Shown one piece after another: positions 1 through 64,000 of a DNA stretch of 64,000 nt. The stretch is from Oligoflexia bacterium. Its GTDB lineage: Bacteria; Bdellovibrionota; Bacteriovoracia; Bacteriovoracales; Bacteriovoracaceae. Each line of letters opens with the position of its first letter. Positions within the stretch are counted from its first letter, which is position 1. The notes below the pieces were generated by a model. It was not told the origin of the DNA. It did not search any database and saw nothing but the letters and a program-made list of their open reading frames with translations. The DNA is taken from contig JADGAN010000009.1 of NCBI GenBank assembly GCA_015231955.1, positions 1-64,000 on the forward strand, in the 5' to 3' direction. The position numbers and the translations under genes are program-made.

Positions 1-141
1 AATTCCATCAGGGCCACAGGGAACTGAATCCCAATAAAGATAGGCCGGATATATGGCAGCGATTATTTTTATTTTGCTATTAAATTAGAATTTTTTCTTG
101 CATTTACGGCGAGTCCATATAAGTTACGATTTTTTTTACTT

Positions 142-1659
142 TTAGTTGGAGTTGTCTTGAATCAGGTTTTCGATGGATTGATCGATCTTTTGTAGGCGCT
201 TGTCGTTTTCGTAGAGGGTGGCAGCGGCAGCACGCACTTCACAGTCGCTGATGCCACAACGTTCGCAAGTGATGCTTACGTCGGTGTAGGGAATGTCAGG
301 ATCGTCAATGAAGGCAATCTTCTCGCGAAGCAGTGGTGTGATTTGCAAACCGATAGTAAGGCTGCTTTTGTTGGTGGGTGCGTGCAGTTCACGCTTTGCA
401 AGTGTGAAGCAGATGTACTCATTTTCTGATTGAAAAAATCGCACTTTCTGTACACCAACTGCAACACCATCACTATCAATGGCGCTCTTCTTTTCCAGTT
501 CATCTAAGAGTTTAATAGTGATCCAACGACGACAGTAGTGCTCGAAGGTGCGCACGCCGTGTGGGTTGTGGAGTTCTGAAAGGTGCAGCTCACTGGTGAT
601 GTCGTAGAGGTCGGTTGCCGTATCTTGCCCGAAGCGAATGAAAAAGATTTTGTCGAGGTTAAAGAAGGTGGGCAAAATCTGAGTCATGCGATGAAAAGGA
701 CTATCCCAGGTTCCTTTGTACGCTTTTAAAATATTGAAGAACTGCTCTCCATCCCACTTGGGATTTTGAAAGAAGTTGCGAGTCTTAATAATGAAATCGT
801 CCTTAGGAATAAAGAGGGCACTGGCAAAATAGGATGCTTTAAAGTTATTGTAGAGTTGCTCGTACGAATCGAGGTTTAACCAAATAGAAGTGTAGGAGCG
901 CTCTCCCTGATCAAGAAAGTGGTGGCCAATCTCTTTAGCGTAGATAAAATTTTTCTCACGCACACTTAAATTTTTATTGAGCAGAAAACGGAAGCGCTTC
1001 CCGCCACGCTTATTGAGCGGAATGATCACATGCTTAAGATCGCTAAGCTCAGGGTAGGTTTTAAAGTCCACCTCTTGAAGATCGTAATGGTACTCGTGTT
1101 TTAATACTTCCGCCAAAAAAGAGACATCGGAATGAGCATCCAGTGGTGACCAGTTGTGCTTTTCCAAAAATGCCTGCACACTATCCTCAACTTCTTCAAA
1201 ATAGTTGTTCTTCAGTTCGATATAAGCTCGAAGCGAAGCGAACAAAAAATCTTTCACCCTTAAGTTAAAACCACGAGCAAGCTCCACTAACGTTCCTACT
1301 AAAATTTTAAACTTGTTAGGCTCATTGGTGATAAGCTCCAGCAAACCTTGCGCCGGAATTCCGAAGAGATCAAAAGGCAAATTTTTGAGTAGATTGTTTT
1401 CTAAAATTTTGGTTAAGTGCTTTAGTTCTTTATTTAAGCGGACTGAAATCAGATCGTCATAGGGAACACCAAGGGAGTTGGCCAGCAACATGATCTTGTC
1501 ATTTTTTGGATACTTTTTGCCCTTCTCGATTTCATTGATGTATGAAGCAGAAAGGCCTGAGATATTTCCTAACTCCTTAAGCGAGAGCCCCTTTTCCTGA
1601 CGAAATTGCCTTAATTTAAGACCAAAAATAAGCCGTAGGGTTTCTTGATCGAGCAGCAA
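142..1659 (-). CDS. XRE-family ScfR/RamB-type transcriptional regulator (HTH + IrrE-like + DUF2083)
   Basis: A 505-residue cytoplasmic regulator. Residues about 12-66 form a helix-turn-helix (SLKELGNISGLSASYINEIE). A degenerate IrrE/DUF955 region follows: around residue 240 it reads AKEIGHHF where peptidases have HExxH, so the first zinc His is Lys. The C-terminal third is DUF2083-like and ends in a Cys cluster (CERCGISDC). This architecture is that of ScfR proteins (RamB, PrpR, MccR), which sense short-chain acyl-CoA and control acetate, glyoxylate or propionate genes. The start is TTG at 1659, preceded by AGGA with good spacing. It diverges from a malate-synthase-like gene, which fits the family's usual targets. 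Function at family level is confident; the ligand is inferred. Confidence 0.85.
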   Translation of the reverse strand: MLLDQETLRLIFGLKLRQFRQEKGLSLKELGNISGLSASYINEIEKGKKYPKNDKIMLLANSLGVPYDDLISVRLNKELKHLTKILENNLLKNLPFDLFGIPAQGLLELITNEPNKFKILVGTLVELARGFNLRVKDFLFASLRAYIELKNNYFEEVEDSVQAFLEKHNWSPLDAHSDVSFLAEVLKHEYHYDLQEVDFKTYPELSDLKHVIIPLNKRGGKRFRFLLNKNLSVREKNFIYAKEIGHHFLDQGERSYTSIWLNLDSYEQLYNNFKASYFASALFIPKDDFIIKTRNFFQNPKWDGEQFFNILKAYKGTWDSPFHRMTQILPTFFNLDKIFFIRFGQDTATDLYDITSELHLSELHNPHGVRTFEHYCRRWITIKLLDELEKKSAIDSDGVAVGVQKVRFFQSENEYICFTLAKRELHAPTNKSSLTIGLQITPLLREKIAFIDDPDIPYTDVSITCERCGISDCEVRAAAATLYENDKRLQKIDQSIENLIQDNSN

Positions 1660-1818
1660 TGTTATTTCCTTGTTGATTGTTTGATAGTTTCGTTTTGCCT
1701 ATCGTTCTGTTTCTTTCGCGTTAATAAAATACCACTGAGCGTGCAATTTCCCAAATTATTTTTTTTTTCATTTTAACTGTGAGCGAAGATTGACTACTCA
1801 AGTGAAAAAAAATCCACT

Positions 1819-1859
1819 GCGAATATTCGCTTGACATCCATCCAAAATCTAGCAATTAT
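1819..1859 (+). promoter_or_regulatory. Divergent intergenic region (1660-1985): palindrome abutting a promoter
   Basis: A perfect 12-bp palindrome GCGAATATTCGC (1819-1830) directly abuts TTGACA (1831-1836). A weak -10 candidate AATTAT lies at 1854-1859 after a 17-bp spacer. The promoter reads toward the malate-synthase-like gene. The palindrome is well placed for a repressor or activator, most simply the ScfR protein encoded on the other side. A further part of about 125 bases downstream would be the 5' leader. The binding protein is inference. Confidence 0.55.
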
Positions 1860-1985
1860 CGTAATTGTGCCAATTAAGAATAGGGAAAGTCTTCAATCTC
1901 TGCACACCTATTTCTAGTTTACACCATGTGTTTTTATAGGTTTCCAGGTATTCACTGAGATTACTCGAGGTAGGAGGGATACTCG

Positions 1986-3653
1986 ATGTCTGTATGTGCT
2001 GAAAAAATTGGTAGACCACGGAGTGAAGAGACGCCCAGCAAAGTGTTATGCTGCCGCTCTATCAACATCTCCAATCCTAGTGGTGATAAGCGCACTTTTC
2101 AAATTTTAAACGATGAGCTGATCAGCATCATTGCCAACCTCCATGTGCAGTTGGAGGGGGGAAGAGTCGAACTCTTAAAAAAACGCGAACGCCGCCAACG
2201 CGACTTTGACCAAAATCGCCCCCTGCCCACTCTCCCTAAAGAGCAGCTCCCTTGGAAAAATCAAGAGGAATGGCGCGTCTCTATGCCGTTACAACTTTTG
2301 CACCAACTCAAATCGCGCGCTCTCGAAGTGGTGTTGCCTGCAAACAACACCGAAGTCATCGTTAAAACTCTCAATGAAATGCAAATGCACGCAAACTACG
2401 CCAATCTCATCTTTGACTACGAAGAGGGAGTAAGGCCTTTGTGGAACAATATTTTAAATGGCCTGCAAAATATTCGTGGGTACCTCATTGGCGATCTACC
2501 TAACCTCATGATACCAAGCAGGCAAGAGCAGCGCCCAGCGGCCATGATTCGTGTCCGCGCACTCGATCGTAAAGAGGCCACCTTGCAAATCGATGGCAAC
2601 AAAGTCTCCGCCGCCATCTTTGATCTTGCTCTTCACCTCTACTACTTACTGCCCATCCTTAAAGATTCTCGCTCGCTTCCGCTTTTTTATATTCCAAAGT
2701 GTGATCACCCCTGTGAGGCGCAGTGGTGGGCGCAACTCTTCACTCTGCTGGAGAAGGAGTTCGCCCTGGATGCTGGCACCATTAAGGTCACCATCCAGAT
2801 CGATACCTTTACCTCAATCACACTCGCGGAAGAGATTCTTTACCGCCTAAAAAATCATGCTACAGCACTTTTTATTCATCCACTCTCTACCCTTGCAAAC
2901 TATCTTAAAAGTTTTCGCAACCAACCTGCACGCGCCTTAAGCAACTTAAGCGGTATTGAAAAGCAAGAAGAGTGGCAAAACAACATCCTTGCACACCTCA
3001 AACAAATTTGTCAGCGCCGAGGGGCGCACCTCATCGTTGGCCATAACAATTTTCTCCTACAACACCGTTTAGTTGGCCCAGAGAAAATTTTAATTGAGCG
3101 AATCATTGAAGAGGAGTTTTTACGCATCAAAAAGAGTGAAGTCACAGGGATTGCTCTCTATCATCCTCGCCTACTTCCCCTTGCAAGCAACTATTTTCAC
3201 CCTCACCCAGAGCTAGAAGAAGAGTGCAGCAAGCGCAACTTTGTTCCTGAAGATTTCTTCCCTCACAGTAGTGCCTCTAGAACTATGCATGAAATTCGCC
3301 CACTCTTAAAACAGAGCATCCGTTTCCTCTACCACTGGTTTAAAGGAGAGGGACACGCCTATGGGGAGTTTGGGCAAGATAACTTAACTACTCTAGAGAT
3401 TTTACGTTGGTACATTTGGCATTGGCCCTACCATCGCATCGCTCTCGATGATTGGGGAGTGATCACCAAAGGGGTGATTAAAAAGTCGTTTGAAGAGGAG
3501 TTTGAAAACCTTCTTCAAGAAGAGCGTGGCCACGCTCCCATCTCCTCTATCGAGTTTTCGCTCTGGACAAAAGCAAAAAACAAAGCAAAAGAACTCTTCC
3601 TTGAAGAGCTGCTGCTTGAAATCAATCTTGTGCTCGAATCCGGCAAACTCTAA
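1986..3653 (+). CDS. Divergent malate synthase A-like protein
   Basis: A 555-residue protein close to the usual malate synthase A length (about 530-540). Colinear landmarks: near residue 135 ANLIFDYEEGVRPLWNN (family: xFMADFEDxxSPTWxN); IRVRALDR then DGNKVSAAIFDL (family RPRGWHL...DG..VS..LFD); FYIPKCDHPCEA (YLPKMESHLEA); GTIKVTIQIDT (GTIKATVLIET); RRGAHLIVGH (RRGAHAMGGM); and C-terminal GQDNLTTLEILRWYIWHW (MEDAATAEISRAQLWQW), which keeps the catalytic-base Asp. The metal-ligand Glu has become Asp and the RWDYIF ligand segment is lost, so condensation of glyoxylate with acetyl-CoA is doubtful. Ribosome site AGGAGG at 1972-1977. Divergence from an ScfR regulator supports a link to two-carbon metabolism. 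It could be an inactive paralogue or have a new substrate. Confidence 0.7.
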   Translation: MSVCAEKIGRPRSEETPSKVLCCRSINISNPSGDKRTFQILNDELISIIANLHVQLEGGRVELLKKRERRQRDFDQNRPLPTLPKEQLPWKNQEEWRVSMPLQLLHQLKSRALEVVLPANNTEVIVKTLNEMQMHANYANLIFDYEEGVRPLWNNILNGLQNIRGYLIGDLPNLMIPSRQEQRPAAMIRVRALDRKEATLQIDGNKVSAAIFDLALHLYYLLPILKDSRSLPLFYIPKCDHPCEAQWWAQLFTLLEKEFALDAGTIKVTIQIDTFTSITLAEEILYRLKNHATALFIHPLSTLANYLKSFRNQPARALSNLSGIEKQEEWQNNILAHLKQICQRRGAHLIVGHNNFLLQHRLVGPEKILIERIIEEEFLRIKKSEVTGIALYHPRLLPLASNYFHPHPELEEECSKRNFVPEDFFPHSSASRTMHEIRPLLKQSIRFLYHWFKGEGHAYGEFGQDNLTTLEILRWYIWHWPYHRIALDDWGVITKGVIKKSFEEEFENLLQEERGHAPISSIEFSLWTKAKNKAKELFLEELLLEINLVLESGKL

Positions 3654-3661
3654 GCGTCAAA

Positions 3662-3698
3662 TGACGGAGATGTCACTTGAACAGTGACATCTCCGTCA
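3662..3698. terminator. Strong hairpin between convergent genes (intergenic 3654-3912)
   Basis: TGACGGAGATGTCAC (3662-3676) and its exact reverse complement (3684-3698) form a 15-bp stem with a 7-base loop, nine bases after the malate-synthase-like stop. There is no T-tract on either side, so it may stop transcription only weakly or protect the mRNA 3' end. The rest of the intergenic stretch to 3912 shows nothing else. Confidence 0.55.
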
Positions 3699-3912
3699 CC
3701 GCTCTTCGCTCTATACCTTCACTCTATTGTCATGCTTGTAAAAAAGTTTGCTTTGGCCTAGATAGTGTGACGTGCTCATATTGACAGCAGGGCCCTCAAG
3801 CGCTCCCTACTATTCATTGGCAGGTAGGTCGGGATTTAGGTAGGACATCTTGAAAAAAACCGATTAACTCTAGACCAAAGCAATACTCTTTAATCCCAAC
3901 CTCGCTACTATA

Positions 3913-4998
3913 CTATATGCATTTGGTATGCCAAGTTTTGAGTGCACTGGCAATGCGAGTAAAGGCCTGGTCAAACTGCTCTTTTGACATCAATGGTGAG
4001 TAGGAGATGCGAATGAACCCTTTTGCTAAGGACTCATCCACTCCTTCGGCAAGAAGAACGTGACTGGGGCGATTTGATCCCGAGGCGCAAGCGGCACCAC
4101 GCCCAACCTCTACCCCCGCAAGATCGAGCGCCGTCTGCAAAGTATCACCGCTCACTCCTCCCGTAAGTGCAAAGGCCATGGTATTTGGGGAGTAATTGCG
4201 ACCCTCTCCACTAAAGAAGACGATCCTCTCTTCAAAAAGTTGCTTGAGTTTTGCAGTAAACTCCTGCTTTAGCAAAAGCAGGTGATCGTAAGCGAAGTTT
4301 TCTTGAAGTTCCGTTAGTGCTAACAGCAGTGACTGGATTCCCATCACATTTTCACTGCCACCGCGAATGCTGCTAGAGCTGCCGTGAATCAGCGGCATCA
4401 TGGTCGCATAGAGCGACTTTGGTATTAAAGTAAAACCACTTCCAGGAAGCGCTCCAAACTTGTGACCAGAGAAGGTGTAGAAGTCGAGATCAGAAGAGAG
4501 CTTAAGCGATGGCACCCGCCCTGGCATCTGAACCGCATCCACATGAATAAGCGCCCCCTTTTTGCGCTTAAGCTCCTCCATCTCACCAAGGGTGGTCACC
4601 CTACCCGTCTCATTATTAACGTAAGTGAGGTTGCAAAGCTCTCCCTTTTTACTATCCCATCCCCGTTTTCGACACCAATCAAAGGTGGCATGAACCGCCG
4701 GATGATCGGTCGCCTCTATGTGCAGCGGGCCTAAGTGCGCTTTCAAAACAAAAGAGATGCCTTCGCTGCCTCCAGAGTGAAAAAGTATGCGATGCGAATG
4801 CGAAAGGGCAAAGAGCTGCAAAAGCGCTTCCTCACACTGGTGAACCAATTTTAGTGCACTCCGAGCAGAAGCGTATTGTGCTTTAGGATTAGCAAAAAAT
4901 GTCGAGGTGGAAACTGACTCTAATAACCACGACTTTACTCTTTCAGAAAGTGGTGCCGTAGCATTATAATCAAGATAAATTACTTGAGTTGAACTAAT
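3913..4998 (-). CDS. iscS: Cysteine desulfurase (NifS/IscS family), non-canonical start
   Basis: PLP enzyme that takes sulfur from L-cysteine for Fe-S clusters and thio-modifications. The N-terminal family motif YLDYNATAPLSERV, the PLP-binding Lys in FSGHKFGALPGSG, and the active Cys in GAACASGSNRPSHVLLA are all present. The first standard start (TTG at 4848) would remove 50 conserved residues. The open frame runs back to a stop at 5001-4999, and between there and the conserved YLDYNATAP segment it contains no ATG, GTG or TTG. An ATT at 4998-4996 lies six bases after an AGGAG, overlapping the stop of the upstream IscR-like gene, so I place the start there (about 361 residues, near family length). 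A sequencing error is the main alternative. No IscU scaffold gene is adjacent. Confidence 0.85.
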   Translation of the reverse strand: MSSTQVIYLDYNATAPLSERVKSWLLESVSTSTFFANPKAQYASARSALKLVHQCEEALLQLFALSHSHRILFHSGGSEGISFVLKAHLGPLHIEATDHPAVHATFDWCRKRGWDSKKGELCNLTYVNNETGRVTTLGEMEELKRKKGALIHVDAVQMPGRVPSLKLSSDLDFYTFSGHKFGALPGSGFTLIPKSLYATMMPLIHGSSSSIRGGSENVMGIQSLLLALTELQENFAYDHLLLLKQEFTAKLKQLFEERIVFFSGEGRNYSPNTMAFALTGGVSGDTLQTALDLAGVEVGRGAACASGSNRPSHVLLAEGVDESLAKGFIRISYSPLMSKEQFDQAFTRIASALKTWHTKCI

Positions 4999-5491
4999 TC
5001 ATATCTCCTACTTGAAGCTCTTCACGCATAGAGACTGCCACACTCTCAGTTGCATCCTTAAGACCTTCTATACGAATATCCTTGGCCTTTCTAATCAAAT
5101 CACCAAGTGATGTAGTCTCAAGATACTCCTGCATCAAAATACCCAGATTTTCAAAATAGGTTTTTGAGAGAGTGAACTCCACAGTGTTTGCAGTAACATT
5201 ATCATTACCAACGATGTCACGTGCAGGATTAATATTTTCACCTACACAATCTAAAATATCTTTAATGGAAATCTCATCCATGCTCCTTGCAAGCACATAA
5301 CCACCGCCTGGACCACGAACCGACTTCACGACTCTACCATTGCGTAACTTTCTGAAGAGTTGCTCAAGATAGTGAAGACTGATTCCTTGCCGTGTTGAAA
5401 TTTCTTGCAAGCGCACTGGATTGCCATTCGTGTGTGATGTCAAATCTAGCATCGCTCGAACTGCGTAACGCCCTTTAGATGTTAATCTCAT
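4994..5491 (-). CDS. Rrf2/IscR-family regulator lacking the Fe-S cysteines
   Basis: A 165-residue winged-helix repressor beginning MRLTSKGRYAVRAMLDL, with the family's recognition segment (ISLHYLEQLFRKLR) and wing (SVRGPGGGYVLAR). In IscR three Cys and a His after residue 90 hold a [2Fe-2S] cluster. Here only one Cys (in DILDCVGE) remains and the loop reads NPARDIVGNDNVTANTV, so cluster sensing by the known ligands is not possible. It is translationally coupled to the cysteine desulfurase (five-base overlap), matching the isc operon order. Ribosome site GGAGG just before ATG. Probably autoregulates through repeats upstream (5532-5557). The signal it senses is unknown. Confidence 0.85.
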   Translation of the reverse strand: MRLTSKGRYAVRAMLDLTSHTNGNPVRLQEISTRQGISLHYLEQLFRKLRNGRVVKSVRGPGGGYVLARSMDEISIKDILDCVGENINPARDIVGNDNVTANTVEFTLSKTYFENLGILMQEYLETTSLGDLIRKAKDIRIEGLKDATESVAVSMREELQVGDMN

Positions 5492-5531
5492 TCCTTTCCT
5501 CCATTCCTTATAGTTCTTTAGAAATCCATTC

Positions 5532-5557
5532 CCGTATTTTCTATTCCGTATTTTCTA
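5532..5557. repeat. Tandem CCGTATTTTCTA repeat upstream of the IscR-like gene
   Basis: CCGTATTTTCTA occurs at 5532-5543 and again at 5546-5557, spaced 14 bp, 41-66 bp upstream of the IscR-like start codon. The position suits an autoregulatory operator. It does not match the known E. coli IscR type 1 or type 2 sites as I recall them. Confidence 0.45.
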
Positions 5558-5665
5558 AACCAAATCATTTCAATCTTCTTCTATCTTCTTAATTAGTATG
5601 TCTCTATTAATTAAATGACGTCAATAAGTAATCCGAAATTTAATTAAAATTTTTCGCTCACTTAC

Positions 5666-5701
5666 TTGGCATACATTGGCATACACTGGCAAAAGTTGCC
5701 A
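5666..5701. repeat. 10-bp tandem repeat ending in an inverted repeat
   Basis: TTGGCATACA at 5666-5675 is followed by TTGGCATACA (5676-5685) and CTGGCA, giving TGGCA cores every 10 bp, i.e. one helical turn. The last core joins TGGCAAAAGTTGCCA (5687-5701), a 6-bp inverted repeat with a 3-base spacer. It lies between tsaE and the IscR-like gene and looks like a multi-site operator. Which gene it controls is unknown. Confidence 0.4.
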
Positions 5702-5775
5702 CACTTCTACAACACCCAATCGATGCAGATAGACATACAATTACTATTGCTTTCAAATTTCTCTTTAATTTTTTT

Positions 5776-6225
5776 CTAATTGCGTTCTAATTTACTTAAA
5801 ACATAATCACGAGATGGATGATCACTGTTTTTATTATTGATCTCAATCAAAAGTTCATAGGAACTAAAGCGCTCATCCACTTCTCGAAAAAGTGAAGTAA
5901 GATAGCGCTTTCCCCACTCTACTAGAAAGTAATCTTTGTTCTCAATATAAAGGCCAAGCTCCAGGTGTAAAATCTCTTCGGTATCTTTAATCCGATAAAG
6001 GTCAGCGTGTGCAACCGAAACCGTTTCACTTAAGACAGAGTAGGTAGGACTTTGTAAAGCACCATCGCCAGCAAAGGCCTTAGCAAAAGTGGTTTTACCT
6101 ACACCCATTTCACCACTTAAAATAATCATTGCAGGCTTAGTGACCGACTCTTTTAGTTCGCTAATTACATAGGGTAAGTCGTTTTCAAAAACTTTTTTCC
6201 AACTCCGAACATCTTTTTGAGACAA
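5776..6225 (-). CDS. tsaE: tRNA threonylcarbamoyladenosine biosynthesis ATPase TsaE
   Basis: P-loop ATPase that works with TsaB and TsaD to make t6A37 in ANN-decoding tRNAs. Walker A is GEMGVGKTTFAKAF; the family motifs SPTY, ADLYR and LVEWGKR follow. I chose TTG at 6225 because AGGAGG sits just upstream and gives a 149-residue protein, the usual TsaE size; a longer frame starting at TTG 6300 adds a non-conserved 25-residue leader. It follows the NAD(P)HX repair gene on the same strand, a common neighbour of tsaE in bacteria. Confidence 0.93.
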   Translation of the reverse strand: MSQKDVRSWKKVFENDLPYVISELKESVTKPAMIILSGEMGVGKTTFAKAFAGDGALQSPTYSVLSETVSVAHADLYRIKDTEEILHLELGLYIENKDYFLVEWGKRYLTSLFREVDERFSSYELLIEINNKNSDHPSRDYVLSKLERN

Positions 6226-6300
6226 GAGAATCCCTCCTCTTAAGAAGAAGTGTGAACTATTGCTTTTTTCATTATGGCCTGTTTTTATCCCAAATAGCAA

Positions 6301-7836
6301 CTAGTTAGAAATCTTTCTGATTACTGTAGTAAGAGCATCAATTAAATCACTCGCCATCACCCCGTGTGAAGATAATTTTTGAGAGGCAACTTTAGCGGCC
6401 AGTGAATGGAGTGCAGTGGCCGCAAGCACTACTTCAGAAATTTCTGCTTTGCCCATTACTGCTACTGAACAAAGTCCAAGCAACACTCCTGCAAGCACAT
6501 CACCACTTCCTCCCTTGGCCAAAGCGGAGTTGGGGTAGTCGTGAAAAATAATTTTTGAATTTTTAGTATTGAGGATGGTAGTACAACTATCTTTTAAAAT
6601 TACGATCAGCTCTTGTGTTTTAAAATCCTCCAAGAACTTTTTCATCACCCCCAAGCGGTCTGCTTCAAACTCACTCTTGGAAATGCCCAAAAGGCGCACC
6701 CACTCTCCAATGTGTGGAGTAAGAATGGTCGGAGCTGTTCGCTCTTTCAAGCGCGGAAGTAGCTTTGGCGTCAATGCCCCAGCATCTAAAAGTAAAGGAT
6801 GCTCATAAGCTATTTCCTTCCCAAGAAGTTTACAAAGAAGAGCTTCACTCTTATCGCCAACAAGACCAGGCCCCACCAAAATTGCTTGATAATTGTTTGC
6901 TACAGCTGAAATAGAAGAGTGCTTTCCACACATCACTTCAGCAGGAGCTCGCAGTAAAAACTCCTCATAAGCATCCTCTTCACTCACAGCAGTGGTAAGT
7001 CCTGCGCCTACACTATAGGCCGCACGTGCGGCCAGTGCCAACGCTCCTGTAAATCCCAAACTCCCACCCACCACCAAAGCGTGTCCAAAACTGTTTTTAT
7101 GAGCACGTTCGCTGCGTGGGTATTTTTTAAAAAAGTGCTGTAAGCAAAGTTTACGATGAGTCACTACCTCCATACGTGAAGAGCAATGAGGAAAACCTGC
7201 ATAAAGATAGAGCACCTTTCCTTTGCACAAAACCCCTTTAGAAAAAAAGTAGGCCGGCTTTCCTGCACCAATAGCAAAAGTGTAATCGGCGTTGATCGCC
7301 ACCTCTGCCACATACCCACTATTACCTTCAACACCCGAAGGAATATCCATTGCAATGATCAATTGAGCAACTTCATTAGCAGTAAGCACCATCTCCCTTA
7401 AGAAAGGGGTGAAAGGAGCTTTAAATCCCGTCCCACAAATAGCATCCACAATAATAGCACTCTGCGCCCTCTCTCTTAGTTGCTCTTTTGAAGTAATCGT
7501 ACGTGAAGCTACCCCATAGGCCCGCGCCATGCTTGCTACTCGTAGCAGTTCACTTGAAAACTCCTGCTCAGGAAAAAGGTAGAGAATCTCAACTTGATGG
7601 CCACGAATAAAGAGTTGCCGAGCTAGTGCTACCCCATCGGCACCATTATTTCCTTTCCCAGATAAAATAACAAATTTAGCATTAGGCGAATGAACGAGCT
7701 TTTCAAGCAGCAAAGCCGCTTCTAATCCAACGTTTTCGATGATCAAATCTTCGCGAAGATTAAAACTAAGAGATGCCAGCGCCTCAAACTCTCGCATCTC
7801 TCCAATTGTAAGGATGGGTTTTAAAAACTCTCCCAT
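6301..7836 (-). CDS. nnr: Bifunctional NAD(P)HX epimerase / ADP-dependent dehydratase
   Basis: Metabolite-repair enzyme for hydrated NADH and NADPH. The N-terminal YjeF_N domain (about 1-220) epimerises R- and S-NAD(P)HX; it shows LSGKGNNGADGVALARQL and VDAICGTGF and MDIPSGVEGNSG. The C-terminal YjeF_C domain (about 230-511) is the ribokinase-fold dehydratase with VVGGSLGFTGA, LVGPGL, LLDAGAL, TPHIGEW and the catalytic ALAKGGSGDVLAG. The 511-residue length is normal for the fused form. The ATG start overlaps the 3' end of pdxJ by 16 bases, indicating coupled translation. Confidence 0.96.
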   Translation of the reverse strand: MGEFLKPILTIGEMREFEALASLSFNLREDLIIENVGLEAALLLEKLVHSPNAKFVILSGKGNNGADGVALARQLFIRGHQVEILYLFPEQEFSSELLRVASMARAYGVASRTITSKEQLRERAQSAIIVDAICGTGFKAPFTPFLREMVLTANEVAQLIIAMDIPSGVEGNSGYVAEVAINADYTFAIGAGKPAYFFSKGVLCKGKVLYLYAGFPHCSSRMEVVTHRKLCLQHFFKKYPRSERAHKNSFGHALVVGGSLGFTGALALAARAAYSVGAGLTTAVSEEDAYEEFLLRAPAEVMCGKHSSISAVANNYQAILVGPGLVGDKSEALLCKLLGKEIAYEHPLLLDAGALTPKLLPRLKERTAPTILTPHIGEWVRLLGISKSEFEADRLGVMKKFLEDFKTQELIVILKDSCTTILNTKNSKIIFHDYPNSALAKGGSGDVLAGVLLGLCSVAVMGKAEISEVVLAATALHSLAAKVASQKLSSHGVMASDLIDALTTVIRKISN

Positions 7837-8585
7837 TTTGCAAACTCCTCTTTAAAACGAGCAACCACGGTTGAGAGTCCAGAGAAGAGGGCCTTTGAGA
7901 TAATCCAATGTCCAATATTATACTCTATAAAGAGACGACGCTCTAAAAGTGGGCGTGTACTCTCAAGAGTAAGTCCATGGCCTGCATGGCAAGAGATTTG
8001 ATGTTCCATCAAAAAATTTTTTGCCTGCAAAAAGCGCTGAAAAAAAGCTTCAAGATCATCCTCGTTTAAAACAGCACGCGCGTACTCACCAGTATGGATC
8101 TCGACTGCATCAATAAGTGCAGCTGCCTTAAGCAGGCGTGCGCGCTCCAGCGTCTTTGGACACGCCTCTAAAAAGAGTGATACTTTGATCTTAGTGCCGT
8201 TACTCTTTAACACACGACAAGTATGGTGAACTTTTTCAAAATTTTCTGCTGATAAAAGATCGAGGCCCCCTTCCGTTGTCTTCTCCTCACGTTTTTCAGG
8301 AACCAGACAAACCCAGTCGGGACGCACCTGCATGGCCACATCCAATATCCCCTCATTGCACCCCATCTCTAAATTTAAGAGGCGAGAAAACTCTTTTGTC
8401 ACCATCTGCACCGCAGGTACATCCATATCTTGAATATGCCGTCGATCCTCACGCAAATGAATGGTGATTTGATCGGCACCCGCCGCAAGCGAGGTGCGCG
8501 CGGCCTCCACCACACTAGGGTAATCTTCTCCACGCTGCTGGCGAAGAGTGGCCACATGATCAATATTAACACCTAAACGAATCAT
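7821..8585 (-). CDS. pdxJ: Pyridoxine 5'-phosphate synthase PdxJ
   Basis: Condenses 1-deoxyxylulose 5-phosphate with 3-amino-2-oxopropyl phosphate in the DXP-dependent route to vitamin B6. The 254-residue TIM barrel starts with MIRLGVNIDHVATLRQQRG and carries the family motifs ITIHLREDRRHI, CLVPEKREE.TTEGG, VEIHTG, CHAGHGL and EYNIGHWIISKALF. The length is typical. It lies between glmM and the NAD(P)HX repair gene on one strand, probably a single transcript. Confidence 0.97.
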   Translation of the reverse strand: MIRLGVNIDHVATLRQQRGEDYPSVVEAARTSLAAGADQITIHLREDRRHIQDMDVPAVQMVTKEFSRLLNLEMGCNEGILDVAMQVRPDWVCLVPEKREEKTTEGGLDLLSAENFEKVHHTCRVLKSNGTKIKVSLFLEACPKTLERARLLKAAALIDAVEIHTGEYARAVLNEDDLEAFFQRFLQAKNFLMEHQISCHAGHGLTLESTRPLLERRLFIEYNIGHWIISKALFSGLSTVVARFKEEFAKWESF

Positions 8586-8617
8586 CTCTCAATCCTCCCC
8601 AATAAACTGACTATGGC

Positions 8618-9979
8618 TTATGTTAACTCTTCCACCAACACCTGCTCTAGCTCACTACAAACGCGATGAACCTGATCACTCTCCTCCCCCTCAACCATCA
8701 CACGCACTAAAGGCCCTGTTCCGGAGTAACGAAGTACAATCCGTCCTCTATCTCCAAGTTCACGAATCGCCTTCTCCTGTGCGGCCATCAATCGTGGCAC
8801 GCTATCTAGTGGCGGGCGCGACTTGGTGGTCACATTTTTTAAAATTTGCGGATACAACTTCACTTCACTTGCAAGCTCCGCAAAACTTTTCTTGTAGTAG
8901 AGCATGCACTCAATCACTTTTAGTGCAGACACAATGCCGTCACCAGTGGTGGAGTAGTTTCTAAAAATCAAATGCCCAGAGGGTTCACCCCCAAGAAGTG
9001 CACCACTCTTTCTCATCTGTTCGATGATGTAACGATCCCCTACCTTAGTGCGGTGGAGAGCAAGGCCTAAATCGCGCAGGTAGTGTTCCAAACCTAAGTT
9101 ACTCATGATAGTACCCACAACCTCCTTGCTATTTGCAAGGTCACCCTTATCTCGAAGGTAGCGAGCACACACTCCAATCACCCGATCGCCATTCACCACA
9201 TTGCCTTGGTTATCCACCAAGATCAAACGATCAGCATCGCCATCAAGGCAAATGCCCAAATCGGCACGATAGCGCATCACTTTCTCTGCACACGCCTCAG
9301 GAAACATCGCCCCTGTATTATCGTTAATGTTGGTTCCATTAGGAGAAGCACCTATAACCAGCACCTCAGCGCCAAGCTCAGAAAACACCATTGGCGCCAC
9401 TTTGTAAGCAGCACCGTTAGCACAATCCAGAACCAAGCGCATCCCCTCCAAACTCTTCTTGTTATCAAAGGCCGATTTAGCGTGAACGATATAGCGGCCA
9501 ATCACCTCATCGAGGCGTTTAGTGGAACCAAGATCGCCATCCACCTTGCTCTCAATCCCTGCAGGATTTAGAACCATCGCCTCTAACTCGAGCTCCACCT
9601 CATCGGGGAGTTTATGTCCACTACCATCAAAAATTTTTATTCCATTATCCCAATACTCATTGTGAGAGGCGGAGATCATCACCCCGGCATCGGCGCGCAT
9701 CGACTCCACCAAAAAGGCCACACCCGGAGTTGGCAGCGGCCCCGTCAGGATCCCTCGCCCCCCTTGTGCACACACCCCTGCAGAGAGGGCCTGTTCCAGC
9801 ATATAACAGCTAAGCCTGGTATCTTTGCCGATCACAATCAGTGGACGATAATTTTTACGAAAGCGTTGAAAGTGAGAGGTGATTGCACGCCCGAGGGTGA
9901 AGGCCACCTCACCCGTCATAGGGTAAATATTGGCCTTGCCACGAATGCCATCGGTGCCAAATAAGACTCTCTTCGACAT
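8618..9979 (-). CDS. glmM: Phosphoglucosamine mutase GlmM
   Basis: Interconverts glucosamine 6- and 1-phosphate on the way to UDP-GlcNAc. FGTDGIRGKAN at the N-terminus, the phosphoserine loop MISASHNEYWDNGIK, the metal loop LDGDADR, the sugar loop LLGGEPSGHLI and the C-terminal phosphate loop RYSGTGPLVRVM are all intact. ATG at 9979 is preferred because AGGAGAG precedes it and it gives 453 residues, near family size; a longer frame to 10081 adds an unconserved hydrophobic stretch. It is followed by pdxJ after a 32-base gap. Confidence 0.96.
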   Translation of the reverse strand: MSKRVLFGTDGIRGKANIYPMTGEVAFTLGRAITSHFQRFRKNYRPLIVIGKDTRLSCYMLEQALSAGVCAQGGRGILTGPLPTPGVAFLVESMRADAGVMISASHNEYWDNGIKIFDGSGHKLPDEVELELEAMVLNPAGIESKVDGDLGSTKRLDEVIGRYIVHAKSAFDNKKSLEGMRLVLDCANGAAYKVAPMVFSELGAEVLVIGASPNGTNINDNTGAMFPEACAEKVMRYRADLGICLDGDADRLILVDNQGNVVNGDRVIGVCARYLRDKGDLANSKEVVGTIMSNLGLEHYLRDLGLALHRTKVGDRYIIEQMRKSGALLGGEPSGHLIFRNYSTTGDGIVSALKVIECMLYYKKSFAELASEVKLYPQILKNVTTKSRPPLDSVPRLMAAQEKAIRELGDRGRIVLRYSGTGPLVRVMVEGEESDQVHRVCSELEQVLVEELT

Positions 9980-10102
9980 ATCAATCTCTCCTTGCCATCC
10001 TTTAACTTTTTGACGCAAATAATGTAAAGCTAACAATACACAATAAGCCAGAGAAAAGCAATGAAGAGCAATGAAGAGCAATGGGGAGGAGGATGACTTA
10101 AA

Positions 10103-12115
10103 CTAGGCGGCTTCTTCTTGATCGCTACTATCATCTTCTCTGACGGGACCTTTGACACCATCTATGCGATCATGCGCCTTATATCCATCAAGTGCATCAA
10201 GGATGTCTTGGCTTAACATCATCTTTTTTCTCAAGGCCTCACGGCTAATGCCCATCTCACGAGCGGCCTTCGATTTATTGCCATTGTGACGCTTAATCTC
10301 GCCAACAATGAGATGACGTTCGATCAGGGCCAAGCGATCTTTTAGCACAATAGAAGAGTCGGAAGCATAAGGAATATCATCAAGATAACGCTCACTATTG
10401 GAACTGCTTTCAATAATAGGCGTTGCAAGATTAGTGAGTGAAGTGATCACATGGCTTTTAGGATTATAAAGCACCACTCGCCCTATACAAGTGCGAAGCT
10501 CTCTAATATTTCCCGGCCACTCATACTCCAGAAGTGTTTTAATTACAGAAGGGGCCAATGTTTTTAAAAGAAATCCTTGTCCCTTGCACTCAATTTTTAA
10601 AAAATAGTTAATGAGATCTTTGATGTCATCTTCACGCTTTCTTAGTGGAGGTACAGTCACAAAGGTTTTAGCGATAAACTCAAAAAAGTTACGATTAAAA
10701 CGGCCATCAACAACCATTTTCTCTAAGTTTTTATTAGAACTTACAATAAGCCTCGTATCGAGGACACGATTAGTCTCACCATTTTTATCCCAATTAGGAA
10801 TACGCCCACTGATCATCACTTCCATCAACTTTTTTTGCAATTTAAAAGGCATCACATGAATGGCCTTAATCAGCAGTGTTCCGCCATCGGCAGACTCTAT
10901 TTTTCCCATTGTCTTGTCATTACCAAAAAGCTCCAATTCCAAAGCATCTTCACTTTGACCACCACAATTGATCTCTTCAAATTTTTTAAGACCACGCTTC
11001 CCTTCAAAGTGAAGAATTCTTGCAAGCAATGATTTTCCAGTTCCAGATTCACCATGGATATAGATAGTCGAATCGATATCTTTTAATTTTACAATCGCAT
11101 TTCTTAAATTTGCAATATGTTTGGACTTTCCAATGATCACATGCTGACGATCACTAGGTGTACTAAATTTACGAATGGCCGATTCACTGGAGATAGGATT
11201 GTAATTGTGAAAGACCGATGAAAACACCAAAGAGACCATCTTCATTATTTTTTCATCATCAACGGTAAACCGATCTTCATTCCTTTTATTAACGATCTCT
11301 ACCACCCCAATCACCTTATCCTCACGATTTGTGATGGGATTGCAAATTACCGACTTAGTTTTAATTCCTAATATCTCATCAAATTCGGGAGAAAAACGAA
11401 TATTGTCGTGAATCACGTCTAAATTAATGGAAACACCACTAGTAAATACAGACCCTGCAATCCCTTTCCGATAATCAAATTTCAAGAGTTTTTTATCGAT
11501 GCCGACACAGGAATGCGCCTCTAATTCATTGGTTTCTGGGTTTACTAGCAAGATCGTTGCTCGCTGGGCATTTACAATGCGCACTACCTCTTCCAGCATA
11601 TTACCCACAAACTCACTCTTCTCTGCAAAATTAGTCATGTCTTTAAAGAGAGAGATCATCAGCGAAAACATCTCCAATCCCTCAGATGCAGAGGCATAAC
11701 GATCGACAAGGGCCATTTGCAAAAGACTATCGCGCAGTCTTTCGGGAGAAAAACTTAAAATGTATTGTTCCAAAAAGCGCTTGACATCATCAAGGTCTGT
11801 TTCTTCAAACTCCACACCGTAAAGCAACGACTCTTCTTGAATACCACTGGTAAAGGCGCGAACAATCTGTCCAGAGAGATCAACGTGTTGCTTTTTGAAA
11901 TGCAAGGAGAAGCTTAAGTCTTGGCCAACCGAAAGCCGATGAGTTGTCGTAAACCCAATTCCCTGCAAACTAACATCAACTAGCTTGGCATCATCGATGT
12001 ATTCGGTTTTGCCTTTCTCATTATCAATCTCTACAAGAAATCGAACTTGATCGGCCTCTTCTACCGGTATTCTAAATGACTGGTAAAATTTAAATTCCGA
12101 AAAACTTCTAAGCAT
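10103..12115 (-). CDS. PilZ-GAF-AAA+-Fis regulator with lost sigma-54 motifs
   Basis: About 670 residues. An N-terminal PilZ-like domain (about 10-120) may bind c-di-GMP; a GAF domain (about 165-310) follows; then an AAA+ domain of the NtrC type with Walker A HGESGTGKSLLAR, and a C-terminal Fis helix-turn-helix (NKSKAAREMGISREALRKKM). The GAFTGA loop that contacts sigma-54 is missing (ELFGNDKTMGKIESADGG), and the Walker B region reads GGTLLIKAIHVM instead of GGTLFLDEIG, so both acidic residues are gone. It probably binds but does not hydrolyse nucleotide and acts without sigma-54. ATG at 12115 has AAGGGA upstream; a TTG at 12151 has none. Confidence 0.85.
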   Translation of the reverse strand: MLRSFSEFKFYQSFRIPVEEADQVRFLVEIDNEKGKTEYIDDAKLVDVSLQGIGFTTTHRLSVGQDLSFSLHFKKQHVDLSGQIVRAFTSGIQEESLLYGVEFEETDLDDVKRFLEQYILSFSPERLRDSLLQMALVDRYASASEGLEMFSLMISLFKDMTNFAEKSEFVGNMLEEVVRIVNAQRATILLVNPETNELEAHSCVGIDKKLLKFDYRKGIAGSVFTSGVSINLDVIHDNIRFSPEFDEILGIKTKSVICNPITNREDKVIGVVEIVNKRNEDRFTVDDEKIMKMVSLVFSSVFHNYNPISSESAIRKFSTPSDRQHVIIGKSKHIANLRNAIVKLKDIDSTIYIHGESGTGKSLLARILHFEGKRGLKKFEEINCGGQSEDALELELFGNDKTMGKIESADGGTLLIKAIHVMPFKLQKKLMEVMISGRIPNWDKNGETNRVLDTRLIVSSNKNLEKMVVDGRFNRNFFEFIAKTFVTVPPLRKREDDIKDLINYFLKIECKGQGFLLKTLAPSVIKTLLEYEWPGNIRELRTCIGRVVLYNPKSHVITSLTNLATPIIESSSNSERYLDDIPYASDSSIVLKDRLALIERHLIVGEIKRHNGNKSKAAREMGISREALRKKMMLSQDILDALDGYKAHDRIDGVKGPVREDDSSDQEEAA

Positions 12116-12261
12116 ACATCCGTCCCTTGTTTTTTGATAGCTATAAGGCAATAGGGTTGCCCTGCTACCAAGCTTATCGGCAGATGTATAGAAAACTTTA
12201 GTATTGCGCCTAATTTTTTTGTCACTTTAAATTTTACACTTCAAATTTTATCAAAAATTTT

Positions 12262-12846
12262 TTATTCGACTATTTCCTCTGTCGTAAGTTGACTAGTACC
12301 ACTCTTAGTCGGGGACTCGCTCTTTTCTCTATTTTTAATAAAATGGCCCCCATTAACTAAGAAGATCACTCCACTACCACAAAGGGGGCATCGATTAGAA
12401 TTTGTGGCTTTTGCTGTATTATGATCTTCTGGAACCATTAAGGTAAATCGATGTTTGCATTTTTTATTAATACAATGAACCGTTTTTAATACATGTTCAA
12501 CTTCAGCAGAAGACTTCTCAACGTCTATATCAGAAGCATTCTTTTCATTAGTATCACCTGCTGCTGCTGCTGATGATGATGCTGATGATGATGATTGGGT
12601 AGATGATGTACTCATTTGCATCTTAACCCGTTTATTTTCCAAATCTGAAAGTGCCCTATTAAACTCATGATCATTAAGACCAAGCTCTCGCTTGATTTCT
12701 TCTATTTGAGCACTCATCCGAAAACGCTGTTCTTTGTCTAACTCTGGAAGACCCATTAACACACGCTTTAAGATCAAAGCGCGAGTAAGTTTAATGTATC
12801 TTTGCGTTTCGTTAAGCACCGATCGAATTTCATCGAAACTCTTCAT
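12262..12846 (-). CDS. Hypothetical zinc-ribbon protein with Ser/Ala linker
   Basis: A 194-residue protein of unknown function. The N-terminal 75 residues are charged and predicted helical (MKSFDEIRSVLNETQRYIKL). A low-complexity Ser/Ala linker (about 79-95) is encoded by trinucleotide repeats. The C-terminal part carries CINKKC and CPLCGS, a four-Cys zinc ribbon separated by about 28 residues, then a hydrophilic tail. It lies about 150 bases upstream of the PilZ-GAF-AAA+ regulator on the same strand. It could be an adaptor or nucleic-acid-binding protein; no catalytic motif is seen. Confidence 0.7.
   Translation of the reverse strand: MKSFDEIRSVLNETQRYIKLTRALILKRVLMGLPELDKEQRFRMSAQIEEIKRELGLNDHEFNRALSDLENKRVKMQMSTSSTQSSSSASSSAAAAGDTNEKNASDIDVEKSSAEVEHVLKTVHCINKKCKHRFTLMVPEDHNTAKATNSNRCPLCGSGVIFLVNGGHFIKNREKSESPTKSGTSQLTTEEIVE
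12558..12596. repeat. CTG/ATG trinucleotide microsatellite inside a coding gene
   Basis: Runs of ctg followed by atg-type triplets encode the Ser/Ala linker of the zinc-ribbon protein on the minus strand. Because the unit is three bases, slippage would change linker length without breaking the frame. Confidence 0.7.
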
Positions 12847-13084
12847 AGGAAACCTCGTAATACTTCTTCAATAACCATTTTTAATCAAAACCCTTCACTA
12901 GCTGAAGATTAACATAATTCCCCTCTCTCAGCTAAAATTCTCTTGATGTCCTTTGTATTCCAAGTAGATAGCTAACTCTATCGAAGAAATTGGTGCCATT
13001 TATCCTTGGCACTCCCCCTCAATGAATGTTATTTAAAGAAAGGCAAGCTAGTAAAATTACTAATAAAGAGGAAAAAAGTAAAAG

Positions 13085-13750
13085 ATGAAGCAACAACGAC
13101 ACTATCAATCGAAAGATGGAGTGATCTCACTCGAGTTTTTTCTTAATGGCAATTACCAAGTGAACTCCTTCATTCTATACCATAATCAAAGTTTAAATGC
13201 GATTATTATAGATCCTGGACAAGAGCAACACACTGTCGAGAGTATCCTTAAGCGAAAAGAGCTTAAGTTATCGGCCATTCTTCATACTCATGCCCATGGT
13301 GATCACATCGCCTGCTCTGACCGCTTGGCAAAAAAATACAATGTTCCTCTCTATCTCCACTCCCAAGATGAAATTCTCTATCAAAATTTAGCAGAACAAG
13401 GGCGTCTACTAGGTGAAGTTTTAGATCAACCTACAACAAAACTAAGTTATCTTGATGAGGAGAAAAATTTTTCTTGGCCTTTAAAAATTCTACATACCCC
13501 TGGCCACTCTAAAGGACACTGTTGTTTTTATCTTCCAAGTTTCTCTCCGGCCATTCTCATTAGTGGTGATACGCTCTTTTATCGCTCCATTGGTAGAACC
13601 GACCTACTCGGTGGTGACTATCAAGAGCTAGAAGAGTCGATTCGCAATAAGCTCTACACTCTTCCAGATGATACCATCGTTATACCCGGGCATGGAGAGA
13701 CCACCACTATTGGTGATGAGAAACAGTACAACACCTATGTACGCCCGTAA
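13085..13750 (+). CDS. MBL-fold metallo-hydrolase (glyoxalase II-like, YcbL type)
   Basis: A 221-residue metallo-beta-lactamase-fold hydrolase. Metal ligands are visible as THAHGDH (HxHxDH), TPGHSKGH, SGDTLF and VIPGHGE, and the segment RSIGRTDLLGGDYQ is typical of the glyoxalase II-like YcbL group, which cleaves glutathione or similar thioesters. The substrate here is not known. GAGG lies upstream of the ATG. Its last 123 bases overlap the 3' end of the convergent ferrochelatase gene. Confidence 0.9.
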   Translation: MKQQRHYQSKDGVISLEFFLNGNYQVNSFILYHNQSLNAIIIDPGQEQHTVESILKRKELKLSAILHTHAHGDHIACSDRLAKKYNVPLYLHSQDEILYQNLAEQGRLLGEVLDQPTTKLSYLDEEKNFSWPLKILHTPGHSKGHCCFYLPSFSPAILISGDTLFYRSIGRTDLLGGDYQELEESIRNKLYTLPDDTIVIPGHGETTTIGDEKQYNTYVRP

Positions 13751-14755
13751 CAACCATTCGCTATAAGCATGGGCCCACTCATCATCGGCCCCAATGGCCG
13801 GGACATAAGTAAAACCCATCCCATGTTTTCGCATGAACTCTCCTACATCACACTCTAGATCAATTTGTGTCTCCAAAGAATCCACGGTAAAACTAGGAGA
13901 AAAAAGTGTTATATGAGATACTTTTCCATATTTTTTCATCAATACTATCTCTTCGATCACACTTTGCAGCGATGGAGTAACCCACTCTCCACGCCCCCAC
14001 TTTGAATGATAAGTTTGCAAAACTAATAAAAAACGATCCTGCAGCAATTCACGAATCTTTAGAGTACTCGCTTCACAATGAGCAATATAAAGATCACGCT
14101 TTATTTCTGCCTGTGCTCGCGGTATGCCATGATAGGATAAGATAAGCACCTCTGTTTGTTTGCTTCTAGCGGAAAGAGCAGAAATGGTAGAAATTTTTTT
14201 TGCTATATAACTACTCCACTCCGGCAAGTCATAGAAGGAGGTCACCACCTCAAAGCAGGGAATGTTCACTCGCTTTTGAAACCCCTTCATGATCTCATCA
14301 ACAATAAACGCAGTGGTTGATTCTGAGTATTGTGGGAACTGCGGCAAAAAAAGCAACTTACTACCACTATCTTTCTCTGCAAGTAACTCCTGCAGGGTAG
14401 GTGAACAAAAGAGGAAGGCGTAACGTACGCTGACTCTCCCTTCTGTCACCGCATGCAAGTTGCGATGCATCTTTAAAGCAAGCCTCTTCGTATCCTCAAT
14501 CATCGACAACTTTTCACTATTGCCCTCACTGATCCCTTTATAGCGCCACAGTTTTTGATACTTTCGCAAACTAAAGTAAGGATAGATGACTAACAAAAAA
14601 CCATAAAAAAATATTTTCCACAACAGACCACCTTTATCAATGACTCGCCTATTACCAAGGAATGCCTTTAAATATTGCCTTACACTTTGAACATCCAAGG
14701 ATCTAGGCGTTCCCATTTGCACTAAAACAATGGTAATCTTTCCTCTAATCTCCAT
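13628..14755 (-). CDS. hemH: Ferrochelatase HemH
   Basis: Inserts iron into a porphyrin at the end of heme synthesis. Family landmarks: VLVQMGTPRS near the N-terminus, the catalytic His in LSYHGIP, and the Glu in SPSFTVDSLETQIDL. The usual C-terminus is about at AYSEWLLRAYI; about 33 further residues run through the coding region of the convergent metallo-hydrolase because no earlier stop occurs. ATG at 14755 has GAGG five bases upstream; GTG at 14761 is an alternative. It diverges from queF. About 375 residues. Confidence 0.92.
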   Translation of the reverse strand: MEIRGKITIVLVQMGTPRSLDVQSVRQYLKAFLGNRRVIDKGGLLWKIFFYGFLLVIYPYFSLRKYQKLWRYKGISEGNSEKLSMIEDTKRLALKMHRNLHAVTEGRVSVRYAFLFCSPTLQELLAEKDSGSKLLFLPQFPQYSESTTAFIVDEIMKGFQKRVNIPCFEVVTSFYDLPEWSSYIAKKISTISALSARSKQTEVLILSYHGIPRAQAEIKRDLYIAHCEASTLKIRELLQDRFLLVLQTYHSKWGRGEWVTPSLQSVIEEIVLMKKYGKVSHITLFSPSFTVDSLETQIDLECDVGEFMRKHGMGFTYVPAIGADDEWAHAYSEWLLRAYIGVVLFLITNSGGLSMPGYNDGIIWKSVELIANRLF

Positions 14756-14857
14756 AGGCACCTCTCTAGTTGAAAATCTCTCTTCTTTAACTTATAATCT
14801 TCATGCTTGCAACTTTATACCTATTTATTTGGCATTTAAAAACACAAAGGATCTTGC

Positions 14858-15355
14858 ATGAAAGGCAAATCACTGCAATCGTTAAAACACTTAGGCAGTC
14901 TTAAAACAGATTACTCCTTCAACTACCATCCTAATTATCTTGAGGCCTTTTTAAATAAAAATCCCAAGCATATTGCCTGGACCACCTTTGTCTGCACAGA
15001 GTTTACCGCTCTCTGTCCAAAGACATCACAACCCGACTACGCCAAGATCTTTATTAACTATATTGCCGATAAAAAAATGGTCGAGTCCAAATCGTTAAAA
15101 CTTTATCTTATGAGTTTCCGTCAAAGCGGACACTTTCATGAAGATTGTGTTCAAATGATTTGTAACGATTTAGTAAAACTTCTAAAACCGCACTACATCG
15201 AAGTGATTGGGGAATTCACTCCTCGTGGAGGAATTAGTATTTTTCCTTATTGTAATCATTCGAATAGTAAACGCGAGTTTAAGCAACTACGAGTAACGCG
15301 ATTACAAAATTACTCTCCAGGAAAATACAGTTGCGATAGAGGACGTGTTTACTGA
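14858..15355 (+). CDS. queF: 7-cyano-7-deazaguanine reductase QueF
   Basis: NADPH-dependent reduction of preQ0 to preQ1 in queuosine synthesis. At 165 residues it is the short, unimodular QueF type. The catalytic Cys is in FTALCPKTSQPDYA, the substrate motif is ESKSLKLYLMSFR with FHED following, and the region GEFTPRGGISIFPY matches the family. AAGGA precedes ATG. It is closed by a clear terminator at 15402-15428. Confidence 0.95.
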   Translation: MKGKSLQSLKHLGSLKTDYSFNYHPNYLEAFLNKNPKHIAWTTFVCTEFTALCPKTSQPDYAKIFINYIADKKMVESKSLKLYLMSFRQSGHFHEDCVQMICNDLVKLLKPHYIEVIGEFTPRGGISIFPYCNHSNSKREFKQLRVTRLQNYSPGKYSCDRGRVY

Positions 15356-15401
15356 TTGATGGCAGAGATTAATATTGATGCTAAATCGTGACAAAAAAAA
15401 A

Positions 15402-15428
15402 GGGAGCCCTGTAAAGCTCCCATTTTTT
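15402..15428. terminator. Rho-independent terminator after queF
   Basis: GGGAGC (15402-15407) pairs with GCTCCC (15416-15421) around an 8-base loop, followed by ATTTTTT. A run of A precedes the stem, so it could act in both directions. Confidence 0.88.
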
Positions 15429-15541
15429 AAGCGTCCTGCTTTTTAAGCTGGAGAGTGACTTCCTGTCTCTCTCCTTTCTATTATACAAAATATTAAAAAA
15501 GATAAAAGGGTATTTCTCTCTTAGGAAAATATTACCTCTAA

Positions 15542-15943
15542 ATGGCCAATACGCTTTTTATTCATCACAATGAACTTATGATCTTACAAAATCTTTTTTC
15601 ATCTCTGGCCAATGTTTTCAGCAAGTTAAATCCTTCGAGGAAAAAATCATCGCCTCTGCACTCCTTTACCTTCTATATTCCAGCACCACCTTTGCGCAAG
15701 AGAGGTTATCGAGAAAAAGAATTTGATAAACTATTTCATAGCTTCTTTAGCAAAGGATACGAGCTTATTTCCATTAATACCACTTCTCACAATGGACCAA
15801 TCAGTTCGGGAATGTGGATCGTATGCATCGCTAAAGCACTTAAAGACAATCATCTTAGTGAAAAAGATCTTAATTTCCCTGACATCTTCTCCTCTGATAG
15901 TGATGCTGAAGCATCATCATTGCTAGAACTTGAAACTTCTTGA
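15542..15943 (+). CDS. Hypothetical protein, 133 aa
   Basis: Not recognised. A small soluble alpha/beta-type protein: a central block (about 40-100) contains FTFYIPAPPLRKRGYREKEF and GYELISINTTSHNG, suggesting strand-helix-strand, followed by an acidic Ser-rich tail. No signal peptide or membrane segment. It lies after the queF terminator and before a lipoprotein gene on the same strand, so it probably starts a new transcription unit. Confidence 0.6.
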   Translation: MANTLFIHHNELMILQNLFSSLANVFSKLNPSRKKSSPLHSFTFYIPAPPLRKRGYREKEFDKLFHSFFSKGYELISINTTSHNGPISSGMWIVCIAKALKDNHLSEKDLNFPDIFSSDSDAEASSLLELETS

Positions 15944-16013
15944 TGGCCATTTCATTTAATTTCAATAGAATAGAGGGGAAACTTTAACTTCAAACCACAA
16001 AGTACACCTCTTT

Positions 16014-17471
16014 ATGTTTATACCTTTACAGTTTTTAAAACACCTATTGCTTGCTCTTCTACTCTTCACACTCACTAATTGTGCTTTTGTCATCAAACAA
16101 TCGGGAAACTTTGATGAGAATCCCTACTATCAAAAAAAAGAACTCTTACCGCCAAAAACATTTTGTCCTCATAACAAGCGTATGCTTATTACCTCAGGAT
16201 TACTCTTTAAAGAAAATTTCATGGCCTTCCTTTCCAAGTTGCAAAATGCAAACATTGTACTCACTCCTATTGAAAAATTTGTACTTCTAGCGCTTTTACA
16301 ACAAAACTTGCGTCCAGATCTCGCCTCTCCCACAGCACGCTTGCAAGTGTTAACCAATAATCATGGAAAACAACAATACTTTAATTTTATTCCTAACAAA
16401 GAGTTGATCGTGGCCATGAACGACTTTGCCGTACTGGAAAAAAGCATTAAAGAGTCACTTCCTGCTGAAGAAGTTTTAGAGGATAGCAAAAATAAAAAGC
16501 GTACTGCAAAATCTGCTAGTAAACCGATCTTAAAGAGTGCCAGCTTTTTTCCCTATCTGTTTGGGCTAGAGCAACTCCTAAAAAGTTTCAATTCATCGAG
16601 GAGTCTATTACAACTAGCAGAAATCATTGACAAACACTATCATTATGCTTTTAAGGTAGAAAAAGGTTTTGATCAGTTTCTTGCAAGCATGGCACCTTCC
16701 CTTGCATCCTCTGAAACATGGAAACGCTATTTTTTTAGAGAAGATGAAATCATCACCAAAGGAGAGCTTCTTCCTAAAATTAATTATAGTAAGCTCATTC
16801 AAAATTATCTTCAAAGTTTTAGTGACCTTCCACGCGAAAAGCTCTATAGCAAAAAAACTGGAATGGTTGAACAAAACGCCGACATCTTTCCTAATGCCTC
16901 ACTCTTTAGTATCAGCTGCAACCAAGATCTCTCTCTCTATAACCAAAATAAGCTCAATATCTCAGCTACTTCAGTTGAAACCAATATTTTTGGCATTCAA
17001 GAGGGTGATGTAAGCATCCTTGCGGCATCACTGCAATCTCCCTCCTCTGCACCAATTTACAAAGACTCCATTTTAATCAGCGGTGGCATTCCTAGTGATG
17101 AGTATAATCTAGTTTGTCTACTCGTCCCCAAAGAAAAAGGTATGCCCCAAATCTCTTTCTTGATCGATCACGACCGTGATCCTGGGCAACACGCCTATCA
17201 CCTCCTTCGCAAAGGTCTTTTAAAATCACGATCCACTAAAGATTTTGACCACTATCTAAAATCTTCTCGCTATCTTATTTTGCAAAACCCTCTGCGCCTG
17301 ATTGTGGAATCACAACGCATGCAAAGCAGCGAGACCGAGCAAACCTTCAAGTTAAATCTCCCCATCTACAATGCCAATTCCATTGCAAGGATCATAGGAC
17401 ATATCTATACTACCGACGAAAGTACCTTTGTAACGGAAGAACGCAGTGAAGATATTCTCACTTGCCTTTAA
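16014..17471 (+). CDS. Hypothetical lipoprotein, 485 aa
   Basis: Not recognised by family. The N-terminus has a hydrophobic signal segment and a lipobox (LTNC, Cys at about residue 23), so the mature protein should be lipid-anchored in the envelope. The mature part is hydrophilic, with a Lys/Ser-rich stretch near 160-175 and a C-terminal block containing LLVPKEKGMPQISFLIDHDRDPG. No catalytic motif is evident. Same strand as the exonuclease that follows after 50 bases. Confidence 0.75.
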   Translation: MFIPLQFLKHLLLALLLFTLTNCAFVIKQSGNFDENPYYQKKELLPPKTFCPHNKRMLITSGLLFKENFMAFLSKLQNANIVLTPIEKFVLLALLQQNLRPDLASPTARLQVLTNNHGKQQYFNFIPNKELIVAMNDFAVLEKSIKESLPAEEVLEDSKNKKRTAKSASKPILKSASFFPYLFGLEQLLKSFNSSRSLLQLAEIIDKHYHYAFKVEKGFDQFLASMAPSLASSETWKRYFFREDEIITKGELLPKINYSKLIQNYLQSFSDLPREKLYSKKTGMVEQNADIFPNASLFSISCNQDLSLYNQNKLNISATSVETNIFGIQEGDVSILAASLQSPSSAPIYKDSILISGGIPSDEYNLVCLLVPKEKGMPQISFLIDHDRDPGQHAYHLLRKGLLKSRSTKDFDHYLKSSRYLILQNPLRLIVESQRMQSSETEQTFKLNLPIYNANSIARIIGHIYTTDESTFVTEERSEDILTCL

Positions 17472-17521
17472 AACGCTTTAATAAAATGTAACGTAATATG
17501 AATGTAACGTAAGGAGTTTTT

Positions 17522-18193
17522 ATGAAATATCTATCCATAGATATTGAAAGCACTGGACTTGATGAGGATTGTCTTCTTATTGAATTTGCGGCAATTCCTT
17601 TCGACACCTGTATGCCTTTGGAAAAATCGTTAGAGCACACTCTCGCTTTTCATAGCTTTATTCAGTGCCCATCCTTCGAACTACTGAGGCCCAAGCTAAA
17701 CCCATGGGTTGCTGAACACAACGAATCGCTTATCCGCAAGGCCGCTAGCTGCAATATTACTCTCGCCACTTTTGGCAACAACTTCAAGCAATACCTACAA
17801 AGCAGTCCCATCAAAAACTACTTCTTGATTAAAAATGAAAACGATCAAAACAAAGATCAAGACAAAATTGTCCTCTTTGGGAAATCCTTAAACGCCATTG
17901 ATCTTCCGTTTCTTCGTCGTGATTTAGGTTCTGATTTCATGAATACTTTTTTCTTACACAAAGTAATGGATCTCACCGCCTTTGCCTTTGGGCTGATCGA
18001 CTTAAACCTTTTGCCTGAAGGAGTACACTCCAGTTCAGAGCTTATGAAACATTTTAAGATGGGTGAGGTTTCTCATACCGCTCTCGATGATGCCAAAAAC
18101 ACGGCGATCATCTACATGCGCCTACTTGATTACATCAAAACCCAAAAGCTCCTGCACTCTTCTCACATCACGCTACCAACTACTGGCCTTTAA
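17522..18193 (+). CDS. 3'-5' exonuclease, DEDDh (DnaQ-like)
   Basis: A 223-residue stand-alone exonuclease. Exo I is SIDIESTGLDE (Asp and Glu), Exo II lies in KSLNAIDLPFLRRDL, and Exo III is SHTALDDAKNTAIIY with the His-x4-Asp of the DEDDh subgroup. It resembles RNase T/oligoribonuclease-sized enzymes that trim RNA or DNA 3' ends; the substrate is not determined. AAGGAG precedes the ATG. Its last 14 bases overlap the convergent peptidase gene. Confidence 0.85.
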   Translation: MKYLSIDIESTGLDEDCLLIEFAAIPFDTCMPLEKSLEHTLAFHSFIQCPSFELLRPKLNPWVAEHNESLIRKAASCNITLATFGNNFKQYLQSSPIKNYFLIKNENDQNKDQDKIVLFGKSLNAIDLPFLRRDLGSDFMNTFFLHKVMDLTAFAFGLIDLNLLPEGVHSSSELMKHFKMGEVSHTALDDAKNTAIIYMRLLDYIKTQKLLHSSHITLPTTGL

Positions 18194-18884
18194 GATATTG
18201 AAAGGGATCCACACTCTTACCCTCTTGCCTCACTTCAAAGTGAAGGTGCGGCCCTGTTGATCTGCCAGAATTACCAACTAAAGCAATGGCATCTCCTCTA
18301 TTCACTCGATCACCTTGAGAAACTCTCTTCTTTAAAAGATGTCCATATACCGTTATAGTGCCATCACCATGGTTTATCATCAGCACCTCACCATAACCAC
18401 CGGGATCGCTACCCGAAAAGCTCACGACTCCATCAGCAACTGCCACAATATCATCACCCATAGGGGCGGCCACATCGATTCCTGCGTGATTATGACTAGA
18501 GCGATCTTCACCATAAGCGGAGGTCAGACGATAAGAAGAGGGTACTGGCCACAAAAAAAGGCCACCTCTAAAATCTTCCGCCCCAAGAGTGCTCCATCCA
18601 TACAAAGAGGCATTCCCATAAACATAGGATAAGATCCCTGTATACTCTGGAACAAAGATCCACTCTCCCTCACTCCATTTGGCCTGCCTATTAGCACTCT
18701 CAATGGAAGCTTTAGGAACGCCATAAAGGGCCGCAAGAGACTTTGCATTTTCACCCGCCGCTAATAAAACATAGCGGCCACTTCTCATCACACTTTGAGA
18801 ACAGCCACTCACCACTTGTAATAATAGTAGTAGCAGTAATAAAGAGATCCCACTACTTGGCGAGTAAGAGCGCATAACATACAT
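18180..18884 (-). CDS. LysM/M23 murein peptidase lipoprotein (NlpD/MepM-like)
   Basis: A 234-residue envelope protein. A poly-Leu signal and lipobox (VSGC) predict lipid anchoring. A LysM-like segment (YVLLAAGENAKSLAALYGV, about 37-80) binds glycan, and the M23 domain (about 120-230) has the zinc ligands in HAGIDVAAP and HLHFEVR, so it may be an active endopeptidase rather than an NlpD-type activator. It directly follows surE, the same order as surE-nlpD in many proteobacteria. The start may be ATG 18884 or 18875. Confidence 0.92.
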   Translation of the reverse strand: MYVMRSYSPSSGISLLLLLLLLQVVSGCSQSVMRSGRYVLLAAGENAKSLAALYGVPKASIESANRQAKWSEGEWIFVPEYTGILSYVYGNASLYGWSTLGAEDFRGGLFLWPVPSSYRLTSAYGEDRSSHNHAGIDVAAPMGDDIVAVADGVVSFSGSDPGGYGEVLMINHGDGTITVYGHLLKKRVSQGDRVNRGDAIALVGNSGRSTGPHLHFEVRQEGKSVDPFQYLKGQ

Positions 18885-18897
18885 TCCTTAGGAAATA

Positions 18898-19770
18898 TTA
18901 TTTGGAAAATATTTTTTGCACATCCATTGTCTGCAACAAACGCATTAACTCCTCTTGATAAAGATAGCTATTCCATGCACTCTCATGGCTTCCGGGTAAA
19001 AAAGCGAGAGGAGTGACCGAGACTACCCCTACATCGACCGCTTCGCAATCGCTCATCATGCTGTCCACATTTATCGCATCTCCACTACTTGCCTTTTTTG
19101 CGTTACTACTATGATCTTTAAAAATCCCATGCCCATCGCATCCCGTACCCACCCAGTAGTAGCGACGATTTCTAGGACACAAAATTTCGTGCACCTCTCC
19201 TCGGTATAAACGCAATCCCGAAAGTGTAACCTTAGCAGTATTAGGTACTTTTAAATAAGGAATATTCACGTTTAAAAAATAGTGTGAAGGGATCAGTCGT
19301 TGAATGCCCCTTTTTAAGAGTTCACACACAAATTTACTGGCCCCTAAAAAACTCTCTTCCTCATCTTTGAAATCTTTTGCAAACTCCATACAGAGGCTTA
19401 CGGCCATACTGGGAATTTTTGCAAAGGATCCTTCCCGTGCTGCTGCTGCAGTTCCAGAATAAAAAACATCTTGGGCCAAATTTCCGCCTCGGTTAATTCC
19501 TGAAATCACCACATCGGGAGGAGCATCTTTAAAAATTGTTCCTAGGGCCCAAGTCACACAATCGGCCGGAAAACCATCTACCCCAAAAACCCGTGATGCC
19601 TCTAACTCCTCTACTGCGATAGGGCGCTTTAAAGTTAAGCTATGCCCAGTTGTAGACTTTTCTTCTAGTGGGGCCACCACATAGACATCGGCAAATTTTG
19701 AAAATTCTCGTTTTAATAGTTGCAAACAGGGAGCACGTACTCCATCGTCATTGGTCAGCAAGATCTTCAT
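18898..19770 (-). CDS. surE: 5'/3'-nucleotidase SurE
   Basis: Metal-dependent phosphatase for nucleoside monophosphates and short polyphosphates, linked to stationary-phase survival. KILLTNDDG at the start supplies the metal-binding Asp pair; STTGHSLTL, VISGINRGGNLAQDVFYSGTA and VNIPY are also family motifs. About 290 residues, slightly longer than E. coli SurE. I use ATG at 19770; a TTG nine bases upstream is closer to the GAGAGG ribosome site. Upstream of the M23 lipoprotein in the same transcript. Confidence 0.95.
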   Translation of the reverse strand: MKILLTNDDGVRAPCLQLLKREFSKFADVYVVAPLEEKSTTGHSLTLKRPIAVEELEASRVFGVDGFPADCVTWALGTIFKDAPPDVVISGINRGGNLAQDVFYSGTAAAAREGSFAKIPSMAVSLCMEFAKDFKDEEESFLGASKFVCELLKRGIQRLIPSHYFLNVNIPYLKVPNTAKVTLSGLRLYRGEVHEILCPRNRRYYWVGTGCDGHGIFKDHSSNAKKASSGDAINVDSMMSDCEAVDVGVVSVTPLAFLPGSHESAWNSYLYQEELMRLLQTMDVQKIFSK

Positions 19771-19805
19771 TTTTCTCAAAAATCCTCTCCCTTGTTGAAA
19801 TCTTT

Positions 19806-20498
19806 TTATGAAATATGAGTTGTCGTAAACACCTCTTTAGGCAGAGCACTCATCCCATCGCGAAGCTTATAAAGATCGACATTACGATAGCACACCTCCA
19901 CTGAATTATCGATTGGCAATGAAAGCATATCAATGTCCAAAATTTTTTCTGGATACAATTTCTGAGAAAATTTAAAGCTAAAATCCCAGGCTCCCGATAC
20001 AACCACCTGCACACCGTTTTGTCGGCAAGTTTGCACAATACTGGCCCACTCCTTAAGCCTGATGGCATCTTCTAAAAAAGTGTCACTAAAGACGACTCCT
20101 TTTAGCTTTGGTGAACGCAAAATCTCCTCCCGCCCTCGGCACAATTGGTAGTGCCAAAAAAAGGGCATACCAAAACTTTCATAATACTCCACTTCTCGTA
20201 CATCAGAAAATTCCAAAAGGAGTTGATCCTTTAAGTTTACTGATCCTTTGGCCAAGCTAGCAAAGTCGTTAAGCATCTTTGCCACCACAAAATCTTTCTC
20301 ATTCTCATAGTGGAGAAAGTAGGTTTGACCAAGATAGAGGGCACTGTCCATTATTTCCAAAAAACGATACTGCTGTAAGAAGTTAAACGATTTTGGCCTA
20401 AAATCAAAAGAGAAGTGGGTGATCCCCTCTCCTCTTAAAAACTGTGCGGTACGAATGTCATAGATGCCTTCAATTCTTAGTGAAATGGTCTGATCCAT
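19806..20498 (-). CDS. TrpF-like TIM-barrel protein lacking the catalytic cysteine
   Basis: About 230 residues. The first 50 residues follow the phosphoribosylanthranilate isomerase pattern: LRIEGIYDIRTAQFLRGEG then HFSFDFRPKSFNF (family KICGIT...A..AGAD..GFVFYPKSPR). The catalytic Cys of KICGI is Glu here, and the C-terminal phosphate loop is not clear (VVSGAWDFS). So it is likely a barrel of the same superfamily with another function, or an inactive paralogue. It sits between surE and a PabA/TrpG-like gene on one strand, which keeps a possible chorismate or anthranilate link open. Confidence 0.5.
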   Translation of the reverse strand: MDQTISLRIEGIYDIRTAQFLRGEGITHFSFDFRPKSFNFLQQYRFLEIMDSALYLGQTYFLHYENEKDFVVAKMLNDFASLAKGSVNLKDQLLLEFSDVREVEYYESFGMPFFWHYQLCRGREEILRSPKLKGVVFSDTFLEDAIRLKEWASIVQTCRQNGVQVVVSGAWDFSFKFSQKLYPEKILDIDMLSLPIDNSVEVCYRNVDLYKLRDGMSALPKEVFTTTHIS

Positions 20499-20534
20499 AA
20501 TCAACTCTTTGGTTCCAAAAGGTTGCAGAGGATG

Positions 20535-21176
20535 TCATAAAGTGATTCTATCACTTTTCTTTCGCTCGTAATGTAAAAAATATCTTTTCATCCCTTTAAA
20601 AAAAATTTTAACATGAGTAGTCCCGACCGATTCAGGATGAAATTGGTAGCTCACCCCCCACTTGAAAAGTGAAGCGATACACTCCTCCTCTTCATTCACA
20701 ACCATGCTCCTCGGGTAGTTCCCTCCACTCACTTTTACCGCAAGCGAGTTATACCTTTGCACCATCACTTGCCTTCCCATCTCCTGGGGTAAAAAAACTT
20801 TTCGCCACCTTGGAATCGAAAAGGGTACCTGCTGTCCATGCAAAGGCATGCGAGAGCGCTCAACTGGATACCCCATGATCCGCCAAAAAATTTGGTGACC
20901 AAGACAAATTCCAAAATGAACAAATTGTGGTAATCCAAAGAGCGCTTCAATATGCGGGTATAAAAAAGCGTATTGATCGGGATGACCGGGACCTGGACCA
21001 TAGACAAGTGCAGTTGTATTGTTTAAGTCTAGATCTTTAGCATCGCTTTTTAGTTTTTGTAAATACGCTTTTGCTTGATCGGGAGAGACCACATGCACCT
21101 TGCCTCCAACAGCTTGCAGCTCAGAGACAATATTATAAGTAAAGCTATCTTCAAAATCGAATAATACACACCTCAA
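20535..21176 (-). CDS. Class I glutamine amidotransferase, PabA/TrpG-like
   Basis: Glutaminase subunit of aminodeoxychorismate or anthranilate synthase. LFDFEDSFTYNIV at the start, YGPGPGHP, the nucleophile Cys in FGICLGHQ, HGQQ, RYNSLAV and the His-Glu pair in QFHPESVGT are all present. The 213-residue length is normal. No TrpE/PabB partner is next to it, but folC is two genes upstream, so a folate (PabA) role is more likely than tryptophan. TTG start with a GGAG-type site at the end of lptD. Confidence 0.85.
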   Translation of the reverse strand: MRCVLFDFEDSFTYNIVSELQAVGGKVHVVSPDQAKAYLQKLKSDAKDLDLNNTTALVYGPGPGHPDQYAFLYPHIEALFGLPQFVHFGICLGHQIFWRIMGYPVERSRMPLHGQQVPFSIPRWRKVFLPQEMGRQVMVQRYNSLAVKVSGGNYPRSMVVNEEEECIASLFKWGVSYQFHPESVGTTHVKIFFKGMKRYFLHYERKKSDRITL

Positions 21177-21179
21177 AGG

Positions 21180-23840
21180 CTACACTCCTCCGTCAGAACC
21201 CACTTGACTAAAGAGCGAATTATACCTATTTTCGCCAAAATTTACAAAAATATTAAAGATAATCTCCTCACCCGAAGTGTCGGGATAAGAAGAGTAGTTG
21301 AGTGTGAGCTTCCAACACCTATTCTCTGGCGTATAGGTATAAGCATAGACTGCCCTCTTATATTTTTCTAAAACGATATCGTACTCATAGGTAAAATCGA
21401 GGCGCATAGTAGGCCAAGGCAAAATGGTCGAGGAGAACGCCCAATTCTTTGCTGGTGGCGTAGAGGCCCCATCATACGTCATCGAAAAGTTAAAGGAGAA
21501 GTAGTCAAATGCTCTTGAGATCCCCGTCGAAAATTTATGGATATGTGTTTTGTAAAAATAGTAATCACTAAACCCTATCCCCCATTTCCAAAGGGTCATT
21601 CCTCCATCAATATTGAGGCTGGTTAAATTATCGGTAAATTTTTTCTCTCCTGTATTGAGAGTTATTCCTTGCGAGATATTTAAGGAGGCCACTTTGCCAT
21701 AGCTAAAATTTCCAGGGAGATAGGTGTAGTCACGATTATGCATTTCATCTCGCTCTTTTGCATAATCGTAAGCTTTCGGACTTTTCTGAAAAAGTGAGTT
21801 TAAAACTCTAATCTCTAGCGAATTTCGTTCATCAATCCCTGTACGAGTGACGTTAGAACCAATCACATGCTTTAATCTTCGAGGAGCATCTAAATAATCA
21901 AACAATCCACTGCCACTCTCAATCTGCCTCTCAAATTCCCGACTTCCCCGATAACTTTGGTTTGAAGTAAAAAAGTGGCGAACATTAAAAAAAATCGAGT
22001 GGCGATAACCATTGTGCGGTTCAATAAGATAGTTATCCATCTGTGCATAGGTCAGCGGGATATCCCCTACTAACTCCATCGTACCACCACCACCCTCTTC
22101 ATTCTTGGCGGTACCTCCATAATAGGGAACCTTATTCTCACGAAAAATCTTCAGCTCCTCTTCACGCTTTTCTCTTGCCTCTTCCAAACAAGATTTACAT
22201 TGCGGACACTGAGAACAAAGAGCGTCCGATGCAGGAGCATCCTCCACCCAAGTCACCTTTTCTGTAGGAATATTCTCTTGATAAGCAAGTCCAAAGGTTT
22301 TATCAATTTCAAAATACGCCTCTGAAACAAAAACAGTTCCATTCTTTACAAACCACTTTTCCTTATTCTCATAAGGAAAGCGATAAAAGCTATTTTCAAA
22401 CTTTGCCTTGCTCTCCAGCGAGATTGGCCCCACTCTTCCCCAGGTCCACGCTAAATAGGGATTCATATTTACACGACTAGCATTACGAATATTTTGTTTG
22501 GGTTGCCAGATACCATTGCCATCTACCATTCCCGTATAGATACGTTTTTGTCGAAAATCGGTGTAATCCATATCAGCACCAACACTGGCATTTTTAAAGA
22601 TAGGCCAATAGCGATTATAAAAGAGAATCACTGGTGGAATTTGTAATGAAACTTTGGGCAACACTTGCACATAGTAGTCATCAAACAACATAGGATCGGG
22701 AGTGATTAAATTACGATTGTAGTAGCTCTCTACACTTAAATTGGCAAAAGAGTTGCGAAAATCAAAAAAGGTTCCAACAACCGGTAACTCCGATCCCATA
22801 AGTCGCGAAAGTGAATAACGAGGATAATCACCAATCATATCTCCCTCGCGTAAGTACGTGGAGTAAAGATGATGGTTTACATAATTTCCAAATTGCAAGT
22901 GGTGCTCATAATCACTAAAATGACGAAAGTAATAGGTACCCGTCTCCTTATCCCGTTCCCGTCCTGGTTTCTCCTTCTTTGGTGGTAAATAAAGTCGATC
23001 CATCGCTTGCATCGAATGCAACTCCACCCACTTCGATTCACCAAATATTTTTCGGTACTCCGTCTCATCAGCATACCCTCGCTCTCCAATCGATCCTGGA
23101 GTGAGTGTCATATCACTTGACTCATTGATCGCCCAAAACCAAGGCTGCCGGTATTGCAAACCATACTTCAAATGTAGCGTTAGCTGTGGAAACAAAAGAC
23201 CGGTCTGTCGCCCACGCTTAATGGGCAAAATCACATATGGAACATACATGATCACGACACCATTCATCTTAATGAGCGCATTTTGAATATGAATATAATC
23301 ATTAATGGTAAGCCGTATCTTCTTGCCAAAGATCGACCACGACTCCGGACAATCGGTACAGGTGGTATACTCCGCATTCTCTCCGATAATCACCTCTGGC
23401 GAAATCCTCGCCATATACTCTCCCACTACCGTATACCCTTCAGAAACAATGCGCGCATTATGCACTGTAATCTTCCCCGACTTCACATCGTAACTTAACT
23501 CTTGCCCATACAGTGTCATCGTAGGCCCGGTGTAGCGAACATTGCCTTTGATATCCATATACCCGCGATCCATGTAGAGCGTTGCCTTCTCTCCATAGAT
23601 GGTCTCATCAAAGTAACTAATCACCGCATTGCCAATGGCCTCAAAATTACTGCTGCCAGGATGACGAATCCCACGGTCAGCAGTGACATTGATGGTGTCA
23701 CCAAAAGAGAATTGAAACGGTTGCTTGCCCGCTGCTACTACCTCACCTATAACAGCAACGCTCAAAAAAAATAAGCAAACAAAAACAAAATAACTAAGAG
23801 AGTTCCTCTTGCTTTTGAATAAACTCTTGAACGCATCCAA
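21180..23840 (-). CDS. lptD: LPS-assembly outer membrane protein LptD
   Basis: Outer-membrane barrel that places lipopolysaccharide in the outer leaflet with LptE. A signal peptide (YFVFVCLFFLSVAVIGEVVA) precedes an OstA/LptA-like beta-jellyroll (INVTADRGI, EAIGNAVISY, DIKGNVRYTGP) and a long barrel with many aromatic residues and periodic strands (about 240-880). A Cys-rich insertion (CSQCPQCKSCLEEA, about residue 560) stands out. The start is uncertain: TTG at 23840 gives a normal signal peptide; a frame from GTG 23891 overlaps folC by 98 bases. Followed at once by the PabA-like gene. Confidence 0.9.
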   Translation of the reverse strand: MDAFKSLFKSKRNSLSYFVFVCLFFLSVAVIGEVVAAGKQPFQFSFGDTINVTADRGIRHPGSSNFEAIGNAVISYFDETIYGEKATLYMDRGYMDIKGNVRYTGPTMTLYGQELSYDVKSGKITVHNARIVSEGYTVVGEYMARISPEVIIGENAEYTTCTDCPESWSIFGKKIRLTINDYIHIQNALIKMNGVVIMYVPYVILPIKRGRQTGLLFPQLTLHLKYGLQYRQPWFWAINESSDMTLTPGSIGERGYADETEYRKIFGESKWVELHSMQAMDRLYLPPKKEKPGRERDKETGTYYFRHFSDYEHHLQFGNYVNHHLYSTYLREGDMIGDYPRYSLSRLMGSELPVVGTFFDFRNSFANLSVESYYNRNLITPDPMLFDDYYVQVLPKVSLQIPPVILFYNRYWPIFKNASVGADMDYTDFRQKRIYTGMVDGNGIWQPKQNIRNASRVNMNPYLAWTWGRVGPISLESKAKFENSFYRFPYENKEKWFVKNGTVFVSEAYFEIDKTFGLAYQENIPTEKVTWVEDAPASDALCSQCPQCKSCLEEAREKREEELKIFRENKVPYYGGTAKNEEGGGGTMELVGDIPLTYAQMDNYLIEPHNGYRHSIFFNVRHFFTSNQSYRGSREFERQIESGSGLFDYLDAPRRLKHVIGSNVTRTGIDERNSLEIRVLNSLFQKSPKAYDYAKERDEMHNRDYTYLPGNFSYGKVASLNISQGITLNTGEKKFTDNLTSLNIDGGMTLWKWGIGFSDYYFYKTHIHKFSTGISRAFDYFSFNFSMTYDGASTPPAKNWAFSSTILPWPTMRLDFTYEYDIVLEKYKRAVYAYTYTPENRCWKLTLNYSSYPDTSGEEIIFNIFVNFGENRYNSLFSQVGSDGGV

Positions 23841-25080
23841 TAAAATAGTAAGAACCTGTAACCAGAACCTGCTGGCCTTGCAACTCTTCACTTAATATCC
23901 ATTCTTTCCAATTTAATACCCGATTAATCTCTTTCAAACTAACACCACTATTCTCAGAAAAGTTTCTCAAAAAGTCATCATCAATCTTCATCGCCTTTTG
24001 ATGTTGAAACTCTGTGAGCACAATCTCTTTTACTATTCCACTTTGCAGCAGGGAATAGAGTGCACGCAAAATATGCATGGGTTCTTCTGCATAAGAACGC
24101 TTGGAGAGTGCCACCAACAAGCGATCCACTTTTGAGCTTCTCCCTTGCATCAGCTGTACCAACTTCCGTGCTCCATCAATATTGTGAGAGCCAAAAAAGA
24201 GCAGCTCTCTTCCACGCACACTCCACTTCTCACTCCTCCCTTTGAAGGACAGCGCACGCATCTCCTCACTCTCTACCTGCTTTCTAAGCAAAGATAGTTC
24301 CGAAATATCAAAATCTCTTACGATAATTTTATCCAAGACCAGCGCTAAAAGTTTATTGCGATCCGAGAAGGAGTCACTTTTTGTCAAGGCCCCTTCTCTA
24401 AAAAGATCAATCCACTCTACTCCCTTATCCCGACAAAACTCTTCCGTTATTTCCTGGCAATAGTTTAACTCCAAAGCACTCACCAAAGGCGCTCCTCTCC
24501 TGGTAATTCCTAACTTCTCTTTCAAAATCATGCAATACTCAGGGCCCAGCACATCTTGATGATCACGCGAAATGGAGGTCACTGCTGTCAAATCGGCATC
24601 AAGCAAATTCACACCATCGAGCCGCCCTCCTAATCCGACCTCTAAGAGACACACCTCGATGGTGCCTTTGGGAAAAGAATCGATGTACGCTAAAAACGCA
24701 CACAACATTAGTTCATAATAACTAACCTCTTCTCCCATCGCGATCACTCGTGCATATTCACTCTTTAAAAGTTCAAAGAGTTTCTCATAACTAATCATCT
24801 CTCCATCAGCACTAATCCGCTCTCGAATGGTCAACACATGTGGTGACACCCACAAGACGTGGCGAATCCCTCGCTCTTTTAAAAGGTGAGAAAGGGTGTA
24901 GACGGTTTCCCCCTTGCCGTTGGTGCCTCCCACCGTCACCACATACATATTCTTTTGTTTAAACGACTCTAGGTAAGGTAAGAGCACTCGCTTTAAGCGA
25001 AGCGCCCCTCGCTTAAACTTCTCCTTACCTACGCGCTCCAAACACCACTCTTCGATTTCTCTCTCCGAATCACCCTTCAT
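23794..25080 (-). CDS. folC: Folylpolyglutamate / dihydrofolate synthase FolC
   Basis: Mur-ligase-family ATPase that adds glutamate to folates and may also make dihydrofolate. The P-loop reads TVGGTNGKGETVYTL; SPHVLTIRERISADGE, LEVGLGGRLDGVN, the carbamoylated-Lys region and SHNIDGAR follow. Length 428 is normal. It is the first gene of a minus-strand run through lptD, the PabA-like gene, the TrpF-like gene, surE and the M23 lipoprotein. Its 3' end overlaps the likely lptD start. Confidence 0.94.
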   Translation of the reverse strand: MKGDSEREIEEWCLERVGKEKFKRGALRLKRVLLPYLESFKQKNMYVVTVGGTNGKGETVYTLSHLLKERGIRHVLWVSPHVLTIRERISADGEMISYEKLFELLKSEYARVIAMGEEVSYYELMLCAFLAYIDSFPKGTIEVCLLEVGLGGRLDGVNLLDADLTAVTSISRDHQDVLGPEYCMILKEKLGITRRGAPLVSALELNYCQEITEEFCRDKGVEWIDLFREGALTKSDSFSDRNKLLALVLDKIIVRDFDISELSLLRKQVESEEMRALSFKGRSEKWSVRGRELLFFGSHNIDGARKLVQLMQGRSSKVDRLLVALSKRSYAEEPMHILRALYSLLQSGIVKEIVLTEFQHQKAMKIDDDFLRNFSENSGVSLKEINRVLNWKEWILSEELQGQQVLVTGSYYFIGCVQEFIQKQEELS

Positions 25081-25263
25081 AAATCATCCTAAGGTTCGCT
25101 CTATTCCACAAATTTTATTGAGTAACGCCCACTCGAGTTGGCATCATACTCCTAAAAGCAAAAAGTGGTACATAACTAACTTAACGTGACTTAACAAAAT
25201 CAAAAAAAAACCGATTATAACAATGCAGTATCAAGCTACAATACTCTTAACAGAGGAGGAACC

Positions 25264-26481
25264 ATGGATTATCGTTACCGTATCACTGCACTGCTCACTA
25301 GCGGAGCACTCCTCCTACTACCCATCATCGCTCGCGCTGCAGGCGATCCCGTTAGCAATCAGATTGGCCGCCATTTAAAGATTATTGAAGGCATGAAGCT
25401 CTCTACACCACGCGAGTATGATCCGAAAACCTACGACTACAATATGGCAAAAAATGATCTCGATCATATCATCTATACGTTAGAAGCGGAGGCAAATGTT
25501 CTCTCACCAGAGACACTCCAGTGGGTTCATGATACTGCCATTCGCGACCAACAGGGATGCCAAGGAGTACCAGAGAAGCAGACCAGTTACTTTGATGCTC
25601 CTGTCATCGGCATGTGGAACCAAATCACTAGTCCCTGCCTGGAAAAAGATTGTCGTGCCACTTGCTTTCAAGAACTTTACTTAAAAAAAATCAGTACCGC
25701 AGTCCATGACCCAAGGTGTCCCGAACTCATAGCGGCAAAGCTTACTCCCGAATGTAACCAGAGCAGCGTCATTGAAGAGTTTAACCAAATTTTTGCACAA
25801 AAAAGTGAAGAGCCCATCGATAAGGCCATCGCCAATTTAAAGCAGCTGCAAGCAACTGCTTTTAGCACATTTACGACACTGGGAGAACTCACTAAACTCT
25901 ACGAGTATACAGGGGCCGCACTCTCTCGCACCAAACGCTACGATAAGCGCTCACAGACTGCTGCCCTTGAAGAGTTTCGTAGCAGCTTACTGAGCAAAAT
26001 GAAAGAAAAGGCCATTGCTGAAAAGAAAACATCTCTCTACTATAGTGCTTGCGCTGACCTTCATCAGTTTAGTAATGAAACCTCGATCTGGCCTGATGGA
26101 AGTGCTTTTTATCCCGTCTATTCCGAGCACCAACAACTGCTTCCAAAGGGGGGAGGCCCTCCTGCAGCTGCACCCAACTGTGAATCCTCAAATCCCATAA
26201 TTAGGCCTCTCGTTCCTACAAGCTTCACCAGTGATCTAGAACTTCCTCCCGACAAAACTTGTGAACTTCCTAACAGTAACGCTGTTCCTAGTGACGAAAC
26301 AGGAGATCTACCGAAAGATGTTGGAGCAATTACCAACACACTCAATGAAAACTTAACCTCTAGACCCAATCGCGGTTTCACTCCTCATCAGAGTGGTTAT
26401 CCTTTCATGAACCAAGGACAAACGCCGCAACTTCCACCCTCCATTGGCAAACCTGTCATCCTACTCCCCGGGCGCATCTAG
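25264..26481 (+). CDS. Hypothetical secreted protein, 405 aa
   Basis: Not recognised. A signal peptide (MDYRYRITALLTSGALLLLP, cut after ARA) predicts export. The mature part has several Cys (CQGV, CLEKDCRATC, CPEL, CNQS), suggesting disulfides, then a helical middle and a Pro/Asn/Thr-rich, low-complexity C-terminus from about residue 300. AGGAGG at 25254-25259 precedes ATG. The gene is alone on this strand between folC and a convergent phosphodiesterase-like gene, so it is likely monocistronic. Confidence 0.7.
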   Translation: MDYRYRITALLTSGALLLLPIIARAAGDPVSNQIGRHLKIIEGMKLSTPREYDPKTYDYNMAKNDLDHIIYTLEAEANVLSPETLQWVHDTAIRDQQGCQGVPEKQTSYFDAPVIGMWNQITSPCLEKDCRATCFQELYLKKISTAVHDPRCPELIAAKLTPECNQSSVIEEFNQIFAQKSEEPIDKAIANLKQLQATAFSTFTTLGELTKLYEYTGAALSRTKRYDKRSQTAALEEFRSSLLSKMKEKAIAEKKTSLYYSACADLHQFSNETSIWPDGSAFYPVYSEHQQLLPKGGGPPAAAPNCESSNPIIRPLVPTSFTSDLELPPDKTCELPNSNAVPSDETGDLPKDVGAITNTLNENLTSRPNRGFTPHQSGYPFMNQGQTPQLPPSIGKPVILLPGRI

Positions 26482-26491
26482 GCCCTAAAGC

Positions 26492-27256
26492 TTAAAAAAG
26501 ATAGGTTCGGTCATCTGAGCCTAAGATAACAAAACGTTCATGCCCCAGGTCTTCAATTTCCTGATACAATTTTGTTTGATGGTTGGGTTTAAGATGACCT
26601 AAGAAAATCGGCACATCGGGTGGCATTTTCTTAATCTCTTCTTTCATGCTATTAGGCGTATGGTGCTGGCTGCTAGTTGCTACTTTTTGAAGATGATTAG
26701 GAAAACTGACTTCCGTAAAAATTGCACGCAAATTACTTTGTTTTTTTGCCAATTCCCAGATGCGATCTGTAGGCCCAGTATCTTGAGTAAAGACCAGCGA
26801 CTTGTTTTTGCATTCCACGATGAAACCCATGCCAGGGCCTGGATGATTAACTTCAACAGGAGTGATTTTATAATCTCCCAATTGAATCACTTGCTCACTA
26901 ATTAACCCAAAAAAATTCAAGGTTGGTTTCTCCACCGAAGGAAGCTTGGTAAAATCGGGCCAAATTTTATCGTTCATCAAGTGCAGCTTAAGCGAGTTAA
27001 TCACCTCTTTATGAGCATACACTTCGAAAGGTTTTGCTTTAAGACCAAAGCAGTTATCCGATAAAAAGGCCAAATCTTTGGTATGATCGAGATGAGCATG
27101 AGAGAGCAAAATATAATCAATGCGAATTTGTTCATCAACAATTGTGCCTTCAGCTATGGAACCTGCATCGATTAAAAGTTTTCCATCGATAAGATATGAT
27201 GTCGCTTTTGCCTTTGGAGAAACGCCTCCATGACCACCAATAATCCTAACTAACAT
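26492..27256 (-). CDS. MBL-fold class II cyclic-nucleotide phosphodiesterase-like protein
   Basis: A 254-residue metallo-beta-lactamase-fold enzyme. LLSHAHLDHTKDL gives the HxHxDH metal site; VNHPGPGMGFIV, FTQDTGPTDRIW, FTEVSFPNHLQ and FLGHLKP match class II 3',5'-cyclic nucleotide phosphodiesterases (PDE1/CpdP group). It may hydrolyse cAMP or cGMP; RNase Z-like activity is the alternative. It is the next gene after the HD-GYP protein on the same strand, so both may act in nucleotide signalling. Confidence 0.75.
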   Translation of the reverse strand: MLVRIIGGHGGVSPKAKATSYLIDGKLLIDAGSIAEGTIVDEQIRIDYILLSHAHLDHTKDLAFLSDNCFGLKAKPFEVYAHKEVINSLKLHLMNDKIWPDFTKLPSVEKPTLNFFGLISEQVIQLGDYKITPVEVNHPGPGMGFIVECKNKSLVFTQDTGPTDRIWELAKKQSNLRAIFTEVSFPNHLQKVATSSQHHTPNSMKEEIKKMPPDVPIFLGHLKPNHQTKLYQEIEDLGHERFVILGSDDRTYLF

Positions 27257-27322
27257 TCTACTCTCCTCATGTTTTGATTTTAACTTTAATAAGCACGACC
27301 TTTTTATTTTTCACCCCATTTT

Positions 27323-28897
27323 TTACTTTTTTGCAGCTATACTCTTCTTATTGTTGTTATCACTACTATTTTCTTTAGCTGGTGAATTAGCTTTTGTTCC
27401 TTTTGTATCTGCAATATTTAAGGGTAAAATCTTTTTTGCATCTTCTTGCATGCTCTGATCTTTTTTTTCACTATCCTCTGCAAATCCCATCGCCGGCAAA
27501 CAAAGCTCAGAGTTAGTACTAAAACTCATGGTATTAGTCTCTTCTGCTACATCCTTTATAGCAGGTATTGCCTGGATCTCAGAAGAGGTGGTTACCCCTT
27601 CCCCAGTATCATCCTCTTGCTTATACATAAGTGATTTTTTAAAAACACGCTCAAAGGCATCCACAACCTCTTTCTTAAATTGTTTCCCTCGGTACTGAAC
27701 TATTTCACGATAAGCTCGCATGGGAGGAAGTCCTTTGCGATAAGGGCGATTACTGATAATTGCATCGAAGGTATCTGCAACTGAGATAATCTGTGCAATG
27801 GTAGAAATATTTTCACCTTTAAGTCCATAGGGATATCCCCGGCCATCGGGACGCTCATGATGGTAACGAACTCCGTCAACCACCCGCTTTAGTCCATCAA
27901 TATTCCCTAAAATTTCATATCCTAGATGAGGATGTTGCTTCATCTTTTCGAACTCTTCACGCGTTAGCTGCGCCTGTTTTCTCAAAATGGCATCATCCAC
28001 TCCAATCTTACCAATGTCGTGAAGAATTCCCGCCAGTCGTACCTCATCGAGTTCCTCCTGCGAAAGGTTCATCTCTCGTGCAATGACCTCTGCAAAGTGT
28101 GCGACCCTACGAGTGTGTCCACCGGTATAGCGATCTTTCAGATCGATGGCATTGGCAAAGGCCTGAGAAACTTGAAACAGCTGCTTCTTGGCCCTCTCCA
28201 CTGCTGCCAAATATTGCAAGATGAGACCCATTTGATTGGCCACTGCTTGAATGAAATGCACATCTTCACTATTAAAAAGCCCACGGAAAGAGTTGATCGC
28301 CTGAATTACGCCTAAGATTTCTCCCTCCACAACTAAAGGGGCCAGCAACATGCCTTTAAAGAGAATACTTGAAGCATCCATCTCCTGTTCGTGGCGTTTA
28401 TAACGTAAATCGCTAACAACATTGGGAATATGAAGAGTTGCCATATAGTAAGCACACGAACCAGGCAAAGAGTGCTCATCAATTTTATAACTCACACGCC
28501 TTTTGGCCGCCTTCCCTTTACTATTAGCTGCCGCTGGATCGTTTAACTTATACTCATAAAAGACTTCATTCTTCTCTTTATCAATTTGATAGATATGCAC
28601 AGCTTCACATTCGAGTAACTCTTTAAGTTTAGTGGTTCCTCGCTTATAGACCTCCTTGTCTGCACGCTTTGCCAAGGCCGCAGCACTAATCAACTCACCA
28701 AATTTAATTAGTCCATCGTAGCGCTTGATTTTAACATTTAAGTTTAAAATAAGAGTGTCTTTTTCTTCATCCGTACTTGGCGGCTTAGCAACATTTTCAC
28801 TAACTAACCTAACATTGTTTTCTTTATTACTATTGTTATCACTGTTGCCGCTCTCTTTTTCATTAACTCGAATACCTGCATGCTTATTTGCTTTCAT
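27323..28897 (-). CDS. GAF-HD-GYP c-di-GMP phosphodiesterase
   Basis: A 524-residue signalling enzyme. After a low-complexity Asn/Ser/Lys N-terminus, a GAF domain (about 70-215) precedes HD-GYP (about 240-410). The metal-binding HD is in AGILHDIGKIGVDD and the GYP motif in HHERPDGRGYPYGLKG, both intact, so it should linearise c-di-GMP. NRPYRKGLPP is also typical. The last 100 residues are low-complexity. No membrane segment is seen. Confidence 0.92.
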   Translation of the reverse strand: MKANKHAGIRVNEKESGNSDNNSNKENNVRLVSENVAKPPSTDEEKDTLILNLNVKIKRYDGLIKFGELISAAALAKRADKEVYKRGTTKLKELLECEAVHIYQIDKEKNEVFYEYKLNDPAAANSKGKAAKRRVSYKIDEHSLPGSCAYYMATLHIPNVVSDLRYKRHEQEMDASSILFKGMLLAPLVVEGEILGVIQAINSFRGLFNSEDVHFIQAVANQMGLILQYLAAVERAKKQLFQVSQAFANAIDLKDRYTGGHTRRVAHFAEVIAREMNLSQEELDEVRLAGILHDIGKIGVDDAILRKQAQLTREEFEKMKQHPHLGYEILGNIDGLKRVVDGVRYHHERPDGRGYPYGLKGENISTIAQIISVADTFDAIISNRPYRKGLPPMRAYREIVQYRGKQFKKEVVDAFERVFKKSLMYKQEDDTGEGVTTSSEIQAIPAIKDVAEETNTMSFSTNSELCLPAMGFAEDSEKKDQSMQEDAKKILPLNIADTKGTKANSPAKENSSDNNNKKSIAAKK

Positions 28898-28980
28898 CGC
28901 CTATCCAATTTAGCTACATTTAATACAAGTGGATTCCACGATGATTATCGACAAATAATAGTTAGGACTTAAATAATATC

Positions 28981-29928
28981 TTACGCTTTCTTTGATAGTG
29001 AAACCATTAAATCATAGATCTCTTTCTTATCCCGTCTTAATATGCTTGATAAGAGCTCTGCTATTAATTTAGGTTTTCCTCCCTCTTGCAAAATTCTTAA
29101 TGCAATTTGCGTAAGCTCCTCCCTTACCACCCCACTATTTTGCTCAAAAACAGCTCCAATTCCCTCATTATCCCGATGAATTAAAACCACAAACTCACCT
29201 TTGTACACAATTTCATCTTTTACCCTATTCCACTCTCCCTCTTCGCCACTAAACCGATAAACGCTCTCAAATTTTTTGGTAAGTTCTCGAGCAATCACAA
29301 ACTTAGTCTTTACACCATCCACTCTTAATTGATCATAAAGCTCGTCCATGGTCTCTCTCACCCTTTGCGGCGATTCAAAAAAGATCGAGGTTCCACTCAC
29401 CTCTTGAAGCATCTTTGCCACCTGTTTGCGTTTCTCTTTCGTTCTTGGAAAAAAACCAAAAAAGTGCATCGGAAATGGTGGAAGCCCCGAGAGTTCAAGC
29501 GCCGTAATCAGCGAAGAGACACCTGGAACAGTTTTAATTTCAAAACCACTATCAAGAACTCGCCTTATTAGTGGATAAGCAGGATCAGAAATCACCGGAC
29601 TTCCCGCATCTGAAACTAAGTAGAGGTCCTCCCCCCTTTTCAAATAGTCGATAAAAAGCGAGATGCTTTTTTCAGGTGTGTGGTCATGAAAGGAGTAGAT
29701 TTTTTTCCCCTCCATGGAAATTCCCAGTCCCATCAAAAGTTTTTTAAACACGCGACTATCTTCAACAGCAAAGAGCGTAGCACTCGTTAGCACCTCCTTT
29801 GCACGAATGGTAATATCACCAAGATGGCCAATGGGAACACTCAATAAATTTAATTTGCCTACGCTCGTCACTACTTTCTCCTTACTGACTATACTTTTGC
29901 ATTTTGCAAAACTTACCTTCTTCGTCAT
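28981..29928 (-). CDS. rsmI: 16S rRNA 2'-O-ribose C1402 methyltransferase RsmI
   Basis: Tetrapyrrole-methylase-fold enzyme that methylates C1402 in the ribosomal decoding centre. LLSVPIGHLGDITIRAKEVL, FAVEDSR, FHDHTPEKS, LVSDAGSPVISDPAYPLI, VPGVSSLITALELSGLP and FFGFFPRTKEKR are the family signatures. I start at ATG 29928; a TTG 12 bases upstream has no better ribosome site and the first 25 residues are not conserved. Confidence 0.95.
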   Translation of the reverse strand: MTKKVSFAKCKSIVSKEKVVTSVGKLNLLSVPIGHLGDITIRAKEVLTSATLFAVEDSRVFKKLLMGLGISMEGKKIYSFHDHTPEKSISLFIDYLKRGEDLYLVSDAGSPVISDPAYPLIRRVLDSGFEIKTVPGVSSLITALELSGLPPFPMHFFGFFPRTKEKRKQVAKMLQEVSGTSIFFESPQRVRETMDELYDQLRVDGVKTKFVIARELTKKFESVYRFSGEEGEWNRVKDEIVYKGEFVVLIHRDNEGIGAVFEQNSGVVREELTQIALRILQEGGKPKLIAELLSSILRRDKKEIYDLMVSLSKKA

Positions 29929-30004
29929 CGAAATCGGCAAATGATAGCATGAAATGAAGAGATGAACATTCTACTAACGACCAGGAACCAGAAAAGGAAG
30001 GACT

Positions 30005-30370
30005 ATGTCACTCACTGCTAATATCAATACCGATGTCAATGGAAATATCATCATTCAATTAAAAGGTCTTCTAGACTATGAGATCAACTCCTCCTTTAAA
30101 CGAGAGATCCTCTCTCTGCTCTTTTCCTACCCTTCATCTCTTGTCACTCTCGATTTTTGTGGCGTCGACTTTGTTGGTTCTTCCGGTATCAACATGTTTG
30201 TCGACAACATCAACGCCGTCAATTCACAATTTACAAGCAGAGTCAGACTTATCAATGTAAAATCAGAATTCATAAAAATCTTCAGACTCTATGGTCTGAA
30301 GAATTTAGAATCTATCATCGAAATCAGTGAACACCACAGGCATCGAAGCTTAGACTCCATGACAGAATAA
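30005..30370 (+). CDS. STAS-domain anti-sigma factor antagonist-like protein
   Basis: A 121-residue single STAS domain (SpoIIAA/RsbV type). The central DFCGVDFVGSSGINMFVD holds the Ser normally phosphorylated by a partner kinase. AAGGA lies upstream of ATG. No anti-sigma kinase or sigma factor is adjacent, so the partner is elsewhere. It converges with the small membrane-protein gene that follows. Confidence 0.85.
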   Translation: MSLTANINTDVNGNIIIQLKGLLDYEINSSFKREILSLLFSYPSSLVTLDFCGVDFVGSSGINMFVDNINAVNSQFTSRVRLINVKSEFIKIFRLYGLKNLESIIEISEHHRHRSLDSMTE

Positions 30371-30412
30371 ATAAAGGAGCAAAGATTTGCATCGTCCTTG
30401 CCTATTAGTTAG

Positions 30413-30928
30413 CTAAAACTCGTATCGTAAAAGATCAATTTGAAAACTAATCGGTGTACGCACTTTAGGCATACCGAAGAAAGCTCGAGGAGGTCTCACC
30501 CCTCCAATCGGATTTTCATGGCGATCGAAGTAGAGATCGACTCGCGATCGCTCTGGCACCATATCTTGATAGGGATTAGATACAGAGACTGGCCCCCCTG
30601 TACTTGCCTGTTTGTTATAGTAGTGAGAGGTCAAAACATAGCCAGCAAAGGCAAGACCTGCATAGAGCCCTAGTGAAGCACCCACCGCCACCGCTCGAAA
30701 GCCAGTTCCGTAGGCCATGGTTGCAGCTCCAATGAGTGCTCCTCCAACCGCCCCATAACCAGACATTGTTAGAATAATTTTCACTCGAGGATCCATTCCT
30801 CCAGCAGCACCAGAAGCACCAGTAGTCGTTCCCGTTTGTTCTTGAGCACTGACCAACACAGAGCTTGCAAAGAGATGAACCATAAAAAGGGAGATCACCA
30901 TCATGATACAAAAAATTTTTCTTCTCAT
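30413..30928 (-). CDS. Hypothetical small membrane protein with signal peptide
   Basis: Not recognised. 171 residues: an N-terminal signal (FCIMMVISLFMVHLFASSV, cut near VSA), a Thr/Gly/Ala-rich stretch, then a Gly-rich pair of membrane segments (GAVGGALIGAATMAYGTGF and AVGASLGLYAGLAFAGYVL) resembling glycine-zipper segments, and a hydrophilic C-terminus. Such proteins often sit in the outer membrane or periplasm. It is the last gene of the run starting at rpsP or ffh, after the YraN-like gene. Confidence 0.7.
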   Translation of the reverse strand: MRRKIFCIMMVISLFMVHLFASSVLVSAQEQTGTTTGASGAAGGMDPRVKIILTMSGYGAVGGALIGAATMAYGTGFRAVAVGASLGLYAGLAFAGYVLTSHYYNKQASTGGPVSVSNPYQDMVPERSRVDLYFDRHENPIGGVRPPRAFFGMPKVRTPISFQIDLLRYEF

Positions 30929-30948
30929 ACCATTAGGTTAAATAAGCT

Positions 30949-31431
30949 TTACTGTTTTGGCAAATACCTACTGGAAGCAGCAGGATCAGTAAAATCGCTA
31001 CCTCGCCCAGAACTCAACACCTTTGTCTCTAACACCACCGGCAAGTTAAGATAACAAGAGATCACATGCACAGAGGCCATAAGGCGCTTTCGTTGCTCTC
31101 TTGAAACTCCTTTAGAGCTCTTAACCTCTAAAAGGCGCACTCGCCAGCCACTCTTCTCTTTATCTTTTTCTTTTAGCTCTTGAACTAAAGTAATTGAATC
31201 GGCCTTAGCACGATCACAGCGAGGAATTTCCAGGCGCGCAAGGTCAACTTGACCACAACCAAGCCTGCGTAACACTTTGGAGGATATTAAGATTGGTAAA
31301 TTGCCGGCATGAAACTCCCTCGAAACAACCAGCTCAGAGAGATCACCTTGCAATTTACCTCTATTAAAATTTTTCAGAAAATTAGAATTTACCTTTACCG
31401 ATCTCAATCGATTGCTATCGATCGTAATCAA
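30949..31431 (-). CDS. YraN-like (UPF0102) endonuclease-fold protein, divergent
   Basis: 160 residues. The YraN pattern G..GE..A....R..GEIDL....LVFVEVK can be followed in part: GKLQGDLSELVVSREF, GCGQVDLARLE and LLEVKSSKGVSREQRKRL, preserving a PD-(D/E)xK-like Asp and E-x-K. Position right after rplS is where YraN genes often lie, which supports the assignment. TTG start overlaps the rplS 3' end by 17 bases. Function of the family is not established. Confidence 0.55.
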   Translation of the reverse strand: MITIDSNRLRSVKVNSNFLKNFNRGKLQGDLSELVVSREFHAGNLPILISSKVLRRLGCGQVDLARLEIPRCDRAKADSITLVQELKEKDKEKSGWRVRLLEVKSSKGVSREQRKRLMASVHVISCYLNLPVVLETKVLSSGRGSDFTDPAASSRYLPKQ

Positions 31432-31783
31432 TTTCGATTTTTGCTTTCTTCCCTGTGCGCTCTCTTAGATAGAAGTGCTTAGCGCGACGAGATTTACCCC
31501 TCTCCTTAAGCTCAATTTTTAAGACATTTGGAGAGTAAAATGGAAACACTCTTTCAACACCAATACCACCGCTTGCGATTTTTCTCACTCTAAAGTGGCC
31601 ACTGATATGTCCCTTCTCTTTCATTGCAATGCAAATCCCTTGAAAAATCTGAACGCGAAACTTATTTCCGCTCTCTTCCTCAATTTTCACATGCACAGCA
31701 ACAGTGTCGCCCGGGCGAAACTCTGGAAAACTCTTCTCATTCTTGCTGATATAGTCAGCATTTACAACATCCACTAAATTCAT
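31415..31783 (-). CDS. rplS: 50S ribosomal protein L19
   Basis: 122 residues. FRPGDTVAVHVKI, RVQIFQGICIAMK, FRVRKIASGGIGVERVFP and the basic C-terminal RAKHFYLRERTGKKAKI are the L19 signatures. L19 sits at the 30S-50S interface. It follows the RNA methyltransferase and trmD genes, the usual ribosomal/tRNA-modification order. Confidence 0.97.
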   Translation of the reverse strand: MNLVDVVNADYISKNEKSFPEFRPGDTVAVHVKIEEESGNKFRVQIFQGICIAMKEKGHISGHFRVRKIASGGIGVERVFPFYSPNVLKIELKERGKSRRAKHFYLRERTGKKAKIEIDYDR

Positions 31784-31863
31784 AGACTCATACCCCTTTA
31801 AAGTACAAATTATTCGGGATCAAATTATACTAATTTTTTTACTTTGGCAAAACCACATATTAA

Positions 31864-32469
31864 TTATTTATCACTATTTCTTTGAGCACATGCTAGCCGT
31901 TCACAATAAATCGCTACTGCAGAACGCACAGAGAGGTGATTATAACCATCCTCTGCTAATCCTACAATCGGAGTTAAACGATAATCTGCACTTTCTACAA
32001 TCGAACTCACCAAACCATGGCCTGTTCCAAAGAGAAGCAGTAAGGGACGTCCATTTGCTTCTGCCACTGCTTCCATCAATTCATGGGCCTCTACCAACCC
32101 ATCATCCTCTTGAAAATTAGCACCAGTGACCGCGACCAAAACATCTCTCCCCTCTTCCCTCTCACGGATCGCACACACACTCTCTTCAATCGTATTCACA
32201 AGCTTGATAAGCTTCAGAGCATCGTGGCGATCAGGATTGTAAAGATTAGCAGAGTCACTTTCCCAATACCCAAGCATCTTTCCTAAGAGATCGTGCTGGG
32301 CCCACACTGGTGTGATAATAAAATATCCTTTAAAACCAAAGGTGCGACAGCTGCGAGCAATGTCGTGCACATCTAAATTGGTTACGGAAGTGGTGACCTC
32401 CTTCCCATACTTATTCTTAACTGGGCCATGCACCAGGCCCAAATAGATATTGGCCTTTCTCTCTTTCAT
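31864..32469 (-). CDS. SPOUT-like RNA methyltransferase (PF09936 type)
   Basis: 201 residues. IYLGLVHGPVKNKYGKEVTT at the start and LLLLFGTGHGLVSSIVESAD with HLSVRSAVAIYCERL at the end match the RNA methyltransferase family found beside trmD in Deltaproteobacteria-like genomes; the last segments form the SAM-binding knot. It probably modifies tRNA or rRNA, but the site is unknown. The start overlaps the trmD stop by four bases. Confidence 0.8.
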   Translation of the reverse strand: MKERKANIYLGLVHGPVKNKYGKEVTTSVTNLDVHDIARSCRTFGFKGYFIITPVWAQHDLLGKMLGYWESDSANLYNPDRHDALKLIKLVNTIEESVCAIREREEGRDVLVAVTGANFQEDDGLVEAHELMEAVAEANGRPLLLLFGTGHGLVSSIVESADYRLTPIVGLAEDGYNHLSVRSAVAIYCERLACAQRNSDK

Positions 32470-33284
32470 GCTTTGCTCTCTTTCTCTCTCTTTGCCTTTG
32501 CACCCTCATACTCTTCATAAAGGTCGGGACGATAACGCTTTGTTGTCTCAATGCTCATCTGCTCTTGATACTTTTTCATCTGCAGATGGTGCCCTGACAA
32601 TAGCACATCCGGAACCTCCATCCCTTCAAAAGTGCGAGGCCTGGTATATTGAGGTGGCTCTAATAAACCACCATTAAACGACTCTTGTTGCAAACTCTCA
32701 CTATTTCCAAGCACTCCCGGCACCAGCCTTAACATCGAATCTAAAACAGCAAGCAAAGCAATCTCACCACCCGATAAAACATAGTCGCCAATGGAAATCT
32801 CCTCCTGCACATACTTGGAGATAAAGCGCTCATCAACTCCTTCGTAACGGCCACAAATAAAGGCCAAATCGCTTCTCTCTTCCCCACCCAGTCCTTGTGC
32901 ATACTCATGTGCGAGCGTTGCACCCCAGCGCTTGCCTCGCGGAGAGAGTAGCACCACCTTCAACTCTTTAGGTTCCTTTGCCAACACCCCTTCTACTAAG
33001 GCCCTCTGTAAAACATCCGCCCTCATGATCATCCCAGGCGCACCTCCAAAAGGGGAGTCGTCCACACTTCCATAACGATTACCGGCATAATCACGAATCT
33101 GTATGATCTCAATCTCTATTGGAACAGTTGAATTCTCTGCAGATAAAGCTCTAGCGATCACTCCGCTAGTTTTTAAAAGAGGGGTAAAATATTCTGGAAA
33201 GAGAGTTAGTATCCATATTCGCCGTGGGCCGCCCTGTACAGATGGTTCTTGCATCTCTGTTTGATTCATCATATTCATCACCAT
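32466..33284 (-). CDS. trmD: tRNA (guanine-N1)-methyltransferase TrmD
   Basis: SPOUT enzyme that makes m1G37 and prevents frameshifting. ILTLFPEYF, YGSVDDSPFGGAPGMIMR, LLSPRGKRW, LAFICGRYEGVDERF, EISIGDYVLSGGE and LLEPPQYTRPRTFEG are intact; the knot and catalytic Asp are present. 272 residues including a slightly extended N-terminus whose first 15 residues are not conserved, so the true start may be internal. Three bases from rimM. Confidence 0.97.
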   Translation of the reverse strand: MVMNMMNQTEMQEPSVQGGPRRIWILTLFPEYFTPLLKTSGVIARALSAENSTVPIEIEIIQIRDYAGNRYGSVDDSPFGGAPGMIMRADVLQRALVEGVLAKEPKELKVVLLSPRGKRWGATLAHEYAQGLGGEERSDLAFICGRYEGVDERFISKYVQEEISIGDYVLSGGEIALLAVLDSMLRLVPGVLGNSESLQQESFNGGLLEPPQYTRPRTFEGMEVPDVLLSGHHLQMKKYQEQMSIETTKRYRPDLYEEYEGAKAKREKESKA

Positions 33285-33287
33285 TAA

Positions 33288-33842
33288 TCAATCAATAAAT
33301 TTAGGAAAGATCATCTCAATTCTCTCCCCTTCAACATCGATCAGCGGGAAAAAAGTCTCGATCAAAGGGAGCTCTATCTTTGCACCCTCTTCCCCATCCT
33401 CTCCCCCTAAAAATCGCACAATCGCCACTTCATTGGCCCCATTGAAGTAAGTCTCCTCCATCACCCCAAGTTCACGCTTACTCCGATGTTCAAACACTTT
33501 TAGTCCAATCAAGTCGATACAGTAGTATTCACCTGGTGCCAAGCACGGAAAGAGAGTACGATCAAGTTTGATATCGCTTGGGGCAAGTAGCTCACTTTCA
33601 TTAATATGATCAATCCCTTTAAAGTGAATGATGGCCTCATTTTTGCGCTTTTCGCCTACACAAAATTTCAAGAAAGTTATAGTCAGTTCTCTTAAGGTAT
33701 TGTCGGGTAAACTGAGAAAAACACGAACACCTTCCTTAAGAAGGGTCTCTTTGGGGTGATGATTATAGATAAACGCAACCACATCGCCCTTTAAGGCGTG
33801 AGGACGCAAAACTCTTCCTAAAGAAACAAGACCTTTTTTCAC
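33288..33842 (-). CDS. rimM: Ribosome maturation factor RimM
   Basis: Assists 30S head assembly by binding S19. The N-terminal barrel begins KKGLVSLGRVLRPHALKGDVVAF and the C-terminal PRC barrel holds GEYYCIDLIGLKVF and LPLIETFFPLIDVEGERI. GTG at 33842 is chosen because AAGGG lies upstream and it gives 184 residues, near family length; a longer frame adds an unconserved hydrophobic leader to 33908. Confidence 0.92.
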   Translation of the reverse strand: MKKGLVSLGRVLRPHALKGDVVAFIYNHHPKETLLKEGVRVFLSLPDNTLRELTITFLKFCVGEKRKNEAIIHFKGIDHINESELLAPSDIKLDRTLFPCLAPGEYYCIDLIGLKVFEHRSKRELGVMEETYFNGANEVAIVRFLGGEDGEEGAKIELPLIETFFPLIDVEGERIEMIFPKFID

Positions 33843-33964
33843 TGCGTAGCTACCCTTTAAAATATAAAAGATTAAAATAGTTATAAAAAAACCACACTTA
33901 AGCGGCAATACAAGGCGAGAAATAGTAATGGAATGGTCTAATATTGGTCAAGAATTAATTTAAT

Positions 33965-34204
33965 TTACTCTACGATCTCTAGAACAGAACGTTTTTTCAA
34001 TTTTGTTGAGGCAGCATTGAGAATAGTCCGAAGCGCCCTTGCAGTTCTTCCTTGTTTCCCGATGACTTTTCCTAAATCCGACTTATCCACTTTTAACTCA
34101 ACCACCGTCGTCTGTTCACCGTGAATCTCGTTCACCTCTACAGCATCAGGAATGTCTACTAAGGCCTTACTTACGGTTTCAATAAGATCTTTTAACTCAC
34201 TCAT
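33965..34204 (-). CDS. khpA: KH-domain RNA-binding protein KhpA
   Basis: 79 residues. A single KH domain with the GxxG loop in [16 protein letters not shown]. KhpA-type proteins bind RNA and often pair with KhpB. Its place between rpsP and rimM is conserved in many bacteria. ATG at 34204 is chosen; a GTG nine bases earlier is possible. Confidence 0.93.
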
Positions 34205-34270
34205 AACACCCACTCTCTTGAAATAGTACAGTGATTAAAACTAAAGAACTCACCTAAAATTATTGGTATC

Positions 34271-34522
34271 TCAACAGTGTATTTGAATTTTATGCTTTTT
34301 CAATAAGGATTTTACAGTATCCGAAACAACCGCCCCTTGCTTTACCCATTTACTAATTGCTTCAACATTCACTTGTTTTAAATTATCTTCTGCCAACCTT
34401 GGATCATATTGTCCTAAGCGCTCTAAGAAACGTCCATCACGGGCACGATCCGACTCAACTGCAACTATGGTATAAACTGGGCTCTTAGTTCTTCCTCTAC
34501 GGGTCAATCGAATCTTAATCAT
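34271..34522 (-). CDS. rpsP: 30S ribosomal protein S16
   Basis: 83 residues. IKIRLTRRGRTKSPVYTIVA and RDGRFLERLGQYDP are the S16 signatures. ATG at 34522 has AGGAG about ten bases upstream. It follows ffh and heads the rpsP-khpA-rimM-trmD set. Confidence 0.97.
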   Translation of the reverse strand: MIKIRLTRRGRTKSPVYTIVAVESDRARDGRFLERLGQYDPRLAEDNLKQVNVEAISKWVKQGAVVSDTVKSLLKKHKIQIHC

Positions 34523-34628
34523 AACAACCAAACTCCTAATAATTAAATCGTCGTTCTCTAAATATTGTTAATTAGTTAATGTATCCATGTCTATAAGTCA
34601 AATACTACTCTTTTAAATTCCTAAAAAA

Positions 34629-36152
34629 TTAAAAAAAGCTACTTCCCCATGGGCCACGCTTCTTTCCTTTTTTCTTTATTTTTCCCGTTTGTCCCGGTGA
34701 TTGACGAAAACCTTTCATCGGTGGCATTCCAGGCATTCCTGCCATTCCTGGAAAATCTTGAGGCATTCCCTCTGCACCACCGCCTCCCATACCAGGCATC
34801 ATTCCTGCAAAAGGATTCATTCCACCTCCTGCTCCGCCCTTCATCATACCCATAAGCCCCGACATCATCTGCCGCATCTGCCGAAACTTTTGCAAAAAAT
34901 CGCTCACATCTTTGGGTGTTGTTCCTGAACCCCGAGCAATACGATTGCGTCGCGACTCCATATTTAAAAGCAGATCATTCTCACGCTCGGCCGTTGTCAT
35001 TGAAGAGATGATATATCCCATTTTCTTAAGCTCTGTCTCTGCTGGTGAAATGTCTCCAAGTTGTCGCAACAACCCTCCCATCCCCGGAACCATTTTAAGA
35101 ATCGAAGTCATCGATCCAAGCTTACTGATGGAGTTCATCTGCTTCCAGAAATCGTCGATGGTAAAACGATTTTTTTGCATCTTATCCATCATCTTCATTG
35201 CATCTTTCTCGTCGATCACCTCTTGTGCTTTCTCTACCAAGGTGAGCACATCACCCATATCTAAAATTCTCTTCGCCAAACGATCAGGATAGAAGAGTTC
35301 AAGATCCTTTAATTTCTCACCCATCGAAAGATAACGAATTGGAACACCCGTTACCGAACGTACCGATAGTGCAGCACCACCACGAGCATCACTATCCACC
35401 TTTGAAAGCACTACACCAGTAACCCCAATCTCCTTCTGAAAAGTCTCCGCAACACTTACCGCCTCTTGACCTGTCATCGCATCAACGACCAACAACACTT
35501 CAGGGTTATAGGAGCTTAAAACCTCCTTCACCTCTTTTAACTCCTGCATGAGTTCATTATCCACATGCAAGCGCCCAGCGGTGTCAATAATCACTAAATT
35601 TTTCCCCTTAGCGCGTGCACTCTCAATCGCTGAGAGTACGACAGACCTAGGCCCTTTAGAGAGGTCGCTATCGTAGTGGTCTACGCCAATGCTTTTTGCA
35701 AGCACCATCAGCTGCTCCTTGGCCGCTGGTCGATTGGTGTCTGCTGGCACCAAGATCACATCACGTTTAAAATTTTTGCGAAGGTATAAGGCAAGTTTTC
35801 CCGAAAAGGTGGTCTTTCCAGCACCGTTAAGCCCCACCACCAATACAACCTTAAAGCGATCACCTTTGAAGTCGAGTTCTGCAATCTCTCCTCCCATCAC
35901 CGCCGTTAACTCGTCGTGAACGATCTTCACAAAGTGTTCCCCTGCGGAGACCCCTTTCATCACTTTTGTCCCTAAGGCCTTTTCCTTTACCGCACTTGCG
36001 AAACTTTTGACCACCTTGAAATTAACGTCCGCCTCTAATAGTGCTGTGCGAATCGTCTGCAACGTCTCATCAATGTTGCTATCACTAATCGTTCCTTGAC
36101 CACGAATGGTTTTAAAGGCATCACTAATCTTCTCACTTAATCGATCAAACAT
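34629..36152 (-). CDS. ffh: Signal recognition particle protein Ffh
   Basis: GTPase that binds 4.5S RNA and signal sequences. N domain (MFDRLSEKISDAFKTIRG), G domain with G1 GLNGAGKTTFSGKLA, DTAGRLHVD, SKVDSDARGG and GEKLKDLELF, then an M domain with SIL-type MVPGMGG and RIARGSG RNA-binding motifs. The C-terminus is a long Met/Gly/Pro tail (from about 440), richer than usual. ATG at 36152 starts the conserved protein (507 residues). Confidence 0.96.
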   Translation of the reverse strand: MFDRLSEKISDAFKTIRGQGTISDSNIDETLQTIRTALLEADVNFKVVKSFASAVKEKALGTKVMKGVSAGEHFVKIVHDELTAVMGGEIAELDFKGDRFKVVLVVGLNGAGKTTFSGKLALYLRKNFKRDVILVPADTNRPAAKEQLMVLAKSIGVDHYDSDLSKGPRSVVLSAIESARAKGKNLVIIDTAGRLHVDNELMQELKEVKEVLSSYNPEVLLVVDAMTGQEAVSVAETFQKEIGVTGVVLSKVDSDARGGAALSVRSVTGVPIRYLSMGEKLKDLELFYPDRLAKRILDMGDVLTLVEKAQEVIDEKDAMKMMDKMQKNRFTIDDFWKQMNSISKLGSMTSILKMVPGMGGLLRQLGDISPAETELKKMGYIISSMTTAERENDLLLNMESRRNRIARGSGTTPKDVSDFLQKFRQMRQMMSGLMGMMKGGAGGGMNPFAGMMPGMGGGGAEGMPQDFPGMAGMPGMPPMKGFRQSPGQTGKIKKKGKKRGPWGSSFF

Positions 36153-36263
36153 AGGTTCTCGCTCACTTTGCTTAATTGCAGACTTTACTTTTGCATTTTT
36201 TAAAAATAACTGATAATACCAACCCATTTTAAAATTTCAAGCAGTAAAGCAGGAAGTGTATTT

Positions 36264-37373
36264 ATGATTTTCTCAACTTCTCTTGCTCACAAAATTGCGG
36301 CATTAAAACAAAACACTCATCCTATGAGTGCTGGGCGTTTAACATTTAGTTCACCACTTCTCCTCGCACCACTAGCGGGCCTGACCACCACCCCCTTTCG
36401 CCTCCTGATGCTAGAACTGGGTGCAGGCGGTGCCGTTAGTGAACTCATCTCTGGCAACGGTATCACCTACAATAACCAGAAAACCATTAATATGCTAAAG
36501 ATTGATCAAAGAGAGCGTGAGCATGTGGGGATTCAACTCTTCGGAGAGCGCCCACTTGCCATTGCAGAGTCAGCAAAAATTGCAGAGGCAGAGGGTGCAC
36601 GCTTTATCGACTTAAATATGGGTTGCCCCGTAAAAAAAGTGGTCAGCAAAGGTGGAGGGGCCGCACTACTTCGAAAACCACAAGAGCTGTTCGCTTTTTT
36701 GGAACCCATTAAACACGCTATCTCTATCCCGCTTACCATAAAGATTCGTTTAGGCCCAAACTCGCAAGAGATCACCGCTCCCGAAGTTTTAAAAGTCGCG
36801 CACGATCTTGCCATTGAAATGGTGGCCATCCACGGTCGCACTGCTGTGCAATTCTATACTGGCACCGTTAACTGGGACGCTATCGAAGAGTTAGCAAAGT
36901 TGGCACAATCGCTACCACGCCAACTCCCCATCATCGGAAATGGCGATCTTCACACTCCAAGCGCTGTTCAAAAACGCCTGGCGATCACCAACTGCCAAGG
37001 ACTCATGCTTGGTCGAGGGGCACTTAAAAATCCCTTTATCTTCCTGCATGGTGTTTCACCCCACACTGATATTTGCTTTTCAGGCCACGATTATTTTGAA
37101 GTTCTCCTGCGCTTAAACCATCACTTAGATCACTCCATCAGAGAGGATAGGGAAGAGGGACGCCTGATGCAAATGAAAAAATTTGCCGTCTCCTTTGCCA
37201 GCGGGATTAATAACGCCTCTCAATTCAGAGGTAAAATTTGGCCAATTACCAATAGAAAAGATCTTTTGGATTTAGCTTACGAGTTTTATAGCAAAATTGA
37301 AAATGTGGATGTGTTTAAAGATCAAGTGAGCAGCGAAGCAGACTCAGAGCTTTTAGACGTTCATAAATCCTAA
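36264..37373 (+). CDS. tRNA-dihydrouridine synthase (DusB-like)
   Basis: FMN enzyme that reduces uridines in the tRNA D-loop. [57 protein letters not shown] with the catalytic Cys, [18 protein letters not shown] and IGNGDL with [13 protein letters not shown] are typical. At 369 residues it is slightly long, with an unconserved N-terminal 20 residues. DusB is the closest type I recall, but DusA/C cannot be excluded. Its stop overlaps the uvrB stop by four bases. Confidence 0.92.
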
Positions 37374-39433
37374 CCATTTTCTTCCTCCTTATCTTGATCT
37401 TCACTTAAGAAAAGCTTTATCTCTGCTAATTTTTTTATCTCATCACGCAGCTTGGCCGCCTCTTCAAAACGCAACTTTCTCGATAACAGTTGCATCTTCT
37501 TTTTCATTTCTAAAATCTTTTCATCAAGAGCTCTCTGATCTCTTCCCTTAAGAGGCGCAAGCTCGCCCCCTCTTTTAAGCGAACTTCTTCCCTCCACTAT
37601 TCCCTCTACAATCTCATCATCAAGCTTTAGCGCCTCAATAATTCCGCCTCCAATCTTCTTACGAATACTCGTTGGAATCACTCCATGTTTTTGATTATGA
37701 CTCTCCTGAATTTTTCGTCGCCTCTTTGTCTCCTCAATTGCCACCCTCATTGAATTTGTCATCACATACGAATACAAAATCACTCGTCCCTCTTGATTGC
37801 GTGCGGCCCTACCCATAATCTGAATCAAGGAGCGTGTCGATCGCAAATACCCTTCCTTATCTGCATCCAAAATCCCAATCAGCGCCACCTCAGGCAGATC
37901 GAGCCCCTCTCGCAAAAGATTAATTCCCACTAACACATCAAAATGACCCAAGCGTAAATCTCGCAAAATCTTTACACGCTCAATCGTATCAATATCTGAA
38001 TGCAGATAGCGCACTCTCACTCCTGCACTGGTATAGTATGTCGTAAGCTCCTCCGCCAATCGCTTGGTAAGTGTCGTTACCAACACCCGCTCTCCCTTCT
38101 CAATCACCGCGCGTGCCGCCCCTAAAAAATCCTCCACCTGATGCTTGGCCGCTCTCACCTCTATCACCGGATCTAAAAGTCCCGTAGGCCGGATCAATTG
38201 TTCCACCAAAGCTTCAGCGCCTCCACACCTTTCAATCTCATAATCCCCAGGTGTAGCAGAAACATACAGCACCTTTCCCAGGCGCTCCCCAAACTCATCA
38301 AAACGCAAGGGGCGATTATCCAGCGCACTTGGCAGCCTAAATCCATGGCCCACTAGCGTCTCCTTGCGCGAACGATCTCCCGCATACATCCCTCGCACTT
38401 GCGGAAGCGCAATGTGCGACTCATCCACCACAATCAAAAAATCACGTTTGAAAAAATCGATGAGCGTCGGTGGCGCCTCTCCCGCTCTCCTTCCCGTCAA
38501 ATGCCGCGAATAATTTTCAATCCCAGGGCACATGCCCATCTCCTCCAGCATCTCAATATCGAGAAGCGTCCTCTGCTCCAACCTCTGCCGCTCCAAAAGT
38601 TTTTGCTCCCTCTCAAGTTCCCCGAGTCGCTCCCGCAACTCCACTTTAATACTATTAATGGCACTCTCCATCCGCTGTCTACTCACCACATAGTGAGATG
38701 AAGGATAGATCGTCATCCGTTGCAACTCCTCAATCACCGCCCCACGTAGTGGATCCACAATCGCCATCTCTTCCAAGAGATCACCAAAAAACTGCAGCCT
38801 CACCACCTTCGCATCCTCATCGGCAGGAAAAATCTCCACCATCTCCCCACGCACTCGAAAATTGCCTCTGGCAAAATCGATATCATTCCTCGTATACTGC
38901 ATGGCCACCAACTGCCGCAACAAATCTCCACGCTCATACTCTTCCCCCACAAAGAGCGTAAGCTTATGCGCCTGATACTCCTCCGGCGAACCAATCCCAT
39001 AAATACAACTCACCGACGCCACCACCAACACATCCTCGCGCTCCAGCAAACTCTTTGTCGTCGAATGCCTAAGCTTATCAATCTGCTCATTGATCGACGA
39101 ATCCTTCTCAATGTAAGTGTCTGTCGACGGTATATACGCCTCGGGCTGATAATAGTCATAATACGAAACAAAATACTCAACCGCATTGTCTGGGAAAAAT
39201 TGTCGAAACTCCGAATAGAGCTGTGCTGCTAGCGTCTTATTGGGCGCAAGCACCAATGTGCGCTTCTGAAGCTTTGCCACAACGTTGGCCACTGTAAATG
39301 TCTTCCCCGACCCCGTCACTCCCAAAAGCGTCTGCTCCCTCACACTATCACTCTCAAACGCCTTGCAAATTTTTTCAATCGCCTCGGGCTGATCTCCACT
39401 CGGTGCAAACTCTGATACAAGCTTAAACATCAT
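37370..39433 (-). CDS. uvrB: UvrABC excinuclease subunit UvrB
   Basis: Damage-verification helicase of nucleotide excision repair. [11 protein letters not shown] and Walker [13 protein letters not shown], beta-hairpin [16 protein letters not shown] in [31 protein letters not shown], motif [11 protein letters not shown], and a C-terminal UVR domain ([17 protein letters not shown]). 687 residues, normal. Starts next to the tRNA-Ser. Confidence 0.97.
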
Positions 39434-39533
39434 AAAACCACGCTCCAGTTTTCTTAAAAAAGATTTTTACAAAATAGCACTTCTTCTCTAAGATGACCTT
39501 AAGTTTTCGATTCTTCAAAAAATCCACACAATC

Positions 39534-39624
39534 GGAGAGATGCCGGAGTGGTCGATCGGGCCGGTTTCGAAAACCGGTGTAGTACTTTGTACTACCTAGG
39601 GTTCGAATCCCTATCTCTCCGCCA
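39534..39624 (+). tRNA. tRNA-Ser(CGA)
   Basis: A 91-base gene including encoded CCA. Acceptor GGAGAGA (39534-39540) pairs with TCTCTCC (39614-39620); the anticodon stem CCGGT/ACCGG frames the loop TTCGAAA, anticodon CGA; a long variable arm (GTAGTAC/GTACTAC) is typical of tRNA-Ser; T-arm GGGTTCGAATCCC. It is at the border where accessory DNA begins, a common integration site. Confidence 0.95.
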
Positions 39625-39767
39625 TTCATAACATCTCATTTTCCATATCGCTAAAAATCTACACAAATCTTAATATTAACAATCAGTTGGACAATCAGGG
39701 GTTCTCTCGGTTCATCTCGTCTATATCACTGGAAATCACCCGAAATAACCCCTGTTGGATACACTTT

Positions 39768-39804
39768 GTAGGGACTCAGTCCCTACGGCTACAAAAGTCC
39801 CTAC
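39768..39804. repeat. GTAGGGAC palindrome with third copy (stretch 39625-39979)
   Basis: GTAGGGAC (39768-39775), TCA, GTCCCTAC (39779-39786) forms an 8-bp hairpin; a third copy GTCCCTAC lies at 39797-39804. On the minus strand just beside it a 20-codon open stretch beginning MPTKKKPSWIKFNF stops at a TAG. This may be the remnant of an element-encoded gene. No intact gene is visible in 39625-39979. Confidence 0.45.
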
Positions 39805-39949
39805 AGAAGTTTGTTGCGACTAAAGTTGAACTTGATCCAACTAGGTTTCTTCTTGGTCGGCATTGCCAATTTAATGACAGTTCATAAAGGCATTGTTTCC
39901 AAAATTATTTTTACAAGAATTTCAATTTTACAAATAATAAAAAAAACAA

Positions 39950-39965
39950 TGCTATCGCGATAGCA
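39950..39965. promoter_or_regulatory. 16-bp palindrome before the first island ORF
   Basis: TGCTATCGCGATAGCA is a perfect 16-bp palindrome ending 14 bases before the ATG at 39980, with AGGAGA between. A wider pair GCATTGTTT (39890-39898) and AAACAATGC (39944-39952) partly overlaps it. It is suited to an operator or to an mRNA hairpin that governs translation. Confidence 0.5.
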
Positions 39966-39979
39966 TAGGAGACAATGAA

Positions 39980-40399
39980 ATGAATTCAAGTATTAACTCA
40001 GAGTACATTTTGACTGAACTTTTTAAACTTCTTACCATTGAGTTTATACACCCTAACTTTGTGCATAAAATATTGAAAGTCATTGTGGCATATCTGACTT
40101 TAAAAGGTAGAAGCATGTATGATGACGAAGAAATAAGAAGCATTGTCCATTCATTGCAAAATAACTATACGTTAAAAGATGATAAAGAATATATCCAAGA
40201 AGAACTATCCCCTATTCTTGTTTCAGAGGTAGGGTTAACACAGGATGAAGCATTGATTTGTCATTCTTATATAGTGATTGTCTTCCTTCAACTGGGGATT
40301 GCAATGAAAAAAAATATCTCGCCCCTAGAACGAGACATTGAGTGCCATCTGGTTTTTGTAAAGTGCTCGGAAGAAACATCAATAGAAAAAACTGAATAG
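39980..40399 (+). CDS. Hypothetical protein, 139 aa
   Basis: Not recognised. Mostly helical and acidic, with no signal peptide; a hydrophobic stretch near residue 110 (SYIVIVFLQLGIAM) could be buried or membrane-bound. AGGAGA ribosome site lies a few bases downstream of a perfect palindrome. It is the first gene in the island and is alone on its strand, next to a convergent radical-SAM remnant. Confidence 0.6.
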   Translation: MNSSINSEYILTELFKLLTIEFIHPNFVHKILKVIVAYLTLKGRSMYDDEEIRSIVHSLQNNYTLKDDKEYIQEELSPILVSEVGLTQDEALICHSYIVIVFLQLGIAMKKNISPLERDIECHLVFVKCSEETSIEKTE

Positions 40400-40580
40400 G
40401 CTTAACACTACTAAGAAAATGCTCCTCACCGAAAGTTAATGTCGAAAGTAATCTTGAACAATCTAATTGGCTTTGTTTTGGAGTTTTAGAGAATTTATAC
40501 CCACTCTAATCCCCAGCTATATCTCAGAAAACCCATTTGCATAGTCAATGCAGATCAATTTAAATCTATAATTAAAGACC

Positions 40581-40858
40581 CTACAACTTAGATTGCATGT
40601 GTCTAGCATCTGTGACATCAGCACATCTAGCAGTCCTACCTAAAATATCCCCGCTCATAAATAGGGCCTCTCCTCTACATCCACCAGCACACTTTTTATT
40701 GGAGCTACAACTACCACACCCATCCATATCAGTGACTGGCCTTTTAAGTAGCTCTCTTAGGCTTAGGAATTGAGGTGATATTGACCAAAGATCTATCAAG
40801 GAATCAGTAACAACGTTTCCTATCTTAGTTTGCTCAAAGGTCATGGAGGTACAACACT
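40581..40858 (-). pseudogene. SPASM-domain fragment of a radical SAM enzyme
   Basis: The frame reads CCTSMTFEQTKIGNVVTDS then GCGSCSSNKKCAGGCRGEA and a final RCADV. This Cys spacing (CxxCxxxxxCxxxC...C) and IGNV.. DSL.D.W pattern are the C-terminal auxiliary Fe-S (SPASM) domain of peptide- or sugar-modifying radical SAM enzymes. The CxxxCxxC core domain is absent, and a stop lies just upstream in frame. So it is a 5'-truncated remnant, different from the intact radical SAM gene at 48768. Confidence 0.7.
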
Positions 40859-40898
40859 GTTCTCAGTTTTCCTTGGAGAGAAGCATCTTGTTAAGTCT

Positions 40899-42092
40899 TT
40901 ATTTCAGGTCATTTACGATATCATCAACAATATTAACTACCCCGCTATTTTTAATTGAAAAATGATCTTGGGTCAGCTTTGATGGGGACGAATAAATAAA
41001 ATCAAAAACATCTTGTATTAACCGATCCTGTTCATCAGTAGAGTTTAAAAAGAATTCAAGACATTCACTATTCTTAGCAATCCCTTCCATTTCAGGCAAT
41101 CCCTCTGGAATTAATGGATATCCTCGATTGCTTTCCCAGTTGAAAAAATTAATTTGGTCTAAGTTGTCTTGATAGATTCGAAGCTGCAATGCCTGCGAAT
41201 AATTTTGAGGAGGTAGAAAGAAAACATCTTTTTCATAATAACACATTTCATAAAAGGTCGTGATCCCCGATCCAGCGATCACTTTATCTGCACTGGCCAT
41301 TAATGATAAAAATTCGAATTTATCAAATACATCAATAGTTAAATTTTTAAAACCTGAGTAATTGTTTTTTAAAAATTCAATAGTATTCCCGCCACCTGCT
41401 ACTATGAATTCGTGCTTAGAAAAATCTTTGTGGGTGACAAGAGAATTCATGAAACATTGGCAAAATTTTGATGTTTTACTATAGATATTATCGATGCCTC
41501 CAAATGTAATAAGATTTATAGGTCTTTTGTTTTCCGATAGTTCAGGTTGAGGGTTAGGCATATCTATGGGAATCAAGGGAGGCACTACCTTTGGATTGTT
41601 AACCTTTTCACTGAACTTTTCCAATGCCTCTTTAGTTCCAAAAAAATCTTGAATATAATACGTATCAACGGTATTAAAATCGGCCAGCAGTTTATCCCAC
41701 ATCCAAAACAAGGTATCGATATATATTTTTTTTATAGGGATATCTTGCAAATATTTAATCGAATTAGGATTTGTGTTTGAAATATAGAGTGAGCAATTTT
41801 CGATCAATGATCTGTGCTGAGACAACTCTTCGGTACTAGTGGTATTGCACTCTATCACCTCATCAAATAAATTACTTTTTTGACCTAATTGGAGAGAAGT
41901 TAGAGTGCCCAACAGGACAAATCTATATTGGGGATCAACCTTTTTTCTAAGTTCTTTTGCAAGTGACAATGTGGTTGATATAGGTCCAAAACAAAAAGGT
42001 TCAGCATCAAATATAATCGTCTTTTGTGTTTTATAATTATTTGGTAAAAAAAATATCATTTGTGAATCTTTAGGTTTAATCTCTTGAGTCAT
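40899..42092 (-). CDS. GT-B glycosyltransferase (MurG/GT28-like)
   Basis: 397 residues. The N-terminal half begins IIFDAEPFCFGPISTTLSLAKEL, a Rossmann-like acceptor domain; the C-terminal half has LITFGGIDNIY, EFIVAGGGNT, and MASADKVIAGSGITTFYEM with VFFLPP, the nucleotide-sugar loop of MurG-type enzymes. It probably transfers a sugar or joins a base to an activated sugar. It is the last intact gene of the biosynthetic operon and overlaps the gene before it by 17 bases. The substrate is not known. Confidence 0.7.
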   Translation of the reverse strand: MTQEIKPKDSQMIFFLPNNYKTQKTIIFDAEPFCFGPISTTLSLAKELRKKVDPQYRFVLLGTLTSLQLGQKSNLFDEVIECNTTSTEELSQHRSLIENCSLYISNTNPNSIKYLQDIPIKKIYIDTLFWMWDKLLADFNTVDTYYIQDFFGTKEALEKFSEKVNNPKVVPPLIPIDMPNPQPELSENKRPINLITFGGIDNIYSKTSKFCQCFMNSLVTHKDFSKHEFIVAGGGNTIEFLKNNYSGFKNLTIDVFDKFEFLSLMASADKVIAGSGITTFYEMCYYEKDVFFLPPQNYSQALQLRIYQDNLDQINFFNWESNRGYPLIPEGLPEMEGIAKNSECLEFFLNSTDEQDRLIQDVFDFIYSSPSKLTQDHFSIKNSGVVNIVDDIVNDLK

Positions 42093-42909
42093 TGGTGAGT
42101 TCCCGTGGTTGATGAAAAAATAAAAAATATTTCCGCTCCCATTGGAGATAAGAATTACTTGGGTTTTTTAAGTTATATTGTGGTGTAGGATGAAAGCTTT
42201 GTCCGATGCCTTCTTTTTGTAGCTTGTCTATTGATGAGTTAATTGATGTCTTCTGTAAAACTGTCCGTAAGGGAGCTGACCTGTTAGATCTGGTGTTAAA
42301 TCTATTTTCAGTTAAATTAATAACTCTATCGTGCGACAATCGTTCAAAAAGAGCACCGGATGAGGAAAAATTTTTGCTAGCAATTTTTTTTAATAATTCG
42401 AGTAAAGTATTATACTCATCTAAATCAGTATTGATATTTGAAAAAGCTATGGCACCACCACTGTTTATTAATTTCCGCCCATTAAATGAGATATAAGACC
42501 GATGTGCTTTTGAAATTTGTAATGAAAAATCATACTCACCATAGGACTGCGCCAGATCTAAAAAAATTTTAAATTGACTATTGTAATTGTAATATTTATT
42601 CAAAATAAGATCTACATTAGGATCAATATATCCTAGTGGATGTGCTAGCAGGAGCACGCATTGATGTTCATTGTATTGTTGAAGCAATTTCAATAGCTCT
42701 AATACATCTAGCTGACATGGAATAGAAGAAGATTCTGGAGAACAAACTGGATAAAAAAGAGGGATCCATCCAGCATTAATAACAGATTCACTCATCGCAT
42801 AGCAAATCCACTCAGGTAGCAAGCACACTCCATTACTTGAAATATTTTTCAGATCTTCAGTAAAAGCAAAGCGGACAGATGGATAATTCGTCTTCATTTT
42901 CTCTGTCAT
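42076..42909 (-). CDS. Short DegT/DnrJ-like PLP-fold protein
   Basis: 277 residues. A core resembles sugar aminotransferases: SVINAGWIPLFYPV, a VLLLAHPLGYIDPN segment, IFLDLAQSYGEYDF (family IED.AQ..G), and SYISFNGRKLINSGGAIAF, where Lys of GRKL is the candidate PLP Lys. It is about 100 residues shorter than family members and lacks the usual N-terminal substrate segment and much of the C-terminal domain. It could be inactive, a partner of the full-length aminotransferase at 45163, or act on a different carrier. Four-base overlap with the upstream gene. Confidence 0.5.
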   Translation of the reverse strand: MTEKMKTNYPSVRFAFTEDLKNISSNGVCLLPEWICYAMSESVINAGWIPLFYPVCSPESSSIPCQLDVLELLKLLQQYNEHQCVLLLAHPLGYIDPNVDLILNKYYNYNSQFKIFLDLAQSYGEYDFSLQISKAHRSYISFNGRKLINSGGAIAFSNINTDLDEYNTLLELLKKIASKNFSSSGALFERLSHDRVINLTENRFNTRSNRSAPLRTVLQKTSINSSIDKLQKEGIGQSFHPTPQYNLKNPSNSYLQWERKYFLFFHQPRELTNDSRD

Positions 42910-44342
42910 AATTTTGTAATCTCAAGGTGACATCTATCATTTGAGTGATTAGAAAATTGATCGTAGATAGCACTATTTCTCCCCCATAAATCAATGTAGA
43001 GACTTTTTCCAAGATCATCAGTTAGTCTTTCTTGCCATAAGGCCTCGACATGTTGCCTTAATGTATAGATTCCCAAGGAGTGCTTTTTACCTCTATCAGA
43101 GCAGCCCCATTTAACTGCAAACCATTTTCCTGACAGAGAAGTTCTCATCATTAATGAAAAGGCTTCGGGCCTATTATTGATGCTTGTAATAACAAGGGAA
43201 CAGTTTGCTGGGGAGTTATTGAAGAATGGTACATATTGAAGATCTTCTCTATTTAAGGATCTCATATTGCTCTTTTCTGTACTCTTCCAGCTATTGTCGT
43301 CAATTGCAAGTGCCTTTGAATAAAGTTCAAGTGCCCTCATGTCATTTGCAGAAGAGTATTCAGTTTTGAGATTAAGATCTTTCCAAGCTGAGCTATTTCT
43401 TGCAATAGTTCTCTTTAGTCGAGTAGGAAATGAAGCTACATATGACTCAAAACCAAGATTTTGTCTTATAATTATCTGAGGATTTTTCCAGCAATCAATG
43501 ATTCTTAGATTTATTTTTCCTTGTAATTCCAAATGTGTTATTTTTTTTAAAAACACACTTTCTTTGTTGATGTATTTGGCCCGTATTTTTATGCCAGCAC
43601 ATAGGTTGTTATTAAAGAATTCTATAAACGCATTTTCATATCCATCTAGGTTAAAATAAGAGTTTAGCAAGAGAGTATCTTTGCTTTCTTTGCTGAAAAG
43701 TATTTTTTCGTTTAAGCTGATTAGATCATCACTAGAGAATCTTGATTTAACACCGTCCGACCAGTTTTCTGTAAGAGTAATGTTGTCATGGTTCCTATCA
43801 GTAGCATATAGTAGATCCTCCAACATTATGCTGATATTATATTCAATAGATTTATCGGCGTTGATGATTTCAGATGTGCTGATTTTGTATGTTTGTAGCT
43901 TGAAATCATTATTTACTTCAAATAATCTCTCTTCTGGCAGAATATCAAAAGGATCCCTGGTGTTATTGCGTTGGATTTGATTAGATAGAGAGCATTGCAG
44001 CTGATAAAAACGAAAATAAGAGAATTTACTTGCTAAATTTTCTATCCACTTTAATTCGTCGTCATATACAAAAACACCATCGATAATAACAACATCAGGC
44101 GATTCTTCATTGAGTTTTATGGTAACGATATCGATTAGCTTTTTCGTAGTGCTATAAATTAAATCACGATCTAAATCTCTTGTGATGTTCAAAGAGGCCA
44201 AGACGTCATCCCAATGTACTGAGCTAACAGCAAGTGACTTATCTTGAAGTCCTTTTTTTAGCTCATTTGCAAGTGTAGTCTTCCCAACACCAGGAGGTCC
44301 ACTTATTGCAATTAAGCAAGAAGCTGATTTGACTGTTTCCAT
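42906..44342 (-). CDS. P-loop kinase fused to a GNAT/BioF2-like domain
   Basis: 478 residues. N-terminal domain (about 1-190): Walker A AISGPPGVGKTTLANEL, HWDD and VVIIDGVFVYDDE fit small-molecule kinases of the uridine-kinase/AAA_18 type. C-terminal domain (about 200-478): SWKDL, DDNSWKSTEKS and AFSLMMRTSLSGKWFAVKWG resemble BioF2/CelD-like GNAT acyltransferases. The combination is one I do not recall. In a natural-product operon it may phosphorylate and acylate an intermediate, or inactivate the end product. Overlaps both neighbours. Confidence 0.55.
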   Translation of the reverse strand: METVKSASCLIAISGPPGVGKTTLANELKKGLQDKSLAVSSVHWDDVLASLNITRDLDRDLIYSTTKKLIDIVTIKLNEESPDVVIIDGVFVYDDELKWIENLASKFSYFRFYQLQCSLSNQIQRNNTRDPFDILPEERLFEVNNDFKLQTYKISTSEIINADKSIEYNISIMLEDLLYATDRNHDNITLTENWSDGVKSRFSSDDLISLNEKILFSKESKDTLLLNSYFNLDGYENAFIEFFNNNLCAGIKIRAKYINKESVFLKKITHLELQGKINLRIIDCWKNPQIIIRQNLGFESYVASFPTRLKRTIARNSSAWKDLNLKTEYSSANDMRALELYSKALAIDDNSWKSTEKSNMRSLNREDLQYVPFFNNSPANCSLVITSINNRPEAFSLMMRTSLSGKWFAVKWGCSDRGKKHSLGIYTLRQHVEALWQERLTDDLGKSLYIDLWGRNSAIYDQFSNHSNDRCHLEITKL

Positions 44343-45169
44343 AGCTTCATAACCTCAGAAATAGATAGATCACCGAAGAGAGATCGGTAATAGTTGTTAA
44401 ATAATTCCTTGCTTTCATGGGAGGGAACAGCACGAGATTTTATTTGCAATTCTGTAGAGCGCAGTTCAATTTTATGATTGCGATTCCCCATGCACATTTC
44501 CTTTCCTTGTCTGTTGGGAGCAGGCAAGTAATGTACACTTTGTATGTTTGTGGCCATAGTCTTCTTAATTACAAGATTAATGGCCCTTTGCTGGGTTAAG
44601 TTTTCTACAAGTAAAACTTTTTTTTCTTCACCAATTATTTGTTGAAAAAACAATGGGTGATAAAGGGAAATGTTGCGGTAATAGACTTCAATCATTTGAT
44701 CTTTTTCAATTGTGCCATAGGGATAATCTGAAGATTTTTCTATCCCATAAAGACCATATAATTCAGATTCTTCAATGCAATTTTTCAATGATAAGCTAAT
44801 CTCATTCACTATGCTCTTAAATTGCCCATTTCCTGTATCAGCGATGATAATTTTAGGCAAGGAATGTCCTGTCTTTGTCAAAAGCGCATTGATACCATTT
44901 TTGAGGTATTCAATCATGGTTTTATAATCGGCCGACGTGGGGTCAAAAGACATTACATCCTTCATCAAATCAGACTCATAGGTTTGAATATATAACATCA
45001 GAGGTTTGTTGAAAATTGATGCTACCATAGCAGGGATCAGGCAATCGACTAAATCCTGCAGTTGTAAACGAAGTGGATTTCCCTTCGCAAAGCAGACACA
45101 AGGACCTCCCGCAATGAGATCAGCACTAATGGCATTTAAATTTCTTGCTGATAAGATAAGGTCTAGCAA
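44312..45169 (-). CDS. Class I aminoacyl-tRNA synthetase-like protein (TrpRS/TyrRS-like), signature motifs lost
   Basis: 285 residues. The layout resembles the TrpRS/TyrRS catalytic domain: a GNPLRLQLQDLVDCLIPAM stretch where HIGH-bearing segments lie, then KPLMLYIQTYESD, a central helical part, VLLVENLTQQRAINLVIKK where these enzymes have the (G)Q-D-Q-R region, and PAPNRQGKEMCMGNRNHKI where KMSKS and a following Asn lie. Both HIGH and KMSKS are degenerate and there is no anticodon-binding domain. In blasticidin S synthesis a TrpRS-type protein (BlsK, as I recall) joins leucine to the nucleoside. A similar ATP-dependent or tRNA-dependent aminoacyl transfer is my inference; homology rests on pattern only. 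Confidence 0.4.
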   Translation of the reverse strand: MLDLILSARNLNAISADLIAGGPCVCFAKGNPLRLQLQDLVDCLIPAMVASIFNKPLMLYIQTYESDLMKDVMSFDPTSADYKTMIEYLKNGINALLTKTGHSLPKIIIADTGNGQFKSIVNEISLSLKNCIEESELYGLYGIEKSSDYPYGTIEKDQMIEVYYRNISLYHPLFFQQIIGEEKKVLLVENLTQQRAINLVIKKTMATNIQSVHYLPAPNRQGKEMCMGNRNHKIELRSTELQIKSRAVPSHESKELFNNYYRSLFGDLSISEVMKLWKQSNQLLA

Positions 45170-46314
45170 AACAGACTCCTTAATTTTCTAGTAAGTAATG
45201 AAAAATCATCATCATCTAAGAGTATTGGTAGCGATATTCGCTCAGTGCAGATCTGATTGGAAACCGGACATATCTGTTGCTGAAGTGTCTTTAAACTCCA
45301 AGGGAATCCATCACCATATGGAGATAATCGCTGCTTGATTATAGGATTTTCCTGAAGGTTCCAATGAGTCCAATTTGAATGAGGAATTTTGTGTTGTCTG
45401 AAAACTTCAGCAACATTTATATCCTCAATCCATAAGGATACAAAATTATCAGAAGAAGCACGCTCAATGAAATGTACTTTCCCAGTTAGAATATTTTTTA
45501 TTTCGGTATATTTATCTTTTAGGCTTTTTTGAATATTAACTAGTTTTTCAAACTGAGCATTGATAACAGCAGAAGTTATATTGGTTGCCTTAGCGTTACC
45601 TCCAAAAAATGAATGTTCATTCCACAAAGGCAATCCATTATCTTTTCTTGAGCAACCATGGTCGGTATATTTTTTTGCATTATCAAATAAGTTCACGTCA
45701 TTGCCAATCAGCACGCCTCCTTCCCCTGAACTTAAAATCTTATTAGATTGAAAACTAAAACAACCTAGCTCTCCAAAAGTTCCTAGAAATTTATCCCCTG
45801 ATCTTGCTCCAAACGATTGAGAAGCATCTTCGATAAGGACAATGTCATTTTCTTTGCAGATATTGCTAATTTCCTGGATTTTACCTCCATGACCTTCAAG
45901 ATGTACAAAAATCACTGCTCTTGGTTTTGGATTGTTCTTTAAATAGTTACTGAGCATTATTGGGCATAGATGTCCTGATTTATCTACATCAATCATTATC
46001 GGAATTAATCCAACAGAGAGCACTGCATTTGCAGTGGCGATAAAGGAGATCCCTGGAATCAGCACAACATCCCCAATAACGGGTTTAGTTGCGACTATGG
46101 AAGCTTGAAGAGCAAAAGTAGCATTGGCCATAACCAATGAATGTGAGCATCCTAGGAAATTTGTTATCTTTCTTTCCAATTTGGCTGAGATGTTTTCTTC
46201 TTTTCCATACCGAAAAAGATCTCCAGAACTAACAATCTCCTTGGTAGCATCAATCTCACTAGCATCTATTTGAGATTGTCCTAAATAATATGGTAAGTGT
46301 TTAAACCCCTTCAT
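45163..46314 (-). CDS. DegT/DnrJ/EryC1/StrS-family PLP aminotransferase
   Basis: 383 residues, family length. FLGCSHSLVMANATFALQAS, VLIPGISFIATANAVL, IFVHLEGHGG, LIEDASQSFGA and the PLP Lys in FSFQSNKILSSGEGG are intact. These enzymes aminate keto-sugars or keto-amino acids in antibiotic, LPS and nucleoside pathways. The last residues (SRKDNGLPLWNEH, PILLDDDDF) are unremarkable. Starts within the end of the MFS gene, 14-base overlap. The likely substrate is a keto-sugar made by earlier enzymes of the operon. Confidence 0.92.
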   Translation of the reverse strand: MKGFKHLPYYLGQSQIDASEIDATKEIVSSGDLFRYGKEENISAKLERKITNFLGCSHSLVMANATFALQASIVATKPVIGDVVLIPGISFIATANAVLSVGLIPIMIDVDKSGHLCPIMLSNYLKNNPKPRAVIFVHLEGHGGKIQEISNICKENDIVLIEDASQSFGARSGDKFLGTFGELGCFSFQSNKILSSGEGGVLIGNDVNLFDNAKKYTDHGCSRKDNGLPLWNEHSFFGGNAKATNITSAVINAQFEKLVNIQKSLKDKYTEIKNILTGKVHFIERASSDNFVSLWIEDINVAEVFRQHKIPHSNWTHWNLQENPIIKQRLSPYGDGFPWSLKTLQQQICPVSNQICTERISLPILLDDDDFSLLTRKLRSLFC

Positions 46315-47536
46315 GTGCTTTGTCCTTTTTCTTAAAGAAAATCTTGGCCTCAGATAGCATGAATAGCAAAATACAGATCACACCAACGATTGCGAAACTA
46401 GTTCTCACCCCACTGCAAACTTGTTCATCACTAAAGAAGGAAAGATAAAACGATGTAATGGGAATTGCAAAACGACTAAGTAGTTGCGAAACAGAAAAAA
46501 GTCTACTGTGAATACCCTTGTGTTCGCATTCATATACTTTGTTCATGAATAGTATATTGAAAGCAATTAGTGTCGTGTTAAATAATGAGTATGAAATGAT
46601 TTTTGCAATAAGTCCTTGAAACGCAAAAAACGAGATCCCACTTAAAATAACCAAGATGATGATGCCTGAAAAATTATACTTTATAATCTCTGGAATGTGC
46701 TCTCTTATTCTCTGACCATTCAATAAGGTAGAGATTAAACCTGTACACAGATAAAATCCTGGTATTGCATATTGCCCCAAACTTCCGAGTTCACTGAAGA
46801 GGATGTAGGGTAGAGAAGACATAAGAAGGCTAATCGATAAAATCAAGAATGTCATTGAAAGAAAAAGATTCCTCCAGAATAGATCTTTCTTGATAAAATT
46901 AACAAAGGCCAGCGTGTTCATCTTTTTAGCTACTTGTGAGTTGTCTTGAGTATCTCGCCTGAAGTTAAATAAAAGATAAGCAATAATTGCATAAGGTAAA
47001 AACGAAAAGATATTCAACTGAGTAAGGAATAACATGTTTTTAGAATTCACTGAAAGAGTTCCTAAGGCCGGAGCAAATATTCCGATCAAGGTTGCTGCAA
47101 CTGTAATCTCCTGTGAGACTATTTTTGCGTCTTTGGTTTTGTTCTCTGGTAATTCATTAAATGCTATCCTTGACCAGGGGATTTCAAAGGCAAAGAGGAA
47201 TTGTAGTACAACAATGAATAGGCACTTTAGACCAAAGGACCAATCAAAATTAAAGGATAAAAACACGAGAATGGAAAAAACAATCTCAGCGCTAACTGCA
47301 TAAAACTTTAGCAACCAAATGTTTTTTGACTGATCGAGGATATGGGCCCAAAGGTATGTCCCTATGGCGGCAGCACTGAATATAATGGCCTGGATAATGA
47401 AAACCCATTTGCTCTCAATTTTACTCGCGAGTAAAAAATAGGGATAAGCAATAGCTAAAGCACAGGAACCAATCCCATTAATTACGAGAGCAAAACGAAA
47501 AAATACACTACTTTTGAAAATTTCAAATAACTTCAC
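46301..47536 (-). CDS. MFS-type transporter, 12 TM
   Basis: About 411 residues with roughly 12 hydrophobic segments (for example FFRFALVINGIGSCALAIAY, VFIIQAIIFSAAAIGTYLW, LFVISMTFL-type segments and FAIVGVICILLFMLSEA). It is a probable major facilitator exporter for the operon's product. GTG at 47536 gives a normal N-terminus (KLFEIFKSSVFFRF); a TTG at 47554 is alternative. It overlaps the ATP-grasp gene before it and the aminotransferase gene after it. Confidence 0.8.
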   Translation of the reverse strand: MKLFEIFKSSVFFRFALVINGIGSCALAIAYPYFLLASKIESKWVFIIQAIIFSAAAIGTYLWAHILDQSKNIWLLKFYAVSAEIVFSILVFLSFNFDWSFGLKCLFIVVLQFLFAFEIPWSRIAFNELPENKTKDAKIVSQEITVAATLIGIFAPALGTLSVNSKNMLFLTQLNIFSFLPYAIIAYLLFNFRRDTQDNSQVAKKMNTLAFVNFIKKDLFWRNLFLSMTFLILSISLLMSSLPYILFSELGSLGQYAIPGFYLCTGLISTLLNGQRIREHIPEIIKYNFSGIIILVILSGISFFAFQGLIAKIISYSLFNTTLIAFNILFMNKVYECEHKGIHSRLFSVSQLLSRFAIPITSFYLSFFSDEQVCSGVRTSFAIVGVICILLFMLSEAKIFFKKKDKAHEGV

Positions 47537-48764
47537 AATGAAACTCGCTGGCAAAATGATTTAACTTAGAAGCACAAGCATCTTCGCTATCCTCTTTCAA
47601 ATAGATGCGTCCTAACTCATGTAGGTAGCTATCAGATTCATACTCTTTTCCAATTTCAATATTTTGCTCTTTTTTTACAATTTTAGGATCGTTGAACTCA
47701 TCAATATTTGTACAACTAATCAATTTACCTTTTCCTGGAGTAAACGAGATCATTCCGGCCACATTGGATTTATATTGAGTGAGTGGCTGTGATCCACTTA
47801 ATGTTTCTCCATATATTTGCAAGGCATTCAAGTTTGTCGTCATGCTGTGAAATTCTATAAACGACATCCCAGGAGGACGAGCAGCTCCTTCGCAGAAATA
47901 TATTTGCTCATTTGGAGTTATAAAAAACTCCATGTGAGTAAGTCCGTCATCGTATTTAAATGCTTTGGCAATTTTTTGGTGGGCCTGTAATATCCTTTGA
48001 GAAATGGGATTAGTACGTTTTAAAGTGTGGGCCATAAAGTAAGCATTTTTGTTCTTTGCAATTGTTAGTAGATCTTGGACATAAACTCCGACTGAATAAA
48101 AGGCAGGTTCACCATCAGCTTGAGTAGTATCAATAAAATACAGATCTCCTGGAATAAATTCTTCAACTAAAAATTGATCCGATTCCAGTTTTTTTTCTTG
48201 CACATGCTGGTTGAGTACTTGGAAATTATCACAAACCTTTACGCCTTCAGAACCCCATAATTTTCTAGGCTTTAAAATATATTTATTAATTCCATTTAAC
48301 AAAGAAGGGTCATTCATGACATCGTGAAGAGCAAAAAATCTTGGTTGCAATACTCCGCTAGACGATGCAGTCTCTCTCATCAACAGTTTGTCGCGAAAAG
48401 CTTCTGCCTGTTTCTCTTTGATTCCTTCAAAATTAAAATAAGAATTAAGAAATCCTACTGTTTCAATGTTTTTTTCGCTCAAGCAAATAATTTGTTTACG
48501 GCAATCTGTTTTTTGCAAACGAATGATCTCTTCTATCTTTTCAATCCATGCTTTTGGATTGTCATAATCTTCTTCGACCATAATGGCCCAAGCTCCTGAC
48601 AAATCAGTAGTTTTTAGCCACTTTTCCTTTAACATCAAAATAACATTTTGCTTGTTCTTATAGAGTGTTTCTAAGAGGTATTTAGAATCGACGATATCTG
48701 CCATTAAAAAGATCAGGGTTTTCCCATCATTAAAATTTTTATCTTCTATAATAATCTTCTCCAT
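47523..48764 (-). CDS. ATP-grasp ligase
   Basis: 413 residues. ATP-grasp fold with YILKPRKLWGSEGVKV (nucleotide Lys and glycine loop), FLVEEFIPGDLYFIDT, and the metal-binding MEFFITPNEQIYFCEGAARPPG. This family (biotin-carboxylase-like carboxylate-amine ligases) forms amide or peptide bonds through acyl-phosphates. It is second after the radical SAM enzyme in the operon, three bases apart. It probably adds an amino acid to a core; the substrate is not known. Confidence 0.9.
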   Translation of the reverse strand: MEKIIIEDKNFNDGKTLIFLMADIVDSKYLLETLYKNKQNVILMLKEKWLKTTDLSGAWAIMVEEDYDNPKAWIEKIEEIIRLQKTDCRKQIICLSEKNIETVGFLNSYFNFEGIKEKQAEAFRDKLLMRETASSSGVLQPRFFALHDVMNDPSLLNGINKYILKPRKLWGSEGVKVCDNFQVLNQHVQEKKLESDQFLVEEFIPGDLYFIDTTQADGEPAFYSVGVYVQDLLTIAKNKNAYFMAHTLKRTNPISQRILQAHQKIAKAFKYDDGLTHMEFFITPNEQIYFCEGAARPPGMSFIEFHSMTTNLNALQIYGETLSGSQPLTQYKSNVAGMISFTPGKGKLISCTNIDEFNDPKIVKKEQNIEIGKEYESDSYLHELGRIYLKEDSEDACASKLNHFASEFHCEVI

Positions 48765-48767
48765 TTT

Positions 48768-49790
48768 CTATGCTAACTCCTGTTTAATACAATTGGCAGG
48801 ATCGCAACCTTTTACACAATGATGTCTTATCTCTGGAAACATTTCGCCCCTGAATTTCCGATATTTTTCTCCGTCCCAAATGTCTTTAATTCTATCTTCT
48901 ATGATATTTCCCATGATGTATTGCTGGTGATTTTCTCGGTACATAGTTGTATCACATGGATAAACATCTCCACTGACGGCATCAATGAACATGGTGTTGC
49001 TCGGTATGATACATGCTCTCTTGCTCGCAAGGTTATATTCGCCCTTGGAGGAAGAGATCCAGTTTTCTAAGCCGTTACCAAAAATCTTGTAAAATTTTCC
49101 AAGAAAAAAACCTTCTTTGATTAGTCCTTCTCTTAACAAAGATTCAATCTTTTTGTAAAAGATTTCAATTTGATCTATCGATACAAACAATTTGTTATAA
49201 TCTTTCATTGGAATTAGGTTTATACAATCTGCACCCAATGTCTTTGCAGTCAGGCACATTTTGTCTATGGTCTCAATGTTGTAAGAACTAACAACATGAT
49301 TAATGATTAAGATTATTTGAGGATGAGATGTTTTTATTCTTCTTATGGCCGAATGAAGGTTATCCTCGAGCCAAGGAATGCCTCTGCTTTTGGCATTAAG
49401 TGTTTCGTCAAAATGGTCAACTGAAAGATAAATTCGAGTAACGTTGTTATTAGCGATAAACTCAATATTTTCATCTGTGAGACAACGCCCATTTGTCGTG
49501 ATGGAAAAAGGAATTCTTCCTTTGCTGGCCAACAAGATTTGCTTAAACTCTTTGCTAAGAAAGCTTTCTCCTCCATGTAAATTAACATCGGTAAGAGGGA
49601 ACTCAATTAATTGTTCTACAAAATCTAGCACGGGTATTTTTTTATTGAATTGCTCTTTGCTTGTTTGCCACACATCACAGAATTCACATTTGGCATTACA
49701 AATATTATTCAATCGTATAAATACTTGCTCCAGCTGTGGAGACTGAGAGAGTTCTTCAGTTGTAAACCGTGACTGTATCTTGAAAATCAT
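48768..49790 (-). CDS. Radical SAM enzyme with C-terminal SPASM/twitch domain
   Basis: 340 residues. The [4Fe-4S]-SAM motif CNAKCEFC (about 33-40) is intact, followed by LHGGESFL and FSITTNGR strands. The C-terminal auxiliary domain has CIIPSNTMFIDAVSGDVYPC, IMGNIIEDRIKDIW and CVKGCDPANC, enough Cys for an extra cluster. In blasticidin-like pathways a radical SAM enzyme (BlsE) decarboxylates cytosylglucuronic acid; the same or another radical step on a sugar is possible here. The start overlaps the gene upstream by 35 bases. Confidence 0.92.
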   Translation of the reverse strand: MIFKIQSRFTTEELSQSPQLEQVFIRLNNICNAKCEFCDVWQTSKEQFNKKIPVLDFVEQLIEFPLTDVNLHGGESFLSKEFKQILLASKGRIPFSITTNGRCLTDENIEFIANNNVTRIYLSVDHFDETLNAKSRGIPWLEDNLHSAIRRIKTSHPQIILIINHVVSSYNIETIDKMCLTAKTLGADCINLIPMKDYNKLFVSIDQIEIFYKKIESLLREGLIKEGFFLGKFYKIFGNGLENWISSSKGEYNLASKRACIIPSNTMFIDAVSGDVYPCDTTMYRENHQQYIMGNIIEDRIKDIWDGEKYRKFRGEMFPEIRHHCVKGCDPANCIKQELA

Positions 49791-50307
49791 AAACCCTTCC
49801 TAAATTTTTAATTGTTACCTTGTCATCAATTTCTGCTATTGCGTTAATGACATCCAGTTGTAGCTGTGAATTCCATTGCTCTAACGAAGGAAGTGTTGAA
49901 TTAGATTTATAATAAATAATTTTGGCACTTGTCACGGTCCCCAGCCCTTCAACTAGGGGTGTTTTTACTCCTATATTGGTGTTAATCATAACGATGATAG
50001 GTTTTTTAAAAGCACTGGCCCAACCTAACTCCAAATGAACTCCATAGCTATGATCTGCAAAAGCGATGATTAGTTCACTCTCAATTACTCCTTGCATATC
50101 GAGTGATGTGCATTCAGCGCCTGACATCAACTCTTCTCCCCACTTTTCTCTTTCGATAGCACAAAAAACCTCATCAGCGATGGTATCTCTCAAGGATTTC
50201 AAAATATTTTGAATCGCATATTTTGCATCATCTATGATAAGATTGTTCTTATCTAGTAATGGTGTTATGGGGGTTGCTAAAAATACTTTTTTAAATTTTT
50301 TAATCAT
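49756..50307 (-). CDS. Nucleoside 2-deoxyribosyltransferase-like hydrolase (BlsM/MilB-type)
   Basis: 183 residues, first gene of the operon. KVFLATPITPLLD starts a Rossmann-like fold, then SELIIAFADHSYGVHLELGWASAFKKPIIVM, the conserved core of NDT-like proteins, whose Glu (HLELGWA) is the nucleophile candidate. In blasticidin and mildiomycin synthesis NDT-like BlsM and MilB hydrolyse CMP or hydroxymethyl-CMP to release the base. Another nucleotide substrate, or a SLOG-type signalling role, is possible. GGTAGGAATAATTT before ATG is a good ribosome site. Confidence 0.7.
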   Translation of the reverse strand: MIKKFKKVFLATPITPLLDKNNLIIDDAKYAIQNILKSLRDTIADEVFCAIEREKWGEELMSGAECTSLDMQGVIESELIIAFADHSYGVHLELGWASAFKKPIIVMINTNIGVKTPLVEGLGTVTSAKIIYYKSNSTLPSLEQWNSQLQLDVINAIAEIDDKVTIKNLGRVYDFQDTVTVYN

Positions 50308-50380
50308 AAATTATTCCTACCTGATTAGAACTTGCTCCTCGTGTATTTCGTTTATCTGCAAACGTTCAAAAAAATCTAAA

Positions 50381-50419
50381 TTGGCGCGAAATATATATCA
50401 GAGAAGTGTCGCGCGTCAA
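50381..50419 (-). promoter_or_regulatory. Promoter and operator-like inverted repeat of the biosynthetic operon
   Basis: On the minus strand TTGACG (50419-50414) and TATATA (50397-50392) are separated by 16 bp. TTGGCGCGA (50381-50389) and TCGCGCGTCAA (50409-50419) form an imperfect inverted repeat whose arms cover the -35 and the probable start site, with a 19-bp spacer, a classic repressor layout. It lies about 80 bp before the first gene. No regulator gene is adjacent. Confidence 0.65.
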
Positions 50420-50908
50420 ACAGATGTCACATGGTGTGTAAATATTACTTAATACGGTTCTCTTTTTTAAAAGCACCTCAAATATGGGTGTACTTAGAAC
50501 ATACCAATCCTATAAAAATCAATATTCGGATAAGCAGCGTAATTAGAAGTAGAACTAATGTGAGAAGAAAACTTGCAATGAATATGCCAGTGTTCAGTTG
50601 TTTGCTAATTGGCTGAAATTACACAAAGATGTTAATGGCCAGGAATTGTTCTGTTAGCATTTGACTCCCGCTGGAGAGAATCTTATTCCAGATTGAGAAT
50701 AAGTTCTACTAATTGATTTTTGTTTCGGAGAAATGGGTTCAGTAGTAATTTTTACATACCAATACAGACTACGTCAGGATAATCTTTACAAACTTTTAGA
50801 TGAAAGCTAGAAGCATAAGTTTTAGACGAAAGATACTTTTGCTTTTACGAGACATCAAATGCCTACTCTATTGAGCAGTTCAACTAAATCAGGAGCATAA
50901 AAATTAAT
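50420..50908. other. Intergenic stretch between the operon and the GNAT-phosphatase gene
   Basis: No gene is supported here. A 7-bp inverted repeat CTTATTC (50682-50688) and GAATAAG (50697-50703) is the only structure noted. AGGAG lies 14 bases before the ATG at 50909, farther than usual. Confidence 0.6.
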
Positions 50909-52066
50909 ATGAATAAAACTTCTACGGTTCAAGTACCACAAGGGACTATTGGTCAGAATTATATAACACCTGAATCAAGTGAGTGGCATACTTTTGTTAT
51001 GGCATCAAGTAACTATATATCCCACTACTGGCCAGAGGCCTTAGAATCAAAAACAATAAATCAATTTGCTGCTGGATACGAAGTTGAATTAAAGAAAAGA
51101 ATCCTTCAAGGAGGGAGAATTCTACTACTGTGGACACTTAACAGGGAATTGTTAGGTTTTGCAAACGCTTGGGTTGAAGGACGTATGTCCTTGCGGACAT
51201 TAAATATTGCTGAATTCCACGTACTGCCGACAGCGCAAAAAAAGGGTCTTGGCAAATCGCTCTTTCAACTTCTGTGCGATGAAGGACGACGTCATGGTGC
51301 ACGTAACATAAGGGCCGAAGTTGATAAGCACATGCAAGCGAACGGTTTCTGGAAGCACATGGGATTAACTCTTGACCCCAGCAGTGAAGATAGAAATATT
51401 TTTACTGGTAAATTAGAACCCATCCGCATAATTTTCATGAGACATGGTAAAATTGTTATCCCTCAGAGGGCCTATGAAGTATGTATTGACCAAAATAAGC
51501 TGACTTTACAAGACGATAATGCCTTGATGTTAGAAAAGTTAGCAGGCAACTTTAATTTAGACCATATACCTGTATCCACATCGCCATATGCACGTACCAA
51601 GCAAACAGCGACAGCTTTATTCAGCAAAGCATCTTTTTCTTCCCTCCAGGATAATGATGGCCTTGTAGAGTTCTTTCCTGAGGAGCTTTTTGGCAAAACC
51701 TGGGAGGAGATCAGCAAAGAATATGTTGGTGACATTGAAGAATTAACTTTATATGGAGATAGAGATACTCTTTTTCAAAATTCAGAAAAAACTTCTACTG
51801 CAAAAAATCGTATTGAACAGGCATGTTTGGATCTCGTTCATACAGCAAGCTTAAGGCCACTCCGCATGGCCGTTTCTCATCAAGGTATTCATGCTCTCCT
51901 AATTTTAAAAATATTAGGCGGAAGTGAATCAAAACGTCATGCAATCCAGCTCAACTATCTCTGTGCTACTGTCTTACAATACAATGGCGAAAGACAGGAA
52001 TTTGAGTTAGAGGTTCTAAACCAGCCCATTGAAAACATCTTACAGCATCTATCAGTAAGGAATTGA
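50909..52066 (+). CDS. GNAT acetyltransferase fused to histidine phosphatase
   Basis: 385 residues. N-terminal GNAT domain (about 20-165): LLGFANAWVEGR, AEFHVLPTAQKKGLGKSLFQ (acetyl-CoA loop), MQANGFWKHMGLTL. C-terminal histidine phosphatase (about 172-375): the phospho-His motif is IFMRHGK, then STSPYARTKQTATAL and AVSHQGIHALL. Each domain's motifs are intact. The gene diverges from the biosynthetic operon, so it may acetylate the product or dephosphorylate a protected form, a frequent self-resistance design. No family with this pair is known to me. Confidence 0.8.
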   Translation: MNKTSTVQVPQGTIGQNYITPESSEWHTFVMASSNYISHYWPEALESKTINQFAAGYEVELKKRILQGGRILLLWTLNRELLGFANAWVEGRMSLRTLNIAEFHVLPTAQKKGLGKSLFQLLCDEGRRHGARNIRAEVDKHMQANGFWKHMGLTLDPSSEDRNIFTGKLEPIRIIFMRHGKIVIPQRAYEVCIDQNKLTLQDDNALMLEKLAGNFNLDHIPVSTSPYARTKQTATALFSKASFSSLQDNDGLVEFFPEELFGKTWEEISKEYVGDIEELTLYGDRDTLFQNSEKTSTAKNRIEQACLDLVHTASLRPLRMAVSHQGIHALLILKILGGSESKRHAIQLNYLCATVLQYNGERQEFELEVLNQPIENILQHLSVRN

Positions 52067-52184
52067 ATCTGTGCTATTGAATGATTGCTGAGTACTCTAT
52101 AGAGAAATGGAGGAACTTAGCATTAGCACTCACTGAATTATTGAAGTACAATCTTTAATAAAAAATAATTCAACGGGTCACTCT

Positions 52185-52676
52185 ATGAAGCATCTCTCTT
52201 CTATTCTGCTAGGCACTCCCTGGTGGGGCTATGTCCTCCTTGCCTTTCTCATCTACTCAGGAGTTAAGGCCAGAAAATCATCTACCATACCGATCAAGAA
52301 GTTATTTGTTTTTCCAGCCATCTTCGTCATTTGGTCCCTATGCTCTTTGGTTAGCAAAGTCCTGGATTCTAATATGTCTTTAATCCTTATCTGGGTAGGG
52401 TTTGGAATCGTAAGCCATCTCCTTGGATTGAGATTTACCAGAGATGCCAACGTCCAAGTAGATCGTATGAATGGCCGCATAACCATTCCTAGTAGTGGTT
52501 GGGTGATGCTCGTGGTACTGATGGGCATCTTTGTTGTTAAGTACTATTTTGGATACTCCTATGCTACTGATCCTGCTGCGGCCAAGGTTTACTTGCTCCC
52601 GATGGATCTTGGATTTTCAGGACTCATCACAGGGGTCTTCTTCGGTAGGGCGTGGGGATACTACAAGAAGTATTAG
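52185..52676 (+). CDS. Small multi-pass membrane protein (DUF6622-like)
   Basis: 163 residues with about five hydrophobic segments (WWGYVLLAFLIYSGVKAR, LFVFPAIFVIWSLCSL, SLILIWVGFGIVSHLLGL, GWVMLVVLMGIFVVKYYFGY and LGFSGLITGVFFGRAWG). The segment GVKARKSSTIPIKKLF after the first helix is typical of a small family of unknown function that I recall as DUF6622. No ribosome site is strong. It is free-standing in the island. Confidence 0.65.
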   Translation: MKHLSSILLGTPWWGYVLLAFLIYSGVKARKSSTIPIKKLFVFPAIFVIWSLCSLVSKVLDSNMSLILIWVGFGIVSHLLGLRFTRDANVQVDRMNGRITIPSSGWVMLVVLMGIFVVKYYFGYSYATDPAAAKVYLLPMDLGFSGLITGVFFGRAWGYYKKY

Positions 52677-52808
52677 ATACACCTGATTATACAGACCGAA
52701 TCCCTCGAGTATGGCAGCTATTGCAAGAGACAAAAAAGTTTAAGTATTTTGAGTTATTAACCGTTATATTTTTTTGGAATCCATACATTTCTAACACATA
52801 GGACATAG

Positions 52809-53717
52809 ATGAATCAAAATTGTAGGCTTTTAAGGAAAAAAGAGAGCGCAAAATCAAATAAAGTTATTATCATTGGCAATGGTGCTATAGAAAGAGGGAG
52901 TGATCCTCTTGAAAAAACATTTGAAGACCTATTGCCAGCCAGTGAAGATAGCAATCATGCTGATTGGTATAGGAAAAATTTAAAAGACAAAAGCTTATTC
53001 TTATCATTGCTAAGTTTTAAATTTCGAATTTCTCGTTTAGAGTTGTTTCGAAAGATAGAAAAAAACGGAGGGTACTCTAAATGGGACAAAATATTTCCTC
53101 AACCAATCAGAACGTTCTTAGAATTGAGAAAAAAAATAGCCTCTAACTTTATAGATTTTAAAGAACAAAATAAAATATCATTAAGAGGTTCATTGAATAA
53201 TGGTTATTTCAACAAAAATGATCTCTTCATAACAACAAACTGGGATTCATTGATTTGGGATGATGAAGAGGTTTCAAATATTATTCAACTGCACGGGATT
53301 ACCAATTTTCCAGAAAGCATGATAATGCCAACTGAATTAATCACAGATGATCTTATGTATGACTTTTTAAAAATTTGCGATAAAGATTTGCTCGACTCAA
53401 TCACAAAAGGTGCATATTCTATGAGTGAAAGTGATTATCGTTTTATGGAATGTTACAGATTTAATTTTCTCACAGAGCTTACTCAAGCACATGATCTTTG
53501 CATAGAATGGATTTCTCGTGCTAATGAAATTGTTATATGGGGTTCATCTTTAAGTACTTATGATGCTGAATTATTAGCTCAAATCTCTACACATACAAAT
53601 GTCGATAAAATTGATAAAATTACGATCGTAAATCCATGCGACACAGCCTTGAATAAAGCAATATCAATTATTGGAGTATCGCCTAATAAAGTTACCAAAA
53701 TATCAAACCTAGAATGA
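52809..53717 (+). CDS. SIR2-like domain protein
   Basis: 302 residues. VIIIGNGAIERGSDPLEKTFEDL at the start, FITTNWDSLIWDDEE, IIQLHGITNFPESMIMPTE and the late EIVIWGSSLSTYDAELLAQI are the pattern of SIR2-like NAD-binding proteins (GNG, TTNWD, LHG, GSSLS). Such proteins act as NAD-depleting effectors in several antiphage systems. No partner (Argonaute, TPR, HerA or ThsB) is adjacent, so it could be a stand-alone defence gene or have another role. Confidence 0.7.
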   Translation: MNQNCRLLRKKESAKSNKVIIIGNGAIERGSDPLEKTFEDLLPASEDSNHADWYRKNLKDKSLFLSLLSFKFRISRLELFRKIEKNGGYSKWDKIFPQPIRTFLELRKKIASNFIDFKEQNKISLRGSLNNGYFNKNDLFITTNWDSLIWDDEEVSNIIQLHGITNFPESMIMPTELITDDLMYDFLKICDKDLLDSITKGAYSMSESDYRFMECYRFNFLTELTQAHDLCIEWISRANEIVIWGSSLSTYDAELLAQISTHTNVDKIDKITIVNPCDTALNKAISIIGVSPNKVTKISNLE

Positions 53718-53840
53718 TTATTTGTCTATATAACTTGATAAGACAACTCTTATGTAATATTCACCGTTCTATACCGTACAAAAATTCAGACCACGGAATT
53801 ATCTCAGAGTCGACAAAAACGAGCGCTTCAAATGATTTTC

Positions 53841-53878
53841 TCACCAAATCCATAATGATATTTATATGATTTTGGTGA
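53841..53878. repeat. Inverted repeat in gene-free stretch 53718-54040
   Basis: TCACCAAA (53841-53848) and TTTGGTGA (53871-53878) flank a 22-bp AT-rich centre; the whole 38 bp is an imperfect palindrome. It may be an operator or transcript hairpin. A TATAAT at 54006-54011 may be the -10 of the next gene. I see no other gene here. Confidence 0.45.
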
Positions 53879-54040
53879 CAATATTCAGTAGGAGTGTTGG
53901 TTTTTGAGAGGAAGATAACGCACAATCATTTTACGATCCCTACATCGAACAAGTTGTTGCGGTCTGCTTTCTAGCAATGGCCAACATCATCCATTTCCGA
54001 GATAATATAATCCCCACCATTAATGACAAGGAGGCCACAT

Positions 54041-54544
54041 ATGAATTCTGCTTTCTTCACAATGCCAGATCAATCCTTTTTTGACACACCTCTTCCTCTG
54101 GATAGCGGACATGCTCCCGCAGGCGCCAATCAGGGCACTGCTAACAAAGCTCATGCCTCAGCCAGCTCAGGGCCTCTGGATACCTCTAAAACCCGCTATA
54201 ACGCCGTTAAAAGCGGTATCTTCAGCTCCAACAGGACACTAGCTACCCAGTGGGAGCATGTATTCTCTGACCTCATCGCAGACGTTTATAACGATCTTGC
54301 CCCTACTAATGAGATAGAGGGACAATTGTGCACGATGCTTGCAGCGGATTTCTTTAGAATGAACTTACTCTTGCGTTACGAATATGGCCAAGTTCTCTCT
54401 GCGGCTGACCATGATCCCGGGAAACTTGGTGCAAGCATGGACTTAGATAAGGCCCTAAAAATTTCAAAGTATGCCACGGGTACTCAGAATAGGATCTTGA
54501 AGACGTTGAGTCAGTATAAGGCAATGAGAGCAACTCAGCTTTAA
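54041..54544 (+). CDS. Hypothetical phage/plasmid-type protein
   Basis: About 167 residues. Pro/Ser/Ala-rich N-terminus, then TSKTRYNAVKSGIFSSN, a pattern (xRxNAxKxGxxS) seen in small proteins from phages and plasmids whose role is unknown, followed by a helical C-terminus. AGGAGG lies directly before ATG at 54041; an ATG at 54023 in frame has no such site. Isolated gene on this strand. Confidence 0.55.
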   Translation: MNSAFFTMPDQSFFDTPLPLDSGHAPAGANQGTANKAHASASSGPLDTSKTRYNAVKSGIFSSNRTLATQWEHVFSDLIADVYNDLAPTNEIEGQLCTMLAADFFRMNLLLRYEYGQVLSAADHDPGKLGASMDLDKALKISKYATGTQNRILKTLSQYKAMRATQL

Positions 54545-54557
54545 TAATCCTGATACA

Positions 54558-55223
54558 TCATTTCTTAAAAAAATTTTTTAAAGTTGCTATAGAGCTTTCA
54601 ACAGCTTCTCCTAAATTTCTGGATCCTTCCTGCAAACCTTCTTTTATGTTTTCTACTAATTTTATCGCTTCTTGATCGAATTTAGTTTGTTGCTTCTCTG
54701 GCTCTGACCATTTTTCAATCCCTTTTGTTAACGCATCCAATGCAAGTTGTGACACCTCTTCTGGTGTTCTTGAAACACGCGCTACATATATACCCAAAGA
54801 GATAGCAGCTAAAGATGCAGCGATAGCTGCTATATTCCCTATTGGGACAGGAGTTGAGCCACCAGCTATCGCGGCCCAAATAGTAGTCCATACAGCAACT
54901 TTTGTACCCAATATTGCCAACATCCCGCAAACAAGTCCAAACCCACCTGCAGCACTTATAAGAATTGCCAGGGCATTCTTGTAATGCTCTAAAGATTTCA
55001 TCTTTGATATTGATAGATGACCTTTGGCCATTTCCATAGAACCTTTTATTAATTTAGGTATCTCTCCGGTTTTCTCAAAAAAGAAATGTTCTACCCAATC
55101 ACATAGCTGGGTAATGTCTTGGTAAGACAATACTCCTTTAGTAGTATTAGTTTTTTCTGCGTAAAGAACATCAACCTTTGCTTTTGCTTCCATCCCAATG
55201 ACCAATTTTTCTTGATCGTTCAT
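54558..55223 (-). CDS. Hypothetical membrane protein, 221 aa
   Basis: Not recognised. Two or three hydrophobic segments in the middle (ALAILISAAGGFGLVCGMLA, VAVWTTIWAAIAGGS and IAAIAASLAAISLGIYVA) flank hydrophilic, Lys/Glu-rich ends predicted to be helical. It follows the 394-residue membrane protein after two bases, so the two are made together. Confidence 0.6.
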   Translation of the reverse strand: MNDQEKLVIGMEAKAKVDVLYAEKTNTTKGVLSYQDITQLCDWVEHFFFEKTGEIPKLIKGSMEMAKGHLSISKMKSLEHYKNALAILISAAGGFGLVCGMLAILGTKVAVWTTIWAAIAGGSTPVPIGNIAAIAASLAAISLGIYVARVSRTPEEVSQLALDALTKGIEKWSEPEKQQTKFDQEAIKLVENIKEGLQEGSRNLGEAVESSIATLKNFFKK

Positions 55224-55225
55224 TT

Positions 55226-56410
55226 CTACTCCCCTTTTTTAACGCGAGCAATTTTTGACGCCAATCCATATTTTGTTAAACTATCGTAAGCCTCTTCTAG
55301 TTTCTTATTCTGAAAATCTTCATATACTTTTATTGCCTCTTGCTCTTTATTTTGGAGAGCTTCCATGAACCTCATAGCTTCTTGTGGACCAACTCTATTT
55401 ATTAGTCCTTTAATTGCGAATGAGAATGCGTGTGGTGATGTTTGAGGGTAGTCCTTGCATAATTGATTACTCTTATCGCCTAAACTGTATGCAATATTCC
55501 CCATCGTATAAGCAAGCCCCACCGGAACAGAGGCCCAGCAGGATATAGCAGAAAGAAAACCAATGAGGGAGGAGATACCAACACTCTTCCCTATAGTAGC
55601 TACTTTCTGCGATGTCGTAGTGCTATTCCATTTAAAGGCAATTGCCAAGCTGCTAACCACGGTTCCTGCTACTGCACCACCAATTAGACCATCCAGAAGG
55701 TCACTGAGAGGGATTCCGAAAAGGAAGGGTTGGGTGTAATAATCCCAAGCTGAAACAACACCACTACTCACTTCAAGTGCACCAGCTGCTAGTAGCAGAG
55801 GATTTTCAGTGGCCACACCTCCTATGATCTCAAGAGTGCCTGCCCCCAGTGTAAATATCGCAGTCTGCATACCCCACGGAAGTTGTCCTGTGAGCGCAAA
55901 GAATAAGTCAAATCCACCGTTAGTAACAGAGACAACTCCGACAGCAATGTCGAATATATTCAGGTGTGCCCAAGGTAAAATCTTACTAGCATTTACTCCG
56001 ATAAATTTGGATAACAAATTGATAGTCGTATTAGGAATTATAGGAATACCCTGAACCGTAATAACGTCCAAACCTATATGCTTAAAGAAATCAACCATGG
56101 ATAGTTTGGATTTACTAAACACCGTGGTAGCATCGGAAATAAAGTGATGATTAACTTGACGATGATAGTACCCTCTATATGCGTCCATCCACTTATCAGT
56201 AGCATTCTCAGGAAGATGGTGAGTCCAGTCTGCAATAGAATCAAAAGGAATAATTTTTCGTATTAGGGTGCCTTGCCTCAAAGTATGCTGGGCGAAATCT
56301 ACAGGTAATGCTCCCGGCACCAAGATATTTGAAGAGGTACTTAACAAGCTATGCGTACCCTCGCTAGTACTTATTTCTAGATTTGTAAGAATATCCAATA
56401 AATTTTTCAT
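55226..56410 (-). CDS. Hypothetical large membrane protein, 394 aa
   Basis: Not recognised. A soluble N-terminal half (about 1-150, with WTHHLPENATDKWMD) precedes a glycine-rich membrane region (about 150-310: VTNGGFDLFFALTG, GAGTLEIIGGVAT, LLAAGALEVSSGVVSAWDYY, GGAVAGTVVSSLAIAF, SLIGFLSAISCW), then a charged helical tail. It could be a pore-former or an exclusion protein. It sits between an HTH regulator (1 bp gap) and the second membrane protein. Confidence 0.6.
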   Translation of the reverse strand: MKNLLDILTNLEISTSEGTHSLLSTSSNILVPGALPVDFAQHTLRQGTLIRKIIPFDSIADWTHHLPENATDKWMDAYRGYYHRQVNHHFISDATTVFSKSKLSMVDFFKHIGLDVITVQGIPIIPNTTINLLSKFIGVNASKILPWAHLNIFDIAVGVVSVTNGGFDLFFALTGQLPWGMQTAIFTLGAGTLEIIGGVATENPLLLAAGALEVSSGVVSAWDYYTQPFLFGIPLSDLLDGLIGGAVAGTVVSSLAIAFKWNSTTTSQKVATIGKSVGISSLIGFLSAISCWASVPVGLAYTMGNIAYSLGDKSNQLCKDYPQTSPHAFSFAIKGLINRVGPQEAMRFMEALQNKEQEAIKVYEDFQNKKLEEAYDSLTKYGLASKIARVKKGE

Positions 56411-56411
56411 A

Positions 56412-56738
56412 TTAAGACTCGCGGATAGGGCGGATTATCAGCTCGAAGCGGCCAGCACTTAAGGCATTTGCCACATCTTCTATTTTTTTCCTTACCTCTA
56501 GCTGACCATCTGACACTTCTGGGATACCGTAGATCATCTCATGCAGAGATATACTGAAGATGCGAGCACATCGTTTGTAGACGTTTATATCAGAGGGAGT
56601 GGCAGTACCACTTAACCATGAGGACACTGATCCCTCACTGACACCAAGGAGACTTGCAATCATTTTCCCCGACATCTCATGCTTCTTGAGCATAGTCTTC
56701 AACGTCTCCGAAAATTTTACAACATCCAAATCGCTCAT
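56412..56738 (-). CDS. XRE-family helix-turn-helix regulator
   Basis: About 108 residues. The HTH (KMIASLLGVSEGSVSSWLSG) is followed by a helical tail. Start at ATG 56738 has GGAG about eight bases upstream; an earlier ATG (56783) lacks one. First gene of a unit with two membrane proteins, so likely their regulator. A large palindrome lies about 150 bp upstream. Confidence 0.8.
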   Translation of the reverse strand: MSDLDVVKFSETLKTMLKKHEMSGKMIASLLGVSEGSVSSWLSGTATPSDINVYKRCARIFSISLHEMIYGIPEVSDGQLEVRKKIEDVANALSAGRFELIIRPIRES

Positions 56739-56889
56739 CTTGCATACTCCGATCTCTTGAGTATTATTTTTCTGTACGCTCATTTATCGGAATAGCATCC
56801 CTGCCTTTGTAGAGGTTATCGGTCAGCCAAAAACATTTAGCTATCTTAGAGCTAAAAAAAAATAAAACACTGTAAACATGGAGAGATAA

Positions 56890-56947
56890 GGACAAATATA
56901 GATTCAGACGGCCAAATTTATTCGGCCAACTGAATCGATATTTGTCC
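56890..56947. repeat. 58-bp near-perfect palindrome between two HTH genes
   Basis: GGACAAATAT (56890-56899), GATTCAG (56901-56907) and GGCC (56910-56913) have exact complements GGCC (56924-56927), CTGAATC (56930-56936) and ATATTTGTCC (56938-56947), giving about 21 paired bases of 24 per arm with a 10-base loop. There is no T-tract directly after on the minus strand. It may end transcription of the HTH gene at 57031, act as an operator, or be a recombination or origin site. Confidence 0.75.
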
Positions 56948-57030
56948 CTAAAAGCAAATACACTAGCGGGATGCGAGTTCAAAGAGGAGAGACTTACTCG
57001 CTACTGCAAATACTTGATGGGTACATTTGC

Positions 57031-57327
57031 TCATTTTAACAGTAGCGTAAGCTTATTAGAAAGGGCCTGGATCTCTTCTGCTATCGAGAGAGCATCAGTG
57101 TATGCACTCTCTGTTTTATTCATCAGCATAGGGATACTTACATCAAGAGCACTTGCAAGTAGTGGCAGAAGCTCCAAGAGCTTTGTCGTCGGTCTACCAT
57201 ACTCTATAGAGCGTAGACAGTGAGGACGGGTACCAATCATAGATGCTAACTGTGACCTTGTAAGCCTCTTACTTAAGCGGCGTTGCTCTACCCGCCTGCC
57301 AAGCTCTACAAGAGAGTCAATGCCCAT
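57031..57327 (-). CDS. XRE-family helix-turn-helix regulator
   Basis: About 98 residues. HTH: RLTRSQLASMIGTRPHCLRSIEYG; a helical tail follows. ATG at 57327 is preceded by GAGGTAACG. It lies downstream of the replication module on the same strand, separated by about 196 bp from the DUF2958 gene, and could control the module. Confidence 0.8.
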   Translation of the reverse strand: MGIDSLVELGRRVEQRRLSKRLTRSQLASMIGTRPHCLRSIEYGRPTTKLLELLPLLASALDVSIPMLMNKTESAYTDALSIAEEIQALSNKLTLLLK

Positions 57328-57523
57328 CACCGTTACCTCCGTTAGTATTGCTGCTACGACTACCATGGCATCTAATTCTTGCGTATTTATCCATGTGATC
57401 TCCTTGCTTAAAGGTTGATAAAAAATCTAAGTGAGTCCTAGCAGCACCAGTATGGACGACGCCACTACTGGAGTTACCAAGACCCACTTAGATTAATTGG
57501 AATGATTGTAAAGAATAAAGGTG

Positions 57524-57835
57524 CTAAGACCTACTTAGCTGTGCCCGAACTTGCGAGAGAGGTTTAGGTGTGAAGTAGAGGTCTCTCTCTACACCTAAGC
57601 CGTTGACTACCACATCCTCTAGCTCTTCTACAGCAAAGTACCCTAGTTCACTTTCAAATCCGCAGGTCAACCCAAAGCATAACCTGTCAACCGGATCATA
57701 CTCTAGTACAAACCATGTCCAGTTACTGCACGGATGAAAGAGTTTGGCGTGAACGATAGGATCTTTTGTATTCTCCGTTTGGTAGAGCATTGGAATCGAC
57801 TGTGCTATCTCTGGTGGAATTAGTTCCCTTGTCAT
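57524..57835 (-). CDS. DUF2958 protein
   Basis: About 103 residues. Pattern LIPPEIAQSIPMLYQTENTK then DPIVHAKLFHPCSNWTWFVL, FGLTCGFESELGYFAVEEL and ERDLYFTPKPLS, the DUF2958 signature often found on plasmids and integrative elements. Function not known. ATG at 57835 overlaps the previous gene's TGA (ATGA), supporting this start. Confidence 0.82.
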   Translation of the reverse strand: MTRELIPPEIAQSIPMLYQTENTKDPIVHAKLFHPCSNWTWFVLEYDPVDRLCFGLTCGFESELGYFAVEELEDVVVNGLGVERDLYFTPKPLSQVRAQLSRS

Positions 57836-58089
57836 CTGATACCGCCTTCTGTGGACTTCCATTTGCACCCATTGCGAAAGTTTCCGCAATACCACTGGTT
57901 GTCTTTGAATTTACTCTTGTAGATAGCACCGCCACAACTTGGACACTTCTCTGTCTGCGTCTGCGGCGATACTTTGCTTGCAAGAATGGACTTATCTCCT
58001 TCTCCACTCTTAAATTGAGAGATCCATCCTGTAATGCGATCACCTACCTCCTCTAGCGGGCACACAAGTATCAAAAATTTATTTCTCAT
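57832..58089 (-). CDS. Zinc-ribbon protein, 85 aa
   Basis: The C-terminal half holds CPSCGG and a second Cys pair CGN..NGC followed by KWKS, resembling topoisomerase-type zinc fingers that bind single-stranded DNA. The N-terminal 45 residues are not recognised. Coupled on both sides: four-base overlaps with the nuclease gene and the DUF2958 gene. Confidence 0.75.
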   Translation of the reverse strand: MRNKFLILVCPLEEVGDRITGWISQFKSGEGDKSILASKVSPQTQTEKCPSCGGAIYKSKFKDNQWYCGNFRNGCKWKSTEGGIR

Positions 58090-59021
58090 TTTGATGCTCC
58101 TACACTGACCAAGCAGTCATCTGTCGTTTCCATTACTAAACTCTTCTCTAACTCTATTTCAACTACATCAAAGTATTCAGGATGGCAGATAGGCAGGTAC
58201 TCGCAGTCAGAAAAGTATCGGCCCCGACAAGCAGTGTAGTCGGGCTCAAACTTGTTCTCTCTGATCTTGCGAGCCCCCTCAGCGATCATCTTATACATCT
58301 GCACGATCTCTTTAAACGTAGGAGGGTATAGGAGTTGCTGGAAGGTTGGCGTCTTAGTTTTCGTCAAATTATAAATTCCAACCGCTTTCGGCAACGCCTT
58401 ATGCTTGATGTAGTAGAGATAGCTGTAGAAGAGAAGCTGGAACAGATGACCGGATAGCGATGATAACTTCATGGAACTTGTTTTCAAGTCCATGATGATC
58501 TTATCATCACCAGGGCCATCCTGCTTACTCAGTACCAAGCGGTTATCATCGTAGGAAGTAGAGAGAGCGACGCTTTCTTGCAAGTCGAGTTGGCCACTGA
58601 CTATCACGGAAGGATCTTTCTCTCCGGTCTCTGGATTTTCCAACTCGACAATCATCTTCTCCTCAATACCTGTGGGTCGAAAGGTATTCTGAACGAAGGT
58701 GTCGTACATGCGAAGAGATTTAGCGATAAGAGCATCCTGCTCCTCATCGCACTCGTAGGTGAATTGGCCCGAAGTGGGATTAGCATACCTCGTTGTTATC
58801 TCTTGCTTGAGGTAATCAGTAACCGCATCCCTACCCAACCCCATCAAGAGATGCTTCTCTAGCAGTGCTGTGTGGATGGTATTGCCGAACCAGAGGCATA
58901 GAGGAAGGGTCTTCTTCATGAATTGCTTATTGTACCTAAAGTGATACTTTAAAGGGCATTCCAGAAAAAGAGACAAAGATGTCCCCGATCCTCCAGAGGA
59001 GGATAAAAAGATTTTTTTCAT
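58086..59021 (-). CDS. RecB/Cas4-like PD-(D/E)XK nuclease with Fe-S cluster
   Basis: 311 residues. LFLECPLKYHFRY provides the first Cys; the nuclease core is VSGQLDLQE and IIMDLKTSS then QLLFYSYLYY; the C-terminal C..YFSDCEYLPIC supplies three more Cys, so a 4Fe-4S cluster is likely, as in AddB and Cas4. It probably resects DNA in replication or recombination of the element. AAGGA precedes ATG at 59021. No CRISPR array or cas1 is seen. Confidence 0.88.
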   Translation of the reverse strand: MKKIFLSSSGGSGTSLSLFLECPLKYHFRYNKQFMKKTLPLCLWFGNTIHTALLEKHLLMGLGRDAVTDYLKQEITTRYANPTSGQFTYECDEEQDALIAKSLRMYDTFVQNTFRPTGIEEKMIVELENPETGEKDPSVIVSGQLDLQESVALSTSYDDNRLVLSKQDGPGDDKIIMDLKTSSMKLSSLSGHLFQLLFYSYLYYIKHKALPKAVGIYNLTKTKTPTFQQLLYPPTFKEIVQMYKMIAEGARKIRENKFEPDYTACRGRYFSDCEYLPICHPEYFDVVEIELEKSLVMETTDDCLVSVGASK

Positions 59022-59037
59022 TTTAAAATTCCTTTTT

Positions 59038-59160
59038 TTAGATGCTAAAGATTGTTCCCAATCCAATCAGTTTTAGAGAAGTTAAAACTCTGTAGAAAAA
59101 GAAGTAGATGCGAGCAGCGAGTGCCGGAAGAATGAAATTGAACAGTAAATTAACCATCAT
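59038..59160 (-). CDS. Small hydrophobic protein, 40 aa
   Basis: MMVNLLFNFILPALAARIYF then FFYRVLTSLKLIGLG and a stop at 59038. Preceded by AAAGGAGATTT, a consensus ribosome site. Mostly hydrophobic with a few Arg and Lys, so a one-pass membrane peptide is likely. Starts 16 bases downstream of the 32-aa ORF and ends 16 bases before the nuclease start, consistent with one transcript. Unknown function; holin- or toxin-like peptides have this size. Confidence 0.6.
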   Translation of the reverse strand: MMVNLLFNFILPALAARIYFFFYRVLTSLKLIGLGTIFSI

Positions 59161-59176
59161 AAATCTCCTTTGAAAA

Positions 59177-59275
59177 TTACCTTTTGTTACTAATGTCCTT
59201 GATGAAAGTTGCTATCCTTTCAATGGCAGCGATAAGTGCCTCTGTTGCGAGCTGAGCTAAGATTTGCTTGTACAC
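59177..59275 (-). CDS. Small helical protein, 32 aa
   Basis: GTG start after AAGGGGGATTTT. The peptide, starting MYKQILAQLATEALIAAIER, is an amphipathic helix with a Lys-rich end. No homologue known to me. Coupled closely to the next small gene. Confidence 0.5.
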   Translation of the reverse strand: MYKQILAQLATEALIAAIERIATFIKDISNKR

Positions 59276-59302
59276 AAAATCCCCCTTGTTAGAGTAAATT
59301 TG

Positions 59303-59389
59303 TTAGCGAACGTGGACTAAAACTAATCGTAATGTCCTCCTTGTGTTGATGAAGAGAAATCGGAAAAATTGGTAAGCATAAAATAGCAT
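59303..59389 (-). CDS. Small basic hydrophobic protein, 28 aa
   Basis: ATG at 59389 after GCAGGAGGTTTTTA. Begins MLFYAYQFFRFLFIN and then a basic RRTLRLVLVHVR tail. A second ATG at 59375 in another frame gives only 16 codons. It is the first ORF after the operator-like repeats at 59407-59455. Could act as a leader peptide or small membrane protein. Confidence 0.5.
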   Translation of the reverse strand: MLFYAYQFFRFLFINTRRTLRLVLVHVR

Positions 59390-59406
59390 TAAAAACCTCC
59401 TGCAAG

Positions 59407-59457
59407 TTAAAGTTGATCGACCTCAAGCGGGATTACTTAAAGTAGATCAACACTATA
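59407..59457 (-). promoter_or_regulatory. Promoter-proximal paired repeats upstream of the small ORFs
   Basis: On the minus strand GTTGATCTACTTTAA and GTCGATCAACTTTAA are 15-mers with two mismatches, about 31 bp apart; their GATC cores also make a GTTGATC/GATCAAC inverted pair (59412-59418 and 59445-59451). A TATAGT -10-like box lies at 59457-59452. A clear -35 is not seen. It is a plausible operator of the replication module. Confidence 0.45.
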
Positions 59458-59511
59458 CTTATACGTGAAAATTTGAGGGTTTTTGAAATCTAGCGGGGCA
59501 CAGTGAATTAT

Positions 59512-61914
59512 TTACTTAGGATCGTTAGCTTTAAGTGTTAATTTACCATCTTTCAAGTAATGGGTGCCTTCTTTTGCCCAGTTGAACATCCAGTCAGGGT
59601 TAATATTGACATTAACGTCCGGACAATGTTTCTTCATTGTGGAGATAAGAATGGAAGTAACATGTTTAGACATGGTATCCAAGTCACTATCAAGTGGTAA
59701 CATGATAAGGTACTCATCGTGTATGAAGTTTACTACCCAGTACCCGGCCTTCACTAATTCATAGAGGGCCTCTTTTGCTCCATCAGCAGCTAATCCTTGA
59801 AAAGGAGTATTCTTGCTTTGACAGTATGTTGTGTTACCTCTCACTCTTCCGGATGGTAAGATCACATTACTGAATTGACGGAAAAATACTTCCATAAGTT
59901 TGCTTGATCCTTGCATTTTTTTTATGTCGTTAGCGAAGTTCTTTTTCAATGGAAAATCAGATCTCTTTATAACATCCCATGCCCACATCTTTTCTTTTAG
60001 AGTAAACTGACGCTGCGTTGTTTTGGTTTCATTCTGGCCTTCAATGATTCCTTTAAATACAAACTGACTAGTCTCGTCATTTGATCTCCTCCCTGTAAAT
60101 AAACAGTAGTCCTTAAGCATTCCCGATTTTTCCAACTTGCTCAAGTTATCGTCATCAAGATACTTCTTTATTTCCGGAAAAGCATCAAGCCAAATTTGTT
60201 TAAATAATTTAGCTTCATCGATGGAGAAAAATAGTTGATAAGACTTTTTCGCAAGCTTGATAAAACGATTAAAACCAAGACCACCAGGGTACCCAAAGTT
60301 AATTGGCTTTCCTTTTGATTTTTCTTTATCAGTAACTTCTTCAATTGGTCTGCCTTCAATCTTTGAGACAATATATTTATGCAAATCTATTCCACTATTG
60401 ATTTTATCTCTCATCTCACTGTTTCCATATCTCTTATAAGTAGTTTGTGATAACGCCACCAACTCAATTTGCTTGTAGTCGGGCGCAAAGATAACATGAT
60501 TAGGGAGTGCCCTTACCATGTTTCGAACACTACATTCTTTAGTATCTTTTGGAAAATTCTGCACGTTTGGTCGGCAAGAGGAGGTTCTTCCTGTAGAGAC
60601 GAGAGTATTAAATCTAGGATGAAGGACATCTTGATTTCCACTAATAAAATCTAAGAGTTTGGAATTATTTTTGTACTCTAAGTAGTGTTCTATAAAGTCG
60701 TTGTCGACATCTATCTCCCCTAATAACTCCTCTAAATCATCCCCCTTTTTACTAATCTTATCGGCGTTTGTCCTAGGAAGACAGATGTGATATTTCTCTT
60801 CAATTTTACTGAGTATCGCTTGAAGCACTTTATCGGAACCTTTTCCAGGACTCCAGCCAGCAAATTTATCGACGACAATAGCGACACCATTGGACTCAAA
60901 GATGTCGCAAATCTCTTTTTTAACAGAAACCACTTTGATATCATTATCATTACTAAACTTATCTGGGTTAAGTAACAACTCAATCTCAGAGCGTTTGTAT
61001 GATAAATCCACCATGGGTTTATTTTTATCATAGAGATAGTAGCTATCTTGCACTCTTACTAAAGCAGGCATCTTGTTCTCTGCCATTTTATCTGCTTCTT
61101 CTACAGTGTTAGCGGTTAACAAAAAAATTTTGCCACCATATAGATAATCTAGAGAATTACTAATCTTTTTCTGGAGATATGCCTTAATCTCACTCTTTTT
61201 TTCATGATCTACAGGGAGACCATTTTGCGACACACGATAAAGAGCATAAGAACTCTTTAACTGTAAGTTATGGGAGAGTAGAAGTTTACGGTCGACTTTG
61301 AACTTATCACAAAGAGCTATCGCTCTATGAAGAACTTGGTTCCCTATGAGATAAGTGGCAATGGCATCCTTAACAGCATAATCCAGATAAACATAAGGCA
61401 TATCCTGGTATCTTATTTCTCCGCTCGGAAGGATGAACTGTCCAAATGATTCCCTAATGATATTTCCATTATCATCAAGAGTATCCTTTGGTAACTTTGT
61501 TGCTAAATACCTAATGGATAGGTCATCAAGAGATATATGAGGCGTAGCAGATCCAGTTGCGGCAATAGCATTCAGATTCTCCAATAACAAGATATCGATG
61601 ATGGTATCTGTCTCGATGCTATCAAATGGGTTTATCGCCTCGATTTTTGCCGCTACAGCGATGTCAAATGCAGCATTGGCCATGAACACCCTAGAGTTCT
61701 TGTGGGCAGTGAAAAATGGGGATAAGCGCTCTTTCGTGATGACGTAGCATGATTCCCCATTAAATGCAGTGCCAATAACGAAGTCTGGAGTTGCTTGAGT
61801 TTTTTCATCAATCATAGAGGTTTCAGAATCGTAGCTGATAGTGGTGCCTATCTTCCCTAATTCTGGGGCCCAGATAATGACGGGGAAAAGTTTACTTTGG
61901 AATATTGTATTCAT
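59512..61914 (-). CDS. Family A DNA polymerase (phage PolA type)
   Basis: 800 residues. N-terminal 3'-5' exonuclease domain: YDSETSMIDE, MANAAFDIAVA and YLDYAVKDA. Polymerase motifs: motif A FAPDYKQIELVAL (family DYSQIELR), motif B SKGKPINFGYPGGLGF, motif C NFIHDEYLIML. The Arg after IEL is Val and the O-helix Arg is Lys, conservative variation seen in phage enzymes. ATG at 61914 is chosen: GGAG in the end of the primase gene precedes it, two bases after that stop. It acts with the adjacent primase-helicase to copy the element. Confidence 0.93.
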   Translation of the reverse strand: MNTIFQSKLFPVIIWAPELGKIGTTISYDSETSMIDEKTQATPDFVIGTAFNGESCYVITKERLSPFFTAHKNSRVFMANAAFDIAVAAKIEAINPFDSIETDTIIDILLLENLNAIAATGSATPHISLDDLSIRYLATKLPKDTLDDNGNIIRESFGQFILPSGEIRYQDMPYVYLDYAVKDAIATYLIGNQVLHRAIALCDKFKVDRKLLLSHNLQLKSSYALYRVSQNGLPVDHEKKSEIKAYLQKKISNSLDYLYGGKIFLLTANTVEEADKMAENKMPALVRVQDSYYLYDKNKPMVDLSYKRSEIELLLNPDKFSNDNDIKVVSVKKEICDIFESNGVAIVVDKFAGWSPGKGSDKVLQAILSKIEEKYHICLPRTNADKISKKGDDLEELLGEIDVDNDFIEHYLEYKNNSKLLDFISGNQDVLHPRFNTLVSTGRTSSCRPNVQNFPKDTKECSVRNMVRALPNHVIFAPDYKQIELVALSQTTYKRYGNSEMRDKINSGIDLHKYIVSKIEGRPIEEVTDKEKSKGKPINFGYPGGLGFNRFIKLAKKSYQLFFSIDEAKLFKQIWLDAFPEIKKYLDDDNLSKLEKSGMLKDYCLFTGRRSNDETSQFVFKGIIEGQNETKTTQRQFTLKEKMWAWDVIKRSDFPLKKNFANDIKKMQGSSKLMEVFFRQFSNVILPSGRVRGNTTYCQSKNTPFQGLAADGAKEALYELVKAGYWVVNFIHDEYLIMLPLDSDLDTMSKHVTSILISTMKKHCPDVNVNINPDWMFNWAKEGTHYLKDGKLTLKANDPK

Positions 61915-61916
61915 GC

Positions 61917-64000
61917 TTAGCTCCATTTTAGGTTATTGCCTGTGGTAATTACTTGGTGCTTGTTGGAATCAGTTAGGCTTTGCAGACATGCGGACGTTGC
62001 GGACATCTCCTGCCCCCCTATATATGTAGAAAAAATATTTTTATTTTCAGAAATATTTTTATTTTCTCCTACATAGGGTAGTAAGAAGTCCGCATGTCCG
62101 CCAGACTGTTCTTCTCCCCCATCATTACTGGGATTTTTGCCTGCGGACATTAATTTTTCAGATGTCCGCTCATGTCCGCAATGTCCGCAATCTGAGGATC
62201 TTTTCGCAGAATATTTCGCTTGCCTAGCGTGGGTATCATTCCTATCAATGTCTAAAATGATTGCCCCTCTAAAATCATCCTCCGTCTCGATAGGTAATTC
62301 CCTCTTGTTATATGGCCCTAGTAATTTGCCAAGAAAAGTTGCTTTGGCTTTTGAACTTTCCTTACTCATGAGTTGAGTGCGAAACAGCTCCTTTTCTTCT
62401 GCCATGCTCACCAACTCTGCGGCAGTAAATACTTGATCCAAGTGTCCTTCGAAGAGGTAAGCAATTTCTTGCAGGGTATCGTCAAATTTAGCCGCAGCCT
62501 CATCCGCATTGCTTAGAAATTCACTATGGCCGTTTGCCTCTAAGATACCTCCGATGATTCCAGCATACCGCTTGAAGCGGTAATCAATGTCCTTGATGGG
62601 TTTTCCCTTAGCTTTCCATACCTCTATAAAACCAATCAGTTCTGCCAATAATTGCTCCCGATGCTCTTCTGCATAAGCAGCAGGATCGAGGATACAAAAT
62701 TTCCTTTTCGATGGATTGTCTGGGTAGTAGAGTTCTACAGGGAGCGCGCGAGTTATTAAGTCCTTATTCAAAGAGGCATCATTCATACTGAGCATGAATA
62801 GAATTGTGTTAGGCCGCTCTATATTCTCGGTCTTTCCAAGTATCCTAGCAGCGTAAACTTTAGATGTTATCATCCCTTCTAAAAACTGGGATTCGATCTT
62901 ATTACCTCTTACGTTATCGATAAAAACGTAGTCGTTATTACGAGCATGGACGGTAATTGCACGCTCAAACTGCTCATCATTAGGATTGTAGTTAACTCGT
63001 GGGGATTGTTTTCCGCTATAGATTATTGCGATAAGGTTTCCTAACAGTGATTTCCCCAAGCTAGGTTGATTGCCTACAATTGCCAAAAAGGGGCATTCTC
63101 CCATGAACATTGTAGGAAGTAGACGGCTTATCAACGCTCCAAGGAAATTATCTCTATCCGCCATGGATTTAAAACAAAACTCGTTCAATAACTTACTTAG
63201 ATGTGTGGTGGTCTTTTTATTATTCAGATCGTGATTAAGCGCGCCTGATGATAAGTATATTGGTACTATCTCTTTGCCGAAATAATAAATCTTTGAGGAT
63301 TCATTGAACCCAGGTTTCGCAATGATAAATTCGGAGTCAAACACTGGTGCAATTACAAAAGAAACTATCTCTCTAAATGCTTTCCTCATGAGTGGATTTA
63401 GTATAAAACCTTTTGCTATCTCGCTAGGAATTAGATCGTACTTAGTACCATCTTTTGTATTAGTTGCATACTCCGAGAAGTTGTTGAAAATTCCAGAAAA
63501 ATTTTTTTCGGTTAACGTATCAAAACGATCACCAAAGATATTTATCAATTGATTACCAAAGCTGAAAATATCTTTGTCAATTAATGTAGAAAGCATCTTC
63601 GCAAACAATTGATTTCTTGGGCCGGCATCATCTAATAAAAAACCAAGTCCTGCCTTTTCTTTGTTTTTTGCTTGAGATTGAACTCGCTTTATGGCCTTAT
63701 CTAACTGCCCCTTAGTCACCCCCGCTACCTTACAGATAGCTTTTCTCAATAATGCATATTCGACCTCATCATCAGTAACGGCCAAATATCTCACTACTTT
63801 ATCATAATCATCCTTTCTTTCTGAGTATCCAACATCGTCCGGAAGTGATTTAATATACCCAGAAAACGGGTACGCCCATGCTTTATCTATGAGAAACTTA
63901 AAAGCTTCGACACCATTCTCTACGATAAATTCATCAACACCCATCTCTTGTTGTTTGTTCGCCTCTAAATGAATAATATACACCTCGGCACCTCTGTCTC
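61917..64000 (-). CDS. Toprim/AAA+ primase-helicase (5' end beyond the window)
   Basis: At least 693 residues visible. The frame stays open to the window edge (upstream codons give DRGAEV), and the visible start AEVYIIHLEANKQQEMGVDEF is the end of a Toprim-type domain (KGxDD-like), so this is a partial gene. The helicase part has Walker A VGNQPSLGKSLLGNL and Walker B DYVFIDNVRGN. The C-terminal 100 residues are repetitive because of the iterons in the DNA. Such proteins prime and unwind phage and satellite origins. Confidence 0.85.
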   Translation of the reverse strand, partial: DRGAEVYIIHLEANKQQEMGVDEFIVENGVEAFKFLIDKAWAYPFSGYIKSLPDDVGYSERKDDYDKVVRYLAVTDDEVEYALLRKAICKVAGVTKGQLDKAIKRVQSQAKNKEKAGLGFLLDDAGPRNQLFAKMLSTLIDKDIFSFGNQLINIFGDRFDTLTEKNFSGIFNNFSEYATNTKDGTKYDLIPSEIAKGFILNPLMRKAFREIVSFVIAPVFDSEFIIAKPGFNESSKIYYFGKEIVPIYLSSGALNHDLNNKKTTTHLSKLLNEFCFKSMADRDNFLGALISRLLPTMFMGECPFLAIVGNQPSLGKSLLGNLIAIIYSGKQSPRVNYNPNDEQFERAITVHARNNDYVFIDNVRGNKIESQFLEGMITSKVYAARILGKTENIERPNTILFMLSMNDASLNKDLITRALPVELYYPDNPSKRKFCILDPAAYAEEHREQLLAELIGFIEVWKAKGKPIKDIDYRFKRYAGIIGGILEANGHSEFLSNADEAAAKFDDTLQEIAYLFEGHLDQVFTAAELVSMAEEKELFRTQLMSKESSKAKATFLGKLLGPYNKRELPIETEDDFRGAIILDIDRNDTHARQAKYSAKRSSDCGHCGHERTSEKLMSAGKNPSNDGGEEQSGGHADFLLPYVGENKNISENKNIFSTYIGGQEMSATSACLQSLTDSNKHQVITTGNNLKWS
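61981..62190. other. Candidate replication origin: GCGGACA iterons flanking AT-rich direct repeat
   Basis: TGTCCGC or its complement GCGGACA, exact or with one change, occurs about eight times: near 61989, 61999, 62088, 62095, 62142, and at 62163, 62173 and 62182 in tandem at about 10-bp spacing. Between the two groups AAATATTTTTATTTTC repeats at 62033-62048 and 62051-62066, an easily melted region. The block is inside the 3' end of the primase-helicase gene. Satellite P4 has origins with iterons bound by its primase-helicase, a similar plan. The role is inferred. Confidence 0.6.

What the first reader, a model, noticed from the sequence alone, without database searches (positions are those of the whole stretch)
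40899..50307. Undescribed nine-gene operon resembling a peptidyl nucleoside antibiotic pathway
The nine genes are minus strand, overlap or abut, and share a promoter. Families in order: NDT-like hydrolase, radical SAM/SPASM, ATP-grasp, MFS, DegT, aaRS-like, kinase-GNAT, short DegT-like, GT-B. From established knowledge, blasticidin S, mildiomycin and gougerotin clusters use NDT-like CMP hydrolases, a GT joining cytosine to glucuronate, radical SAM decarboxylase, DegT aminotransferase and an amino-acid ligation enzyme. The whole set matches in kind, although gene order and details need not. It sits in a tRNA-linked island in a probable Bdellovibrionota genome, where I know of no such pathway.
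Basis: partly seen in the sequence, partly recalled or inferred. Interest (0 to 1): 0.9.

Follow-up and report, generated by a model that had tools for sequence, protein, structure and literature searches.

The report
Divergent cytosine-nucleoside antibiotic operon
A tightly packed set of nine genes in a bacterium unrelated to the usual antibiotic-making soil bacteria looks like a new, far-diverged version of the pathway that builds blasticidin- and mildiomycin-type antibiotics, suggesting that this class of compounds is made well outside the group known to produce it.

Summary
Nine minus-strand ORFs (40899-50307) overlap by 4-35 bp or are separated by 3 bp, in a block of 33-36% GC against mostly 41-47% in the flank before it. 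Gene A is a CMP N-glycosidase-type protein (closest PDB chains: CMP N-glycosidase 3e-17, BlsM 2e-16) with every catalytic/ligand residue kept. The GT matches cytosylglucuronate (CGA) synthases (TIGR04467 3e-8; BlsD profile 8e-6). The DegT protein is sister to the BlsH clade. The radical SAM protein aligns over most of its length with CGA decarboxylases, and best with a radical SAM from Streptomyces CGA clusters. The ATP-grasp matches BlsI. Genes F and G (kinase part) match an unassigned CGA-type cluster in S. griseofuscus and S. natalensis. A same-phylum MAG carries a nearly canonical blasticidin-like set, including a fusion of BlsI- and BlsD-type proteins that links genes C and I. Only these two of 369 genomes of the phylum match both profiles strongly. 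GT and radical SAM fall far below curated equivalog cut-offs, no arginine aminomutase is in the operon, and D, H and the C-terminal half of G are unassigned. Product and activity are not shown. This is a new variant of a known kind.

The parts
49756..50307 (-). Gene A: CMP N-glycosidase-type hydrolase (BlsM/MilB/BcmB family, 183 aa)
   Evidence: PDB matches CMP N-glycosidase 4jen 2.8e-17, BlsM 5vto 2.4e-16, MilB about 1e-11; E93, E54, D70, S87, G89 kept at the positions of MilB E103, E62, D78, S97, G99, and MilB R23 replaced by T15
48768..49790 (-). Gene B: radical SAM/SPASM protein (CNAKCEFC), BlsE/MilG-like, probable modifier of the cytosyl-sugar
   Evidence: Pfam; TIGR04466 8.1e-10 below cut-off; BtrN 3e-9 (mainly C-terminal part) and cytosylglucuronate decarboxylase chains 7vob/7voc 4e-7 in PDB; profile comparison with S. 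griseofuscus cluster radical SAM 3e-18 and BlsE 5.5e-13; tree
47523..48764 (-). Gene C: ATP-grasp ligase, BlsI-like
   Evidence: Pfam ATP-grasp_4 7.5e-10; BlsI profile 4.5e-5, no other cluster family except the L009 ATP-grasp-GT fusion
46301..47554 (-). Gene D: polytopic membrane protein, presumed exporter (TTG start)
   Evidence: ten hydrophobic segments; no family match
45163..46314 (-). Gene E: DegT-family PLP aminotransferase, sister of BlsH
   Evidence: Pfam 3.1e-55; BlsH profile 1.8e-47; tree: groups with the BlsH clade, 100/96, apart from the other sampled DegT proteins of its own genome
44312..45169 (-). Gene F: class Ic aaRS / cyclodipeptide-synthase-like protein, presumed tRNA-dependent or adenylate-type acyl transfer (TTG start)
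   Evidence: homologue inside the S. griseofuscus and S. natalensis CGA clusters; model pTM 0.56 with TyrRS, PanC and CDPS as nearest folds at E about 1e-2
42906..44342 (-). Gene G: P-loop kinase (N-terminal half) plus C-terminal half of unknown family
   Evidence: PSTK-like kinase; matches the stand-alone kinase in the same Streptomyces clusters, profile 1e-4; C-terminal half unmatched
42076..42909 (-). Gene H: orphan protein, 277 aa
   Evidence: no family and no relative in 358 genomes of the phylum
40899..42092 (-). Gene I: GT-B glycosyltransferase, divergent cytosylglucuronate synthase
   Evidence: TIGR04467 2.8e-8 as best NCBIfam hit, below cut-off; GT half of the L009 fusion 1.7e-22 and 8.8e-15; BlsD profile 8.3e-6 over residues 22-321

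Best explanation
The operon encodes a divergent pathway to a peptidyl (aminoacylated) cytosine nucleoside of the cytosylglucuronate (CGA) type. Proposed steps: A hydrolyses CMP to cytosine and ribose-5-phosphate; I joins cytosine to UDP-glucuronate to give CGA or a close analogue; B acts on the sugar by radical chemistry (decarboxylation as in BlsE/MilG, or oxidation as in BtrN) to give a keto sugar; E puts an amino group on it as BlsH does; C, and probably F in a tRNA- or adenylate-dependent step, attach amino acid(s) to the amine; the kinase half of G phosphorylates an intermediate or the product, perhaps for self-protection; D exports it. The likely target is the ribosomal peptidyl transferase centre, as for blasticidin and mildiomycin. 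Shown: gene content, subfamily placement of A and E, significant similarity of I, B, C, F and G(N) to proteins of CGA clusters. Inferred: the order of steps, the sugar, the amino acid, export, resistance and bioactivity.
For: A: best PDB relatives are CMP N-glycosidase and BlsM; residues matching MilB E103, E62, D78, S97 and G99 are kept, and the hmCMP gate R23 is T15, so CMP is the expected substrate. I: TIGR04467 is its top NCBIfam hit, it finds the GT half of the L009 protein at 1.7e-22, and a BlsD profile at 8.3e-6. E: sister to BlsH, 100/96. B: cytosylglucuronate decarboxylase structures at 4e-7, BlsE profile 5.5e-13. C: BlsI profile 4.5e-5. F and G(N): relatives lie in the same S. griseofuscus/S. 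natalensis loci that carry a CGA synthase (L075: TIGR04467 393 bits, cut-off 300) and the NDT. The profile matrix has significant matches only between like members; the other cells are at noise level. Gene fusion: L009 carries ATP-grasp and GT in one protein, linking C and I. L009, a MAG of the same phylum, holds an NDT 54% identical to A next to arginine 2,3-aminomutase (555 bits), DegT, ATP-grasp-GT, BlsE (337 bits) and an exporter-like protein. Of 369 genomes of the phylum only this one and L009's match the NDT and the GT profiles strongly (one further weak hit each). The genome has three nucleotide-sugar dehydrogenases above cut-off, so UDP-glucuronate is plausible.
Against: GT (33 bits) and radical SAM (39 bits) are far under the equivalog cut-offs (300 and 400). 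B scores higher with TIGR04317 (tungsten oxidoreductase maturase, 85 bits) than with BlsE. The operon lacks BlsG, BlsF, BlsK and BlsL, and no MilA-type thymidylate synthase homologue was seen in it. H, D and the C-terminal half of G have no assignable relatives. No product, expression or activity data.
Confidence: 0.77

Rival explanations
1. The operon uses the CMP hydrolase and a glycosyltransferase to make a different cytosine nucleoside, with another sugar donor (for example a UDP-hexosamine or another UDP-uronate) instead of UDP-glucuronate, and B is a radical SAM dehydrogenase (BtrN-like) making the ketone for the aminotransferase rather than a decarboxylase.
For: B's best solved relative by score is BtrN, matched mainly in the C-terminal cluster domain, and it scores only 39 bits with the decarboxylase model; I is only about 17% identical to true CGA synthases; the genome has several nucleotide-sugar dehydrogenases that could give other uronates.
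Against: B aligns over most of its length with decarboxylase structures and its closest relatives are in CGA-synthase loci; E groups with BlsH, which acts on the CGA-derived sugar (established knowledge).
Confidence: 0.15
2. An ordinary cell-surface polysaccharide or LPS modification operon (DegT, GT, ATP-grasp, transporter).
For: DegT, GT-B and a polytopic membrane protein are common in such clusters; E also scores 157 bits with LegC-type aminotransferases.
Against: A CMP N-glycosidase with all active-site residues has no known role there; E groups with BlsH and not with the other DegT proteins sampled from its own genome; no polymerase or flippase matches.
Confidence: 0.05
3. An anti-phage nucleotide-chemistry operon: B is a viperin-like enzyme associated with a kinase, in an island next to phage-like genes.
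For: B hits the PADLOC profile 'viperins associated with kinases' at 2.9e-19; a kinase is in the operon; a family A DNA polymerase and a PD-(D/E)XK nuclease lie nearby.
Against: The viperin score (63 bits, cut-off 180) equals that of the BlsE of L009 (63 bits), so it is only superfamily similarity; B has a SPASM domain; nothing else in the operon matches defence models specifically.
Confidence: 0.03

Closest known systems
Blasticidin S (bls) cluster, here Kitasatospora sp. NBC_00039 (L086), and the same-phylum MAG locus L009
   Same: CMP hydrolase, CGA synthase-like GT, BlsE-like radical SAM, BlsH-type aminotransferase, BlsI-like ATP-grasp, membrane exporter
   Different: no arginine 2,3-aminomutase (BlsG), BlsF, BlsK or BlsL; adds F, kinase-bearing G and orphan H; GT and radical SAM very divergent
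Unassigned CGA-type clusters of Streptomyces griseofuscus DSM 40191 (L075) and S. natalensis ATCC 27448 (L079)
   Same: NDT, CGA synthase, radical SAM closest to B, DegT, F homologue, kinase related to G
   Different: L075 also carries a thymidylate-synthase-like gene, a methyltransferase, a PLP decarboxylase, a GNAT and a histidine phosphatase; the DegT of both is not the BlsH type
Mildiomycin (mil) cluster
   Same: MilB (CMP/hmCMP hydrolase), MilC (CGA synthase), MilG (putative decarboxylase), MilD (DegT), MilH (putative tRNA-dependent aminoacyltransferase) give the same kinds of steps (PMC11784345, PMC3715490)
   Different: no MilA seen in the operon; R23 of MilB is T15 in A, so cytosine rather than hydroxymethylcytosine is expected (PMC4081090); mil sequences themselves were not compared, apart from MilB

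Membership tests
CMP N-glycosidase (BlsM/MilB/BcmB) | sequence similarity to solved members over the catalytic core | tested here: met
   4jen 2.8e-17, BlsM 5vto 2.4e-16, MilB about 1e-11
CMP N-glycosidase (BlsM/MilB/BcmB) | catalytic Glu and CMP-contact residues (MilB E103, E62, D78, S97, G99) | tested here: met
   E93, E54, D70, S87, G89 in alignment A1
hmCMP-specific MilB subgroup | Arg/Lys at MilB position 23 | tested here: not met
   T15 in gene A
CMP N-glycosidase (BlsM/MilB/BcmB) | release of cytosine from CMP in vitro | not testable with these tools
   needs an enzyme assay
Cytosylglucuronate synthase (TIGR04467) | score above the curated cut-off of 300 bits | tested here: not met
   33.3 bits, E 2.8e-8
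Cytosylglucuronate synthase (TIGR04467) | profile similarity to BlsD over most of the length and location beside a CMP hydrolase | tested here: met
   BlsD profile 8.3e-6 over 22-321; L009 fusion 8.8e-15; same operon
Cytosylglucuronate decarboxylase (TIGR04466, BlsE) | score above the curated cut-off of 400 bits | tested here: not met
   38.7 bits
Cytosylglucuronate decarboxylase (TIGR04466, BlsE) | radical SAM CxxxCxxC motif and alignment over most of the length with decarboxylase structures | tested here: met
   CNAKCEFC; 7vob/7voc, residues 21-289, 4e-7
BlsH aminotransferase | place inside or sister to the BlsH clade against other DegT proteins | tested here: met
   100/96 support; outgroups limited to the own genome, one plasmid locus and L075/L079
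Blasticidin S pathway | arginine 2,3-aminomutase (BlsG) | tested here: not met
   none in the operon; two KamA-family matches elsewhere in the genome at 183 and 147 bits, cut-off 600
Mildiomycin pathway | MilA-type CMP hydroxymethylase (thymidylate synthase homologue) | not tested
   none seen among the nine operon genes; genome not searched for one
CGA-type nucleoside pathway | UDP-glucuronate supply | tested here: inconclusive
   three nucleotide-sugar dehydrogenases above cut-off in the genome; substrate not told
Prokaryotic viperin | score above the NCBIfam cut-off of 180 bits | tested here: not met
   62.7 bits, same as the BlsE of L009 (63.2)

The most novel reading that the evidence does not exclude
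The operon makes a cytosine-nucleoside antibiotic of a new structural class, in which amino acids are added by a combined ATP-grasp (C) and aminoacyl-tRNA-synthetase/cyclodipeptide-synthase-like enzyme (F), with a kinase-bearing two-part enzyme (G) and an orphan enzyme (H) giving modifications not seen in blasticidin, mildiomycin or gougerotin.
Probability: 0.3. Interest if true: 0.85.

Novelty: new variant of a known kind. Interest (0 to 1): 0.66.

Why it matters
To my knowledge CGA-type peptidyl nucleosides (blasticidin S, mildiomycin, arginomycin) are characterised only from Streptomyces and close relatives. Finding the pathway in two genomes of another phylum, one nearly canonical and one strongly remodelled, would extend the producers of a ribosome-targeting antibiotic class, give natural variants of CGA synthase and the radical SAM enzyme to test what determines their chemistry, and point to an uncharacterised aaRS/CDPS-like protein family (F) tied to this chemistry in both lineages.

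Tried and rejected
LPS/polysaccharide cluster (rejected: CMP hydrolase, BlsH placement). Viperin-type defence (rejected: superfamily-level score equal to that of a BlsE). Membership in blasticidin S sensu stricto (no BlsG) and in the hmC-using mildiomycin type (no R23). H as a short DegT protein: no profile match to either DegT set. G C-terminal half as the GNAT/Fem-like protein of L075: similarity by eye only, no profile match, and the AlphaFold model of G without an alignment was useless (pLDDT 34). D against BlsJ: no match. F as a true cyclodipeptide synthase: fold neighbours at E about 1e-2 only, weak model. tRNA-Ser as attachment site: no second copy of the 3' end. Plasmid collection: no relatives of I, F or G. 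Literature search for nucleoside antibiotics with Bdellovibrio: none. The lone NDT of G083 (L101) has no such neighbours. The GT profile of the four-sequence alignment finds no solved structure.
Full report
Observation. The nine ORFs are present on the minus strand from 50307 down to 40899. Neighbours overlap by 35, 32, 14, 7, 31, 4 and 17 bp, with one 3 bp gap between B and C, so they are almost certainly one operon. The block has 33-36% GC, while the sequence before tRNA-Ser is mostly 41-47% in the nearest 15 kb, which suggests horizontal acquisition. The promoter scan gives a 10-of-12 site at 50419-50390, 83 bp before gene A, but the region holds fewer such sites than shuffles do (25 against 40), so it is only compatible with a promoter. 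tRNA-Ser(CGA) lies at 39534-39624; its 3' end has no second copy in the genome.

Gene A. In Pfam it is only a weak nucleoside deoxyribosyltransferase, but its closest solved relatives are the CMP N-glycosidase 4jen (2.8e-17), blasticidin M (2.4e-16) and MilB (about 1e-11); deoxynucleoside hydrolases follow only at 0.07. Taking the residues of MilB from PMC4081090, the nucleophile E103 and the ligand residues E62, D78, S97 and G99 correspond to E93, E54, D70, S87 and G89, all kept; Arg23, which selects hydroxymethyl-CMP, is T15. In that paper MilB homologues without Arg/Lys there are the ones not linked to a thymidylate-synthase-like gene. Expected product: cytosine.

Gene I. Pfam sees little; NCBIfam's top hit is CGA synthase (2.8e-8, 33 bits against a cut-off of 300). 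Alone it finds the GT half of a fusion protein in L009 at 1.7e-22, and that half is itself a CGA-synthase match (1.4e-11). Against a BlsD profile hhalign gives 8.3e-6 over residues 22-321, against all non-GT families noise. It is therefore a divergent member of this GT group; membership in the equivalog is not met.

Gene E. It matches a BlsH profile at 1.8e-47 and in a maximum-likelihood tree it is sister to the BlsH clade with 100/96 support, away from the other sampled DegT proteins of its own genome and from the DegT of the S. griseofuscus cluster. Long branches are present, so the placement deserves a larger sample of outgroups.

Gene B. Radical SAM plus SPASM. It is closest to the radical SAM protein of L075/L079 (hhalign 3e-18, BlsE 5.5e-13; tree 85/83 with saturated branches and unsettled bootstrap). 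In the PDB it hits BtrN (mainly the C-terminal cluster domain), SkfB and the cytosylglucuronate decarboxylase chains 7vob/7voc (residues 21-289, 4e-7). Decarboxylase or dehydrogenase is left open. BlsE chemistry (CGA to cytosylarabinopyranose) is from PMC3715490. Its viperin score is no higher than that of a BlsE.

Genes C, F, G, D, H. C matches BlsI (4.5e-5) and the ATP-grasp part of the L009 fusion (1.5e-4). F has relatives only in L075 and L079 among the loci fetched (blastp 1.5e-9 to the L075 protein; conserved stretches YYRxNISxY-like, VENxxQ and PAP[ND]); of 247 Streptomyces genomes only L075's own has a strong match, plus one short weak one. A model made with three sequences (pTM 0.56) has TyrRS, pantothenate synthetase and cyclodipeptide synthase as nearest folds, E about 1e-2: a class Ic aaRS-like Rossmann fold, catalytic type undecided. 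The first half of G is a P-loop kinase (nearest named model L-seryl-tRNA(Sec) kinase, 5e-8) that matches the stand-alone kinase of L075 (1e-4). Its second half, H and D are unassigned; H has no relative in 358 genomes of the phylum. Mildiomycin's MilH is called a putative tRNA-dependent aminoacyltransferase (PMC11784345), so a tRNA-dependent step in such a pathway would not be strange, but whether F does this is inference.

Related loci. A scan of 84,980 species genomes with the NDT alignment gave 77 loci. The best, L009 (54%), is a MAG labelled Proteobacteria; G233, a genome of the window's own phylum, holds the same contig (41,348 bases, matching position) and identical proteins. Its locus encodes, in one direction: CMP hydrolase, arginine 2,3-aminomutase (555 bits, cut-off 600), BlsH-like DegT, an ATP-grasp-GT fusion, BlsE (337 bits, cut-off 400), a 610-aa unknown and an exporter-like protein, that is, a nearly canonical blasticidin-type set. 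The fusion is independent evidence that C- and I-type proteins act in one pathway. Kitasatospora NBC_00039 (L086) supplied the annotated bls reference. L075 carries a CGA synthase above cut-off (393 bits) with the F, kinase, radical SAM and DegT relatives, and L079 has close counterparts. In the phylum only the window's genome and G233 give strong matches to the NDT and the GT profiles, out of 369; each search has one further weak hit in a different genome. The profiles contain G233's own sequences, so the count bears on rarity and co-occurrence, not on detection.

Conclusion. The core steps (CMP to cytosine, cytosine plus a UDP-uronate to a cytosyl-sugar, radical modification, transamination, amino acid ligation) are supported by several independent matches; substrate details are not. 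The finding is a new variant of the CGA-type peptidyl nucleoside pathway, in a lineage where I found no report of one (a limited open-access library). Steps from the literature of blasticidin, mildiomycin and MilB are cited above; the ribosome as target is established knowledge for the known compounds and inference for this one.

Noticed in passing
L009:9992-19210: A MAG of the window's phylum holds a nearly canonical blasticidin-type cluster (CMP hydrolase, arginine 2,3-aminomutase, BlsH, ATP-grasp fused to a CGA synthase-like GT, BlsE, exporter-like protein), apparently outside Actinomycetota.
   Followed up: yes
L075:410-14112 and the matching part of L079: Streptomyces griseofuscus and S. 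natalensis share a CGA-synthase cluster with a CMP hydrolase, kinase, histidine phosphatase, GNAT and an aaRS/CDPS-like protein (a thymidylate-synthase-like gene was seen in L075); I could not tie it to a named product.
   Followed up: partly
L010:24-5219: Elusimicrobia MAG with a CMP-hydrolase-like protein (49% identical to gene A) near an ATP-grasp protein and a transporter-like protein; the contig ends just past the hydrolase.
   Followed up: no
window 50909-52066 (+): Divergently placed gene next to the operon encodes a GNAT acetyltransferase fused to a histidine phosphatase; L075 has separate GNAT and histidine phosphatase genes in its cluster, so a self-resistance or dephosphorylation role is possible, but the phosphatases do not match each other by profile.
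   Followed up: partly
window 40581-40844 (-): 87-aa ORF that is only the C-terminal SPASM part of a radical SAM protein, 54 bp beyond gene I: probably a remnant of a different radical SAM gene.
   Followed up: no
window 54558-63983: Phage- or element-like genes (family A DNA polymerase, PD-(D/E)XK nuclease, helix-turn-helix-like ORFs) on the far side of the operon.
   Followed up: no

Follow-up and report, generated by a model that had tools for sequence, protein, structure and literature searches.

The window analysed here, the first 64,000 nucleotides of contig JADGAN010000009.1 from an Oligoflexia bacterium (assembly GCA_015231955.1), carries a cluster of nine tightly packed genes, overlapping or adjacent, all on the minus strand and running from 50307 to 40899 (Table 1).

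Table 1. Genes and associated features of the cluster, in the order in which the genes are read.
Feature	Position	Strand	Remarks
BlsM-like protein, nucleoside 2-deoxyribosyltransferase fold	49756..50307	-	183 aa; operon gene 1; PF05014 at 0.00075; predicted to convert CMP to cytosine
Radical SAM enzyme with SPASM domain	48768..49790	-	340 aa; PF04055, PF13186; in the place of BlsE, equivalence uncertain
BlsI-like ATP-grasp ligase	47523..48764	-	413 aa; PF13535; BLAST 1e-6 to BlsI; hhalign 95.7%
Membrane transporter, MFS-like by length and hydrophobicity	46301..47554	-	417 aa; TTG start; without clear family match
BlsH-like DegT-family aminotransferase	45163..46314	-	383 aa; PF01041 at 3e-55; 34.6% to BlsH; hhalign 100%
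Orphan protein (P0001)	44312..45169	-	285 aa; TTG start; sixth of nine operon genes
P-loop kinase domain fused to about 290 residues without relatives	42906..44342	-	478 aa
Protein without family match	42076..42909	-	277 aa
Cytosylglucuronate-synthase-like glycosyltransferase, BlsD/MilC-like	40899..42092	-	397 aa; last operon gene
Terminator-like hairpin with T run	40313..40339	-	Downstream of the operon

The sixth gene, which we call the orphan, had been predicted to encode an enzyme resembling the aminoacyl-tRNA synthetases. It is a genuine protein-coding gene, because its codon usage agrees with its own frame only, as is the case for its eight neighbours, because an AAGGAG ribosome site lies seven bases 5' of its TTG start, and because the frame, which fills its coordinates with exactly 285 codons, overlaps both the end of the upstream aminotransferase gene and the start of the downstream kinase-fusion gene. 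Scans of Pfam, NCBIfam, PHROGs and PDB sequences gave the protein no significant match, and weak matches to Dicer, UvrC and pterin-synthase models in the family and profile scans were rejected as chance. No relatives were found among viral contigs, plasmids, phages or 368 genomes of the same phylum, nor in 84,980 genomes covered by a pattern-seeded search that reaches close relatives only. Such an absence of relatives is expected under fast divergence and would suit a decayed or non-catalytic protein, be it a subunit, a self-protection factor or a regulator, as would the adjoining 277-aa protein, which by eye also resembles a shortened enzyme; the intact frame, the neighbour-like coding statistics and the gene's own ribosome site nonetheless make this explanation quite improbable.

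Two neighbours are unfamiliar as well. The best match of the kinase domain in the fusion protein is L-seryl-tRNA(Sec) kinase, and the remainder of about 290 residues looks GNAT-like by eye, a resemblance to which profiles lend no support. The 277-aa protein recalls by eye the large domain of a shortened DegT aminotransferase with a PLP lysine region (GRKLINSGGAIAFS), an unproven likeness for which profiles detect nothing.

The remaining genes bear out the original placing of the orphan in a biosynthetic operon. Five of the nine genes find matches in the blasticidin S/mildiomycin pathway, four of them as counterparts of BlsM, BlsD, BlsH and BlsI and the fifth, for BlsE, at superfamily level only. 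Because several independent genes have bls homologues, we infer that the operon encodes a divergent cytosine-nucleoside antibiotic pathway of the blasticidin S/mildiomycin type, an assignment that concerns the probable class of the product and from which its identity does not follow. Blasticidin-type nucleosides inhibit the ribosome and have been described from actinomycetes. A BlsM-like putative CMP hydrolase is present, with 54% identity to BlsM of a cluster from the same phylum (isolate BJ13, see below) and 33% to that of Kitasatospora. When the aminotransferase was compared with 72,556 plasmids, 321 records matched, and the best three were blasticidin/mildiomycin-type clusters, from Embleya, Kitasatospora and Streptomyces. 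The radical SAM enzyme scores 8e-10 against the BlsE model TIGR04466, with other radical SAM models scoring better, and reaches an hhalign value of 96% with BlsE, which places it at least in the radical SAM superfamily; the BlsD/MilC-like protein scores 2.8e-8 against TIGR04467, far below the cut-off, and 98.8% with BlsD in hhalign. Such low scores, well short of the curated cut-offs for both the radical SAM enzyme and the cytosylglucuronate-synthase-like protein, mean that the product may be quite unlike blasticidin. In role, the transporter corresponds to the MFS gene found in the bls cluster. In the same hhalign comparison with bls proteins, the orphan, the kinase fusion and the 277-aa protein had no match; these three additional genes are without a bls counterpart.

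How does the cluster compare with known systems? It has BlsM, BlsD, BlsH and BlsI homologues, a radical SAM enzyme and a transporter in common with the bls clusters of Kitasatospora sp. NBC_00039, Embleya sp. NBC_00888 and isolate BJ13, although its shared proteins are only 20-35% identical to those of the actinomycete clusters. Unlike these clusters, that of the window lacks arginine 2,3-aminomutase, BlsF, BlsK and the methyltransferase BlsL, and contains three genes without counterpart, including the orphan. Arginine 2,3-aminomutase is a feature of blasticidin only, and elsewhere in the genome its search gave solely sub-threshold, KamA-type matches. BlsK likewise found no match in the window's genome, an empty answer that is weak because the search included no positive-control genome. 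The mildiomycin or beta-methylarginine-type cluster of Streptomyces sp. NBC_00467 (L031) has the same core enzymes as the window cluster, and in addition an AMP-binding enzyme and methylarginine genes that the window cluster lacks. The functions of the Mil and Bls proteins have been described (PMC11784345, PMC3715490). A search of the phylum's genomes with the TIGR04467 profile led to JACTMU010000063.1 (isolate BJ13), a contig of a non-actinomycete metagenome-assembled genome from the same phylum as the window, with a near-complete blasticidin S-type cluster. It comprises BlsM, arginine 2,3-aminomutase (5e-167), BlsH, a BlsI-BlsD fusion, BlsE (1e-100; 337 bits, short of the cut-off of 400), BlsK (37%) and a transporter. 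The window cluster is a divergent variant of a known pathway type, outside the actinomycetes, with three unfamiliar genes. Together with the BJ13 cluster, it suggests that the pathway extends to another phylum and has a broader distribution and greater chemical variety than so far described. A literature search combining blasticidin with Bdellovibrio, which lay mostly outside subscription journals, returned nothing relevant.

The original prediction likened the orphan to BlsK, which adds leucine in blasticidin S synthesis and was there taken for a TrpRS-class enzyme. This view does not hold for the 626-aa protein at the BlsK position of the Kitasatospora cluster, which we identify as BlsK from gene order and length: it has no similarity to the synthetases, its family profile finds no solved synthetase, and neither it nor its relatives have any Pfam or NCBIfam match. 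Four cysteines near its C-terminal end are conserved across three clusters and would suit an iron-sulphur cluster. In the family (L030, 15339-17219, and relatives) the conserved region near the end takes the form C-x-C-G ... C-x-R-C-G. BlsK is reported to be a tRNA- and [3Fe-4S]-dependent leucyltransferase. The 285-aa orphan has no sequence similarity to BlsK, and kinship with BlsK or BlsF was rejected, with an hhalign value below 1% for BlsK and no homology to the four-cysteine region. The comparison with blasticidin S therefore stands for the operon's kinship to that pathway and falls for the resemblance of BlsK to the synthetases or to the orphan.

With respect to the class I synthetases, the orphan is like the TrpRS/TyrRS catalytic domain in size and in the order of segments seen by eye, and by eye it can be aligned with archaeal TrpRS. 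It differs from that domain in having neither HIGH nor KMSKS, no significant profile match and no anticodon domain. Here the original prediction was accurate: the place expected for HIGH reads NPLRLQLQD, the nearest approach to KMSKS is GKEMCMGNRN, and the approximately 50-60 residues that follow the KMSKS-like place (GKEMCMGN) are too short for the usual anticodon-binding domain. Its central claim, of a segment order shared with the TrpRS/TyrRS catalytic domain, fared less well. HMMER with its filters off and hhalign were used to compare the orphan with four sorts of profile, those of archaeal/eukaryotic TrpRS, of bacterial TrpRS, of TyrRS and of cyclodipeptide synthases, and the scores were like those of the orphan's own shuffles; in the test for similarity of the degree that links TyrRS with TrpRS, the E values (17-78, Z 650) lay inside the shuffle range. 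Further tests aligned the orphan with profiles semi-globally and globally, with shuffles and real proteins as the reference, and by Smith-Waterman with each of 26 synthetase and cyclodipeptide synthase sequences, with 500 shuffles each. Across local and global alignments the scores were those of shuffles or barely better, and the best registers were mutually incompatible, as they would be by chance.

It is conceivable that the orphan is a very diverged, TrpRS-like class I catalytic domain from which HIGH and KMSKS have disappeared and which now passes an amino acid to the nucleoside, taking it from tRNA or an adenylate. Consistent with this are the colinearity seen by eye, two best local matches in a plausible register (orphan residues 59-94, containing the LYIQ block, to Pyrococcus TrpRS in Smith-Waterman, and residues 150-187 to the archaeal TrpRS profile, p ~0.03) and the global alignment to the archaeal TrpRS profile, which at z ~2 (p ~0.03) gave the best z of all. 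Natural product pathways also offer precedents for enzymes derived from class I synthetases in the IleRS-like aminoacyltransferase SbzA (PMC12945691) and the cyclodipeptide synthases, although SbzA retains the full IleRS architecture and the cyclodipeptide synthase profile has no match to the orphan. Against it, profiles built from 34 to 41 TrpRS gave global z values of only 0.0-0.7, at the level of shuffles, and best local matches in implausible registers; the methods disagree on the register, both motifs are absent, and the same test that catches TyrRS does not catch the orphan. We therefore regard this origin as unlikely.

The last of these points rests on a calibration. The TrpRS profile found the TyrRS of Methanocaldococcus jannaschii at 1e-28, and in the window's own genome it found a TyrRS (L016) at 5e-7. 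The match of the M. jannaschii query to the TrpRS profile shows it to be a TyrRS; the yeast TrpRS and AlbC queries proved identical to the PDB copies over nearly their whole length. Because the TrpRS profile finds TyrRS and scores the orphan like its shuffles, these sequence comparisons rule out ordinary TrpRS/TyrRS membership, in the sense of a similarity as great as that by which TyrRS and TrpRS still detect one another. The window's genome has two TyrRS-like genes (L014 and L016) and one TrpRS gene (L015).

The TrpRS profile also misses the cyclodipeptide synthases, so kinship as deep as theirs lies beyond these tests. These enzymes are thought to descend from class I synthetases (PMC2922099), use two aminoacyl-tRNAs and naturally have neither HIGH nor KMSKS, and the orphan would fit among them in its similar size and its missing motifs; they derive from TyrRS/TrpRS-like domains, and the mixed operons in which they occur also encode ligases and PLP enzymes (PMC2922099). 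The orphan scored at or below its shuffles against a profile of 12 cyclodipeptide synthases, however, and PF16715 matches nothing in the genome, which makes an enzyme of this kind highly improbable.

Structure prediction by AlphaFold without an alignment gave models of low confidence, with pLDDT 38 for the whole orphan and 39 for residues 16-245. In both, helices and strands alternate in the first half of the protein (pLDDT 50-60), and the weak beta-alpha-beta-alpha-beta order would agree with a TrpRS-like domain. A Rossmannoid fold could account for the alternation, as could many other folds. Searches for similar folds with these models, which are meaningless at such confidence, returned only chance-level matches, with no synthetase among the matches listed.

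Based on the gene content, we propose the following model for the pathway and for the order of its steps. The BlsM-like enzyme would free cytosine from CMP, and the BlsD-like enzyme would join the base to glucuronate to give cytosylglucuronate, whose sugar the radical SAM enzyme and the BlsH-like aminotransferase would turn into a 4'-amino sugar. The BlsI-like ATP-grasp ligase would then attach an amino acid by amide formation, and the transporter would export the product. The orphan would act at a late step on the amino-acid side chain, its likeliest activity there being a further or protective acyl or aminoacyl attachment, the job that BlsK performs with leucyl-tRNA in blasticidin S; the two proteins may possibly hold the same functional place in their pathways. 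The chemistry of the window cluster must differ at the points marked by its three genes without counterpart, and the orphan must contribute either a step that is not common to the known pathways or the replacement of one that was lost.

What, then, is the orphan? We favour, at slightly under an even chance, a pathway-specific orphan enzyme that carries out a late tailoring step in a divergent blasticidin S/mildiomycin-type pathway. In favour are the nine-gene operon in its low-GC surroundings, the bls homologues, the BJ13 cluster with its 54% identical BlsM, the missing match to BlsK in the genome, and the adjoining kinase domain with its nearest match in L-seryl-tRNA(Sec) kinase. That its step is a second acylation or a protective one is suggested by the absence of BlsK and by the decoration with amino acids that is a hallmark of the class; we consider this narrower proposal rather doubtful. 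The ATP-grasp ligase alone could form all the amide bonds, which counts against an attachment role for the orphan, and an unrelated tailoring activity is as likely or more. The protein may also belong to some other, perhaps new, enzyme family unrelated to the synthetases, such as a dehydratase, epimerase, oxidoreductase or hydrolase acting on an amino sugar or amino acid. The negative searches of the family databases and PDB sequences agree with such an origin, as does the sugar chemistry of a divergent pathway, which may require additional enzymes; no particular activity is positively indicated, and we give this explanation a substantial but less than even chance. The most far-reaching reading would have the orphan be a new tRNA-dependent, amino-acid-attaching family, derived from a class I synthetase beyond recognition by sequence, which acts alongside a seryl-tRNA-kinase-like fusion in decorating a cytosine nucleoside outside the actinomycetes. 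We regard this as a long shot; if true, it would add one family to the few aminoacyl-tRNA-dependent biosynthetic enzymes.

The operon also stands out from its surroundings in base composition, with a GC content of 34-37% against about 41-47% in the flanks, and looks like part of a horizontally acquired island. The stretch of low GC (34-37%) spans positions 40000-54000 of the window. At its left edge, about 1.3 kb past the operon's end, lies a tRNA-Ser(CGA) gene (39534-39624). On the other side of the operon, and divergent from it, a gene at 50909-52066 encodes a GNAT acetyltransferase fused to a histidine-phosphatase domain of the alpha-ribazole-phosphatase-like type.

Follow-up and report, generated by a model that had tools for sequence, protein, structure and literature searches.

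The window, as we call the whole 64-kb stretch of DNA analysed here, ends within a large gene for a putative primase-helicase, which is followed by a gene for a family A DNA polymerase (Table 1). The helicase gene carries a DUF3854 (Toprim) domain (E 4.8e-19), and its helicase region, which is AAA+/SF3-like, matches phrog_10537 (E 5e-28). The full-length structure model of the protein matches DnaG cores (best E 2.7e-5) and the homologue encoded in genome G259 has DnaG zinc ribbon and DNAG_N domains; together these matches support the label primase-helicase. Confidence in the structure models is modest (mean pLDDT 51-57, Z <8). Near the C-terminus we predict a winged helix, modelled with a pLDDT of 52-89 per block, with Z scores of 6-7 to winged-helix chains that are not clearly above those of common arrangements. 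The C-terminal model also has moderate matches (all Z <8) to the ASFV PrimPol, the SaPI5 primase-helicase, PriRep1 and the SCCmec Cch. A profile search against PDB chains up to E=1 returned no match for the helicase. Only its N-terminal region resembles CyRepA1 proteins (tblastn), and an NCBIfam search up to E=0.01, with the CyRepA1 model included, gave no match, so that we do not assign it to the CyRepA1 plasmid replication proteins.

Further on, the same contig encodes a Prim-Pol, a RuvC-like resolvase and two tyrosine integrases. Given these genes and the polymerase, the helicase locus looks like part of an integrated replicating element. The two integrases are different, have opposite orientation and lie within 3 kb (positions 8002-9120 (+) and 9746-10927 (-) of L002). 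Directly upstream of the helicase gene and in the same orientation is a gene for a 330-aa protein (contig 65133-66125 (-), or 5133-6125 in L002) for which we found no Pfam or PHROG match. A search for flanking att repeats gave just one 15-nt AT-rich match, and the ends of the element were not found.

Table 1. Features at the 3' end of the helicase gene and in its surroundings (window positions; F and R, forward and reverse on the coding strand of the helicase gene).
Feature	Position	Strand	Sequence or basis
Family A DNA polymerase gene, directly downstream of the helicase gene; homologues suggest a start at 61914	59512..61926	-	
Primase-helicase (initiator) gene, 904-aa ORF, runs past the window end to contig position 64631	61917..64000	-	ORF, domain matches
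Tail codons 813-904 (92 codons), containing the whole array	61920..62195	-	predicted disordered, without counterpart in homologues
Iteron 9 (R)	61981..61989	+	TGCAGACAT
Iteron 8 (R)	61989..61997	+	TGCGGACGT
Iteron 7 (R)	61998..62006	+	TGCGGACAT
Core between inward-facing iteron groups, 83 bp, 72% A+T	62005..62087		proposed melting region
TATAGGG word, present in viral cores too (CATAGGG in G259)	62016..62022	-	sequence match
16-bp AT direct repeat AAATATTTTTATTTTC, two copies	62033-62048, 62051-62066	+	exact repeat
CTATGTAGGAGAAAAT, exact in the G205 core too	62061..62076	-	sequence match
Iteron 6 (F)	62086..62094	-	TGCGGACTT
Iteron 5 (F)	62094..62102	-	GGCGGACAT
Iteron 4 (R)	62142..62150	+	TGCGGACAT
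Iteron 3 (F)	62162..62170	-	AGCGGACAT
Iteron 2 (F)	62172..62180	-	TGCGGACAT
Iteron 1 (F)	62181..62189	-	TGCGGACAT
Winged-helix codons (residues ~716-814), proposed iteron-binding domain	62190..62486	-	structure model and VIA-align; prediction

The 3' end of the helicase gene contains an array of short repeated sites (iterons). The original prediction had placed about eight GCGGACA-like sites here, in both orientations; the sites are real, and their number is nine. Within 61981-62189 there are nine TGCGGACAT-like sites (at most one mismatch), as compared with 14 across the whole window. They fall on both strands and in all three reading frames of the helicase gene, and their order on its coding strand is FFF, R, FF, the core, RRR. 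The claim that three of them lie on one helical face holds roughly for the group at 62162/62172/62181, with spacings of 10 and 9 bp, but the spacings at 61981/61989/61998 are 8 and 9 bp. Elsewhere in the window, no 215-bp stretch has more than two GCGGACAT sites (at most one mismatch). Exact GCGGACA occurs 12 times in the window, half of these (6/12) inside the array, while shuffles of the whole window had 3.6 on average and 9 at most. A search of the 5.6 Mb genome for the tandem pair TGCGGACATTGCGGACAT (up to three mismatches) gave the array and, with three mismatches, one place elsewhere. Thus, counts, shuffles and the tandem-pair search agree that the motif is not equally dense elsewhere in the window or the genome.

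The first iteron of the array follows within a few codons of the end of the predicted winged helix, and the tail through which it runs is predicted to be disordered (pLDDT ~24-31). We recoded the same 78 residues synonymously, with random codons drawn from the helicase and polymerase genes, and 0 of 20,000 recodings reached nine sites; the best had six. Given this result, and with sites in three frames and on both strands, the array is not accounted for by protein coding; it is a feature of the DNA and not of the peptide.

A match to the helicase was identified in 7 of 368 genomes of the phylum, the source genome included. Of these, G259 and G205 are the two informative genomes that have an array. 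In G259, CCGGAACTA-like sites, with seven exact copies of CGGAAC, extend across the helicase stop codon, and G205 has CCGGACCT sites at the helicase 3' end. A single-sequence search for viral homologues found none; an alignment-based search found nine contigs (L051-L057 and L058-L059), ~32-34% identical, in which the 3' end of the helicase gene bears 7-9 copies of a word resembling TCCGGACGTT or TGCAGACGTT. A further viral search yielded two more contigs with the TCCGGACGTT word, as well as arrays at the helicase 3' end built from TGCGGACGTT (L106), TGCGGAACGTT (L109), TGCGGAACCTT (L110) and TGCCGAACGTT (L111). For the site lists of the relatives we chose the consensus words ourselves and tolerated one or two mismatches. 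In G259, G205 and 15 IMG/VR viral contigs, the helicase 3' end holds the strongest 7-mer cluster of its locus. Among more distant relatives (tblastn), an array lies within ~350 bp past the stop codon in pCM32, pWTY27, NBC_01335 and a Streptomyces cyaneofuscatus plasmid, as it does in the methanogen virus vir525.

In most homologues the array extends across the stop codon or lies just past it. The relatives tabulated have one to five sites before the stop codon and the remainder after, and only in the window element do all nine precede it; on these sequences, full inclusion of the array in the ORF appears to be special to the window element. Rather than keeping the peptide and lacking the motif, the homologues present the reverse, as the tail is lacking and the array is kept with a changed sequence. 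Three of the viral contigs (L106, L058 and L051) have an extra small group of sites around the stop codon, ~100-150 bp before the main array, which we found in this viral group only.

An array at the helicase end is not universal among related helicases. It is absent in G085, RcXuper, phiAsp2, phiCbK, DSS3P8, TPWB-08, pA17P3 and N15, and G174 encodes an intact homologue (33% identity) that lacks the tail, with no array in 20 kb. In G174 either the origin has moved elsewhere or the element is defective. The helicase-polymerase pair of this genome is homologous to that of the window, and its genes overlap (L011 8289-12841).

The sites of the relatives also share an arrangement. We anchored all site lists on the window array, with its third F site as position 0, and counted a match when a site lay within 3 bp in equal orientation. 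The layout of the window array is F-19 F-10 F0 R20 F68 F76 R164 R173 R181, close to F-29 F-10 F0 R21 F69 F78 R155 R165 R174 in L110, F-19 F-10 F1 R21 F59 F68 F77 R154 R163 R172 in L058 and F-16 F2 R20 F69 F77 R163 R179 F184 in G259. Seven arrays match 7-8 of the nine window sites, as did 0 of 2000 random arrays of equal size, with sites placed uniformly and tandem spacing ignored. G205, which has five sites only, matches 4/9 (19 of 2000 random arrays). As the viral arrays fall into only about two groups, the lineages that count as independent are these two, the window element, G259 and G205. In the other arrays of this nearer family, the inner facing core words are 71-89 bp apart (83 bp in the window). 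For the distant replicons, the exact layout at 3 bp tolerance was not significant in pWTY27, vir525 and NBC_01335, and was equalled by 12 of 500 random arrays for pCM32 and 1 of 500 for the S. cyaneofuscatus plasmid; we thus claim fixed spacing for the nearer family only.

The relatives therefore retain the order of the sites, their spacing and the core length, but not the repeated word, which is replaced in all copies together. Such a pattern is what a system of initiator and sites produces, rather than a peptide, a promoter or chance. The proposed search for homologues with the motif at the same position thus had a positive outcome, in that an array is present at the helicase 3' end with nearly fixed order and spacing, although its words differ. 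The viral contigs L051-L057 and L058-L059 have helicases that are ~88% identical and one shared layout, with TCCGGACGTT as the word in the former and TGCAGACGTT in the latter. The predicted wing also differs between them (KRSFNGQYNQYQVF and KRISGGRHTQYQVF, respectively).

The AT-rich 16-bp direct repeat that the sites had been said to flank is present as an exact repeat, and the 50-bp stretch at 62019 has 88% A+T, which places it in the top 0.02% among 50-bp segments of the window. The cores of relatives range from 38 to 81% A+T, with some GC-rich viral cores at 38-42%, and the repeat is private to the window element; we thus rejected it as a conserved feature. The sequence CTATGTAGGAGAAAAT occurs exactly at three places in the 368 genomes, of which one is the window core and one the G205 core. 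As an exact DNA probe it matched 25 viral contigs, none of which had an iteron cluster, and so we regard the matches there as chance or unrelated. The word TATGTAG is common to the window core, the G205 core and a viral core, and a 7-mer in all three was found in 12 of 3000 shuffles. What is conserved is the layout of the sites (F F R, F F, ~80 bp, R R), and not an AT repeat with helical phasing.

The closest parallel to a characterized system is the Streptomyces plasmid pWTY27, whose RepA matches the window helicase with an hhalign probability of 99.3% (E 8.5e-21, 284 columns). The replication locus of pWTY27 comprises repAB and the iteron, its replication is bidirectional, and RepA binds the iterons in EMSA and DNase I footprint experiments (PMC3583192). 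As in the window, its iterons are short, occur in both orientations and have the order F F R, F F, core, R R. Unlike in the window, the array begins 52 bp past the stop codon, the gaps are shorter with a core of 64 bp, the exact spacing does not match, and a separate protein, RepB, is the primase. The pWTY27 authors put the emphasis on a 105-bp inverted repeat and propose recognition of the folded inverted repeat (PMC3583192). In SaPI Rep and SCCmec Cch2, the C-terminal domain recognises iterons directly downstream of their own genes (PMC7581432). Like the window helicase, SaPI Rep/PriRep and SCCmec Cch2 are AAA+ helicases of mobile elements with iterons adjoining their own genes, and in SCCmec a polymerase gene belongs to the helicase operon; the differences are that the origin is downstream of the gene and that the iterons are not the same. 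The likeness of the window helicase to this group (SaPI5 primase-helicase, PriRep1, Cch) is a moderate similarity of fold, with no significant sequence match to solved chains.

An origin within an initiator gene is known from phage lambda, where the coding sequence of the O gene contains both an AT-rich tract and the iterons that its product binds (PMC7466680). The window array is like ori-lambda in having iterons beside an AT-rich tract inside the initiator ORF, a likeness of placement in which the helicase would be the binder. It is not a member of the lambda type, as its initiator is a DUF3854-helicase and not O-type. Lambda O is not a helicase, its iterons are all on one side of the AT tract, the origin is in mid-gene, and the system needs P and the host DnaB. 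The repA of the N15 and PY54 prophages is a large primase-helicase gene stated to be sufficient for their circular replication, and the origin is inside repA. In the 3' end of N15 repA we found no 7-mer cluster comparable to the window array. The Sulfolobus plasmid pRN1 encodes a primase-helicase with a winged helix, orf904, that works at an origin immediately following its gene (PMC4234260). Unlike in the window, this origin is downstream of the gene and is a 100-bp stem-loop with no iteron array, and the primase is of archaeal type. On the cyanobacterial plasmid pAL20118b (L075, NZ_CP149439.1), positions 3770-3860 inside a rep ORF of the CyRepA1 family contain GGGTGCAA, TTTCCTATATATAAATAAAAAAG and four copies of ATTGCACC, the latter at 15-bp steps and read as (KLHPN) repeats; this is possibly a second in-gene iteron array in a DUF3854 Rep. 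Other CyRepA1 plasmids checked for an in-gene array had little or nothing.

Given the density of the sites, the conserved placement and layout in relatives, and the binding of a comparable array by the homologous pWTY27 RepA, we propose that 61981-62189 is the origin of replication of an integrated mobile element, situated wholly in the 3' end of the gene for its own initiator primase-helicase and bound by that helicase (probability roughly 0.88). The original prediction of an iteron origin, and of its position inside the gene whose product would use it, is thus supported; all nine sites and the core lie within the 904-aa ORF. Its description as a standard iteron origin with a DNA-unwinding element is upheld for the origin, but the AT repeat and helical phasing are not what the relatives keep. 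By homology with pWTY27 RepA, and on the model of SaPI Rep and SCCmec Cch2, the nine 9-bp iterons are most likely contacted by the window helicase through its predicted C-terminal winged helix. The two inward-facing groups of iterons would place helicase assemblies on both sides of the AT-rich core, which, as in homologous systems, would melt and allow helicases to load in both directions, giving two forks. The element's own family A polymerase and the nearby Prim-Pol may join in synthesis.

We considered whether the array might instead be a set of operator or partition sites for a repressor or partition protein. Operators and centromeres, too, typically consist of clustered sites in both orientations, and two HTH genes lie nearby (56412-56783 and 57031-57366). 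However, the partner kept across relatives is the helicase with the array at its 3' end, while the surrounding genes differ, and in pWTY27 it is the helicase itself that binds the homologous array, which belongs to the replication locus. For an operator, moreover, the end of a gene is no promoter-type position, and the sites are absent from the upstream regions examined. We thus consider operator or partition sites very unlikely. Marginally less probable still is that the inverted sites pair into a stem within the helicase-polymerase mRNA (an attenuator or processing site) or a cruciform signal as in pRN1. The strand does fold far better than shuffles (z -8.3), the pRN1 stem-loop origin lies behind a primase-helicase gene, and recognition of a folded repeat was proposed for pWTY27, but a strong fold follows from inverted iterons as such. 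In addition, tandem direct pairs with fixed spacing are conserved besides the inverted ones, and the word is identical in all copies, beyond what base pairing alone demands. A folded origin would be a variant of the initiator-bound origin rather than an alternative to it.

We give next to no weight to the explanation that the repeats are there for the protein, as a low-complexity tail with a function in the helicase. In its favour, no stop codon interrupts the frame within the array, and only 6 of 2000 shuffles are stop-free. Against this stand the use of three frames and both strands, the failure of synonymous recodings to reach nine sites, the predicted disorder of the tail, and the homologues that do without it.

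Returning to an origin bound by its own helicase, a more specific possibility is that the initiator recognises its sites by a fixed spatial code, F(-10) F(0) R(+20) F(+68) F(+77), a 71-89 bp core and R R, that the word is swapped in every copy simultaneously, presumably along with the winged helix, and that in the window element the ORF has grown through the whole origin. We see even odds for this proposal. No report of a fixed layout with interchangeable words was found in the literature searched, the scope of which did not extend to the primary SaPI, N15 and PY54 papers. The kind of origin is itself already known; apparently new are the inclusion of the whole origin inside the helicase ORF and the rigid layout with interchangeable words.

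The site layout offers a signature, independent of the word, for finding the origins of poorly known phages and integrative elements. Arrays in which the layout is constant and the word is switched, such as those with TCCGGACGTT and TGCAGACGTT, are natural experiments on how the DNA-binding specificity of an initiator changes, and they also bear on the evolution of replicon incompatibility. The window would add an example of an origin that coincides wholly with coding sequence, here that of a helicase gene. If the reading of a spatial code is true, one stretch of DNA would serve at once as origin and as coding sequence.
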